A stretch of DNA of 64,000 nt from Chamaelirium japonicum. Lineage: Eukaryota; Streptophyta; Magnoliopsida; Liliales; Melanthiaceae. Under the pieces are notes generated by a model. The model did no database searches. It was not told the DNA's origin and was given only the letters and a program-made list of their open reading frames with translations. Both the position numbers and the translations under genes were made by a program. The stretch is taken from positions 88,510,697 through 88,574,696 of the forward strand of contig OX393551.1 of NCBI GenBank assembly GCA_947650365.1. The letters are read 5' to 3'. The first letter of the stretch is position 1; each line of letters begins with the position of its first letter. Shown piece after piece: positions 1-64,000 of the stretch.

Positions 1-149
1 CCTAGCAAAGAGGAGCGGACCCCATGCTTCAAGGGGGGCCGGCCCCTACTAGGGTCCGAACCCCATAGGGCCGGCCCCTACTAGGACCCGAGCCACATGG
101 GGCCGGCCCTACTAGGACCCGAACCCCATGAGGGGCCGGCCGGCCTTGC

Positions 150-253
150 AAGGAAAGAAAGAAAAAAAAAATAAAAAAAAAGAAAAGAAAAGAAAGGAAA
201 GAAAAGAAAGGAAAGAAAAGAAAAGGAAAGAAAAGAAAGAAAAGGAAGGGAAT
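150..253. repeat. GAAA-type purine microsatellite
   Basis: About 100 bases consist almost only of G and A on the plus strand, mostly GAAA and GGAAA units. Several lysine/glutamate or phenylalanine-rich open frames cover it on both strands and are artefacts of the repeat. Confidence 0.9.
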
Positions 254-884
254 ACTGCCATGCGCGGGGGGAGGTTGCGTATGACGTCTGCACACACGCG
301 GATCTGCGCCGATCCCTCGATCCGACTCACAAGAAGAAGCGCCCGATCCCTATCGATTTCGTGTGCGAAATCCAGCCATAATTGCACCCGCCAGAAAAGG
401 AAAACAACTAAATGTTATTCCCCTCATCAATGGATGAAGAAATCCTGGGTAATTATGAGAGAGATACAAAAGGGATTTAAAATTAAAAGTTCCCATATCT
501 CTCTCCCCTCCCCTTTGCCTATAAATAGAGGGGGTGGGGGAATGAAGAAGAGGTCGAAGATCGAAGACGAAACGCCGGAGCTCTGCAGAAGAGGAGACGC
601 TTCTTCACCGACCCAAGGCTTCACGAGGCACAGTCAAGCCTGTCCCGAGGGATCGGCTTACTGAAAGTCCTCATGAACGTGAAGACCCTTGCACACGAAG
701 ATCAAGACTTCGACTCCGGGCACGAAGAAGAAAGCTCGGAGAAGAAGACCCTTCGACTCCGAAGACGCCAGAAGCAAAGGCCGGAGAAGAAGCTCGGAGC
801 GGCACTACCCCGTCATCACCCCGTCGTCTTCGACCAACGCCTGCACCATCCACGAAGAAGAAAGCCTGGAGCAGATCGTCTGAA

Positions 885-1020
885 GCGTCGCTACCCCGTC
901 GTCTTCATCAACAAAAGCCGACGCTATAACCGTCGCACGAAGACCGTCGCTACCCTCGTCGTCTTCGTCAACAAAAGCCGACGTCACAACCGTCGCACGG
1001 AGATCGGTGCTACCCCCACT
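885..1020. repeat. 59-60 bp tandem repeat inside the LTR-like segment
   Basis: The words GCTACCC and CAACAAAAGCCGACG recur at a spacing of 58-60 bases (for example 889, 947 and 1008 for the first word). At least two and a half copies are present. Confidence 0.75.
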
Positions 1021-1810
1021 ATCTTCGAAAGCATTCTTCGACTCCGATCACGCCAAAGAAGCCCGGAGAAGAAGAGAAGTCCAGTCGACACGCAAACTGT
1101 CGAAGCATCGAAGAAGTAGCCCATGTCGTTCGAAGAAGAAGATCGAGTTGACGTTGAAGCTAAAGCCAACGCAAGAAGCCAAAGCAAAGCCCCAGTAAAG
1201 CCTGCGCCAAAGCAACGCAAGTGCCAAAGCCAAGCGACTACGCCGGCCACGAGCAAAAGCACCGCACGTTCTAGCCGATACGACGCGAAGTCCGGAAGAA
1301 CGAAAGCATCGCAAGTCTCTCCCAGCTACGTCCAAGTGCAAGCGCCGAAGCAAAGCAAAAGCCAGAGCCACGCCGGAGCCGAGCCAAAGCCAAAAAGCCA
1401 AAGCCAAAGCCAACGCCAAAAGCTTGATCGACGCCGCGAACCGACGATCAAGGACACCGAGGTCAAGCAAGGAACGAGGAAGACGCGAAGACCGAGGAAC
1501 GAAGCCGAAAACCCCCTAGCCGAGAAAGCGCGAAGCACGGAAGGGACAAAGCAACGGTGGACATTCCTTAGCCTCTCCAAAACCCTCTCCCTGTAAAGAC
1601 CCCTGTCCTGGGCAACTCCTTCAGAGCTCTCGCACGAACACCACGTGGAGACGCGGATCAAAGGGATCCTCCAGAAGATCTTTCCCACAATCCCCTGATC
1701 AAAACTCGCCGCAACCCGGACTCGCTACACCCGAGCCACCCGGGTCCCGGCCACACTTGTAATCTGATTTTGCGCAATAAAGACGACCCGTGCTTTTTCC
1801 CGCGCTACAA

Positions 1811-2419
1811 CAACATACCGGAAGGGGAGCAAGTGGTTTGCCACTGGGATGTGATCTGAATCGCAATAGCGGCCCAATTCATCACGATGTTTTTTCCAGT
1901 AATGGAGCTGTGATGGGGCCCCTATTTTCCATCCCCGGATCCAATTTCTGATTGGTCAAAGGACAGAGAAACTTTTTAGCACAATTGGCACCACAAAGAA
2001 GAGCTTGTCTAGCAATTAGCCGAGGAAGTAACGGAGGATGAGAGCAAGAACCGATACTGGGACGAGCATCGTGGTGGTCCACGTACGGTGTGAGGTCCCC
2101 CACCCCACCAAGTAGCTGCAGCATTTCAGTAGTGGAGAATCCAATGAGACGTATCGGCATTTCAGTTCCGAAGCTAGTTTTCATGCTGTCATGGTCCTCC
2201 TCATCCAAAGGTGTGGTGGAGGCTGAGCAAGCAAGTTGTCTATGGACCACATAGACTTTGATTGGAGACCAAGCTATTAGCCACACTCAACAGAGGCTTC
2301 TGCCCAAATTGAAGGGCCGCCTCGACCGACTACTCCTTCCAACTGCGTTCACTCAACCTTTGATTGCCATATCTTAATGCTATTGGACCACTCAGTGTTT
2401 TCACATTCAAATTTCTGAT

Positions 2420-2420
<1 letters not shown>
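1811..2420. other. unassigned spacer with one 134-codon minus-strand open frame
   Basis: No transposon signature or known gene is recognisable. The minus strand is open from 2286 to 1882 (134 codons, starts with ATG). The translation is not low-complexity and includes EEDHDSMKTSFGTEMP and a cysteine pair around residues 97-107. I do not recognise the family. It could be a relic of a gene exon or chance. Confidence 0.25.

Positions 2421-2487
<67 letters not shown>
2421..2487. repeat. (GA)n microsatellite
   Basis: Perfect GA dinucleotide repeat of about 67 bases. The minus-strand serine/leucine ORF across it is an artefact. Confidence 0.97.
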
Positions 2488-2491
<4 letters not shown>

Positions 2492-2990
2492 GTTTGTAGA
2501 TAGACATATGAATCGCCCATGACTTGATATTTACATATGGCCTGCACGGGATTGTGACCCCCCTTGATCTGGTTGAGGGTGTTGGTAACCATCCCCCTCT
2601 TCACTTCCGCATTCAATCCCATGGGCCAGGCTCAAGTCTCTGAAGCAGGGGGGGGGGGGGCTCCGACACTGCACTCTCCTCTTCGCTTCCTCATTTACTT
2701 GGCTTGCATACATCCCATATGTGTTGCAGGGTGCATGAATTGGCAATGGTAAATCATTATCGGAGGGCCCGAAACCGGGGGCAGGGACCATCCTTCCTCC
2801 GGATCAACTAAAGGGACAACTCAATGATCCGCTCTCCGGATGCCGACATAGGGGGGGCTACTGTACTACTTCCCGGCATTGATGCACATGAACGGCACAT
2901 CGGCGGTGTGAAAGTGCATGTGCTAGTCGCAACCCCGGGCATCCAATTAATTTCCATATAGTGTAACTAAAAGAGAACAACAACAACAAC
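2488..2990. other. unassigned spacer with a G12 run
   Basis: Contains a run of about 12 G at 2648-2659 and a short CAA microsatellite near 2978-2993. Short ORFs on both strands share no recognisable domain. Nothing else could be supported here. Confidence 0.5.
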
Positions 2991-2997
2991 AACGACA

Positions 2998-3165
2998 ACT
3001 GATAGCTCAGTTGATAAGACATATGCAACACATTACCTTGGTCAAGGGTTCCAATAAGATCTATAGAATTTTTCCTTCCACCCTGTTGTGACGAGCTTCT
3101 CTCTCATCTTAGTGGTGAGCTTTTCTACCTATGGGGTTATTTCAAATCGGGGTATTTCTTGTTGT
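2998..3165 (+). mobile_element. tRNA-derived SINE candidate
   Basis: The sequence carries a pol III internal promoter pair. An A-box-like TAGCTCAGTTGATAAGA (3003-3019) is followed by a B-box-like GGTTCCAATAA (3047-3057), at the spacing seen in tRNA genes and tRNA-derived plant SINEs. Downstream is about 100 bases of unrelated body. No cloverleaf can be folded beyond the D-arm-like part, so a functional tRNA gene is unlikely. Target duplications and a clear 3' tail were not found. A decayed tRNA pseudogene is the alternative. Confidence 0.5.
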
Positions 3166-3167
3166 GC

Positions 3168-3430
3168 GGCGGAAGCAAGCAATGAACTAATACCAAGATA
3201 GATATGATGCAAACCACAATCGAGAGAGATGTAAATAGAGATCAGATGCAAAAGCGATAAAAGGTTCACAGACAAACTTGACAACATAGAGTGGTTCAAC
3301 GATCTGGTATATGTCCACCGACAACAGTATGGATCGATCTTCTAATTCAATGAAGAGAATACAAAAGGATTCCAAAAATCAAACCAACATCCCCTCGTCG
3401 ACGACTCTCCAAAACCCTGCCAATCAAATG
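3168..3430 (-). repeat. probable antisense LTR fragment
   Basis: Begins TGTTGTGCGGCGGAAGC and continues with sequence that, read on the minus strand, resembles the end of a Ty1/copia-type LTR (ending CGCCGCACAACA). The assignment rests on the TG start and the general character only, since no partner LTR or primer-binding site was found beside it. Confidence 0.3.
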
Positions 3431-3464
3431 CAAGTTTCATAATTCCTCCCCAAATCCTAAACCC

Positions 3465-5335
3465 CCTTGAGAAACCGCACTATTGGGTCCAACCATCCTC
3501 CATCCTTTCCCATGAGTTTCCATTTTACCCTTCACCTTTTCCATTGATCCATACCTAGTATTTTGAATCCTATGTCATAAAAACAAACTCTAGGGCTAGG
3601 ACCGTAATATGCCAATTTTACACAAATCACAACTACCATCCAAAAATATTACCCTTTTACCACTAATCAATTGAGTTTTATTTATCCATTTTAAAAACAA
3701 AGGGATATTATGGGAATAAATCCCACTAACCCATTCTTCCTTCCATCTTACTTTTGTTTCCGTTTTGCCCTTCTATTCTTTGCCACGAACCAATTGAATC
3801 TTACTTATGCATTAAAAAAACAAGGGCTATAATGGGAAGGGCTTCTTCTTTCCATCCTATATTGTGTTCCCTATTTTACCCTTCTCAATCCTATGTTTTA
3901 AAACATCAAGTGAAATGTTTTGGGGTAGGATTGGTACCCGATTAGCTTTTGGGTATGGGTATGGTTATGAATACCGGTATGGGTGTTGGACCTCTACCTG
4001 ATTAGCTTATGGGTATGAATACCTCAATACCCATACCCGAAATTATTTGCCTCTCTAACTTGTGACCCGACCCAGACCCCACCCGAAACATCTAGTACGA
4101 GTATGGGTACAAATGTACTTTCAAGTATGTGTATGGGTATGGGAAACACTAGGGCTAGGACCGTGATATATCAGTTTTACCCTACCCGTTCTATCCCTAC
4201 ACAAATCACAAATACCATCCAAGAATATTACCCTTTTGACACTAATATTGAATCTTATTTATCCATACCCCCTAAATAAAACCGCACTTTTGGGTCATTG
4301 CATCCTTCCATCCTTTTGCATGAGTTCCCATTTTACCCTTCACCTTATACATTAATCCATACCCAGTATTTTGAATCCTATGTCATGAAAACTAACACAA
4401 GGGCTAGGACCATAATATGCCATTTTTACACTTTCCCTTCTATCCCTACTCAAATCACAAATACCATCCAAGAATATTACCCTTTTGCCACTAATCAATT
4501 GAGGCTAATATATCCATTTAAAAAACCAAGGCTTAAATCCTACTAACTCATTCTTCCTTCCATCCTAATTTTTGTTTTCCATTTTACCCTTCTCTTTTTT
4601 GCCACTAATCAATTGAATCTTATTTATCCATTAAAAAACAAGGGTTATAAAGGGAAGGGCAATCCCACTAATCCACTAACCCATTCTTCCTTCCATCCTA
4701 CATGTTGTTTCCTATTTTACCCTTCTCAATCCTATGCTTTAAAATAACATCAAGGAAAATGTTTGGGTAGGGTATGAATACTAGAATATCCATACCTGAA
4801 ACCCAATTGCCCCTCTGACTTGTAACCTGACCCCGACCTAAAACATCTAGTATGGGTACAAATGTACTTTCAGGTATGGCTATGGGTATGAGTTGTACAA
4901 GGGACCTAAAACATCTAGTATGGGTATGGGTTATAGGTACTAATGTACTTTCAGGTATGGGTATGGGTTGTACAAGGGTTTTACAAGGTTGTAGGTATGG
5001 TTATGGGTATGGGTATGGGTATCGGGATGGGTTGTACAGGGGACCTAAAACATCCGGTATGGGTATGGGTTACATGTACAAATGTACTTTCAAATATGGG
5101 TATGGGCTGTACAAGGGTTTTACAAGGTTGTACAAGTTTAAGGGCATGGGTTGTACAAGGTTTGGGTAGGGTATGGGTATAGGAACGCTACCTGGTAGGG
5201 TACGTATGGGTATAGGAACTTTACCCTATTAACTTTTGGGTATGGGTACCTTAATACTTTTTACAAGGCTTGGGTAAGATATGGGTATATGAATTCTACC
5301 CGATTAACTGTCAGGTATGGGTACCTCAATACCTA
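3465..5335. repeat. 0.8-kb direct duplication with TATGGG-rich tracts
   Basis: Two copies of a roughly 470-500 bp block (3465-3930 and 4268-4780) share long stretches such as CATGAGTT(T)CCATTTTACCC, TTTTGAATCCTATGTCAT and CCATTCTTCCTTCCATC, offset by about 805 bases. Each is followed by a tract of degenerate TATGGG/GGGTATGGG units (about 3930-4150 and 4780-5335). A partial third copy lies at 4140-4265. The TATGGG tracts resemble the subterminal repeats of plant hAT elements, but no terminal inverted repeats were found. Open frames here (rich in M, G, V, W and Y) are repeat translations. Confidence 0.7.
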
Positions 5336-5343
5336 TATTTGAT

Positions 5344-5848
5344 TAGGGACGTCAATGGTACGATTTCGGTATGGTTTTGGGAAAAACCGAAACCACACCG
5401 CAACACCAAACCGTCACACCGAAAATGCCCCGCCCCGCACCGCGACGGTGTACCATTATGTTAACTGAAACCGCACCATGCGGTGCGGTGCACTACGGTT
5501 TATCACTAGAATGGCCTAAACGGTGCAGTTTTATACGGCTTTGGTCAAAACTGAAATCGCACCGCTACATCGAAACAAAAAACCGAAACCGCACCGCGAC
5601 GGTGTACCATTATGTAAAACCGAAACCGCACCATGCGGTGCGGTGCACTGCGGTTTTATCACTAGAATGGCCTAAACGGTGCAGTTTTATGCGGCTTTGG
5701 TCAAAACTAAAATCGCACCGCTACATCGAAACCGAAAACTGAAACCGCACCGCACGGTGACGGTTTTATATTTTGGCAAACCAAAACCGCACTATGCGGT
5801 ACGGTTTATCACTGTTTTCGGTTTTAAACCGCACCATTGCCATCCCTA
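5344..5848. mobile_element. non-autonomous hAT element with target duplication
   Basis: Terminal inverted repeats are TAGGGACGTCAATGGTACG on the left and the inverse of CGCACCATTGCCATCCCTA on the right (16 of 19 positions pair). It is flanked by 8-bp copies TATTTGAT (5336-5343) and TATTTGAC (5849-5856), a 7 of 8 match, as expected for hAT insertion. The 505-bp body has many AACCG/CGGTT subterminal motifs typical of the Ac-like group and an internal tandem duplication of about 154 bp (5437-5590 and 5591-5745). No transposase is encoded, so it depended on a related autonomous element. Confidence 0.88.
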
Positions 5849-5856
5849 TATTTGAC

Positions 5857-6963
5857 AACCAAAACCCGATTGTCTCTCTAACATATGTAGAAAATAAAGG
5901 TTGACATATATATATTGTACATATATCCCATATTTGGATCCTATTTCATTAAAACAAAAGCAAGAAAGAAAATGTTGTATTCTTGCACTTTCCATTGTGG
6001 CCCTATTAAAATTACCAATATGCTCCTATCATTATTTTATGTGTCCATATCCGATACTAAAATGACTTTATAATTTGTGTACGTGTAAAAGGATCCATAG
6101 ATCAGTAACTATTGCACGTGCAACATACATGCCAATTGTACTAGTAGTAATACAATAGATCTCAAATTACAAATTCAAAGGCTCAAAACAAAGTCAAAAT
6201 CCCGTCATGATTTACGCATAGCGTGCATCCAGGCCCAATTTTGCCCGGGCGAATCGACCTAGTACAAACAGGTTGCCCGAAAATTCTGGAGTGTAATGTG
6301 AGCAGGGAATTCGCCTGGGCGAAATCTTGTAGTACATTTCACTCGCTCGGGCAAAAAATTCAGGCATTCTGTGAGATCGGACTAGGTTATGGGAGTAGGT
6401 ATTCAACGGCTTTCACATTTCTCTCAGTCCTATGGCGAGTTTTGATCTATGGTCTACCTTGTGCCAGCGCACTAATAGTGGTCTTTTTAAAAAACAAAAA
6501 CGATGACAACCAAGCCTCACCCCATCAGAGGACACATACGAGGCCAATCAGGCTACGCTCAGAGTCCACTATCCACATTTTAGAGGGAAAGGGAAGTCTA
6601 TGTTCTTCATCTGAAAATTAGAATTCCCGGGAAATGAGTATATTTCCGTGTTCTTTCCATTCCTCAAACTTAAGAGTTTCTCTTCCCCCGTTATCTGAGA
6701 TTTGTAAATCCCTACATACCTCTTCCTTCCTCGTTGTGAACGCATGTATATAGGTATACGGAGCAAAATGTGGGAAGATGTCTAAATCACTTGGACGTCA
6801 AGGTTTTATTGGAAAGAAGATTGGAATGGACCAATGTTCTAGGGATTTCCATTTCCCCAGAGACAAACACATCCTAATGGGTATTAAACCCACAATTATA
6901 CAAAGATTTCATTCCTTTATGGAACAATTGAAGCCAAGGCCAAGTTGAGATATAGATTAGTAT
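5857..6963. other. unassigned spacer
   Basis: Mostly AT-rich with no credible gene. The part at 6235-6375 contains repeated CGCCCGGGCGAA-like motifs also present near 36165-36290, so it belongs to a dispersed repeat family of unknown type. ORFs across 6212-6621 show no domain. Confidence 0.5.
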
Positions 6964-6971
6964 CACTCAAT

Positions 6972-7329
6972 TAGGGATAGAAGCGGTGCGGTTTAAAACC
7001 GAAAACCGCGGTAAACCGCACCGCATGGTGCGATTTGGTTTGCCAAAATATAAAACCATCGCGGTTCGGTGTGGTTTCGGTTTTCGATTTTCGGTTTTCG
7101 GTTTCGGTGTAGCGGTGCAGTTTCGGTTTTGACCAAAACCGCACCGTTTAGGTTTTTATAATGATAAACCGTGGTGCACCACACCACACCGCGCCTCATG
7201 GTGAGGTTTCGGTTTTACATAATGGTAAACCGTCGCGGTGCGGTGCGGTTTCGGTGTGGCAGTTCGGTGTTGCAGTGCGGTTTCGATTTTGCCCAAAACC
7301 GCAACGAAATCACACCGGTTCCATCCCTA
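6972..7329. mobile_element. non-autonomous hAT element with perfect target duplication
   Basis: Termini are TAGGGATAGAAGCGGTGCGG on the left and the inverse of CACACCGGTTCCATCCCTA on the right. The 8-bp duplication CACTCAAT is identical on both sides (6964-6971 and 7330-7337). The 358-bp interior is a series of CGGTTT/AAACCG motifs in both orientations, like the 5344-5848 element, so both belong to one family. It has no coding capacity. Confidence 0.93.
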
Positions 7330-7337
7330 CACTCAAT

Positions 7338-7635
7338 GCACTAAATACAGTTAAATCTAATAAATGGGAAAGAAATTTGTACTGAAGGTAAAGCTCAACA
7401 CATGTTAATTGATCCTCTATGTCAATCGGCTGCACGTGTGTGGTTAGTCAGGATGTGGCTCTTGTGAAACTATAAGGGCCTAAAGGGGAGTTCTATTAAG
7501 TATGCAACTCTAGTCCTCCCACCTGAAAAATATGAGACTAAACTTAGTGGAGTGTGAAAAATAACGGATTAAAACTTTCTTAAATAAAAGATAGGGCATG
7601 GGGCATGAGTTTTGAACTCATGATCTCTCTAAGAG
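7338..7635. other. unassigned spacer
   Basis: No gene or clear repeat. A short self-complementary stretch around 7598-7616 (GAGTTTTGAACTC) is seen. Nothing else could be supported. Confidence 0.5.
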
Positions 7636-8059
7636 TAGGACTGTCTATTGGGCTGGGCTAGCCTGATACCCACTTGTTCGGCCTGAAAAAATTTGGGCTG
7701 AGCTTTATATGAGCTTGAGCTGGGTTGAGCCTGGACATAATTTCAAGCCCGAACTTGAGTTTGGATCGTGTTAAGCTCGGCCTGTTTAAGACCCGGACCT
7801 GAGATAGTAAGGGTGTATTAGTTTATTAAACCATCACCTCTTGAAACATTTTGCTTATTTAGGAGATAAAGTCATACACAAGTCGGTTTTTAGTGAAAGT
7901 TGCTATTGTTTAAAATTTCATAGCTTTTGTTGCATTATGTATGCCTATGATTTTTTTGAGAAATCCCTCTCAGAGAATAAGAGGGGGTTCGGCCTAGACC
8001 CCTACCTGTAAATTGAACTAAAGAGTTACATACAACGAGTTTAGGGGAAAGAGAAGGAG

Positions 8060-10300
8060 GAGAAGAACCGCCTAGTTACAAAGTTCCATGATCAAATCTT
8101 TCGTCCCCGGCCTCAGATGGCAAGCCCAAAGGTGGATTAGCGACTTGGAGTGAGAGATCACATCCTCGCTTGTGCTCCTTTTGTTCTGGAAGGTCCGCTG
8201 GTTCCGCTCAAGCCAGATCACTCAACAAACACCGATGGCAAGTACATCCCAACCTTTGCGATCAGTACCGCGAAACCTTAGACGTCGCCAGGAACCCCAA
8301 AGAGAGTCCATCGACGATAGCAAAGAGGTCAGGTTCAGCTTGTCAAGGAAATGCCTTCAGACGTGCCTCGAGAACTCGCACCGCATCAGCAGATGATCAG
8401 TGAACTCCTATAAAACCCCGCAAAACGTACACGACGGATCCGACACCCCTAGGTGGTTGCGCTTCATCAGGTTAGTCTTTGTGAGAATACGATCCCTGGA
8501 AGCAAGTAACATTAATATCCACATCTTAAGGGGACATCCTGCCCGCCAAATGGCCTTAGTCGGAAGACTACGGACACTGCCGAAGTTGAGGAAACCATAC
8601 AGGCTCCTAACTGGGAATTCGCCAGAAGAGGTCTACCGCTATCCCGCTGTGTCTGGTTCCTCCGTCAAGGTCACTCTATTCAGGGCGTCTAGGAGATCAC
8701 CAAGCTCCCTCAGGTGCTCCGTCAGAAATGGTTCCATGAATCGTGGTCACCAAATCGTGACACCTTTGTGCACAGACGCTTGTGACCGCACAGTGGCCAT
8801 CCTGTTAGGAGCCAGCTTGAACAGGTGAGGAAACAAGCTGTGTAGAGGTATGTCCCCAGTGAAATGTCCTCACAGGAATGAATGAATCTTCGTTCCCCGT
8901 AGTTAGCCTAGATCCACAACGAAAAATAGAAGCCACTCGGGAGACCCCCCGCCAGAATATAGAAAAAGTTGTGAAAGTGCGAGATCTGAAGTTGAGAGGC
9001 GAGAAGTGCCGGAAGTACCTACTTACCACCACTCCCTTCTAGATGTCCCCCAGTCTATTATGAATTCTCCACCACCACTTGCCAAGCATCGCCTGATTGA
9101 AATCGTGCAGGTTGATGATTCTCAATCTATCTTGCTCCCTGGACTTGCAAGCATTACCCCAAGCAAGGAGAGGGTAATAGCCCGATGAGCCCATCGCACC
9201 GCGCCAAAGGAATTGCCTCCGGATTTTGTCAATCCGCATGGAAACCAACGCAGGCAGGGAGTAGAAGGATAGGAAATAGGAAGGAATTGCCGACATAATC
9301 GAGTTGATCAAAGTCATGCGTCCCCCAATGGACAGGTGATTCCCTTTCCAATGAGAGAGGCGTCGCTCTACCTTCTGAATCAGCTCCAGCCAAGACTCTT
9401 TTGGCAACTTCCTGTCCGAGATTGGCAATCTAAGGTATTTGAAGGGAAGAGAAGCTAGTTTGCACCCTAGGATCCCGACCAGGCTGTGTAAAAGGACCCT
9501 ATCCTCAACCAAAGCGTAGAGAACCGAATTCATGAAATTAATGAACTGGCCTGAAGCCATCTGGAAGCAAAGTAGTAACCCTTGAGAACCAGAATCTGTG
9601 CTGGGTCTGCCTGGAGGAAGAGCAGGGTGTCATTGATGAAATGAAGGCTTGAGACCTCCCAGGATTCCCCCCTGATCCCTGTAATCAATCCATTCCGCGC
9701 ATTGAGTTTGATGAGGGCATCGAAGACATCCACCACAAGGATGAAGAGGAAATGGGAGAGGGGGCCACCCTGTTTGACCCCCATACGCATCGAAAAAGCG
9801 TTGCCGCTACTGTTATTAATCAGCCATGAAATCTTGGATGAGGAAAGGCAACTCCAGATCCAATCTAACCAGCGCAAAGGGAAACCCTTGTACCGTAGAG
9901 TCATCATCAGGAATCCCCAGTCCAACTGGTTGAAAGCCTTCTCAAAGTCCAGCATAAGAAGTAATCCCTCTGAATGAGACTCCCTTAGGTGAAGGAGGAC
10001 CTCCTGAGCAGTTGTCATGTTGTTAAGGATGTTCCTGTCCTTGATGAGAAAGCCGACTGGGAAGGTCCAACAAGATCCAAGATAACCGCAGCCATCCAGG
10101 ACGCACTCACCTTCGCCACTGCCTTATAGATGCAGTTAGACAAACTGATAGGTCAGTAGTCCCGGATACTCTCAGACCTGTCCTTCTTAGGAATGAGAAT
10201 GATCCAAGATTGATTCAGGCATGTGAGGTCCACCTCTCCTACGAAGAAGTCTGACATGAAGCGCAGAAGGTCGTGCTTGAGGACTTCCCAATATCGTTGG
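8060..10300 (-). pseudogene. LINE copy A reverse transcriptase (ORF2 C-terminal half), broken
   Basis: Minus-strand fragments form an L1 reverse transcriptase. In order they are an N-terminal part with NNMTTAQEVLLHLRESHSEG and MLDFEKAFNQLDW (about 10130-9900), MGVKQGGPLS in the palm (near 9775), the catalytic box read as HFINDTLLF instead of the usual FADD (9629-9640), and a thumb region with LPFKYLRLPISDRKLP and LSHWKGNHLSIGGRMTLINS (9560-9300). A zinc-finger-like C-terminal portion trails to about 8400. Several stops and frameshifts are present, including between 9560 and 9530. The loss of the first catalytic Asp (to Asn) agrees with an inactive copy. Confidence 0.85.
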
Positions 10301-10769
10301 TAAAATAGGAAAGGCAAACCATCAGGTCTCGATGCCCCATTCGCAGACTGATCAACGAATGCACAATGTGTTCTGATCCCCTTCTACTATCCAGCGCTCT
10401 CTAGGTCGCTATTTCCATATTACCTCCTCCCCGTGGAGGATGTCCATCAGGTCGGAGGAAAGGGATGCCCGTGTAGCCAACTTTGAAGATATAAGGGCTC
10501 CGGATTCCTCACGGATCTCCAGAACATGAATACGTGCCATCAGGTCCTCCTTCTACTTATAGATGCTGCCGAAATAGATCGAAGACCACCGGATGAGATC
10601 CCACTTCAAGTATCGCAGCCAGGTCGTCGAAACCCACTATCATGGTCCACATCTTCTCAAAACAAAATGGGCGTTAAAGGCGGGTCCCTTCACTTATGTT
10701 GAGCAGCACCGGGACATGGTCGTTCACGAAGGAAGGAAGCGCAATGGTTGTTGTGAGAGGGAAGAGAGC

Positions 10770-11450
10770 ATCCTATTCTCCAAAGATTAGGAATCTGTCC
10801 AGTCTAGCGAAGCTAGACTGCTCCATCCAATTGGACCACATAAATCTTTGACCCCCCATCAGTAGGTCCTCCAAACCCAGATCGCGGACGAAGAAAGAAA
10901 AGGCCTCCATCTCCCGTGGATTACCATGATTGCCACTCCTTTCCTCGATGAATCGAGGTAGCATTGAAGCCCCCATTAATAACCCAGGGTCCGGGGAAGG
11001 GAGAGCGTACCGTCCTAATTTCCTACCAAAATTTGAACGATAAGCAGTGATCGGGTGGACCGTAAACCGACTTCATAGTCCAAGACCAATTATCAGATCG
11101 GTTGGTGATCACCATCTTGAGAAAGAAGTCCCCGTACAGCCTATCGGAAAGAGAGAAGGGAGTTGTCCCACTCAATCATGATGCCACCTGCTACTCCAAT
11201 GGAGCCCTTGGAGTCCTACGTGTCGATCCGATAATTGCTCAAAGATTGCAGGAAGCTTTGAGAAGGGTCCGTTGTCTTCGTCTCCTGCAGGCAGATGACG
11301 TCGGCATTGTGTGAGTGGTGAAGAATCTTGCCGCCTAACGTTTGACAGAGCCACCCAGGCCACGGACATTTCATGAGATGATCTTCATGAAAAAAGAGGG
11401 GAGGAAATACAAAGAAAACAACCAAAAAAGCAGGCACCATCAAACATGAT
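10770..11450 (-). pseudogene. LINE copy A endonuclease (ORF2 N-terminal part), broken
   Basis: Minus-strand fragments match the AP-type endonuclease of L1 LINEs, which nicks the genomic target. The N-terminal strand is seen as PGWLCQTLGG followed by NADVICLQETKT (about 11375-11265), where the QETK glutamate is the metal-binding residue. The C-terminal part gives EMEAFSFFVRDLGLEDLLMG, then RFMWSN, then FARLDRFLI (about 10905-10780). The frame changes between the two parts. Spacing to the reverse transcriptase downstream is normal for ORF2. Confidence 0.75.
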
Positions 11451-12169
11451 TATCAAGATGTCGTAGGGCATCAACAAAAGTCGGGTCTCCCCCGAAATAC
11501 AATCTACATCAAGGGGTAGGAGGAATCAAAAGTCTGCTACCAATCCCAAAATGGTTGCGTCCTCGAGGGAATTGATTGGCAAGCAAACCCCGCTCGATTC
11601 ACCGTCCTCGACGTCTCCCTGCAAAATGTTGCTAGCCGAAGTCTTCCCCTTGTCTGCCTGCTTCAAAAGTTATCGCATGCTCCGCCTTACCACTGGCAAG
11701 TGCCCCTAGATCCTGTCAGAAAGCAACGAAGGCCTGGAGTCTACTGCCTCCAGAGTCGCTTCCCTGAGTATCATAGCCAATCGAGAATCTGAGGGAGGCG
11801 GGGACGGTGTCCGAACAGAGACATTAGAAGGAGGTCCGGGCTGGAGGGGCCCCTAGGCAAAGGTCACCCCAGAGAATCTCGGTGGGCCAAGGGTGGAATC
11901 CATGGAGTCATCAAAATCAATGAGGGAGATGAATGGTCCATGAAGAATATTTGGCTACGTAGCATGAATCAAGCCATGAGAGAATAAACTCATATCATGG
12001 TTAGAGGGGAGAACCCATGATGAAAGCTAGTTCATCAGGGAGAGAGGCCATACCTTCCCGTCGGAAAATCGGCCTAGGGTGAGGGGTAGCGGCTGCGGAG
12101 TCCGAAGATAGGCTTACCATCTTGGGCATGACGGGTTGCGGAAAAGGGTCCTCCACCGGCACGGCGTGG

Positions 12170-13436
12170 TAGAGGTCAACCGGTAGCGGGGGAGAGCAAT
12201 GATGAGACAGAGTCGATCCGGCTAGGGGAACAGGCCCTAGGCCAAGGATCCCTTCCCCAGATCATGAGCCACCCAGATCCGGAGAGGGGGAGGATGAAGA
12301 GAATTGGTAAGAGAGGAACATGCCAGATCTGGAGCAAGTATAGGTTCTGGCCAATGGAGATAAGTTGGTGCTTCAAAAGACGATGAAGGAAGTAGGTCTC
12401 CACAATGACCAAGAAGAAGGAGAGGAAACGAGCCCCCTCTAGGTCATACTCAGTCGAAATAACTGAGCCGAACTGGCCCGCCCTAGAGGAGAGGGTCACT
12501 GGATCCCAGGCATGATGAAAGAGCCCCAAAATCTTCAGCTTGACGGTCGCCAACGGTAGCCGGCCGACCAAACTGTAACCCGTCGTCCAGCACCCTACTT
12601 GGAGGGTAAGGCCTTCCAACTCAATAGGCCCGAGGGATAATAGGTCATGAAGAGGGTGGGCCAAAGGGAACAAAAACCGAAAGGTGTGCCCTTCGCCATC
12701 CATGGCCTAGATCGGCCACTACTAGAAGATCAGTAAAGAGTCGCCCCCCCTCTGCTGGGCACCCCAGCGCAAGAGAAGGGTGGCCGAGAGGGAAGCCAAA
12801 TTCGATTTCCCCATGAAAAGAGAGACCACCCCAACTCTAGGAAAGATGGGGGTCCCCGGCCCCAATGGGAAGACCTCGGTTTTGTCAAGATTAGGAAGGG
12901 GGGTAGAAGGAGATGAACCCAAAGGTCGATGCACCGACGGTATCGAAGACGAGGCCCTTGCCCCCCCAGCTAGCCTCACCAGACAGCAGTGAGCCATGTG
13001 CCCTAGTCCACGGTAGTAGTAGCACACCATGGAGTTTCGGCAAGAGGAAGCCATGTGGTCCTGGTCCCCGCAGCAAAAATAAGTACTACAAGGAAAGGGG
13101 GAGAACCTAGGGGGTGTTGGGAGCACGTGGGGGGCAGCCAATCTCTGAGTGGGCGGGACCTAGTCAGCGAAGGACATAAGGCTAGGGCAACAATGTAAGA
13201 TCGGAATCCAGGATCGAGTTGAGCGAATGGGGGAATAGACCGAGTAGGTGGTGGCCCCAAGGGAGCGATACCCTTCCCCTTCCCCTTCCCCATTAAATCC
13301 GCATGCCTCCCCGAGCGTCGATGATGTCTCCAGAAAGCTGCTCGTCCATGTAGACCTCCTTCGCGACCCTTGGGCTAGCTCTCCCAAGCCGTCGCCCCTT
13401 GCGGCCGCACGTCGGGCGACGCATCTGAGCAACCAC
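12170..13436 (-). pseudogene. LINE copy A ORF1 (CCHC nucleic-acid-binding protein), broken and split
   Basis: ORF1 of plant L1 elements encodes an RNA-binding protein. Two CCHC knuckles are visible on the minus strand near 13085-12985. They read YFCCGDQDHMASSC and CYYYRGLGHMAHCC, each with one cysteine changed to tyrosine, as G-to-A decay would give. A following region (12703-12300) with ILGLFHHAWDPVTL and GSVISTEYDLEGARF resembles the DUF4283-type domain. The 5' end lies beyond the gypsy insertion: an ATG at 27271-27273 opens a frame that reads through SEEELCG to the insertion point. Stops are present. Confidence 0.65.
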
Positions 13437-16400
13437 TGTAACGACCGACATTTCAGGATGTTTTTGCCAGAACAAAACAGTTATATATAATATTATTTTA
13501 ATATATTGGCGGTGATATTTTTAGTTTTACTTGAACGGGACCAGGCAGTGGGTCCCGGGTACGAGTCGTTGGGCGGCAATTGAGGTGTAGTCACAAGCAC
13601 CTGAGCACGTGTATCGAGGCGAGTAACAAACAATATTTTTTTATTATTTATTTCATTATGGCGGGTCTATCGGACCCGACGATGTTCGCAAGCCGGCGCG
13701 TCTCGACGTGAGTCGAGGTCGAGTCAAGCGCAGCACGGGTAAAAAAAAAAAAAAACCAGAGAAAAAATAAAGAGAAAGAAGAAAGAAAGAGAAAATATAT
13801 ATATATATAATAAATAAATAAAAAACTAATAAACTAAAAACATAAACCTAAAACCCATCCCCAACCCAACCCCCAAACCCGACCCCAAACTCGACCCGTT
13901 CTAACTCTCTTCTCTCCCATCTCTCTCTTCTCTCAGACCTCTCTCTCTCTCTCTCTTCTCTCAAATCTGACTCTCTTCGGATTCCTCCATCCCCCTCTAT
14001 ACCGCCGCCCCTTTTTCCCCTTTTAAAACCCAGACCCAGCCCGACCCCCTCACCCCTTCTCTGATTCCTTTCTCCCCCCTTCCCCAGTCCGACCCTCTCC
14101 TCTCTCTGATCTCTTTTCTCTCTTACTCTCCGATCTCCCTCTCTATCTCTGATTTCCTCTCTCTTTCTACGGCCTGCGCGTGACAGTTGGTGCCGGAGAA
14201 GAATAGCCGGCCGAAGGAGGAGCCACCGCCGAAGCATACCGGCATCAAAGAGGAGGACACACCGAAGCCGGGAAGAGCCACAGCCGGTCGGAGCTGCCGA
14301 AGCCGATGACCCCGGCACTAGGTCGGCCTTTCCCCCTTCCTCTGTTTTTGTTTCTCTTTTTGTTCTGTGCTGTGATAATCGTCGAGACCCCTCCCCCACT
14401 GTGACCTGCACGACCATGGCCATCGGCCATGTGGCCGGTGGCTGTGCAGCCGACGAAGCCGACCCTGTGCTGGTGGCATTTTTGTGGACCCTATCGACCC
14501 CACCCCCGTGGCTTTTACTGTGGTTGCAGCCATGGCTGTCGGCCCGGTGACCGGCAGTTGTGGAACCAAAGGCGCCCGACCAAGCCCGGCCAAACACCCG
14601 GTGGCAGTTAGCCCCGATGATCTCATGCCAAGTTGCGGCTTGGCACACCAACCCCGACCTCCCCATGATGTTGATTTAGTCCATTAGCCACACTAGAGGT
14701 TAGCGGGCCCGATCTCCTCTGGTGATGCTCGTATCAAGGTTGAGGATACCGATGCGGGTCCAAACACCTTACGAAGTTGTTGCATACAAGACCGACCCTT
14801 TTAGCGGCAACGAGGTGCTACTTAGCAACCTAGGATGGTCACTAGTGCGATTCCCGTACAAACACGTCCTTTGGCAAAGCAAGCTGATCGTGATCGGCTT
14901 TGCCGATTCTGTCATCGACCGATACGGTCACGACCGTTTGGCCGAATCATTGCTATTAGACCTTAGTGTGACACATGCGTCAGCAATGCCGACTAACCAA
15001 GACAGTACCTTTGGTGCATCATTTTGCTTGCCAATAGACCGGCGTTCGATGACGCATAAATTCTCGACTCGGCCAACTCAGGCCTAAGCCAACGATATTT
15101 TAGTAGCATTTAATAACCATAGACTCGCTGGTATGTTTGGCAGTTAGTGGGCACGTGGACCTAGTCAGAAACGAAGCGGAGGGCGCCTAGCAGCATCAGC
15201 CCGAGCATACTTTCTAGGTGACACTACATGTTGTTTAGATAATTAACTATGCTGTTATAGAACTTAAGGGTAGGTGTCCATAACACTGCATGCGGGTCCC
15301 GTCGGACATCGTCGCATGTGGTCGAGTGGACCCCGCCTTGCATGCGTAGTCGCGAGTCCGGTGACGCATGCTTAATAATATAATTAAATAATAAATTTTC
15401 TGATTGCTTGGACACCGCAAGTAGGAATTCCCTAAAGGTTAGAAATTAATAATTAAATAATAATTATCGGGCTCATTCTCCTGGATGGAGTGTGGACACC
15501 CTGGCACACGGGATTACGGGCGAGAGTAAATTTTTATAGTTATTGTGATGCATGGGTTGTGAGCGCGGTGTGGATCCCGAGCTAAAACATCGAAATCACT
15601 TTATTATTATAATCGTCTGATATTTTATTATGTGGAAAGATTCGGACCCCGTGCGCGCAAGGGTCGTGAACCACCCTGCGCGTGCAGCCGAAGATCAGTA
15701 GGCTAGGGGGTCACGGGCAGAGATTGTGGTAAAGCCAATAGGTAGTGCCCTCGAAGAGGGATTGGCCTAGCAATCCTGTCCCGGGGTAGTTGAAGCCCCC
15801 AAGGAAAGCAAGTTGGGCGGTAGAGCTCCACCGTGAAAGACGAAAAATCCTTTATGATCATATGGGTGACTTTGCGCATGGTGTCAGAGTATGCGCAGCG
15901 GGAGAGTTGGCCCTCTATATCGAAATAAAAGGCCCTATAGTAATGCCCGACCGGGGGCAGGATGAACAAAATATCTGGGGTTCACATTGAGTGTGTTAAA
16001 CGTTATTAATTCTAAAATAGTATTCTTGTTAACCTAGTGACAGTAGGTATTGCATGAGAATATAGACATTGCATGGACACTTAGGACGTGATTGATAATA
16101 TAGTTGGACAACTAGGCTAATTAGTAAACTGTTTATAAATACTGGCGTCACTAATTACCTAGGCAGTTAGCTTGTCACTAACCGTTTATTTAGATAATCT
16201 CCAAATTCATTTTGGGGGCTACTCATTCCCACGAGTAGGCTCTTCTGCAGGTTAGGAGACTCAGGGGTAGCCACAACACGAGGCCAGCGGCGGAGTTAAG
16301 ACGGCGGTGGAGTTTTAGATTACAGTATGTTATGTAATAGTCAACTTCATTCTGGCAGTGTAATCGTACTAGATTAGTTTAGTGTATGTTATCAGTGGTA

Positions 16401-16884
16401 ATGATACAGCTGTATTCTTTTTTGGTAGGCCTCTCCTCAAGGCCCCAAGCCTAGGGTAGCTTACTATGAAAATCTAAGTTGTAAAGTGAACTAATTGACT
16501 AGCTCATTAGATAGGATATGTGAACCAGTGCCCGAGTGCTAGAGAGCGGACGAGGCTACTCGGCTCGCCGTTAGAGGCTTGAGCCTCGTGCTCCCTTAAG
16601 AGGGACTTTTGTCTGCATGTGGGGAACCGACAAGCCACACATGCTGAGAGGATAGCCTGGTTGAGGGTCGAGCGTGATCATCTCCTTGTCGATAAAACTA
16701 TATCTCTATATTTTCTTTCAAAATAAAAATATTTTCATAAAAAGTATGTTTTAAAATATTCCTTGAGAGAGTAGAAGCCCTGTGAGAAACCCTAATTGGA
16801 GTAGACAGTTGACCAAACCCTAAAACCCTTGGTTTTTCTCAATTCACACCCCAGGGATCGGTTCTGGATTTCTGGGGCGTGACA
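13437..16884 (+). repeat. gypsy 5' LTR
   Basis: 3448 bp from TGTAACGACC to GGGCGTGACA. It contains a long C/T-rich stretch around 13900-14170, typical of a promoter/leader. It matches the 3' LTR along its whole length apart from the CACTA insertion. Minus-strand frames such as 14666-13848 are translations of the C/T-rich tract and are not genes. Confidence 0.95.
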
Positions 16885-16886
16885 GC

Positions 16887-16898
16887 TGGTATCAGAGC
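16887..16898 (+). other. gypsy primer-binding site (tRNA-iMet)
   Basis: TGGTATCAGAGC, complementary to the 3' end of plant initiator methionine tRNA, lies two bases after the 5' LTR. Confidence 0.95.
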
Positions 16899-16982
16899 CT
16901 AGGGATATGTTCCTAGTAGTTTCTAGTTAGGTCTAGAGTCTTATTAGGAGGTTAGCGTTAGACTAATCCCTTCTCTTTTCAG

Positions 16983-18150
16983 ATGGTGGGTATCAGAAGT
17001 GGTAATGGTACTAACAACGGAGCAGGATCGTCTGCTGGGCCAAACAGCACGGCGATGATGATGGAGATGCTCCAGGGGATGGCTGCCATGGTCCAGCAGC
17101 TGTAGACTGTTGTTGCCCAGCAGCAGACCGAGCTAGCTCAGGCTGCCCTTGCCCAAGCCCAGGCTCATCAGCAGGCCGAGGGCGAGCGACAGAGGAAATT
17201 GCTGAAGGACTTTAAGGCAATGGGACCACCGAGCTTTAGGGGTGAGCCAGACCCCTTGGAGGCCGATCGATGGTTCCAGCAGACGGAGAAGATACTGAAC
17301 GCGTTGGGCATCACCAACGACAAGAAAGTCACCTTTGCCTTATACCAATTAGAGGCGGAGGTAGACTTCTAGTGGTAGACAGTTCAGCGCACCCGAGCAG
17401 CAGATCGAGGAGTGATCACTTGGCCAGAGTTCAAAGAGATCTTTTGGAAGAAGTTCTTTTCGGTTATCGTGCAGAACCGGATAGAGATGGAGTTTCTGGC
17501 GCTCTACCAGGGGTCTCGTACTATGTCGCAGTATGAAGCCAAATTCTCGGAGCTTGCGAGGTATGCTCCTCACCAGCTGGCGACCGATAGAAGGAGGGCT
17601 ATGCGCTTTGAGCATGGCTTGAACCTGGTGATTAGGGGTAGGGTTGCTGCCTTCTTAGGGCAATCCTATGAGGAGTTGGTCAACCGGTCCCTGACGGTAG
17701 AGCAGGAGTTGAAGGAGCCCCATGCTATCTTGGAGAAGCGGAGTGGCAGCAGTCGCAATGGCCCATCGGTTTAAAAGAGGTTCAGATCCACGGAGGCTCG
17801 ACCCCCGCCTCGTCAGCCTCAATATTTCCATGGTCATCTAGTTCCTGGACCCCAGAGGCGTGGTTGTTTCCAGTGCGGCTCGCTTGAGCATCTGAAGTGG
17901 AGCTACCCACAGCTTCGTCGGTAGCCACTTCTACCAGCTCCACCTCTCAGGCCTGCACTGCCGGCACCACCTATGCAACAGCAGAGGCCCCCGCAGAGAG
18001 TTCAGCAGCAGCAACGTCCTCCCTAGCCACCGCAGCAGAGGCCTTTCCCCCGTCAGGGCGGAGGAGGCAATCAGGCCCAGGGCAGGGCATACTTGTTGGT
18101 CGGTTAAGACTCAGAGGCTTCTGGGGGAGCGATCGAAGGTAACCGTGAAC
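16983..18150 (+). pseudogene. gypsy gag, broken
   Basis: The capsid/nucleocapsid frame starts with ATG at 16983. Recognisable parts are a Q/A-rich coiled-coil-like N-terminus, a PPSFRGEPDPLEADRWF-like retrotransposon gag core (17226-17275; the source reads PPSFRGEPDPLEADRWFQQ), a second half with TWPEFKEIFWKKFF and GSRTMSQYEAKFSELARYAP (17420-17575), and a CCHC zinc knuckle at 17865-17906 whose last cysteine is now tyrosine. The first in-frame stop is TAG at 17103. Further stops follow near 17370 and at 17772. A P/Q/A-rich linker leads to the protease. Confidence 0.88.
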
Positions 18151-18189
18151 TTAGTAGTTCAATTCTTAGTTATAGCTGTCTTACTGCCT

Positions 18190-18540
18190 TTGATTCTTTT
18201 GAGACTTGTTAGGATTAGTTTTGGTCATAACTAGCTTAGCCTCTTATATTCTTCTGCTATTGTTAGGCACCCTCCCTGTCTTCTCGACCCTAGCCCATGT
18301 TCTTTTCGACAGTGGGTCCACGCATTCCTATATTGTCCCTAGTTTTTTCAAAACTTTGGGACTGGAGTCTGCCGAGACTGCATCATTCTTGTTGGAGATA
18401 GGGAGGTCTCGGCTGACCTGATAATCTTAGACTTGGGAGGAGTGGATGTGTTGCTCGGGATGGACTGGATGTCGGCTTACCACGTCACCCTCGACTGCTT
18501 CTCGAGGAAGGTCACCTTCTCACCTCCAGAGAGCGAGGTC
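18190..18540 (+). pseudogene. gypsy aspartic protease, broken
   Basis: The retropepsin active-site loop reads LFDSGSTHSYI, with the catalytic Asp codon at 18308-18310. A following frame has DVLLGMDWMSAYHVTLDC (18440-18500), the conserved GMDWL-like segment of Ty3/gypsy proteases. A stop at about 18421 and a frame change separate the two halves. Confidence 0.85.
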
Positions 18541-18769
18541 TTCTACTTTATAGAAGACAAGCAGAAGGTTCTATGCTCGGTACCGCTGCAGCAGAACACC
18601 CTCACCTTACTAGCGCAGCTACTGAGCAGGGATCGAGATGGGAACCCAGTAGTACTCCCGTTGATAGTTTGTGAGCTCCCAGATTCTTTCCAGATGAGCT
18701 TCCAGGCTTACCTCCACCTCGGGAGGTCGAGTTTGCTATAGATCTGGTACCGGGAGTAGCACCGGTCTC

Positions 18770-20010
18770 GATTGCTCTGTACCGGATGGCTCCTGCTGAG
18801 CTGAAGGAGCTGAAGACTTAGTTGGAGGAGTTGCTCGATAGAGGCTTCATTCGTCCTAGCACATCTCCTTGGGGAGCCCCAGTCCTCTTTGCTCAGAAGA
18901 AGGATAGGACGAAGAGGCTTTGCATTGATTATCGCAAGCTGAATAGCCTCATAATAAATAACAAGTACCCGTTGCCACGGATAGAGGATCTGTTTGATCA
19001 GCTGAAGGGTGCTTGTTGCTTCTCGAAGATTCATCTGAGGACTGGATATCACCAGCTGGCTGTGAGGGTAGGGGATATTTCGAAGACAGTATTTCGGACA
19101 CGATACGAGCACTATGAGTTCTTGGTCATGCCATTCGGTCTGACGAACGCTCCTGTAGCATTTATGGATCTGATGAACCGCGTCTTCAGCATGTTCTTGG
19201 ATAGATTTGTGGTGGTATTTATGGACGATGTCCTCATTTTCTCCAAGACGGAGGAAGATCATCGGGAGTACCTGAGCGCAGTATTGCAGACCCCAAGAGA
19301 TCACCAACTGTATGCCAAGCTCAGTAAGTGTGAGTTCTGGATGCAGGAGGTGAAGTTCCTCAAACACGTTGTCTCGAAGGAAGGTATCTCGGTGGATCCA
19401 GCGAAGATAGAAGCCGTTATGGATTGGGAGCAGCCAAGGAATGTCTTCAAGATCAGAAGTTTCTTGGGGCTAGCAGGCTACTATCGACGCTTTGTAGAGG
19501 GATTCTCACGTCTAGCTATACCTCTCGCCCGTCTGACCAAGAAGGGTGTCAAGTTTGAGTGGTCGAAAGATTGTGAGAAGTCCTTCCGAGAGTTGAAGCG
19601 GTGTCTCACTTCGTCCCCAGTACTGACGATTCCAGCTAGCGGCAAGGGCTATGTGGTCTTTACTGATGCCTCGCTGATGGGGATTGGAGCAGTTCTGATG
19701 TAGAACGGTAGAGTGGTTGCATACGCCTCAAGACAGTTGAAGACTCACTAAAAGAATTATCCCACCTATGATCTGGAGTTAGTAGCGGTGGTCTTCGGCT
19801 TAAATATTTGGAGGCATTACATGTACGGTAAGGAGTTTGAGATGTATTGCGATCACAAGAGCCTGCGGTACATCGCGAGTTAGAAGGATCTGAACATGCG
19901 GCAGAGGAGGTGGATCGAAGTCCTGAAGGACTTCAACTATTCGCTCTTTTACCATCCTGGTAAAGCGAATGTTGTTGCAGATGCCCTGAGCCGGAAGTCC
20001 CGTAGCCAGC
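18770..20010 (+). pseudogene. gypsy reverse transcriptase-RNase H, broken
   Basis: The RT begins after a TAG at about 18820. It shows [38 protein letters not shown] and the catalytic box [11 protein letters not shown] (Asp codons at 19224-19229). The other catalytic aspartate, normally in FSKIDLRSGYHQ, is histidine here (codon 19032-19034). RNase H follows as [15 protein letters not shown], then stops at 19700, 19750 and 19880, then [10 protein letters not shown] and [15 protein letters not shown] (to about 20000). Most stops sit where a glutamine CAG is expected. The copy is therefore dead both by stops and by active-site loss. Confidence 0.93.
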
Positions 20011-20129
20011 TTACTAGATTATTGACAGATCGACATGGCTTTTTGGCTACGATAGAAGGCTTTGATTTATGGGTTCGGTGGGAGCCTTCTCATACTGTAT
20101 TGCGCACCATGTGAGTACTGCCCAGCCTA

Positions 20130-21570
20130 CTTCATAAGGTGATTGCAGTACAGAGGATGGATTCAAAATTGGAGAAGATAAGGGCACGGTGCAATAGTGG
20201 GGAGTCTGTTCCAGACTGGTTAGTTGATGCTGATGGAGGTTTGAGATTCCAGAGGAGGTTATGTCTTTCCACTGATGAGAAGGTTCGAGAGGAGGTGCTA
20301 TCAGAGGCTTATCGATCTAGATTCTTGTTGCACCCTGGCAGCACCAAGATGTAGCACGACTTGAGGAGGCAGTTCTGGTGGAAGGGCATGAAGCGAGATG
20401 TGGCCGCCTTCGTGTCCAGATGTTTGACTTGTCAGCAAGTCAAGGCTGAGCACCAAAGACCGGCTGGATTGCTACAGCTGCTTCCAGTAGTTGAGTGGAA
20501 ATGGGAGCACATCACGATAGATTTTGTTTCGGGATTGCCTCTGACCCGGAATAAACATGACTCAGTTTGGGTGATCGTGGATCGATTGATGAAGTCAGTG
20601 CACTTTCTTCTGGTGCGGACAACGATGACATCCATCGACCGAGCGAAGCTATATATAAGGGAAATTGTCAAGCTGCATGGAGTTCCAGTTTCCATTGTCT
20701 CGGATCGAGATCCTCGATTCATTTCTCATTTTTGGGAGAGCCTGAAGATAGCCTTAGGGACTGAGCTCAGTTTTAGCACAGCCTTCCACCCTCAAATCGA
20801 TGGTCAGTCAGAGAGGATGATTCAGATTCTTGAGGATATGTTGCGGGCATGTTCTGTGGATTTTGAAGGAATTGGGAGAAGTATCTACCTCTTGTGGAGT
20901 TCGCTTACAATAATAGCCACCAAGCCAGTATCGGCATGGCCCCCTATGTGGCCTTGTACGGGAGGCCGTGTCGATCACCTATTTATTGGGCGGAGGTAGA
21001 AGAGTGGAGCCTTTTGGGACCAGAGCTTGTTCAGGAAACAACAAAGAAGATCCAACTGATCAGGGAACGACTTCGAGCGGCGCAGAGTCGACAGAAGTGC
21101 TATGCTGATGTGCGTCGACACCCGCTCGAGTTCACCGTTGGAGATCATGTCTTCTTGAAGGTTTTCCCTCGTCGAGGCATCACGAGATTTGGGAAGAAAG
21201 GGAAGTTGGTTCTGAGATTCATCGGCCCCTTCGAGATTTTGGAGAGAGTTGGTGAGATAGCATATCGGCTGGCGCTACCTCCACAGCTCTCTAGTGTCCA
21301 CGGTGTCTTCCACGTATCGATGCTTCGGAGGTACGAGCCAGACCTGTCCCACGTACTGGATTGGCAGGACCTGGCACTCAGTCCAAACGTGTCCTACGAG
21401 GAGCGATCGATCAGTATTCTAACTGGAGAGGATCGAGTGCTTCGTACGAAGACCAACCCCATAATGAGAGTGTAGTGGCAGCACTGCAGTGAGGAGGAAG
21501 CTACTTGGGAGCTTGAGTCCGCGATGCGATCCTGTACCCATCTTTGTTTGATGACTAGTGTTATTTAATT
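20130..21570 (+). pseudogene. gypsy integrase with chromodomain, broken
   Basis: The HHCC zinc region ends in RCLTCQQVKAEHQ (20420-20455). The catalytic core has D at 20520-20522 (ITIDFVSGLP), D at 20703-20705 (VSDRDPRFIS) and E at 20811-20813 (GQSERMIQ), so the DDE triad is still encoded. A 1-nt deletion near 20870 shifts the frame. The downstream frame (20894-21475) has VEFAYNNSHQASIGMAPYVA and the GPF/Y-type segment RFIGPFEILERVG. A chromodomain-like tail (about 21395-21535) has an in-frame TAG at 21474. The chromodomain is thought to guide integration to chromatin. Confidence 0.93.
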
Positions 21571-21587
21571 TTCGAGACGAAAATTTT

Positions 21588-21603
21588 ATTAAGGTGGGTA
21601 GGA
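21588..21603 (+). other. gypsy polypurine tract
   Basis: TAAGGTGGGTAGGA lies directly before the 3' LTR, at the expected position for priming plus-strand synthesis. Confidence 0.85.
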
Positions 21604-22885
21604 TGTAACGACCGGCATTTCAGGGTGTTTTTGCCCAGAACAAAACAGTTCTATATAATATTATTTTAATATATTGGCGGTGATATTTTTAGTTATGCTT
21701 GAGTAGGACCAGGTAGTGGGTCCCGGGTAAGAGTCATTGGGTGGCAATTGAGGTGTAGTCACGAGCACCTGAGCATATGCATCGAGGCGAGTCACGAATG
21801 ATATTTTTTTATTATTTATTTCATTATGGAGGGTCTATCGGACCCGGCGATGTTCGCAAGCCTCCACGTCTCGACGTGAGTCGAGGTCGAGTCAAGCGTG
21901 ACGCGGGCAAAAAAAAAAAAAGAGAAAGAAGAAAGAAAGAGAAAAAAAATATAATAAATAAATAAAAAACTAATAAACTAAAAACCTAAACCTAAAACCC
22001 ATCCCCAACCCAACCCCCAAACCCGACCCCAAACCCGACCCGTTCTAACTCTCTTCTCTCCCATCTCTCTCTTCTCTCAGATCTCTCTCTCTCTCTCTCT
22101 TCTCTCAAATCTCACTCTCTCTTCGGATTCCTCCATCCCTCTCTGTACCGCTGCCCCTTTTTCCCCTTTTAAAACCCAGACCCAGCCCGACCCCCTCACC
22201 CCTTCTCTGATTCCTCTCTCCCCCCTTCCCCAGTCCGACCCTCACCTCTCTCTGATCTCTCTTCTCTCTTTCTCTCCGATCTCCCTCTCACTACAAAAAA
22301 AAACAGTTTTTACCGACGGAATATTTCCGTCGGTAAAATCAATTATCCGTCGGTAAAGAATTTTAGCGACGGACCAAATTTTCGTAGGTAGTCTATCGGG
22401 GAAAAAGGCGCCGGGAAAAATCGGCAACGGACAAAATATTTCCGTCGGTATTAATAATTAATACCGACGGATATTTTGCATCTGTCGGTAATATATTAAT
22501 ATTTAATTAAAAATATAATAGATTACTGCCGACGGTAATTTATATTCCGTCGGTAATATGCAAGCTTATTACCGACGGCCACATTAATTACCGTCGGTAA
22601 TAATGTGCATATTACCGACGAAATAATAATTTCCGTCGGCAATATGTATATAATTAAAAAAATAAAATATATTATTACCGACAAAATTTATATTATCCGT
22701 CAATAAAAACACATGAATTTTTTTAAAAAAATTACTAAAATAATATTATTTAATTCATGTGATTTACAAAACACATCTACCCATTTGACCAGATCCATCC
22801 CTTCAACATCATTCTTAGACCCCCATATAACCCTAAATTATGGTTGGAACCCTAGATTAGGGGAAGCAATGGGTGAGGGCACTTG

Positions 22886-22888
<3 letters not shown>

Positions 22889-22933
<45 letters not shown>
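22889..22933. repeat. (GA)n microsatellite within the CACTA core
   Basis: Perfect GA repeat of about 45 bases, 250 bases beyond the 3' end of the captured H2B frame. Confidence 0.95.
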
Positions 22934-22934
<1 letters not shown>

Positions 22935-23188
22935 GAGAGATCAACAGAACACAAAGCAAAGAGTTTATAGTGAAAAAATAAGAACTAAAGTTGCATAAAC
23001 CAAAACATTAAAAAAAAAAAAAGCAGCAATTAAGTGTTCAAAAAAGAAAACCACAAATCAACAAGACAATCCTTCCTTCAAATTTACATCAATTTGGCAT
23101 TCATCAACCCAAATCCGATCCCAAAAGCCTGCATATTCCAAAAACCCTAGAGATCAGAAACCCTAGATCGCCGTCACAGCACCAGGAT

Positions 23189-23644
23189 CTAGGCACTAGT
23201 GAACTTGGTAACGGCCTTGGTGCTCTCGGAGACGGCGTGCTTGGCGAGCTCGCCGGGGAGGACGAGGTGGACGGAGGTCTAGATCACCCGGGATGTGATG
23301 GTCGACTTCTTGTTGTAGCGAGCAAGGCGGCCGGCCTCCTGCGCCAGCTTCTCGAAGATGTCTTTGATGAAGCTGTTCATCCCGATGACCGGGTGGACTT
23401 GCTTCAGCACCTTGAAGATGTAGATCTTGTACATCTCGATCGACTTCTTCTTCTTCTTCTTGTCGCCGGCGCCGGCGAAGGCGCCCTCCTTGGAAGGCGG
23501 CAGCTTCTTCCCCGCCTTGGGCTTCTTCTCGGCCGGAGCCTTCTCCACCACAGACTTCTTCTCCTCCTCCGCCGGTTTCTCGGTGGCCGGCTTCTTCTCC
23601 GCGGGCTTCCTCTCTGGATAGGGTTGAACCAGAGAGGGAAGCAA
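23189..23644 (-). pseudogene. captured histone H2B pseudogene
   Basis: Minus-strand H2B copy. The lysine/proline/alanine-rich tail has [16 protein letters not shown]. The histone fold gives [32 protein letters not shown] and [10 protein letters not shown], followed by LPGELAKHAVSE and KAVTKFTSA before a TAG at 23189-23191. Three defects are visible. The normal ATG start is replaced by unrelated codons, leaving only TTG at 23642-23644. About eight residues of the L1-alpha2 region between the VHP motif and MNSF are deleted. The conserved glutamine after TSRVI is a TAG (about 23280). H2B normally packs DNA in the nucleosome; this copy could not. Confidence 0.93.
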
Positions 23645-23780
23645 TCCTTATAAAGCGGCGGAGAAGGAATCTGATTGGATGAAATTGTGTGGTTCGGATA
23701 GGTGAGCTGGCACTTAGATCTACTGTTCGATTAGATCGAAACAGAAAGGGATCGGCGACCGGTCGTGATTGATCGCAGGG
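23645..23780 (-). promoter_or_regulatory. captured H2B promoter region
   Basis: Upstream of the H2B frame on the minus strand are a TATA-like CTTTATAAGG (rc of 23645-23655 region) and a CCAAT box (CATCCAATCAG, rc of about 23668-23680), spaced as in plant histone promoters. The TTACCGACGG repeats begin again near 23782, so host-derived sequence reaches at least that point. Confidence 0.6.
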
Positions 23781-23966
23781 TGTTTACCGACGGACCGTAT
23801 ATATTCCGTCGGTAAAAATTAGTATTATACCGACGGATACTCTCCTCCAGTCGGTAATTTAAATGGTAAAAATAAATTAAAATTTTTATATTAATATTAC
23901 CGACGGAATACATCTGTATTGTTGGTAATATTAGTTATACCGACGGATATATAGTTACCGTCGGTA

Positions 23967-24327
23967 AAAATAAACGAAAAAAAAAATAGCAAAATATAAA
24001 ATATATTATTAGCGACGGACTTTTTCATTACCGTCGGTAAAAATAAACGAAAAAAAAATAGCAAAATATAAAATATATTATTAGCGACGGACTTTTTCAT
24101 TACCGTCGGTAATAATAAACGAAAAAAAAATAGCAAAATATAAAATATATTATTAGCGACGGACTTTTTCATTACCTTCGGTAAAAATAAACGAAAAAAA
24201 AAAAGAAAAATATAAAATATATTATTAGCGACGGACATTTTCATTACCGTCGGTAAAAATAAACGAAAAAAAATAGCAAAATATAAAATATATTATTAGC
24301 GACGGACTTTTTCATTACCGTCGGTAA
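23967..24327. repeat. 72-bp tandem repeat in the CACTA right arm
   Basis: The word AGCGACGG recurs at 24011, 24083, 24155, 24227 and 24298, giving periods of 72, 72, 72 and 71. Each unit ends with an inverted pair AGCGACGG...CCGTCGGT around TTTTTCATTA. Five units are present. The minus-strand phenylalanine-rich ORF is a repeat artefact. Confidence 0.95.
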
Positions 24328-27300
24328 AGGTATATTACCGACGGATAATATATAACTGTCGGTAATAAATATGAAAAAAAAAAATTAAAAAAATCAAAGT
24401 CTTATTACCGACGGAAATAATTGTTATTGTCGGTAAAATATATATTATTACCGACAGTAATAGAAATATCCGTCGGTAAAAAATCTATTTCTTGTAGTGT
24501 CTCTATCTCTGATTTCCTCTCTCTCTTTCTACGGCCTGCGCGTGACAGTCGGTACCGGAGAAGGATAGCCGGCCGAAGGAGGAGCCACCGCCGAAGCATA
24601 CTGACGCCGGGGAGGAGGATGCACCGAAGCCGGGAAGAGCCGCAGCCGGTCGGAGCTGCTAAAGTCGACGACCCCGGCAATAGGTCGGCCTTTCCCCCTT
24701 GCACTATTTTTTTTCTCTTTTTGTTCTGTGCTGTGGTAACCGCCGAGACCCCTCCCCCACTGTGACCTGCGCAACCTTGGCTATCAACCATGTGGCGGGT
24801 GGCCGTGTAGCCGGCGAAGCCGACCCGGTGCTGGCGGTATTTTTGTGGACCCTATCAACCCCACCCCCGTAGCTTTTATGTGGTTGTAGCCATGGCTGCC
24901 AGCCCGGTGGCCGGTGAACCAAAGGCGCCCGACCAAGCCCGGCCAAACACCCGGTCGCAGTTAGCCCTGATGATCTCACGCCAAGTTACGGCTTGGCACA
25001 CCAACCCCGACCTCCCCATGACGTTGATTTAGCACATGAGCCACACTAGATGTTAGCGGGCCCGATCTCCTCGGGTCACGCTCGTATCAAGGTTGAGGAT
25101 ACCGATGCGGGTCCAAACACCTTACGAAGGTGATGCGCACGAGACCGACCCTTTTAGCGGCAACGAGGTAGTACTTAGCAACCTAGGATGGTCACTAGTG
25201 TGATTCCCGTGCAAACACATCCTTTGGCAAAGCAAGCCGATCGTGATCGGCTTTGCCAATTCCGTCATCGACCGACACGGTCACGACCGTTTGGCCGAAT
25301 TATTGCTATTCGACCTTAGTGTGACACATACGTCAGCAATGCTGACTAACCAAGACGGTACCTTTGGTGCATCGTTTTGCATGCCAGTAGACCGGCGTCC
25401 GATGACGCATAAATTCTCAACTCGGCCAACTCAGGCCTAAGCCAACGATATTTTAGTAGCACTTAATGACCATAGGCCCGCTGGTATATTTGGCAGTTAG
25501 TGGGCACGTGGACCGAGTCAGAGACAGAGTGGAGGGCGTCGAGCAGCATCAGCCCGAGCACACTTTCCAGGTGACACTACACGCTGTTTAGATAATTAAC
25601 TATGCTGTTATAAAACTTAAGGGTAGGTGTCCATAATGCTGCATGAGGGTCCCGCTGGACATCGTCGCATGTGGTCGAGTGGACCCCACCTTGCAAGCGG
25701 AGTCGTGAGTCTGGTGATGCATGCTTAATAATATAATTAAATAATAAATTTTCTGATTGGTTGGACATCGTAAGTAGGAATTTCCATAAGGTTAGAAATT
25801 AATAATTAAATAATAATTATCGGGCTTATTCTCCTGGATGGAGTGTGGAGACCCTGGCACACGGGATTACGGGCGAGAGTAAATTTTTAGAGTTATTGTG
25901 ATGCATGGGTTGTGAGCGCGGTGCGGATCCCGGGGTAAAACATCAAAATCACTTTATTATTATAATTGTGTGATATTTTATCATGTAGAAATATTCAGAC
26001 CCCATGCGCGTAAGGGCCGTGAACCACCCTGCGTGCACAGCCAAAGATCAGTAGGCTAAGGGGTCACGGGTAGGGATTGTGGTAAAGCCAATAGGTGGTG
26101 CCCTCAAAGAGGGATTGATCTAGCAATCCTGTCCTGGGATAGTTGAAGCCCCCAAGGAAAGTAAGTTGGGCGGTAGAGCTCCACCGTGAAAGACGAAAAA
26201 CCCCTTATAATCATATAGGTGACTTTGCGCATGGTGTCAGAGTATACGCGGCGAGAGAGTTGGCCCTCTACATCAAAATAAAAGGCCTTATAGTAATGCC
26301 CGACCGGAGGCAGGATGAACAAAATATCCGGGGTTCACATTGAGTGTGTTAAACTTTATTAATTCTAAAATAGTATTCTTGTTAACCTAGTGACAGTAGG
26401 AATTGCATGAGAATGTAGACATTGCATGGACACTTAGGACGTGATTGAGAATATAGTTGGACAACTAGGCTAATCAGTAAACTGTTTATAAATACTGACG
26501 TTATTAATTACCTAAGCAGTGAGCTTGTCACTAGCCATTTATTTGGCTAATCTCCCAATTCATTTTGGGGGCTACTCATTCCCACGAATAGGCTCTTCTG
26601 CAGGTTTGGAGACTCAGGGGTAGCTGCAACACGAGACCAGCAGCGGAGTTAAGACAGTGGTGGAGTTTTATATTGCAGTATGTCATATAGTAGTCAACTT
26701 TCTTCTGGCAGTGTAATCGTACGAGATTGGTTTAGTGTATGTTATCAGTGGCAATGATACAACTGTATTCTTTTTGGGTAGGCCTCTCCTCAAGGCCCCA
26801 AGCCTAGGGTAGCTCACTATGAAAATTTAAGTTGTAAAGTGAACTAATTTACTAGCTCATTAGATATTATATGTGAACCAGTGCCCGAGTGCTAGAGAGC
26901 GGGCGAGGCTACTCGGCTCGCCTTTAGAGGCTTGAGTCTCATGCTCCCTTAAGAGGGACTTCTTTCAGCATGTGGGGCACCGGCAGGTCGCACATGCTGA
27001 GAGGATAGCCCGGTTAAAGGTCGAGCGTGATCATCTCCCTGTCGATAAAACTGTATCTCAATATTTTCTTTCAAAATAAAAATCTTTTCGTAAAAAGTAA
27101 GTTTTAAAATATTCCTTGAGAGAGTAGAAGCCCTGTGAGAAACTCTAATTGGAGTAAACAGTTGACCAAACCCTAAAACCCTTGGTTTTTCTCAATTCAC
27201 ACCCCAGTGATCGGTTCCGAATTTCTGGGGCGTGACAACCACATAATTCCTCCTCACTGAGACCCATCCCCATTGCTTTTTTTCTTCTCTTAGAACAACT

Positions 27301-27613
27301 GAGATTGCCTACGATTTCAAGTATGTCGCCCAAACAAAAAATGTTAGGTTTTAATGAAATGGTGATCACATGTATTGTTATTTATAAATTGTAGGAGCAT
27401 AATAAATATCATATTTTTATGAGTTTTGCTCTCACGATGCTCTTATTCAGGCCGACCCAAACCTGGCACAAAATTTGAGAAGAAAATTGGGCTGAACATG
27501 ATGGTAAAACTTTAGGCCGAGTTCGGATTTGGGAGGACCACCTAGAGTTCGGGCCGGGTTTTGGTAGACCTTGACCATTCCAGTATAGCCCAATTAACAG
27601 GCCTATCAAAAAG

Positions 27614-28010
27614 CAAAATCCTCATGCTTGGCCCACTAGCCAACTAGTCAACTTTAGACAATTATCAATGAAGGGATAATTAAAATTTTAAATTAATCCC
27701 AACTATCCCTTGCATAATTTAAAATTTTAAAAATTAATTTGTACATGATAAGTTTAAAATTAATTGGAAGCACCTTTCAGTTTGAACCTATACTTAGTGA
27801 TAATTGGATCCAACTGTGGGTCCTTCGTGGATTTCGCTTTGAACTAGGCCCATTTGTCGGACTTTATCAAAAAATAGATATTGGAGTTCTAAGCAAGTTT
27901 GTGCATACACGATCACGTGAAAAATATATCATGTGTGTTTTAGGAATTGTCATATTCCATTGGTCACAGCTCTTGTGACTCCAAACATGTCAGTGAATTT
28001 TATAAGGGTG
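27614..28010. other. unassigned AT-rich spacer
   Basis: Lies between the right end of the outer hAT-like element and the antisense copia relic. No gene or repeat boundary could be supported. Confidence 0.5.
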
Positions 28011-30112
28011 TCAGCAAAGGAGCACCCTATCTCTTGAGTCTTGGACACATTAAGAGTTTAAATAACTCAACCTACCCCTTACTATTATGAGCACTGGTGC
28101 CCTATGGATGGGAGGTGAGATCAGTTCTCATCATAGTCAACAATGCGTCTTATTTCTTCCCATTGAACCTTCATGAGTTTGGGTTATTACCGTGCTGATA
28201 TTTCTTATGGCCTTAAACATATCCCTTTCAACACTTCTAGGACCACTGTCCTAGATAAGTCTTTAGTTAATTCATCGGCTAAATTCTTTTCTAACCTTAT
28301 AAAACTTAAGGCTATCATATGATACTTTATTTTATATCTCAATGACTTGTATCGCACTTTCAAGGATAATTTATCTTTACATCATTGCTTTCTTATTTAC
28401 ATTTATCTATCGCAGATCACAATCAAAATGTATGAAAAGAGGATCGAAGAGTTGTCTATTAGAAGTATGTTTATTAGTAAATCTCTATGTCACTCGTCTT
28501 CAGTACATGAAGTATCAAGAGTAATCATTTCGGACTCTATAGTACTCCTAGCTTGGACTGTCTGTTTAGATGACTTCCAAGATATTGTTGCTCCTCCTAG
28601 GAGAAACACAAACCCTTCAGTTGACTTCACATATAGGGTAAACTAATTCAATTAGCATTGTTATAACCTTCTAGAATAACAGGATAACTATTAAATCGTA
28701 GTCCATAGAAGATCGTACCCTTAAGGTATATAAGGATCATCTCTAAGGCATTCCAATGTTTAGTTCCTTGATTACTAGTATACCTGCTAAAGCATGTTGT
28801 ATATCAGGCCCAGTATAGTTGGTTAGGAATTTAAGAGATCCAATGATATGTGCATACTCATTTTGCAATATAGAGAGTTCTTCGATTTTTTAGGTGGATG
28901 TTATTGTCTAATGGTGTCGATAAAGAATTACAATCAAAGTAATAAAACTTTTTCAAAATTTTCTCTATATAGTGTTCCAGTGACAATAATAATCCGTTAG
29001 GTTTTCTAATAATCTTTGTGTTAAGAATAAATTCCATTTGTCCGAAATTCTTCATATTAAAATTTTAAGATAAAAATAATTTTACCTTATTTATGATTTG
29101 TATACTCGTGCCGAAATTCAGTATAGCGTCGACGTATAAGCATAAGATAGCCATTTTATTTTCCTTTACTTTATGGTATATGCACTCATCTATTTTGTTT
29201 ATCTCAAATCGAAAAAAGAGAATGGTTCTATCAAAATTTTTATGCCATTATTTTGGATCTTGTGCTCAGTCTATACATTGACCTGATTAATTTACAAACC
29301 TTATTCTCTTGACCTAAAGTAATAAATCCCTTGCGTTGATCTATATAAATTTTCTCTTCTATATTTTCATACATGAATGCTACTTTAAATTCCATTTGGT
29401 GAATAATCAACTTATGAATTGAAGCTAGGAAAAATTGGACTCTGATGGTTGTTATTCTACCTACTGAGGCATATACATTGAAATACTATACGAAATACTA
29501 TACTCCTGGATTTTGGGTGAATCCCTTAGCTACTAACTAAGATTTAAACTTATCTTTAGGGCCATCTGGTCCAAGATCCTTCTTAAATACTCATTTGCAG
29601 TCTATCGGTACGAGAAGGAAGATCAATCAGTTCCCAGATATGGTTCTGGATAATTGACTGAATCTCATTATCCACAGCCTCTTTCCATAATGGAGAGTGT
29701 AGGAGTTCACCCATCCTCATAGGTTGTAGGAAAGTCTTCTACTAATAATGCATAAAGTCATCGAAGGTTTTACCCTTTGTCTTTTACTTCTCTTAGGCTC
29801 AAATGATAATTCTTCTATTTGTCTTGGGTGACTAGGGTCTATGTCTGGATTGGAACTAGAACAACATACTATGACATTGGTTCTAACATGATTTCTAACT
29901 CTAGTCTTAAAGGGAAACATGCTTTTAAAATATGTTGCATCTCTTGTTTCTTTGATGATGTTGTTTGATATCTCGTCGATCTCGGAGTTGAAGACTAGGA
30001 ATCAGTTAGCATTGTTATCCAATGTATAACTCATGAATACAACATCTATGATTTTGTGTCATATCTTCTTTATTTTGTTATCAAGGATCCTAACTCCTAC
30101 TAAGCAGTGTGC
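28010..30112 (-). pseudogene. Ty1/copia polyprotein relic, antisense
   Basis: Read on the minus strand the order is integrase C-terminus (IIDVVFMSYTLDNNAN near 30030; EPKRSKRQR near 29790), RT N-terminal fragments (HQMEFKVAFMYENIEEKIYI near 29400, matching the usual QMDVKTAFLNG region), the RT catalytic box as LYVDAILNFGTS instead of YVDD (29105-29165), then NPNGLLLSLEHYIEKIL-like sequence (29000-28950), YAHIIGSLKFLTNYTGPDI (near 28830), and RNase H with [17 protein letters not shown] (near 28570). Every segment is interrupted by stops. Beyond 28300 a non-coding tail extends to about 28010. LTRs were not located. Confidence 0.85.
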
Positions 30113-30455
30113 GAAGGACATCAACATACGCAGGGCGAATGAGGTTGGCAATCGCCAAGGCCATTGGCACGTCACAATCAACAACGTGCAGAGCGTCAAT
30201 AGATGTGGAGCGAGTGCTGTTGGAAACTGTTGAGGCCCTTGGCATGTCTACAGTCAGCAGCGTGTGAAGGGCATCAACGGACCCGAGGCATGCGTGGTTG
30301 TCAACCACTGCGACCATTGGCACGTGTGCAGTTAGCAACGTGCAAAGGGCATCAAAGGATGCAGAGTGAGTGCGATTGGCAACCGCTGAGACTATTGACA
30401 TGTCTGTAGTCAGCGTTGTGTGGAGGGCATCAACGGACGCAAGTGCTGATCACTA
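30110..30455. repeat. ~78-bp minisatellite
   Basis: Units with GGCACGTC/GGCATGTC...CAGTCAGCA(A)CGTG...GGGCATCAACGGA recur at about 30166, 30241, 30319 and 30398 (spacings 75-79). About four and a half diverged copies abut the 5' side of the antisense copia relic. Open frames on both strands are by-products. Confidence 0.8.
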
Positions 30456-31449
30456 TTGACGGATGGTGGTTCTAGGGCGATTTACACAAGAGACATTAGA
30501 TGCAGAGCACATGTTGCGATGTTGTAGCAGATCATTGATGGGCGATGAATCGAAGTGATAAAGCGTGTTAGATGGTAAGGCAGACCTTTACGTTGGGCGT
30601 GGTGTACGATCACCATAAAAAAAATTATAATTCGTGAATGTAGTTTATCTGTGGGTGAACCACGTTAAGAGAAATATGTTGTCTAGTTCTATTTTTCTCC
30701 GTGATCGAGTGTTTTTCCTCACAACACGTAACAATGGTCAAAATTTTATTGTGTAGTGAATTTGCATTGAAGTGTTTTAATTTTTGTTTAGTTTATCGTG
30801 TTGGAGAGTAACTCAAATCAATATAAAACTAGGTGCTTAGAATCCTTATCATATATAGTTACTGTTTAGATAGTTTTTGGAGTTGTTGTGAATTCTACTG
30901 TGCTTTTAAAACTATTATAAAGGTGGGTTGATATGTAGCATGCGTATTTTGGGTGATTCTTTCAGAGAACCTCCACGAGTCCTAAACATTTGGATTGAAG
31001 GATATGATGGTAGATCACACAAAAAGGGAAGACACAAATTTTTACTTGGTAAACCCTGACCTTGGAAGGTAAAAAACCACGGAACTTATTCCTGTCCGAA
31101 ATCCATTAGATCTTACAAACTCCTACTGCCCTCTATGGACTCTCTAATTACAAGCTTTCACCATGTAGGTTCCAATCCTCTTTATGTTCGCCTAATGGCA
31201 CCTTTTATAGACTTAGGCTTTTCATTTGTGTTGGGGTTGGGGTGTTCCCTGAATCCTTGTTTCACCAATTTTTGGGTTCAATATATCCTCCGTTAGGATT
31301 TCTAGCTACTTACCTTAACCGCTCGGGTGTTTAAATCCACTATAGTAGTTGAGAGTATGGCATTCATGAGCCGAATTGCCTGTCGCTACCTGTGCTAGGT
31401 GCACTTTCGATCATCAATCTGCCCGAATTGTATGACGTGACTGTGCCAC
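30456..31449. other. spacer with an LTR-like fragment
   Basis: No gene seen. The part at about 30950-31140 (AACCTCCACGAGTCC... to ...CCTACTGCCCTC) has the character of an antisense copia LTR. The rest is AT-rich and unassigned. Confidence 0.35.
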
Positions 31450-31452
31450 TTA

Positions 31453-31828
31453 GAGCATCTCCAACCGTGGACTCCATTTTGGAGGTCACATTGTCTCCGA
31501 AATGAAGATAAAGTAGATTTGCAGACACATGCACTCCAACCACAACCTCCATTCTTTAATTCCTCTCTTTACTTTATATTAAAAAAACTTCATTTTAAAT
31601 CCCTATTTTGTATTTAAAATCTCTATTTATACACATGATCTGGGACACAAATGTCAAATATGATATAAGGGGAAGAAGACAAAGGGTACTTTGGTATTAA
31701 GTATGATGAATAGTGTTATGCAGGTTGGCCTTCAAATCCCTCCAAACCTCCAAATATGGAGGCTAAAAATGTAAATCTCCAAAATTGAGGTGGAAATAGC
31801 ATCCACCTCCATTTAGTTGGAGATGCTC
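31453..31828. mobile_element. Tourist-like MITE (PIF/Harbinger type)
   Basis: Terminal inverted repeats GAGCATCTCCAAC at the left and GTTGGAGATGCTC at the right pair perfectly over 13 bases. The target duplication is TTA on both sides (31450-31452 and 31829-31831), diagnostic of the Harbinger superfamily. It is 376 bp long and AT-rich, with no coding capacity. Confidence 0.93.
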
Positions 31829-31881
31829 TTAAGTGACCAGATTCACTTGCCTTTTTAGTCACACACGCGGAACATTATAAA

Positions 31882-32664
<783 letters not shown>

Positions 32665-33111
32665 ACAACAAAGAAAAGTTATTCCTCTCTCCCTCTCACT
32701 TTTCCCTCTAATCACGATCTCCACCACACAAAATACGAGAACTTTTGCCAAAAAACCACAAGTGACATTAGAGCCGTGGTTTCCAAAATAAGAAAGTCTT
32801 GAACATACCCATGTTACCTGAGTTAGTGAGACACTTGGTTGAGGTGAATCAAAATCCATCTAAACAGATAATGTACCTGAGTAGGCTGTAACCGTAAGCC
32901 AATAAGCCATACACCATCACACTTTATCATGTAACCTACGGTCACTCACTCACCTAGCTTTGAAGCCCCATTGAATGAAATATGATTTTCATAAAGCATG
33001 CTTAAATAATACTTTATCTTATTTCAGACAAATTATATTAACCCATAGGGCACAATCACAGGAGATCTGTGAGCTATCAACACCCAGTCCCACATCCATG
33101 CCATTGTTGGG
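32665..33111. other. unassigned spacer
   Basis: No coding potential or repeat structure could be supported between the long-inverted-repeat element and the tail of LINE copy B. Confidence 0.5.
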
Positions 33112-33299
33112 TTTTTTTTTTTTTTTTTTGAAAAACCCCTCTCAGTAAATGAGGATGGGTTCGGCTTTGACCCCAACCAATATATTAATAATAAAATAAT
33201 TTACAGTAGGGAAAGGGAGGAAAGGGAAAGGGGAAGACAAACTAGTTACAAAGATTAAGAATGAAGGACTTTGCTCCCGAAGGAAGATTACAAGCCCAC

Positions 33300-34465
33300 A
33301 AGTAAATGAGAGACTTGATTTGGAAAATGACAGTCTCTATCAAACTGTTCTTCACATTGAAGATCCGCTTTTTCGTCTCCAACCAGAGGGACCAACAAAC
33401 TTCAATAGCGAGAGAGTCTCATCCCTTTCTGTTGGTGTGTTTAATCCGTCATCTTCTCCATTGCCAGAGAGATGATGGAGAGGTTGGTGGAGACCTCAGA
33501 TTAAGCTTGAGCATAAAATGGTTCCACACTGATCTGTAGAAGTCAAAGCGAAGAAGGAGATGGGCCGCTATTTCATCGGACCTTCCACAAAAAATGCATG
33601 TCAGGTTTGAGACTCCTAGATGATTCCCCTTAATAAGATTAACACTCGTCGGAATCTTCTCCTAGTAGTAGATAAGTACAAAAATCTTGGTCTTGGGGGG
33701 CATTTGGCGTGCCAAATGCGTTTAGCGGATGGGCAAGATACTCCCTTGAAGTTCAGAAATCTGTAAAGGGTTTGAGCTGAGAACTTGCCCGAGGAAGTCC
33801 ACCTCTAGCCCGAGCAGTCTGGTTCTCTTGTTAGCACCACCTAATTGAGGATGTCAAGGAGATTACTCAGTTCTTGCAGAAATTCTGTAGGGAAAGGTTC
33901 TTCGAATCTCAGCCTTCAGATCGTGCATGTCCCCTTGATAGACGTCTGAGATAGAACTGAAGCCCGTTTGTTTTGCGGTAACTCATAAATATTGTAGAAG
34001 AGGGTATGGAGGAGGAGTTCCCCAATCCGCCTGGAGATTTCCTCCCTCCAAGAGTCTCCCAAAGAATTTGGTAATCTCCACCATCATCTTTAGATTTGCA
34101 AACAGTCCCCCAACTGAGAAAAAAATAAGACCCAGATGTGTCGTTCAATCCCCTTTAGAGAAATGACGTCCAAAGCTTGACAATCTTCTTGATGACCCAA
34201 ACTTGGAGGGAATAGAATGAGAGTAAGTACAAAGGAATGAAGGATATGACTAAGTTGACGAGAGTAAGTCTTCCCCCAATGGATAAATGACTCCCCTTCC
34301 AGCTATATAGACATTTCTCCACCTTCTAGATAAGCTCCACCTTGGATTCTTTCAGTAACTACCTATCTGCGATTGGAAATCCCATGTATTTGAAAGGAAG
34401 GGTACCCAACTTACAGCCCAGGATTCTTGTGAGGCCTATGCCCGTCTCAATATGATTACCGATGT

Positions 34466-34518
<53 letters not shown>

Positions 34519-35700
34519 TAGAGAAGTTGATCTTGAATCCTGACACCAGCTAGAAGCAGAGAAGAAGGACCTTCAATACAATAATCTTCACTAAATCTGC
34601 TGCGTAGAAGAAGAGAGTGTCATCTGCGAAGTGAAGGTTAGAGATATCCTAATAATTACAAATGATTCATGAGATAAGACCCCTATGGACAGTGTGCTTC
34701 AAGATCGCGTTGAAGATGTCAATGGCCAATATAAAAAGGATGTGGGATAAGGGACGCCCCTACTTGACTCCTCTCTTCGTCGAGAACGAATCCCTCCTGG
34801 TATTATTGATCAAGCATGACATTTTTTAGGATGAGAAGCAGGACCAGATCCAATGAAGCCAGCACGCAGGGAGTCCTTTCAATCACAGAGCGGACATCAG
34901 AAATCCCCAGTCAAGCTTGTCGAAAGACTTCTCAAAGTTGAGTTGTGGAAGGACTGCCTCTACATGATGTTCGCAGAGGTGGAGGAGAACCTCCTGAGCC
35001 ATCGCGATGCTATTAAGAATGTTCCGCCCTTTTATGAATGCCGACTATGAGGGACCGACCAGATCATGGATCACAAGGGCAAGTTTGTTCGAAAGGACCT
35101 TCAAGACCGCCTTGTAAAGGAAGTTTCACAGGTTGATTGGTCTCTAGTCGTTGATAGATTCTACACTATCCTTGTTGGCAATTAAAATGATCAGAAGCAC
35201 CTACAAAAAAATCAAACATGAATCGACAAATATCATGCTTTTGGGTGTTTCAATACCTCTGAAAGAAAAGAAACAAGAAAACATCTGGTCCAGGAGCACC
35301 ATCCGGGGATTGGTCAAAGATCGCCTTCTTGATCTCTTCTTCAGTGAAAGGTAGCGTGATGGGACCTGTGTCTAGCAGCGACGAGAATTGGATAGAAGTT
35401 CAATCTGGTTTCAATTAGTAGGATTGATCCCTAGCATATTCTCGCTTGAAGAAGCTAGTAGCCATGTTAATAACATCCCTTTGATTGCTATTGGAGACAC
35501 CTTTAATTGTCAGAGAGGAGAGGAAGTTTTTCCGGCATCTACCATTCACGATGTCTTGGAAATAGGACGTGCTCTGGTCGCCCAAAGCAACCCACTTATC
35601 TTTAGATTGCTGCTTCCACATGGCTTCCTCCTTGCCTACAATGTCAATCAATTTGTCGATCAGGCTAGATCAAAGTACTTGATCGGACAGCTGTAGAGGA
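33300..35700 (-). pseudogene. LINE copy B reverse transcriptase, broken
   Basis: The minus-strand catalytic box reads SNLHFADDTLFFYAAD, with FADD encoded at 34619-34630, so this copy keeps the active-site aspartates that copy A has lost. Upstream, AMWKQQSKDKWVALGDQSTSYF (about 35620-35560) is the conserved linker between endonuclease and RT. Downstream, sequence equivalent to the LSHWKGN/GGRLTLI thumb segment lies near 34300-34250. Multiple frame changes and stops interrupt the frame, and a (GA)n tract sits at 34473-34515. Confidence 0.82.
34473..34515. repeat. (GA)n microsatellite inside LINE copy B
   Basis: About 43 bases of perfect GA repeat interrupt the RT region between the FADD box and the thumb. 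Confidence 0.95.
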
Positions 35701-36162
35701 CTAGATTCCTCAAAGACTTCCAACGCATTGATGTGTTCAAAAAGGGGCACCATCGTCTTCTTGATGCTACCGAAGTGTTCAGAGACCACATGACTAATTT
35801 TCGTTGCTTGAGCTAGAGCTTCAAAGAGAGATTCAACGCTGAGTTCTGAAGAAAAGGTATTGAACGCCACCATGTCGCTACCAAGCTAGTCGTTAAACTG
35901 CTATTCGAGAGTCCACATCCGTTCGAATCGGAAGGGGGTTGTGTCCGGCTATCTTCAATAGTATCAAGCAGTACTGGAACATGGTTAGAGACGAAGGAGG
36001 TAAGAGTTGTAGTGGAGGTGAGGGGATTGAAGATGTTCCAGTCTTTTGAGATTAGGGATCGGTCGAGACATGCAAAGATAGTTTGTTCGTGTCAATTCGA
36101 CCAAATCAATTGACGCCCATCGGTAAATCCACAAGATTATAATCTCAAACGAATGAGGCAAA

Positions 36163-37103
36163 TGCCCGGGTGAACCAACTGAACAACAGACTCTGCAAGA
36201 ATTTCGCCCGGGCAAAATTCAGGCTCGACCGGGCTAACCAGGCCCCAACTCTGTATGCAGAGCCTCTAGGTATGTCACCTGGGCGAAGTCGAGCTGGCAG
36301 CATGGGTAAGGTCACGGATTAGGCCGAATTTGGATATGTTTTGGTTTCTTGCAAGCATGCGTTTACTCTCCTATAAAAAGTGTTGCACGCATTGACTTGC
36401 ACGAGTTAATGACGAACATGTGTAGAAATAAAAACTTAGGTTTTGAGTTTTATCCCATATTGTTCGGGGGGGAGAACTAGAGTTGCATATTTAATAAAAC
36501 TCTCCCCCTTAGGGCCTTCTATATTCACAAGACCCACAGCTTGGCCCAACATATACGCATGCCAAGCCGGACTAGGTCAGTCGGTCTAGTCAAGCATGGG
36601 CTCGGGCCGGGTCACGGCTCGCAAGCCACATGGACACAAATGGGTTTTGGGATTTAGAGTAGTTTTTAGGTTTTATTTAAACTTTCTCTTAAATTTTTGA
36701 CCACCCGAGCAAAGGAGCAACATATGAGGCTTGAATGCAGTCGTCACCGAACGTTGCAGAAGAGCTGTATCATGTAACGTCTGTCATTAACTTGTGCATG
36801 TCAATGTGTCCGTTATCGAACATTGATGGAGAGTTGTAACATGTAGTGTCTGCATTAAACTCGTTGCATTACTTTCTCGTAACGGTTGATGGAGGACACC
36901 TATATAAGAAGGTCCAGGTATCCCCTCAACACATAGGATCAGCCTATTCTCTTCTTTTTGTCTTTCTGTTTTTGTTTGGGGTACGCTGAGAGTCCCACGG
37001 GGTTTACTTCGATGCTGAGGAGAAGTCTGAGTCGTTGTACCCTGGGGAGCTGTCAACGAAGGCCTTCAAGCATCATAAAGGTGAGAAAATTGCGTTTAGG
37101 GCA
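36163..37103. other. spacer with a dispersed CCCGGGC repeat and promoter-like stretch
   Basis: 36165-36290 shares CGGGCAAAATTCAGGC-type motifs with 6235-6375. Two diverged copies of a ~78-bp unit lie at about 36729-36860 (CACCGAACGTTGCAGAAGAG and its relative). A TATA-like CTATATAAGAAGG at 36900 and following leader-like sequence suggest an LTR or gene promoter remnant, but no coding frame follows because the LTR array begins at 37109. Confidence 0.4.
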
Positions 37104-37108
37104 GTGAG

Positions 37109-37814
37109 TATTGGTGCGATCCGAGGCCCGCGCAGCGGAACAAGATACGCGTTGTACCACCACAGTGGAGACGACCACTGACAAGACCGAGCAGTAAAAT
37201 AAACAAGCAAAAACACCAAAAAGAAGTTCCCGCAATGATCGATCAATGGATTTACTAGTATGGAAAAAATCCGAGTACAATTACAATTGCCTCTACCCAA
37301 TCCCTCATACACACACAAATAGATCCCCCCAAGGAGAATAGACCTCGTAGCCTTACACCCCGAAAATCAAGAAGAAACCCTTCCCGAAAATCCTTCGGTC
37401 TTCAATGGTGTCCTCTCCCTCTCCCTTGATGATGGCTACCTTCTAAATCCTAACCCGAGATACTTATGTGCAACCATGATCCTTCTTTCTTCATCCTTAG
37501 GGGCCTTTTATAGCCCCAAGTTCGTGCAAAACATAGGAGAGAATATAGAAACAAACTTCTAAAATTTCTCTCGAAATCCCATAAAAAATCGTAACCAAAC
37601 CACGTCCCGTTCGTGCCTATCTGGTGCCTAACGCCCTGGGCGCCAGTTTCCTAGACACATGTCGGGTCGGCTCGAGTTGGCGCGCAGGACACTAGGCCTC
37701 CCTTTTGGCCTATTTTCGTTCCGTCTTCATTCCGTAGCCGCTCCGTCTTCTGTCATCCTTCGTGCACTAACCTTGGACATGTTGAGGTCTTGTTTTAAGT
37801 CAACATCCTCAACA
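37109..37814 (-). repeat. array LTR-A (3' most in element sense)
   Basis: 706 bp. The TATA box reads GGCTATAAAAGGCCCC on the minus strand (about 37500-37520). The purine-rich AAGGTGGAGAT tract beside it is just inside the internal segment at 37815-37830. Confidence 0.92.
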
Positions 37815-38937
37815 ATCTCCACCTTGGCTTCAAACAAGACAAAAGCACAACCTTGCACATGAACTTCATCTCTTCACTATGAATCCATATCCTGATCGTC
37901 TTCGTCCCTTTGCCCCTACACCGGGAACCCAATCACCAAGCTTGGTAATTGCCCCAGTCTTTCGACTTGACCGACCTCCTGAACAACCTCGCCCTTGAGT
38001 GTGTTTCACCAGTATCCTTGTTCTTCACCGAGCACCGTGCATGTGCCGCCACTCTCCCGGCTAATGTTATGATCAAGGAAGCTTCACTCATCATCCGTCG
38101 ACAACCCTGTTGTAAACCACGGCCCTTGATTCGTACTGCGACACTTGCCGTGCCCATCGCTCCCGAGCTGTTGCCCGTCAGCCAACGCTCAAATATCTTC
38201 TGCACCCTGCTGCACCACAGGTGTGCCCACAGCTGAGTCCCCCACCACCATGATCGTCGTTGCCTTTTTCCAGCCATCCGTTGATAGCCACTGCACCCTG
38301 TTAAACCACTGGTGTCCCTGTGCACCGTGCCTACCGCTACCGTACCCGTCAGTGCCCACATCGCCCGCTGGCGATCCGTACCGGTACTCGTTAGCACCTC
38401 CACCAGTCTCTCGTCGACAACCCACCACCTCATCGGCTGCTGAACACGATGTTGTCAACAACTCCCATGCCATCGAGGTGCTCCCCCTCGATCCAGGCAC
38501 CCGCACATACTGTGTCATCACGACTTTCTTGTCACAAACCGTCAAGCCGGGGAGTAGGTGCCAAGACCACACCCTCCTCCAGGCTAATGTCTTCGGTGTC
38601 TCGAATTGCCCTGAGGGAGGAGTTGCTCGACTGCAACCTCCTCCTTGAAGCCTCATCCGAAGATCCGAAACACCCGGAGAGCACTGGACGGTGCCTCTTC
38701 CCACCGTGCCCTTTTCCTAGGGTGGCGACCGTCGTTGCCAACAAGCCTCCCCCAGGAAGAGGTGTTATACCGCAACCTCCCTCCTGGGTTCTAGCTTCCT
38801 CCTTGGATGCCACTCCCGTGTCCTCTGTCATACTACGTGCCCCGAGTGCATCTCAGACCCTTTTTATCGATTTATCTTGATGTACGCAATAGAACTAGAG
38901 CCTTCCCGGATCACCAACAAGAAGCTCTGGTACCATT
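37815..38937 (-). other. array internal segment 1
   Basis: 1123 bp. On the minus strand it opens with primer-binding site TGGTACCAGAGC (rc of 38924-38935), two bases from LTR-B, and ends in a polypurine stretch at LTR-A. A minus-strand frame 38831-38532 starting MTED is shared with internal segment 2. GC-rich plus-strand frames (38145-38648 and others) are not conserved between the copies and are dismissed. Confidence 0.85.
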
Positions 38938-39635
38938 TGTTGGTGCGATCCGAGGCCCGCGCAGTGGAACACAATACACGTAGTACCACCACGGTGGAGA
39001 TGACCACCAACAAGACCAAGCATTAGAATAAACAAGCAAAAACACTAACAAGAAGTTCCGGCAACAACCGATCAATGGATTTACTAGTATGAGAAAAATC
39101 TAAGTGCAATTACAATTGCCTCTACCCACTCATTCATACACCCATAAAGAGATCCCCCCAAGAAGAATAGACCCCGTAGCCTTACACCCCGAAGATCAAG
39201 AATAAATCCTTCCCGAAAACCCTCCGATCTCCAATGGTTTCCTCTCCCTCTCCCTTGATAATTGCTACCTTCTAAACCCTAACCCGGGGTACTCATGTGC
39301 AACCATGATCCTTCTTTCTTCATCCTTAGGGGTCCTTTTATAGCCCCATATTTGTGCTAGACATAGGAGAGAATATAGAAACAAATTTCTAAAAGTTCTC
39401 TCGAAATCCCATAAAAAACCGCAACCGAACTGTGTTCTGCTCGTGCTATTTGGTGCCTGGCGCCAGTTTCCTGGACACAAGTCGGATCTCCTTGGGTTGG
39501 CACCCAAGGCACCAGGCACCCCTTTTTGCCTATTTTCTGCTCTGTCTTCGCTCTGTAGCTGCTCCGTCTTTCATCATCTTTCACGCACGAACCTTGGACA
39601 TATTGAGGGCTTGGTTTAAGCCAACATTCTCAACA
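38938..39635 (-). repeat. array LTR-B (shared middle LTR)
   Basis: 698 bp, collinear with LTR-A and LTR-C. It is flanked by internal sequence on both sides and lacks target duplications of its own, as expected for a shared LTR after recombination. Confidence 0.92.
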
Positions 39636-40762
39636 ATCTCCACCTTGGTTTCAAACAAGACAAGAGTACAACCTTACACACAAACTTTATCTCTTTGCAC
39701 TATGAATCCATATCCTGATCGCCTTCGCCCCTTTGCTCCTGTACCAGGAGCCCAATCACCAAGCTTGGTAGTTGCCCAAGTCTTTCGACTTGACTGACCT
39801 CCTGATCAACCTCGCCCTTGAGCGTGCTCCACCAGCACCCATGTTCTTCACCGAACATCATGCACGTGCCGCCACACTCCCGGCTAATGTCATGATCATG
39901 GAAGCTCCAGTGATCGTCCGTCGATAACCCTGCCGTAAACCATGGCCCTTGATTCGCTCTGTGACGCTTCTCGTGTCCATCGCTCCCAAGCCGTTGCCCG
40001 TCGGCCAATGCTTGAATATCTTCTGCACCCTGTTGCACCACAGGTGTGCCCGCCGCTGAGTCTCCCGCCACCACGTCCGTCGTCGTCTTTTTCCAGCCAT
40101 CCGTCGATAGCCACTACACCCTTTTAAATCACAGGTGTGCCCACGGCCGTGCTTGTCGCTACGGTGCCCTTCAGCGTCCATATCGCCCGTTGGTGATCTG
40201 CACCGGTATCCGTCGGCCACTCCACCAGTCTCTTATCGGCAACCCACATCAGTCCGCTCGTCGGCTGCTAAACACGATGTCGTCGATGACTCCCGTGCCA
40301 TCGAGGTGCTCCCCCTCGATCCAGGCACCCACACATATTGTGCCATCACGACTTTCTTGCCGCGAATCGTTAAGCCGGGAAGTAGGTGCCAAGACCGCAA
40401 CCTCCTCCCGGCTAACGCCTTTGGTGTCTCGAACCACCCCGAGGGAGGAGTTGATCGACTGCAACCTCCTCCTCAAAGGCTCCTCCGAAGATCTGAAACA
40501 CCCGGCGAGCACTGGACTGTGCCTCTCCCCTATGTGCCCTTTGCCTATGGCGCCGACCATCGTTGCCAACAAGCCTCCCCCGGGAAGAGATGTTATACCG
40601 TAACCTCCCTCTCTTCTAGCTTCCTCCTTGGATGCCGCTCTCGGGTCCTCCGTCACACTACGTGCCGCGAGTGCGTCTCCGGCCCTTTTACTCGATCTAC
40701 CTTGATCTACTCAATCGAACTAGAGCCTTCCCGGATCATCAACAAGAAGCTATGATACCATT
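39636..40762 (-). other. array internal segment 2
   Basis: 1127 bp. The primer-binding site is decayed to TGGTATCATAGC (rc of 40749-40760). A minus-strand frame 40656-40249 begins MTED and aligns with that of segment 1 through GGGLLAT, RRRLQS and VLAPT. No known domain was recognised in it. Confidence 0.85.
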
Positions 40763-41508
40763 TATTGGTGTGATCCGAGGCCCGTGCAATGGAACACGAT
40801 ACACATAGTACCACCATGGTAGAGACGACCACCAACAAGATCGAGCTATAGAATAAACAAGCAAAAACAACAAGAAGTTCCGACAATGACCGATCAACGG
40901 ATTTACTAGTATGGGAAAAACCCTAGTACAATTACAATTGCCTCTACCCAATCCCTTATACACCCACAAAGAGATCCCCCTAAGGAGAATAGACCCCGTA
41001 GCCTTACACCCCTAAGATCAAGAAGAAACCCTTCCCGAAAACTCTCCGGTCTCCAATGGTTTCCTCTCCCTCTCTCTTGATGATGGCTACCTTCTAAATC
41101 CTAACCCGGGATACTCATGTGCCGCCATGATTATTCTTTTTTCATCCTTATGGGTTCTTTTATAGCCCCAAGTTCGTGCAAGACATATGAGAGAATATAG
41201 AAACAAACTCCTAAAAGTTCTCTTGAGATCCCACCAAAAATCGTAACCGAACCGCGTCCCGCTCGTGCCTATCTGATGCTTGGCGCCCTGGGCCCCAGAA
41301 CTGGTGCCCTGGGCGCCAGTTTCCTGGACACAAGTCGGGTCACCTCGGGTTGGTGCCCAGGGTGCCGAGTCTGGCGCCCAGGGTGCTAGGCCCCCATTTT
41401 TGCTTATTTTCGCTCTGTTTTCGCTCCGTAGCCACTCCGTCTTCCGCCATCATTCGTTCACGAACCATGGACATGTTGAGGGCTTGTTTTAAGCCAACAT
41501 CCTTAACA
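40763..41508 (-). repeat. array LTR-C (5' most in element sense)
   Basis: 746 bp. It ends TTAACA at 41508, one substitution from the TCAACA of the other LTRs, and abuts the GTGAG duplication. Confidence 0.9.
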
Positions 41509-41513
41509 GTGAG

Positions 41514-42287
41514 TTTGCACAAATCTCACAATTGATAAGTTTATTAATTTACCTTCTAAATCTTACTCAAATTGCCATCTATGTAGACAATCTATAAGTT
41601 CCCTTCAATCTTTTGCTAGAATTATTGAGATACACGTTATATACCACCTTACATCAACCTTTAGTCCAATTGTTGTTCTCCATTGCAGACTAATAGAATA
41701 GAAACCCAACATATTACACAAATACAGTTAGGCTACTGAATCAAATCTTCATTACTTAATCTATGAGTACTTACTTGCCTTGACTTCTTTAGCTAAGAGG
41801 AGTACTTTTGAGGTCACATGTATGTATTGGTCCACAAACACTAATTTCTGAGTCTTCCAACCAAACAAACCATCCTTGACTGCCACTTTAAGTACTTAAT
41901 AATAATCCATCCTACAATCTAGCTTCCTGCTGGGAATTGGAAACACACATAACTGAGGATTATCTTAATGGAAGTCAATCTACTTTCTTAATCCCCCAAT
42001 GATGAGCATATATCCAAAGCTCCACCACATATTTTATTTGAAAGTAAAAGACAGAGAATACTGTCTGTGTCCAAGATTGGGCAATCAAAGGGTGATTTCA
42101 TGCTGACACTGGACCTTATCTCTTATTCCCGAAGAAGGCTTGGAGGCACAGTTAACCAATCCTGGCCATTGGTGTGGTTGGTCGGTCCCCCACCATTCAA
42201 TCATTTCTGTAATATGGGTGAAGGGTAAGGATGGAGGGGGAAAGGAAAGGAACTGGGACACTCTCAGCTCTTCCAAGCTATATGCTT

Positions 42288-42340
<53 letters not shown>

Positions 42341-42994
42341 ACCCGGTACTAAAGTTTTGGCCACTCTTTGAATCCAAAGAAACGCTTGGCTCTTGAGATT
42401 CTTGGTGAGAGGTCGTGCTCAAAGCTCCGGGGCTTGGATTAGATGAAGTGGGTTTTCTTTTTTCTTATACCCCTGTGCGATTTTTGGGTGATTTTGGTGA
42501 TGGGTCTGGCAGATTTATCAACGAGGAGTTTGTTTTTGCTTGTTTTCTTGATGGGTTTTGGTGTTTTGAGCTTTGAACGACATAAAGGTTTGATCTTTGG
42601 TTGAGATTTTTGAACTGGTTTGAATCCCTTTTGGGGTAACTTCATATAGATTTTGATGCTTGTCTGATTTTTAGTTCCCTAGTGTTAGCAGTGAACTCAA
42701 GCCCTAAAATCAGTTGGAGATCCCCTAGTAGAGGTATGCAAGAATTTTTTGTCTGCCACTTGGTTTTTAAGGGTTAATTGTTGTTTTCTTTTCTTTTTTC
42801 TGATACTTTTTAGATCCCGATCTTGCGGTGCTATTAGTTTATGCTTATCAAGGTTTGAGTATAATGTGGTCTTCGCCTTTGGGTGATTTGAGAATTTGAA
42901 TCTTTGATTATAAGAATTCTCCGACTTAATTCGCTTCTTTTATGTTCCTTTCTAGCTCTGGAATCTGAGTGTCCTCCTCTACTTCTGGCCGATC
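41514..42994 (+). promoter_or_regulatory. upstream and leader region of the PIF gene
   Basis: 41514-42289 is AT-rich with no ORF and is the likely promoter, cut on its far side by the LTR array. A perfect (CT)n tract occupies about 42290-42338, a frequent feature of plant leaders. A donor GGTGAGAGG at 42403 and an acceptor TTTCTAG ending at 42955 suggest a leader intron of about 550 bases, so the last leader exon would start at 42956. This is inference without transcript data. Confidence 0.55.
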
Positions 42995-45671
42995 ATGCCT
43001 CTCTCCGAAGTTCCTCAGGCGACAACAAGAGGGAACCTCGAATCGGCACAATCTAGGATGACCAATTGCTCACCTGACCTAACTCCATTAATGTAAGTCG
43101 GCGTGCTCTTGATCCTAACCTTCGCTTCTGTTGAATTTTATCTGCATTTTTTTTCCCAATTCCTTTCGATAATCGATACTATTGTAGCTTAGCTTTCGAT
43201 ATATTGACCTTTGTGTTCTTCTAAACAAAAATCCCATCCATGGTTGGTTTAATGAAGGCCGGATCACGGGTGCGTCGAGCTACTGTGGGAGAATGGTCAG
43301 GTCGTGATGCAGGGCCAGTCCAATAGACCTAACAAGCGCTCCTTCACCAACACCTTGTCCTCCCACACGGGCAGATTTCAGGAGAGGGACAACAGAGGTG
43401 CTGTTATTCCAAAGGCTGGGCACTTTGGAGCGGATTCGATGGTAAATGACTTTCCGCACTCTGTGCCTTCGGGGAACATTGGATTAGATGCCCAGGATGA
43501 TGAGATGGTCCCCTGGCTGAATTACTCGATCGAGGATTCTCTTCAGACCGATTACTGCTCCGAGTTCTTATCCGAATTCTCAGGCTTCAATCCGAATTCT
43601 CTGTCGACTCATAACCACACGATGCCTGCCTATCGAAGCAGTAATGTGGAACATGGGCATGCTTCTAGAGCTCCTACGGGAGGTTCAGAGGCTAGTAGAA
43701 TTAGGACAAGCCAGTTGTTCCAGTTGCCACAACAATGCCAGAGTTCGGTGCCGCTTACCAAGTCGAGAGCTGCAGATTTTGGTGTTGCAGGTAACAGTAG
43801 TACCCACCAAGGCTGTGGGAATTTACAGGACAAAAATTTGCAGAAGCAAGCTGTGGGGACCTCCAAGCCGCCGCATCCGAGTAGCGGAATGGGTTTGATG
43901 AACTTTCCCCATTTCTCGAGACCCGCTGCTCGGGTTAAGTCCAATCTCCAGAGCGTTGATAGGTTGAGGAGCCATGAGAAGGCATCGACTGCTGCCTTTA
44001 GTAAACCCATGGAGTCGACGGTGATCGACTCTACTAGTGGTTTGAAGAGTCTAACTGTGTCAGTTCCACCCAAGATGGAATTGAGATCATCGGACAAACC
44101 TTCTCCTCATGAGGTGGTCTCTGTCGAGAAGTCCGAGGCTATTTGTCAGGAAGATACATCTCGGAATAACATCAATACTAGATCGCCCGATCACATAAAT
44201 CATCAGAGCTCAAGTGCGGTGGCGAGTGTGGCCATAGCGAGGCATGAAGTTGAGAAGGGGCCTGAAGCAGTTGTTGCATCTTCTTCTGTATGCTCGGTAA
44301 ATAGTGCCGGTGAAGAATCAAATGAACCTAAACACATAACTAAGAGGAAGAATCGAGAAGGAGATGAATCAGGGTACCATAGCGAGGTGGGTGGAAGTGT
44401 TTCTCTAGTTCATATCCTGTATGTTGGGCACTCAATTCTTCTATTAGATCACTTCAACTTTGAATCCTATTCGACCTTTATTTAGGACCTTGAAGACGAG
44501 TCGGTGGGCTTAAAGAAATCTACCACCGGGCGAGTCACAAGCGCAAAGAGAGGCCGTGCTGCAGAAGTTCATAATTTATCAGAAAGAGTGAGTCCAAAAT
44601 ACATCATCTCGGTTTAGTTGTTTCTTAGTTTAGACTTTAATGTCTCATACCGGGTAGCCGATTTCTGCACAAATGGCAGAGACGAAGGGACCGGATCAAC
44701 GAGAAAATGCGTGCTCTGCAAGAGCTTATACCCAACTGTAACAAGGTAACATCTAATCTTTTTCTAGCATGGGCATGAATCATGTGGTTGCAATGAAACG
44801 ATTTACCTGATTTGGAACTACACTCTTTGAAGGTGGACAAAGCTTCCATGCTTGACGAGGCCATCGAGTATCTTAAAACCCTTCAATTACAGGTTCAGGT
44901 AACATCTTTCTCATCCCATGAGGCTTTCATTAATTTGGTACTTATTGTGATCATAAGTCAAAAATTCTCGGTTCGTTATGCAGATCATGTCAATGGGAAG
45001 CGGGTTATGCATGCCTCCGATGATGCTACCAGCGGGGATGCAAAACCTACGCCCGCACCCAATGGCTCATTTCTCACCAATGGGTCTAAATATGGGAATG
45101 GGGATGGGGATGGGGATGGGATTGGGTTACGGGATGGGAATGCTTGACATGAATGGCCCGCCAGGCTGCCAGTTGATTCCAGTACCACCCATGCATGGGC
45201 CACAATTCACATGCCCCTCGATGCCGATGGCATCCAACTTGCATGCGATGCAGGGATCTACAGGTCTTCAGATGTTTGGGATCCCTCGGCAGAATGTACC
45301 GATGCCTCATGCATCACCATTTGGTTCATTGCCCGGCCTTTCTGAAAAGGTGAATTCGGCACCGGGGGCAACAACGAGTCCATTACTAGTTGCTGATATT
45401 GCCCCGTCTTCAGATTCCAAGAATCAAGAACAACAAAATGTAAATTTAGAGACATCTACGCAGGTATAATAAATTTATCCTTGAGCTGTATTTCTCTTTC
45501 TATTAAAATAAGTGAACCTTAGTATTTTGATTGGTAAACAAGTTTGTTTGCTCTTCTAAGCTCTAGACACCAAAATTAATATGTTCTTACTGCCAGGCAG
45601 CGAAAGAATCCTTTAAGCAGTCTACTCGAGTGCAAATGGGCAACCAAACACTGCATGTTGGTCGAAATTGA
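42995..45671 (+). CDS. phytochrome-interacting factor (bHLH), PIF3/PIL15-like
   Basis: Nuclear bHLH transcription factor of light signalling that binds G-/E-boxes and is bound by active phytochrome. Seven coding exons, all with GT-AG introns, give one open 671-codon frame: 42995-43092, 43258-44386, 44486-44587, 44680-44745, 44833-44898, 44984-45463 and 45597-45671 (TGA). Residues 39-47 (VELLWENGQ) are the active-phytochrome-B-binding motif, and [10 protein letters not shown] at 113-122 is another family motif. The bHLH lies at about 434-487, with the DNA-reading H438, E442 and R446 of HNLSERRRRDR, a loop at PNCNKVDK, and a helix ending [10 protein letters not shown] methionine/glycine-rich stretch follows. 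The start MPLSE matches the PIF3 N-terminus. If the last intron were retained, the protein would end two residues into it (V, stop). I see no defect. Confidence 0.95.
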
Positions 45672-46270
45672 GGTGTCACTTTTATAGCGAAAATGAGGTC
45701 ACATCCAGTGGAGCAACTAGTCAGTGAAATGTACTGACCCAATTCCTTATTTTTGTAATTGAGTTCAATGGTTTGACAGGATTTCCTTTTCTGCAGCTCA
45801 TGATCCAAACATTTCAGACAATGGCTAATAGGGCTTGTAACTCGGCCGAATTCATCCAGCATGTGCAAGAGTTTTTGGTTACCTAACACTCTTAGAACAT
45901 CGAGATAACAAACTGCTTTACATTAGTAGGGATGAACTCTCTGCAGAGTTTTAGGTGTTATATGTAGTGCGTTGTTTCATCTTGTACATTGAGAGTTGCA
46001 GCATCCATGCAGTTTGTGTAGAAGTTGGAAGATGATGAGTTTTTGGCGTGTAAAGGGGAAAGATGTGTTGTCCACCACTGTAAGCATTTCTTATCTTTAG
46101 TGAAGAAATAATTTTTTTTCACTTGATTGTTATTGTAAGATCTATCTGTATGTATTTTACATTTCTTTCTTTGTGGTATTCTCTCCATGGGTGACCAAAT
46201 TCATTGTTGTATGTCCTATATATTTTCCAAAGGCCCACCGGAGCACGATATTTCCTTTTGTTCTCCACTT
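45672..46270 (+). other. PIF 3' untranslated region and downstream flank
   Basis: Follows the TGA at 45669-45671. No further coding exon is visible and the polyadenylation site could not be placed. AT-rich sequence to about 46180 fits a 3' UTR. The primer-binding site of an old copia element follows at 46275. Confidence 0.5.
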
Positions 46271-47070
46271 TTTATGGTATTAGAGCCAGGAAATCTAGGG
46301 TTGCTCTTTCACCTCCTTGCTCCATCGTCGGAATCATCTAGTCGACAACTTGAAGGCTTTACCTCTTCGTCGGCTCACCGCCACCTTCTTTGCTCTATCC
46401 GCAGCATCCTTCTCTCAGCCTGCAGCCTCCGTAACACTCCTAAGCTCCAACAGCGTCCATCACTTGCCATCCACCATGTTCACCTCCTGACCACCCATGC
46501 CCACCGGCCATCATCTCTTCACTGGTTACTTTTATTCCACATATGGATCTCCGTGCTCTGGCCCCTCCACAAAGGCACTCTCAGCTCTCTTTCAGCACTT
46601 TCATGTCTCTGTTGAGATAGTCAGGCTTCACACGGTTTAGTATCACATTGGTAATGGGAGTGGGGATCATTGTCTTAATATACACGATTACTCCCCTCCT
46701 CAATAGGTACCTTTTGGGGGAATGGGGGGGGAACTCGGGTCGTCACAAGATATCTGAGCTGGGACCCACTTCGGGAGCTCCGCTCGATTGTCCTTGCCAC
46801 TTGTGTCCCGTGTGAGGGGGCGTGTTGAGATGGCCATGCCTCACACGGTTTAGTCCCACATCGGTAATGGGAGTGGGTATCCTTGTCTTAATATACATGA
46901 TTGGTTACTCCCCTCCTCGATAGGTGTTAAGATTGTGTGTGTATATGTGTCATGTCTTATCCTAACTTACTGTGCAAGTTACTTGTACCTATTTATATCT
47001 GGCCATAGAGCCCTATTGAGATATAGAAATTTTCCCAAATCTAACATGGTATCAGAGTTACCCTAGCCGA

Positions 47071-47072
47071 CC

Positions 47073-47136
<64 letters not shown>
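47071..47136. repeat. C-run plus (CT)n microsatellite in the copia leader
   Basis: Thirteen C followed by about 54 bases of CT repeat between the primer site and gag. The minus-strand arginine/glutamate ORF is an artefact. Confidence 0.95.
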
Positions 47137-47142
<6 letters not shown>

Positions 47143-47436
47143 TGATGCGTGCAACCCTAACCCTAGCCGACCTCTCTCTCTCTCTCTCCTCGACAGCTTG
47201 ACGCTAGCCCGGCACCCGACGCCGCCGGCCCTCCTCTCCGCTTTTCTGCCCAACCCGTCTCCGACCCTCCTCTCCCCTATAGTCCACCCTCCTCTGCTGC
47301 TCGACACTGGCCCGACTAGGTCTTCCTCTCCGTTGCAGCCCGAAGCTGACCTGGCACAACCCCTTCTCTTCTCTGTAGCACGACATCGGCCCGGCACCTA
47401 TTCCGCACCCAGCCCACGCCGGCCTGCATCCCCGTT

Positions 47437-48600
47437 GTGCACCAACTCGAGATTAACACACCCGCATCACGGAATCCTTCAACGATGATCAGATCTTCGG
47501 GAGGCGTCTCCCCACACACCGATCTCCTCTTCTCTACTCAAACGGACTGGACTCCGTGGCCGGCATCGATCCGAAACGAGCTTGAGGGCCAGTTCCTCTA
47601 CAATCACCTCTTCCACACCGTCTTGCCCTTCCAAAACATCAATGCCCTCTACATATCTGGGACGCCGACATCATCCATCAGGAATGCCGACAACACTACG
47701 TCCAAGACCGCCTCCACGTCGACGGTTCTTTCCACCGTTGCAAATCTTCAGGGCGTGACAGCTCGCTGGTCTTATGAGGATGCACATGTCAAGGCCTTCC
47801 TTGTCACCTCGGTAGACACCTCCCTACACAAGGGACTAGTTACCTTTCCGACTGCATGTGCTATCTGGATGCATCTTTGCGGTCTCTTTGTTCAGTCGGA
47901 CGGTGCACATGAGGCTCATCTCCTGCGAGAGATGATGACAGCCTAGCAGGGCACCCGACAGGTGGAGGCATACTACACTTTCATGGGGGCCCTCTAGCAG
48001 GAGCTCGAGCAGATGGAGCCTAAACCCAATGCCTCGGCATTAGAGGTCCAACTGTTCTGGGAACATCGAAAGGTGCACTTTCTTCTTGTCGGAATCGTGT
48101 CGGCTCTTCAGCCTCTAGCGGGGCAACTGTTATACCGAAACCCCTTTCCTTGTCTTACCGAGGTCGTCGCCGCTCTCCTCTCTGAGCAGTCCTGGCTGAG
48201 AGCATCGACACCACCCCACCTCCTCCCACTCCGGCTACTACTACCGGCCACGAGAGGGTTCTTGCCACCGCTTCTCGCTCCTTTGCTCCATCTTAGACAC
48301 CGCCATCGGTTCCTCCTTACTCTAGTGTCCGCTCAGGTAGTCGTGGTGGATGCTCTGGTGGTCGTGACATACCACCCTACTGCACTTATTGTCCCAAGCA
48401 GAGGCATTTGGTCGAGATGTGTTGGACTCTTCATCCTGAGAAGCGTACAGGCCCTCTTGGTCAAGGAAAATCTGTTTGTGATTCTCCATCTACTCATGCT
48501 GCACTTGTTGAGCCCGCCTCTATTGTTGCTCTTACTCCACAGCAGCTTCAGTTGTTTAAGTAGTTTCAATAATTACAGCAGCACCAGATGAGCTCCGGCG
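47437..48600 (+). pseudogene. copia gag, broken
   Basis: The main frame 47437-47946 carries a copia gag core, with EDAHVKAFLVTSVDTSL and FPTACAIWMHL followed by SDGAHEAHLLREMM. TAG stops follow at 47944 and 47996. A second frame brings the CCHC knuckle CTYCPKQRHLVEMC (about 48380-48425). A frame change lies between about 48090 and 48370. Gag normally forms the particle around the RNA. Confidence 0.85.
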
Positions 48601-48639
48601 CCTCCTCGTCGTCCGTACCGCTTACCGTCTACTCGACCC

Positions 48640-49990
48640 ACTCTGGTACTCTCTTTCCTTAGGTCCTGGACTCTGGTGCCTCCCAACATCTCACCCATGA
48701 CCTATCTGTTTTTACTTCTCTTTGCCCCGCCACCATCCCAGGCCTCCACACTGCGAATGGATCTCATCTCTCCATCTTCCAGTGTGGCTCCATCTACCCC
48801 TTGTCTGATCCGTCCGATCGCCTCACCTTACCCACTGTTTATCATTCCCCTAACCTATGCATGAACCTTGTCTTTGTCTCTACTCTTTGTGATGTTGGTC
48901 TGACCGTATCCTTTTTTGACTCTGGTTGTATTGTGCCGGATCCTCGCTCGGGCAAGACGATTGGAACTGATCAAAGAGTGGGCGGTCTCTACTACCTTGA
49001 GTCTCTTCACGTGCCTCCTTTTTCTATCAGTTTTTGTGGTATTAGTTCGTCTGCGGTCGACTTGTGGCACAAACAATTAGGTCATGTGTCCAAGCTCCGA
49101 CTTAAAAGCCTATTTCAATCCGGGGCTTTAGGTCGTACTCCCTTTTCTTCTCTTTCCCATTGTACAAGTTGTCAGCTTGCTAAACTCACAGTCTCCCCCT
49201 TTCGTTTTAGTGTGTCTCGTTCTGTTGCTCTATTTGACCTTGTTCATTTGGACATTTGGTGGCCCTTGCCCATATCATCTATGAAAGGCTATTTCTATTA
49301 TATTTGTTTCATTGATGGTTTTTCTCGCTATACATGAGTTTATTTACTTTGTCATCGCTCTGAGGTTTTCTCCGTATGTACTGCCTTCACCAATATAATC
49401 CAAACTCAGTTTCGCACTAGGATCAAAACCTTCAGTCTGACTGTGCTCGTGAGTTTCTATCTATCGATATACGGTCTCTCCTCAAGTCTCATAGTACCCT
49501 CTTTCAGCAGTTTTGTCCGGATACTCACAAACATAATAGTGTTGCTGAGCATAAGTATCGTCACATTCTTGAGATTGCCCGTTCTCTTCCCCTCTCCTCC
49601 TTTATGCCTCGCTCTTTCTAGGCTGAAGCCATCCTCACCTCTGTCAATCTAATCAACATTACTCCTTCTACCTATCTATTTGGTTCCTCCCATCATGAGC
49701 ATCTCTTCTCGTCTCTTTCTTCCTATGACATGCTTTGTGTTTTTGGCTGCACTTGTTTTGTACTCTTGGCACCTCACGAATGCAACAAACTATCTCCTAA
49801 GATAGCAAAATGCATCCTTTTGGATCTCAGTCTCGAGCACAAAGATTACCGTTGCTATGACCTTGTTGGTCATCGCATTCGCCTAGCCAAGCATGTCTCA
49901 TTCTTCGAGGATGTTCCATTTTATTCTCCCTCTTCTCAGGATCGCCATTTCCTCTCCCCCGAGTCTACTAATCTCGAGTCTTCACCAATT
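48640..49990 (+). pseudogene. copia protease and integrase, broken
   Basis: The protease active site reads VLDSGASQHLTH (about 48664-48700). The integrase N-terminal zinc region is DLWHKQLGHVSKLRL with HCTSCQLAK (49060-49190). The first catalytic Asp is in LVHLDIWWPLP (about 49236-49268). A TGA at 49336 follows GFSRYT. The second Asp is in a shifted frame as SDCAREFLSID (about 49436), followed by NSVAEHKYRHILEIAR, where the glutamate of the DDE triad sits. The C-terminal part (49730-50017) has VFGCTCFVLL and KCILLDLSLEHKDYRCYD. Confidence 0.88.
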
Positions 49991-50369
49991 GTCTATCCTT
50001 CATCCCCTATCGAGTAACACAGACTTCACCCCTATCCCCCTCCCCTAGTTGACTCCCACCACCTTGGCTAATGTGTACCCTCTCCTAAGGACCCGACCCC
50101 TCCCTCCACACCCTCCACATCCACTTCTATCGCCCTTCCTCTTGAGACCGAGCTTCCCCCAGATTCTCCTCTCTCTTCACCACCGATTCCTACACCTCCG
50201 ACTGAAGATCCTGTCACAGTACCAGAGTGACACTATCCTCTGCGTGACTGTCGTCCACTTAACATGCTTAATTTGTTTGTTGTTGCCTTCTCTTATGCTC
50301 CCTCCTACCAGGTTTTTCTTTCTGCTATTCACACCACTCCTTTCGAGCCACACTCTTATCGTGAGGCAG

Positions 50370-51870
50370 TTTAGTACCCCGAGTGGCAACGAGCTATAGA
50401 CAAGGAGCTTCATGTATTTACTCAGATTGGGACTTGGTCTGTTGTCCCTCTCCCTACTGGAGTCGAGCCTGTCAGCTACAAATAGGTCTACAATATCAAA
50501 CATCGACCTGATGGATCTGTTGAGCGGCGAAATGCTCGGCTTGTTGCCTGTGGTTTTACTCAGAAGGCTGGTCTTGCTATGACTAGACTTTGGCTCCAGT
50601 TGCTCAGATGACCATTGCTCGCACTCTCCTTATCGTTGCTTCCGCCCGCCGGTGGTCTCTGTTTCAGATGGATGTGAAGAATGTCTTTCTTCACGGTACC
50701 CTTTCTGAGGTTGATCACATGCAACCGCCTCTTGGTTACTCCATGCCTCCTCAGCATGTCTGCCTTCTTCAGCGCGCGGTCTATGGTCTGAAATAGGCAC
50801 CACGTGCTTGGTTCGAATGTTTTTGCAGTGCTATTCACCGGATTGGTTTCTCCTAGAGCTACTAGGATCACTCTCTGTTTGTGCAATCCTCACCGCAGGG
50901 CTTGGTTCTCCTTCATCTCTATGTGGATGACATGATCATCACAGGCGATGATGTTACCGGCATTGCATCACTCAAAGCTCATCTCCAGCGACAGTGTTAG
51001 ATGAAGGATTTGGATTACCTTCGCTATTTCCTATGTCTTGAAGTAGCACAAAGTCGGGATGACATCCTCGTCTCTCAGCAGCGATACACTTCAGATATTA
51101 TAGCTCAAGTTACACTTATTGATCAGAAGGTTGCTGATACACCTGAGGAACTTAATATTAAGCTCCGACCCACAGATGGCGAGCCTGTTCTGATGCTACA
51201 CATTATAGGCAGATAGTAGGGTAGTTTGTCTACTTGTGCATCACTAGACCTGACATTGCACATGCAGTCAACATTGTCAGCCAGTTTGTTCAAGCCCCTC
51301 GCTCCGCTCACTATGCAGCCCTTCTGAGGATCCTTCTCTACCTACGAGGTACTATCACCTAGTCCCTCCTTTTTCCTGCAGACTCCCCTTTGGTTCTTCG
51401 GGCCTTCTCCGATACCGATTGGGCCGGTGATCCTACTACTCGATGCTCCACCATCGGTTTCTGCCTCTTTCTCGGTGACTCTTATCTCTTGGTGCAGTAA
51501 GAAGCAGAATGTTGTCTCCCTCTCTACCATCGAATCCAAGTATCGAGCTATGACTTCAACCACCAAAGAAATCGTCCATGTCAAGCACCTTCTCTCAGAC
51601 TTTGGGGTTGAAGTCTCCTCACTAAGTACTCTCTACTGTGACAACAAGAGCACAATTCAGATCGCCTGCAATCCAGTTTTTCATGAGCAAATAAAGCACA
51701 TAGAGATCGATTACCACTTCACCCGAGAGCGTTATGAGGCCGGGACTATTTCTCTACCACACGTCTCATCCACTGAACAAATCGCGGATTTCTTTACAAA
51801 GTTTCACCCTACTCATCGCTTTCAATTTCTGGTTGGCAAACTCATGTTGTTTGACCCACCATGAGTTTGA
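50370..51870 (+). pseudogene. copia reverse transcriptase-RNase H, broken
   Basis: RT starts at YREAV-YPEWQRAIDKELHV (near 50365) and continues with RRNARLVACGFTQ. After a frame change it gives LFQMDVKNVFLHGTLSEVDH (50665-50725) and LLQRAVYGLK, then the intact catalytic box LYVDDMIITG (YVDD codons 50920-50931). TAG stops lie at about 50485, 50794 and 50998. RNase H is in the frame 51427-51864: SDTDWAGDP in an overlapping frame, then VVSLSTIESKYRAMTSTTKE, TLYCDNKSTIQIACNPVFHE and HVSSTEQIADFFTK. The frame ends just before the polypurine tract. Confidence 0.93.
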
Positions 51871-52218
51871 AGGGGGGGGGTGTTCAGATTGTGTGTATAT
51901 GTGTTATGTATAACCCTAACTTGATGTGCAAGTCACTTGAACCTATTTATATCTGGCCATAGAGCTCCAATGAGATATAGAAATTCTCCTGAATCTAACA
52001 ATAGGTATCTTTTGGGGTGGAACTCGGGTCGTCACAATCCCCTTTGTGCTTCATGGTCCTTTCTTATCACTTAAACATTTATTCGCTAGTCAGTTTACTG
52101 CTACTCAATGCAATATTTCATTCGATGCTTCTTCTTTTACTGTAGACAATTCGTCTTGTTTTACTTGGTTGTATCTGTTGCAACACAAGTTTTATTTCTT
52201 TTAGATCTACCAATACTT

Positions 52219-52562
52219 TGTAGATACCCTCTCGCCCTAAAACCCGGGTTGTAAGAGAAGGTCCACCAGAAGGTATATAAGCACACCATCGTCCAGTCCT
52301 TAGCTGATATGGGACTAAATCCAACTATCCCCCCCTCACGCGAGGCTAGGGCTGATCCATCCGCCAGCCCCCTCTCTTCTGCGGCGGCGACAGGAAAGGA
52401 GGACACTCCGGCCCGACTAGATCCAGCCATGGGCGGAACTTGGTTTTGATATCATTTGTAGATACCCTCTCACCCCAAAACCTAAGTTGTAAGGTGAGTC
52501 CACCAGGGGTATATAAGCACACCATCGCCCAATCCTCAGCCGATGTGGGACTAAACCCAACA
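52219..52562 (-). mobile_element. TRIM element 2 with perfect target duplication
   Basis: Two direct repeats (52219-52327 and 52457-52562) share TGTAGATACCCTCTC, TATATAAGCACACCATCG and GGGACTAAA. Read on the minus strand they begin TGTTGGGTTTAGTCCCACATC and are followed by a decayed primer site (TGATATCAAAACC). The duplication TACTT is perfect (52214-52218 and 52563-52567). At 344 bp total with a 129-bp interior it is a TRIM. It encodes nothing. Confidence 0.93.
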
Positions 52563-52567
52563 TACTT

Positions 52568-53826
52568 GACTGCCATGATTCACAATCAATTTGTGAAAAT
52601 CAGCCAGGTTTCGTGCTCCAACTACTGTGGCAATTAAATATATTTCTCATTTGCTTCTTGACTTCTTGCGTGGTGAAGGTGGTTACTCAATCAGCTCTCA
52701 TGTTTAGGAGAGTTTGAATAGAACAGTGTTACTAAAAACATGCATCTGTCACATCCTAATTCTGGTGAGAGAGAGTCCTACTCACTTTAGGTTCTCTATG
52801 AGCTGGATAACCTCTAAAGTTCTTGCGGGCACCTCACCTTTTCAGCCTCTTTACTCGCATCTATTTGATCTTACCCAGTTATGACCTTAAGGGCGTAACG
52901 GCTATCATTGTTATGACCATCACGACCGTAGTTCTGTTACGCTTCCTCAAAGTCTACTCATACCTCTTCGCTCTCACCTCCCATCTTTGGCACATTTCGG
53001 TTCTTGGACTACGAGCCTCGTTCATCTGATACCCCAACTCCAACCTTATCGTCTCCTGATTCACCATATATCCTCCTCTTCGCTGGGTCTATAGTCAATG
53101 GTCTGTCAACATGCACTGCTCCTATGGATTCCTTTGCTTGTGACGAATCTGAAGCTTTTTGCCAATTAAGAATGGATATGGGACATCGAGTACGATATGA
53201 TACGGATACATCGATACAACTCTTCTTGAAAAAACATGATACGATACGTTAATAAATCTATATATACAACTATTCTTGAAAAAGCATGATACGACTGTCT
53301 GTAGCTTTATTTACAATATGTTAATAAATAAATATATTTTTAGTTTTAGCGAACTCTATATTAGCCATCTACCTATGTCCATCATAAATATAATGACATA
53401 TTCCAAAAATAACAATAAAGCAGATCTTCAACTAACCCCAATTGCATTAACCTTGCAAATTAATCATCTATTATATCCAGCATTATTAAGAAAAAACATC
53501 TTCCAAAAATAATAAGATACTTCTATTTAATGTACCCAATCGTATCCATGTTGACACTATAAATTTAATTTTTTTGAAATGGGATATGCATGAAAACTAT
53601 CGTATACGTAGCTGAAGTATTCATTTATAAGTTTTGAAAGTGGGATACGCATGAAAAGTATCGGATACGTATCCTCGAGTATCCAATGAGTATCAATATC
53701 CAATATGCTACGATACAGATATAGAGGGGTCTAGAAGTATCCATGCCTCATAGCTTTTGGCACTACCTCGGTGCATCGCTACCCACTTAGTGACTGGTGC
53801 CCTGTGGCTCAGTTGTGTGGATATTA
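52568..53826 (+). other. old copia interior plus a GATACG-rich repeat
   Basis: 52568-53050 holds broken integrase-like sequence of the old copia relic. About 53170-53740 is dominated by GATACG/TATCGGATACG/GTATCC motifs, a known look for dispersed plant repeats, with similar motifs at both ends. No clean terminal repeats or target duplications were found, so the second part is left unclassified. Confidence 0.45.
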
Positions 53827-54068
53827 GGCTCTGTTTGTTTAGAAGTATCCTCTGAGGTAGTATAGTTATGAGGTATTTTGGATGCAAGTATTCGACTTAC
53901 CGTTTATTTTGCGGTATTGAGTTGCCTCAGTTATGAGGTATCTGAGAGACAACAAATAGACTTACTGCACCAGTAACTGCAAAACAAATAAGGTAAGTTA
54001 TACATGGTATTCTGAATGCTTACCACAAAGAGACTTACTGCACTCGATACTTTGAACCAAATGGAGCC
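53827..54068. mobile_element. Tourist-like MITE 2
   Basis: Left end GGCTCTGTTTGTTT and right end AACCAAATGGAGCC are imperfect inverted repeats, flanked by TTA on both sides (53824-53826 and 54069-54071). It is 242 bp and non-coding, with several TATGAGGTAT/ATACCTCA-like inner pairs. It sits inside the old copia relic. Confidence 0.85.
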
Positions 54069-54109
54069 TTAGTGAACTTAGCTACGTTTGCTATTTTCCC
54101 CTTAGGTAT

Positions 54110-54530
54110 CGACCTTTCTTGGCAGCTATTCAGAGTCAACAGGAGTGCCAAAGTTACGGGAAACATCCATGATTCCAGAGTGACAACATGCTATGGCCAA
54201 GGAGTTGGCGTTCTTCAGAGCACTCAGACCTAGGTGCATGTTCCCCTTTCTCCAAGGAAAAATCTTATTTCTTTTCAATGGATCTATATGATCAACACCC
54301 AGTCAGATGGTTCCATTGAGTGGTACAAGGCCCATTTAGTGGCACAAGGATTCACACTTAAGTATGAGATTCACTATGAGGAGACCTTTGCGCATATGGT
54401 TAAGACTACTATCGTTTGCATACTTCTTGTAGTGGTTGGAGTTGGATGTTAGCTGCTTTCTCAGCCCGACACGAAGAATGCATTTTTTCATGGGAACTGT
54501 GAGTGAAGATGCTCGTGCCATTCGAGGATT
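54110..54530 (+). pseudogene. old copia RT fragment
   Basis: Gives VPLSPRKNLISFQWIYMINT, DGSIEWYKAHLVAQGFT and HYEETFAHMVKTT in one frame (54230-54410), the conserved start of copia RT. A TAG interrupts at 54450 and is followed in another frame by a decayed FQMDVKNAFLHG equivalent (PDTKNAFFHGNCE). The palm box is not present, so the fragment is truncated at about 54540. Confidence 0.85.
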
Positions 54531-54540
54531 CTGCCCAACA

Positions 54541-54884
54541 GTCAATCGAATTGAGTATTGGTTCTTGTGGACTTGGATTTTGAAGTAAAGGAGATTGAGT
54601 AGAAAAGAGAGTAGACAACGGTGTGGTTTTGAAATTCGACCGAAGCCTACGTCTCCATGCTATAAGGTGCAACCTGAATTCACTAACACTTTAAAATGTA
54701 GTGACCTGGAGTGTCACTTGTCTGTCTTCGAATGAAACAGAAAGGAGGATAGCAGAGCTCTGGTTTTTGAAAAATTGATCTGGAAATCAAAAGATCGATA
54801 TGAAATATTTGTCTGGTCTGCTATTTATAGAGGTTTGGAAAATATCCAGTTTCTGAGGCAGTTTCTACAGCCACTTCGATAGGC
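54541..54884. other. unassigned spacer
   Basis: Contains a TATTTATAGAGG motif at about 54830 but no gene. It lies between the copia fragment and the minisatellite. Confidence 0.45.
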
Positions 54885-55045
54885 TCCAGGCAGGACTGGT
54901 GGGCCCCACCATCGTCTCTGTGGACCCCCAGGTAGGGTTGGTGGTTCCTACTATCGTCTCTGTGGACCCCCAGGCAGGGTTGGTGGGTCCTACTGTTGTC
55001 TCATGGACCTCTAGACAGGGCTGGTGGGTCCCATCGTAGGGCGTT
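54885..55045. repeat. ~41-bp minisatellite
   Basis: The unit contains GTCTCTGTGGACCCCCAGG and GGTTGGTGGGTCCTAC. The word GTCTC recurs at 54914, 54955 and 54998. About three and a half copies are present. Confidence 0.8.
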
Positions 55046-55189
55046 GGCCAAATTTTGCACCTACAGTTACCTCCACCAAGTTAGCTAGACGCTAATATGG
55101 TTGACTTGAAAATCTGGTTCAAAAATCAGAGGTTGGTTTTCCTTCGTCTTAGCGATAGTCATCCGACCCCCTACCAAGGGGGTGCGCGT

Positions 55190-57990
55190 CATTGATCGCT
55201 CATTGGGGCTTATGATCGATCGGGCATGTACAACGATCGGTTGATGTCGATCGATCGGATATTGGCGACCGATCGGGCGTATGTGACCAATCGGTTGATG
55301 TCGATCAATCGGGCGTTGGTGACCGATCGGGTGCTTAAGACTGATCGGTTGACTTTGATCAATCGGGTGTCTTCAACAGATCAGGATTTGAGTGATCGGG
55401 CGAAAATATAGGTGTTTTGCCTGATCCTTTAGATTTTTGACCGACCGTCTGCCTGTCGATTGGTCAAAGTCTTGAGAGATCGGTCAATGGAGACCGATTG
55501 GGTACTGACGACCAATCGGTCGACTTTGACCGATCAGGTGTTTTCAACCGATTAGGATTTGAGTGATCGGGTATAAACATGGGTGTTTTGCTCGATCCTT
55601 TGGATTTTTGATCGATCGTCTGCTTGTTGATCGGTCGAAGTCTTGAGGGATTAGTCGATTGCGACCGATCGGGTGTCTACGACTAGTCAGGATCTGAGCG
55701 ATCGGGTGAAAACATGGGTGTTTTTCCCGATCCTTTGGATTTTCGATCGATTGTCTGCCTGTCGATCAGTTGAAGCATCTGTGACCGATCAGTTGTCTTC
55801 AACCGGTTAGGATTTGAGTGATCGGGCAAAAACATGGGTGTTTTTCCCGATCCTTTGGATTTTTGATCGATCGTCTGCTTGTCGATTGGTCGAAGTTTTA
55901 AGGGATTGGTCAATGGCGACCGATTGAGTGCTAACGACCGATCCATCAACTTTGACTGGTCGGGTGTTTTCAACCAGTCAGGATTTAAGTGATTGGGCAA
56001 AAACATAGGTGTTTAGCCTAATCCTTTGGATTTACGGTTGATCGTCTTCCTGTCAATCGGTCGCAGTCTTGAGGGATCAATCAATGGCAGCCGATCGGAT
56101 GATTTCGACCGATCAGGTGTCTTCAACAGGTCAAGATCTGAGTGATCGAGAAAAAACATGGGTGTTTTTCCTGATCCTTTGGATTATCGACCGAACGTCT
56201 GCCTATCGATCGGTTGAAGCATCTGTGACCGATCGGTTGTCTATAACCGGTTAGGATTTGAGTGATCGGGCGAAAAAATAAGTGTTTTGCCTGATCCTTT
56301 GGATTTTTGATCGATCATCTGCTTGTTGATTGGTCGAAGTCTTGAGTGATCAGTTGATAGCGACCGATCAGTCGACTTTGCTTGATTGGGTGTTTTCAAT
56401 CGGTTAGAATTTGAGTGATCAGGCGAAAACATAGGTGTTTTGCCTAATCCCTCAGATTTTTGGCCGATCGTCTTCCTACTGATTGGTCGAAGTCTTGAGG
56501 GATCGGTCGATGGCGACCGATCGGGTGCTGACGATGGATCGGTCGACTTTGACCGATCGGGTGGTTTTAATCGGTCGAAAACATGGGTGTCTTGCCCAAT
56601 CCTTTGGATTTTCGGTCGATCGTCTGCCTGTTGATCGATTAAAGTCATGAGGGATCGGTCGATGGGGACCAATCGGGTGTCTACGATGGATCGATCGATT
56701 TTGATCGATCGGGGTGTCTTCAACCGATCAGGATCTGAGTGATTGGACGTAAACATGGCTGTTTTACCCGATCCTTTGGATTTTCAACCGATCGTCTGCC
56801 TGTCGATCGGTCGAAGCATCTGTGACCGATCGGTGGTTTTCGATTTTAAACCGCACTGCTGCCATCCCTACCCACATCCAATTAAAACCTAAAACATAAC
56901 CTTTTGGGCGTCGACCACAATTGGAAAGGAATTGCAGTCGAGATTCCTTCGATTGGATTCCTCCAAACGAGATTTAATCCCTCTAGCAATAGGGAAAGAA
57001 GAGGGATATCTCTCTCTTTCTCCCCCCTTATCAAGCCATCAATAAATGGCAAATAATCAAAATAACCCTCCCTACTTCCCTATACTCATGGGCTTCAAGA
57101 TTTGAGTGATCGGGTGAAAACATAGGTATTTTGCCCAATCTTTTGGATTTTCGACCAATCGTCTGTCTGTCAATCGCTCAAAGTCTTGAGGGATCGATCG
57201 ATGGCGATCGATCGGTGCTGACGACCGATCAGTCGACTTTGACCGATTGGGTGTCTGCAACCATTTAGGATCTGAGTAATCAGGCAAAAACATGGCGTTT
57301 TTGCCCGATCCTTTGGATTTTCGACCGATCATCTGCCTGTCGATCGGTCGAAGCGTCTGTAATCGATCGGTTGCCTTCAACCTGTCAGGATTTGAGTGAT
57401 TAGGTTAAAACATGGGTGTTTTGGCCGATCCTTTGGATTTTCGACCAATCATCTACCTATCGATCGGTTGAGGTGTCTTAAGAGATTGGCCGATGATGAT
57501 CGATTGGGTGTCTGCGATCGATCAGTTGATTTTGACCGATCGGGTGTCTTCAATCGGTCAGGATTTGAGTGATCAGGTGAAAATATGGGTGTTTTGCTTG
57601 ATCCTTTGGATTTTGAACCGATCGTGTGCCTGTCGATCGGTCGAAGTGTCTTGAGGGATCTGTCGATGACAACTAATCGAGTGTCTATGACTGATCAGTG
57701 GTTTTGAATGATCGAGTGTCTTCAACCAGTTAGGATTTATATGTTCGGGCAAAAACATGGGTTTTTCGCCCGATCGTTTGGATTTTTGACGAATCGACTG
57801 TCTGGCGATTAGTCAAAGGACGAGTAGCATTGATTGCTGGTGATCGATAGGGTGCTGGTGACCGATCAAGTGTTTGCCATCTGTGAGGATTTTGGCAATC
57901 GGGCGAAAACATGGGTTTTTCTGTCCAATCCTTTGGATTTTTGACCGATCGTCTGCTTGTTGATCGGTTAAAGGCTGAGTAGGATCAGTT
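55190..57990. repeat. CGATCGGTCG-type satellite array
   Basis: At least fifteen diverged units share the blocks GATTTGAGTGATCGGG, AAAACATGGGTGTTTTGCC, CGATCCTTTGGATTTT and GACCGATCGTCTGCCTGTCG. Unit length varies, roughly 115-170 bp, because a part with GACCGATCGG words expands or contracts. The array is interrupted at 56832-57095 by a hAT end and unrelated sequence. ORFs on both strands (D/R/S-rich) follow the repeat and are not genes. Confidence 0.93.
56832..56870. mobile_element. truncated hAT terminus inside the satellite
   Basis: GGTTTTCGATTTTAAACCGC followed by TGCCATCCCTA is the right end of the hAT family seen whole at 5344-5848 and 6972-7329. The left side fuses directly to a satellite unit at GATCGGTGG. 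The following 225 bases to 57095 are foreign to the satellite. Confidence 0.7.
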
Positions 57991-58004
57991 TCTTCTATAT
58001 GCGG

Positions 58005-58060
58005 GAATGTGCCACGTGGCGCTAGCCACATGGTAAGAGCCACGTGGCACATGTAGTTTC
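58005..58060 (+). promoter_or_regulatory. pair of perfect G-boxes
   Basis: GCCACGTGGC occurs at 58011-58020 and again at 58039-58048, with a related CCACATGG between them. A TATA-like TTATATATTT follows at about 58186 and an ATG at 58317. CACGTG palindromes are the classic sites for plant bHLH and bZIP factors, including PIFs. The arrangement looks like a real promoter, here belonging to a transposon-associated frame. Confidence 0.6.
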
Positions 58061-58316
58061 CCATCATTTCAGTGCCCGTCACTTCAGTCGCTGGAGCCTC
58101 TTCGTGTGTCGCACGTTGTCGTTTAGTTGTAGGCGGTTCCCGTGCTGCCATGTGGCATCTTGTCTTTCTTACCTATTCTCTTTGGGGTTATATATTTGGC
58201 CTTGGGTTCATTCATTTCTCTCTACGCATACTTTGCTCTCGATTCTCTGCTCTCTGCTCTGCTCTGTTCTGCTATGCTCTTTTCTGCTCTCTAATCGGTT
58301 GTCTACTGAAGTTGCG

Positions 58317-60370
58317 ATGGCGTCCAAGAGCCAGCTTGGTTCCAGGAACATTTTCCCCTCCAAGAAGAAGCCTTCTCAACAGGAGGGATCGGAGAAGGGA
58401 AAGGGGGTGGCTGAACCTTCGGCATCCAAGATCACTGGGAAGGTCAAAGGGGGCATTAGCAAGAGGCATAGGGGTTTTGGCTTGGCAATTGCTTCCCTCA
58501 AGCCTACCAATATTCCCAAGTCCTCTTTTGTGTTGGAGCCGTTTATGCCTTTGGGTGAGGATTCTATCTTCGAGTATGGAATGGGCAAGAAGGCCATGGA
58601 TGCGAAGCGCAAGAATTGGGAGAAGCTGATGGAGTTCTTTACTGAAGCTACTAATCGTCCACCACTCCCTAGCATTCAGGATGCCTTTGCTATCGACAGG
58701 CGATCAGTGTACGCTGAGGTTGCGAGCAAGGAGATCAAGGTTCTTGGTACGATAGTGACCATCGGGCACATGAACTGCGAGTTACAGCTACTAGGGGTGC
58801 ATACGATTTAGTTTGGACCGGTTCCGGGATGAACCGGAACCAAACTAGTCCCAATGGTTCTTAAATATTTGGAACTAGAACCGGACCATAGGGAGCATGG
58901 AACCGGACCTGACCGAACCATATAAAGATGGTTCGGTTCGGTTCTGTTCTCCGGTTCCACTAGTTTTCTATGCACCCCTAGAAGTTAGCATAGGTCCACC
59001 ATTGGAGCATATAGAAATAAAAAAATATTAAAAAACCGATGATATAACAAGCAATCCCGAAGCCAAATACATAATACTGTTGTGGAGATCAGTAGGGCCC
59101 GTTACATAATGACCCTACTTGCATCACCCGTATTACTCGACCCATGAATGCATTATGCATGTACATGAATCGGTTCGGTTCGGTTCGGATAACTAGAACT
59201 TAGAACCTGGAACCGAACCGGTCCCTTATGGTTCTGTACTTTGGAAACCAGAACCGAATCGATCCTTCTAGAAACCGAATCAAACCATACGGTTCGATTT
59301 ACTGGTTCCACCAATTTTTTGTGCACTCCTAATGCTTGCCACTTCCTCCCTTCGCTGCACGGTTGCTAAACATGTATGGACTCTGCCCTAGTCAGATTAC
59401 TGGCAATGCCTGGAGGATCATCTATGCCTTCTGTAGGGCGGAGACTAACTACCAGAAGGAGTTGAGGGCCTGCTACTCTAGCATCCCTGAGGGCAAGTTT
59501 GTGAGGATAGAACTTGGCTACTTTTTGTACCATTACAAATGGGTGTCTAGGAAAGACAGCCCCTTCTTCAACCATTAGGAGATCTCGCCCCTTCAATCGA
59601 TCATCAATACTGTTTCTTCTAATAAGCAGTATATTGATTGACCCATATCTATCTCGGGGGCTTGGACCCTTTTATCTGTTCTGGAGACCCCATGCTAGGA
59701 CTATCAGACAGAAGTCCAGTGGTATGCCCCTGGGGGTGATCGCAGCTGGACATCTGAGAGGATTGGCTCGATCGACAATCTGTTTTTGGAGTTGACCTGC
59801 GGGTCCAGATCATGGAAGTAGTTCGCTCATTGCCATGTTCACCTGGGGAATGCCAATCTACTACACCGGCTCGTGGGGAGGTACGAGGACAATGACACCT
59901 TGTACTCTGACTACGAGGAAGACCCAGAGTCCGGCAAGATGGGTCGCTACGTCTTGGTGGAGAAGAAGTCCAACGAGAAAAAGAGACGTCTCTCCATAGG
60001 TGAGGTGAGAATCGTCATCACCCGTCAGGGGAATGTTGTCAAGAAGGGGCGACCGACGAGACCAAGTCAGGATGAAGGAATGGAGCCGCCTCTTCAAGGC
60101 GATGAGAAGGAAGGTGGAGAAGGTGGAGAGGAGGAAGAGAAGGAGGGAGACAAAGAGAAGGCGGGAGAGGAAGAGGAGGAAAGGGAGGAGGAAGATGAAG
60201 ATAAAGAAGAGGAAGAGAGGGAAGGTGAGAGAGAAGAAGACAAAAAAGGTGATAATGAGGGTGGTGAAGCCCCTCATTCCTCCCCTCGCATGTCTTCTAT
60301 TGTGGGCGTTCCCCCGAACATGCCCAGGGAGAGGGGTGTGAAAAGTTGGTGCCTTTCATTGATGAGTTGA
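58317..60370 (+). pseudogene. transposon-associated ORF, split by a hAT-like element
   Basis: From ATG 58317 the frame MASKSQLGSRNIF runs 157 codons through a basic serine/lysine-rich tail and a predicted globular part (KNWEKLMEFFTEATNRPPLP, AEVASKEIKVLGT) up to the insertion at 58792. After 59331 the protein resumes as LPPFAARLLNMYGLCPSQI and NAWRIIYAFCRAE (59340-59450), which resembles the plant 'putative gypsy-type transposon' domain. Stops follow at 59577 and beyond. A glutamate-rich coiled-coil-like segment (about 60070-60270) is open in the frame 59873-60370. I infer a gag-like protein of a decayed retroelement; a host gene fragment is possible. Confidence 0.55.
58792..59331. mobile_element. 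hAT-like element(s) inserted in the ORF
   Basis: Left terminus TAGGGGTGCATACGATTT at 58792. An inner terminus TATGCACCCCTA ends at 58980 and an outer terminus GTGCACTCCTA at 59331. Both arms are rich in GGTTCGGTTCGG/AACCGGAACC motifs typical of hAT subterminal regions. Either one 540-bp element with an internal terminus copy or two tandem elements are present. Flanking octamers ACAGCTAC and ATGCTTGC do not give a convincing duplication. Confidence 0.7.
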
Positions 60371-60534
60371 GAGCTCGTCGCTTGGATGATGACCTCGATA
60401 CCATTGATGATGGCAAAAGGGCATCATTTTTATATAATTTTGATACCTTGAAGCGCCCTGATGAAGATCAAGGTGAAGTACTCTAGGGAGAAGGTAGTGC
60501 TCGATCCAACCCCCATCACCAAGTAGCCCGGGAG

Positions 60535-60925
60535 GATGTGGTTCTTATAGATGCGTCGGTGCATTCTACTACGACCCGTAGTGATATGCACCGGTTCATT
60601 CTACTGCGGCTAGTAGTGAAACGCGTCGGCGCATTCTCATGCGTCCCGCAGTGAAAGGCGCTGGTGCATTCTACTGCGGCTCGCAGTGAAAGGCGACGAC
60701 TCCTGCGCATTCTACTACAGCCTGCAGTGAAAGGCGCCAGCGCATTTTACTGTGTTACGCAGTGAACGGCAATGGCGCATTCTACTACAGCCAGTAGTGA
60801 AAGGCGTTGGCATCCACAGTGAAATGCGCCGGCACCTTTCACAGTGGGCACCGGCACATTCTACTATGGCCCGCAGTGAAAGTTGCCAATGCATTTTATT
60901 GCGGCCCGCAGTGAAAGGCTTTTAA
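60535..60925. repeat. ~47-bp minisatellite with hairpin units
   Basis: The unit has GGCGCATTCTACTGCGG followed by CCGCAGTGAAAGGCG. It recurs at least seven times with spacing of about 45-60. Each unit contains an inverted repeat of the form CTGCGG-NC-CCGCAG, so every unit can fold. The minus-strand ORF 60710-60516 follows from the repeat. Confidence 0.88.
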
Positions 60926-61074
60926 TGGAAGTTTGGATGGATGTAATGTAAAAATAGTAAGCAAGATGGAAGAAATGAGAGATGAAAATGAGATTTGGAG
61001 GCAAGTTCGGCACGACACAGCGACGACAGGTGGTTGTGGCATCCCTATTGGGTTCATCCCATGGCCCAATCGTA

Positions 61075-61200
61075 GCCATTGAAATGTACCGGCGCACATA
61101 ATGCGCCAGCACATCAGTGAAATGCATCGACGCACATGATGTGTCGGTGTATCAGTGAAATGCGCCGACGCGCAGGCACATCAATGAAATGATCCGAAGT
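61075..61200. repeat. ~45-bp repeat related to the upstream minisatellite
   Basis: Units built on CAGTGAAATGCGCCGACGCACAT recur at about 61078, 61121 and 61155. They share the AGTGAAATGCGCCGGCGC style of the 60535-60925 array but lack its hairpin core. Confidence 0.75.
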
Positions 61201-62028
61201 ATTTCACTGATATCCCAACCCATGTGCGCCAGAGCATTTCACGGTGGCCACCGCCCCATCGGCCACCACCGACCACCATCGCCGCTGGCCACTATCCACG
61301 CTGCCCTATCGGCCGCCGTGGGTGGTGGCCGACGGGGCGGTGATGGTAGGCAACCAATGGTCGGTGGGGGTGGTGGCCGCCGACGACGGTAGTGGGTGGT
61401 GGCCGACGGGGTGGCATCGTTGACGGGTGGTCGACGGCGGCGGGCGGGTGGGTGACGACGGTTGTTGATGGGTTGCAGTCGGTCGTGGTAATGTCATCCT
61501 TCTAGGATTAATCCCATGGCCCAATTATGACCGTTGAAATGGTATGCACCACGCATCTCTTCCTAAAGCGTCAGTGATCGAAAGGGAAGACAGATCATCA
61601 GTGAAGCAGAGTCAAATTCTTTTGAAATTAGGAGTGAAGCCTATTATAAATCTCCGGGGTACTTTAGTTTGAAACAAAAAATTGATCAGAAAAGTAATAC
61701 AAAATGCAATTGGGTCTATTTCCATCAATGCCACAGAGTTGGGGCATTACGGGAAAAACCTCTTACGTTCAGCCAATGCCTATGCCTGCAGACTGTAGTT
61801 GTTGGGGTCATGTCAAATGCCAACAGTTCACATTCTGTTGTAATTCAAATCCTCGTGGGTGACGAGGCCCGTTTGGAGTCGGGGCCTAGCGGCAGCACAA
61901 CCAACCTGTGTATCAAGACCACTCGAGCGGTAGGTAGATCTGGTCCTGGAACGAATCATTTCGATAGGATTTCCTTCACCAGTACTAATCATGCGATGGG
62001 ATGGGCCGAGATTGTCATTGCCAAACCA
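61201..62028. other. unassigned region with a GGTGG-rich stretch
   Basis: 61250-61480 is a GGCCGCC/GGTGGTGG-rich low-complexity stretch that yields open frames on both strands. 61500-62028 is ordinary sequence with no recognised domain. The 120-codon frame at 61669-62031 has no known motif. Confidence 0.45.
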
Positions 62029-62376
62029 TAGCAACTCCAACCCATGGCTTCAAAATAAAGGCTAACCAAAAATATAAAAAGGAATACTCTCTTTTGAAAG
62101 ATGCATCATTTTCAATCGGACTCGTTCATTCATATCCTCTAGAATAAAATAAAATAATATTTGAGAGGATTTCAACTTCAGTCTTTTTGAAACAATGATA
62201 AAACAATAAAACAAAATATTAAAAAATAATAAACACTGTTTTGAGGAGCAATTTGAGTGTTCATTTTTGACGGACCAGAAAGCCCGACTTCATTTAGAAG
62301 GTGAAAAATGAAGACCGATTCGAGTCCCATCCCACCTTCAAAATGAAGTTATCAAGACCGATTGGAGATGCTCTTA
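62029..62376. mobile_element. possible decayed Tourist-like MITE
   Basis: The right end ATTGGAGATGCTCTTA matches the right end of the 31453-31828 MITE. The left end AGCAACTCCAACCC is only a partial inverse. TTA is present on the right but not clearly on the left. The interior is AT-rich. Confidence 0.35.
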
Positions 62377-62597
62377 TATTGGAGATGAGTCACACATCAA
62401 GCATCATCGATCATTACTTTTTTACATGACGATTCTTATTCGATCTTCGGATGATCTTCCTATACAAGGCACAGACAAAAAAGGAAAGGCAATCATAACT
62501 GTCATTCTCTTTGCTTTGATGAGGTCGTTAACTCATAACAACCTCTTAACAGAATAATCGTCTTGTTCTTTATACCTATTAAGATATGGTTTTCATT

Positions 62598-62703
62598 ATA
62601 TTGCATATTCAGGCCTCGCGTGAACAGCTTGTAGTAGTCATTGTATTGCCTATCCAGGCCTCGCGTGTACATCTTATATTGTCTATTCAGGCTACACACA
62701 TTC
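62598..62703. repeat. ~47-bp short tandem repeat
   Basis: The block TTGCATATTCAGGCCTCGCGTG recurs, diverged, as TTGCCTATCCAGGCCTCGCGTG and TTGTCTATTCAGGCTACACAC at spacing of about 45. Confidence 0.75.
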
Positions 62704-62760
62704 ATATATACACCTGCTGGCCCAAAGAGTATTCAAACTCTCATTCCTAAACCCAAGACG

Positions 62761-62791
<31 letters not shown>

Positions 62792-62806
62792 CATCTCTAG
62801 GGTTTG

Positions 62807-62996
62807 TCACATGGTATCAGAGCTGGGACCTGCTCCGTGTGAGTTTCGCCCGATTGTGCCCTTGCCACGCATGTATCACGCTTGTGTGTGTGTGTGTGGC
62901 TTGGGGGGGGTAATGGGAGTGGGGATTCATGTCTTAATATACCGGATTACTTCCCTCCTCAGTAGATACCTTTTGGGGAGAAAATTAGCTTGTCAC
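62807..62996 (+). mobile_element. rearranged copy of the TRIM 1 family
   Basis: GTCACA is followed by the intact primer site TGGTATCAGAGCTGGGACC (62812-62830), an interior like that of TRIM 1 (CGCCCGATTGTGCCCTTGCC), and the end of an LTR running TAATGGGAGTGGGGATTC to TTGTCACA (62909-62996). The first part of that LTR is missing and the upstream LTR is represented only by GTCACA, so the copy is deleted at both LTRs. A short GT repeat lies at 62884-62898. Confidence 0.65.
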
Positions 62997-64000
62997 ACTA
63001 AAAATATACAACTATCAGCTAAAATATATTGAGCTTACTAAAGTCTAGATCTGTACATGTGAGTCACAATATATTAACTAATAGAAAGACGTATATTTTA
63101 GAATTTTTTTGTAAAAATGACTACTTTCTAACAAATAAACATAGATAAATATTAAATTACTAATTTTTTGTAGTTACAAATAGTATTTGACAAGTATGAA
63201 AGATTTAACGGTAATTATTAAAAATTATCGATAATAATCAATATTCTTGTGGTGACCATCGAAGCATTATGAATGTGACAACTTGCAGTATGTATCTACA
63301 TACAACAATTATAGTGAATTTGCTCCCACTCAACTTTAGATATATCTAGTGACTTATTCCAAAAGTAGAACGACTTCTCAAGAGTTACACTCTCTAGAGC
63401 CTCTAATGGACTTACAAGAACCTGTTTCTTTACGCAATTCGATCACAAACTACTCACTCATTTAAATATATTTAATTAGATGCAAAAGGTGATGCACTCC
63501 TCTCCTCTTAAAGATTTCAATCATAGGTGAACGAGGACCTAGGAGGCAAGCTACGTGCTCAGGGAATAAACATACAAGACTAAGTAGAATGCAAATCAAA
63601 CAATGATATTTTTATGTGAAAACCTTAGAGGGAAAAACCATGCCAGAACCGTGATTCCGAAGGTGCAAGTGATCCACTAGAAAGAAAAAAAATACAAGAG
63701 TCCAGAGAGTTATCCCGGTAGATCTATGACGATCCACAATCCAAACCTTGACGCTTCACATGAACATGCGTTCCACGGCGTTGCTCGGCTTGATTTTTTG
63801 CGACTGTAGCACGCAATCCCCCTCGGCATCATTTGCTTAAAATGCTTGATCTTTCACCTCAACCTCATAAGCACCACTAACTTTACACCCAATTTGTAAA
63901 TACACATTGTAAGTTCTCAATCTACATGAGGCACCAACCATCATTCAGCAAAGGATGGACTCAAGGGTTCTACCCCAGCGAATCCAATTGGTGGAAGCCC
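62997..64000. other. AT-rich flank with a possible antisense LTR
   Basis: 62997-63520 is AT-rich and empty. From about 63560 to the window end, sequence such as AAAACCTTAGAGGGAAAAACC and GCAAAGGATGGACTC has the look of an antisense copia LTR cut by the window edge. No domain or boundary confirms it. Confidence 0.3.

Follow-up and report, generated by a model that had tools for sequence, protein, structure and literature searches.

Has a CACTA transposon captured a core histone gene? An earlier note, made from the letters of the stretch of DNA analysed here (64 kb, hereafter the window), had described a transposase-less CACTA element whose core holds a minus-strand copy of a histone H2B gene together with its promoter, and had called such a capture unusual. 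Our analysis leads us to conclude, with a probability of about 0.9, that the locus is a Pack-CACTA element carrying a captured piece of an H2B gene and that this piece has decayed to a pseudogene. The element itself is inserted into one LTR, the 3' one, of a gypsy retrotransposon. The features on which this reading relies are collected in Table 1.

Table 1. Features of the CACTA element, its cargo and its host retrotransposon (positions in the window)
Feature	Position	Strand	Basis
5' LTR of the Ty3/gypsy retrotransposon, 3448 bp, serving as empty site	13437..16884	+	LTR alignment
3' LTR of the Ty3/gypsy retrotransposon, interrupted by the CACTA element	21604..27237	+	LTR alignment
TSD TCT, left copy	22286..22288		TCT flanks both ends; single TCT in the empty 5' LTR
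CACTA element, complete, non-autonomous, 2211 bp	22289..24499		Exact ends and empty site
Left end: terminal inverted repeat plus a subterminal region with 10 motifs; inner border approximate	22289..22709	+	Motif scan
Captured DNA 3' of the H2B stop: H2B 3' flank or second captured piece	22710..23188		Motif-free; three frames without Pfam match
H2B pseudogene, from a Glu of the N-terminal tail to the terminal TAG (23191-23189)	23189..23614 (about)	-	PDB, Pfam, alignment
Premature TAG; Gln in all 16 monocot H2Bs aligned	23279..23281	-	Alignment
In-frame deletion of 8 codons in the first half of the histone fold (junction)	23380..23381	-	Alignment
TATA-like motif TATAA(G), some 35 bases 5' of the first conserved codon	23648..23652	-	Motif search
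CCAAT motif, 5' of the TATA-like motif	23674..23678	-	Motif search
Right subterminal region, 13 motifs, 72-bp array, and right terminal inverted repeat	23783..24499	-	Motif and tandem-repeat scan
TSD TCT, right copy	24500..24502		Flank comparison with the empty 5' LTR

The CACTA element is a single insertion in the 3' LTR of a gypsy retrotransposon

The element is bounded by CACTACAA ends, and both of its termini are exact: CACTACAAAAAA on the left (22289-22300, plus strand) and CACTACAAGAAA on the right (24499-24488, minus strand). Allowing at most one mismatch, CACTACAARAAA has five matches in the 64-kb window, the two exact ones being the ends of the element; 100 shuffles gave a mean of 0.67 matches, and none reached five. 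The three other matches, each with one mismatch, lie near 3155, near 63164 and at 54434-54423. The last was considered as the border of a second CACTA element and rejected, as no run of CCGACGG motifs lies nearby: none of the seven CCGACGG/CCGTCGG sites located outside the element falls there. A BLAST search revealed no second copy of the element in the 64-kb window, the matches being confined to the element itself and to simple repeats.

The host of the insertion is a Ty3/gypsy retrotransposon (13437-27237) whose internal part matches gag, reverse transcriptase and integrase, whose two LTRs both start with TGTAA and finish with TGACA, and which is flanked by the 5-bp TSD ACCAC (13432-13436 and 27238-27242). 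Its LTRs are unusually long, and GCTGGTATCAGAGCC, just after the 5' LTR, resembles a tRNA-Met primer site. Once the CACTA element and one TCT had been removed, the two LTRs could be aligned: of the 3415 sites compared, 265 differ (200 transitions and 65 transversions), which corresponds to a K2P distance of 0.0829, and there are 38 gap columns. In the 5' LTR, the insertion point reads CCC-TCT-CTATC: TCT is present once, the CACTA element is absent, and the flanking LTR sequence runs continuously across the site. The single TCT and the lack of an element in the sister LTR show that the CACTA element was inserted as a single unit, later than the retrotransposon.

This empty site also disposes of the idea that two unrelated elements supplied the two ends around an H2B copy already in place. 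Such an origin could be read into the unlike length and repeat content of the two ends, a 72-bp tandem array (5.2 copies, 23955-24328) being found on the right side only. It is refuted by the TCT on both sides and by the single TCT of the element-free sister LTR, and it also conflicts with the continuity of the LTR sequence across the site and with the presence of the same subterminal motif on both sides, so that we give it practically no credit. The earlier note had declared that its reading would fall if the H2B copy were found here without CACTA termini, or if the terminal motifs belonged to two unrelated elements; what we found instead is one unit, at the borders that it had proposed.

Anatomy of the element and of its cargo

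The element displays CACTA-type terminal inverted repeats, a 3-bp TSD, and subterminal repeats in both direct and inverted orientation, as expected of a member of the CACTA superfamily; direct and inverted subterminal repeats extending over several hundred bases are given as a trait of CACTA (En/Spm) elements in the accessible text of PMC8978399. More specifically, 23 of the 30 CCGACGG/CCGTCGG motifs of the window lie within the element, 10 on the left (22313-22633) and 13 on the right (23787-24470), while the motif scan of the element found none at 22640-23786. The resulting motif-free stretch, approximately 22710-23782, marks a cargo of about 1.07 kb.

The H2B copy occupies part of this cargo, on the minus strand. 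The best PDB match of its frame is an Arabidopsis H2B (8j90_D, E 1.6e-36), and Pfam assigns the frame to the Histone family (PF00125) with a score of 34.4 bits (cut-off 26.4). As the earlier note had proposed, the N-terminal tail, the histone fold and the C-terminus are all represented; the original C-terminus is kept and ends with TAG. The H2B stop is followed by a portion of cargo that includes a (GA)n run (22889-22940) and that may be a second captured piece. This portion also contains, on the H2B strand, leader sequence of the 'AGGGTTTC/CTAGGGTTCC' type.

No transposase was detected: a Pfam search of the H2B frame and of seven further frames returned only Histone, in the H2B frame. Of the 19 stop-to-stop frames of at least 50 aa that overlap the element, the scan covered the H2B frame and six more, either completely or partially, and a small transposase remnant might lie in one of the remaining frames. 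The core thus appears transposase-less, as had been claimed, and the combination of a host coding sequence between CACTA ends with the lack of a transposase domain in the scanned frames is that of a Pack-CACTA element. Searches for non-coding RNAs (at the gathering score) and for tRNAs gave nothing in the 64-kb window.

Lesions of the H2B pseudogene

To describe the lesions, we aligned the copy with 16 monocot H2Bs chosen among the best 120 of 7960 matches. These 16 proteins share 118 invariant columns, of which the copy lacks 11 and carries substitutions in 11 of the other 107. The missing residues include the start methionine and seven of the eight residues lost from the fold, which read ISSKAMGI or ISSKAMSI in the relatives; one of the substitutions converts a glutamine codon into a TAG stop. 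No ATG compensates for the missing start, as the frame already has a stop within the 13 codons that precede the first conserved one. The three lesions listed in the earlier note, namely the loss of the ATG, the gap of eight residues in the fold and the TAG in place of a conserved glutamine, are therefore borne out by the alignment. No H2B protein sharing the 8-residue gap was found among the best 120 of 7960 matches, in which identity is at most 83% throughout.

An imperfect inverted repeat, GCTTCCCTCTCTGG ... CCAGAGAGGAAGC, lies at the site of the missing ATG (23612-23645, minus strand). Its DNA fold has a z-score of -2.79, with 3 of 200 shuffles being equally stable, and it may be the scar of a foldback repair that deleted the start codon.

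The extent of decay can be compared with the time offered by the LTR pair. Assuming uniform neutral rates and a parent with all the invariant residues, simulated neutral drift at 0.0415 changes per site, i.e. half of the LTR-LTR distance, altered a mean of 9.2 of the 107 codons (central 95%, 4-15), to be compared with the 11 observed. Under the same assumptions, the mean fell to 6.7 at 0.03 changes per site (P = 0.066 for at least 11) and to 4.4 at 0.02 (P = 0.005). Since these two runs rarely reach 11, either the CACTA element inserted soon after the retrotransposon or the decay had already begun before; should the insertion be far more recent than the retrotransposon, some of the decay predates it. 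Taking the smallest codon change in each case, C-to-T or G-to-A accounts for 6 of the 11 substitutions, which fits the decay expected of methylated transposon DNA. Altogether, the H2B copy is most likely a dead passenger with no sign of remaining function, and the cargo most likely serves neither the host nor the element.

A different fate would be that the copy is still expressed and gives rise to antisense or small RNAs that target the mRNAs of true H2B genes. The H2B copy and the LTR are read in opposite directions, so that read-through from the LTR would yield H2B antisense RNA. For maize Helitrons, Pack-MULEs and Sireviruses, the accessible text of PMC13317346 describes how siRNAs produced from captured pieces act on the donor genes. 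The same text interprets the silencing of essential donor genes as selected against, and we regard a regulatory role of this kind as very improbable compared with that of a dead passenger.

Upstream motifs and the route of capture

The earlier note had also placed TATA and CCAAT boxes upstream of the H2B copy and concluded that the gene had been captured with its promoter. Both motifs are indeed present; the conclusion, in turn, hinges on two short motifs, and a CCAAT followed 10-70 bases further on by a TATAA also turned up in 0.9% of 20000 shuffles that preserved the composition of the 153-base upstream stretch. Furthermore, none of four motifs that we took as histone-type promoter motifs (CGGATC, ACGTCA, CCGTCG and TGACG) was found at 23600-23790 on the minus strand, which counts against a complete histone promoter. 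The TATAA and CCAAT motifs are therefore suggestive, not proof, of a captured H2B promoter.

The same motifs bear on whether the gene was captured as DNA or as RNA. Plant H2B genes are intronless as a rule, so missing introns do not tell whether the copy was made from DNA or from RNA. This leaves room for a processed H2B retrocopy having landed in a pre-existing CACTA element, in which case no gene capture by CACTA would have taken place, and the sense strand does contain a 7-base A run, some 470 bases beyond the H2B stop. An mRNA copy, however, would not carry the upstream TATA and CCAAT motifs; sense-strand A runs of at least eight bases are absent between the H2B stop and the left subterminal region; and no TSD around the H2B piece stood out among the repeats listed for the window. 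The presence of the upstream motifs and the lack of a longer A run favor capture at the DNA level, and we consider a retrocopy improbable, albeit the least improbable of the alternatives.

In the capture model that we favor, (i) a transposase-less element with intact CACTA ends, or its ancestor, would have acquired some 1.07 kb of host DNA comprising nearly the whole H2B gene and an upstream stretch, presumably at the DNA level; (ii) a transposase encoded elsewhere in the genome would have moved the element in trans; (iii) the element inserted into the 3' LTR of the older Ty3/gypsy retrotransposon, duplicating TCT; and (iv) the H2B copy, under no protein-level constraint, would have decayed to a pseudogene, probably after its capture. 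The uptake itself may have relied on neighbouring insertions followed by aberrant excision, the route proposed in the accessible portions of PMC13317346 and PMC8903248.

Relation to known cases of gene capture

Elements of this type are well described. According to the accessible text of PMC8903248, Pack-CACTA (Pack-TYPE) elements of Arabidopsis, rice and maize likewise combine CACTACAA ends, a TSD, the lack of a transposase and host coding DNA; compared with the elements presented there, the cargo differs here in being a core histone gene. A further trait asked of Pack-CACTA elements is a genomic copy number above one, since packFinder clusters elements and drops singletons. On wheat chromosome 3B, PMC4290129 counts, in its accessible part, 140 CACTA capture events involving 145 genes, of which more than half (all but 46%) are pseudogenes, and estimates that the wheat genome holds about 2500 CACTA-captured genes or pseudogenes. 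Those captures resemble ours in that small genes or gene pieces reside in CACTA elements, but they belong to larger families and have known parents, and histones are not named in that part of the article. Tgm-Express1 of soybean (PMC1947982) and the Tpn1 family of Ipomoea nil (PMC5105172) are also presented, in the text available for each, as non-autonomous CACTA elements with host gene pieces inside; Tgm-Express1 contains five gene fragments with introns and is spliced into chimeric transcripts.

A counterpart with respect to the cargo comes from fungi. The accessible text of PMC6710886 describes hAT transposons of Dothideomycetes that captured a core histone, H3, the copies of which were inactivated. 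The superfamily, the histone and the host are different, the H3 copies number in the hundreds in Pseudocercospora fijiensis, and the H3 gene was captured as a transcript or retrocopy and inactivated by RIP. In the literature searched, which lies mostly outside subscription journals, we found no report of an H2B gene inside a CACTA element, nor of a Pack-MULE with histone H2B, and no H2B capture is described in the accessible text of PMC7602945. The word unusual used in the earlier note thus applies at most to the cargo, given that gene capture by CACTA elements is common and that capture of histone H3 has been published. What we describe is an ordinary Pack-CACTA element whose cargo, though unusual, is dead; it adds an example to a well-described and common process. 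A more ambitious view, in which this would be the first core histone gene in a plant CACTA element, equipped with a cell-cycle promoter and belonging to an amplified family that tunes the expression of true H2B genes through antisense or small RNAs or exploits the protection of essential genes from silencing, strikes us as highly unlikely.

The locus provides a clean, fully bounded case of gene capture by a CACTA element, in which the LTR pair acts as a built-in clock and an empty site is available as well. Should the family include members whose H2B is intact, these would make it possible to test whether transposons carrying essential genes escape silencing.

Other features of the window

The nearest real host gene is probably the one suggested by the frames at 43304-45469, which resemble a PHYTOCHROME INTERACTING FACTOR-LIKE 15 gene. 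The comparison covered 43304-44485, for which the closest named proteins are those of oil palm (48% identity), coconut and asparagus, the best matches being 'lgn' entries (53%). These matches point to a monocot as the host, while H2B is too strongly conserved to identify the plant. A fragment of a non-LTR-type reverse transcriptase (Pfam RVT_1) lies close to the gypsy element, at 9039-10018 on the minus strand, and remains of a Ty1/copia retrotransposon with gag and pre-integrase matches are found at 47437-51864. Finally, long degenerate tandem arrays rich in CGATCGG extend over 55234-57786, the repeat unit measuring about 120 or 171-173 bases.
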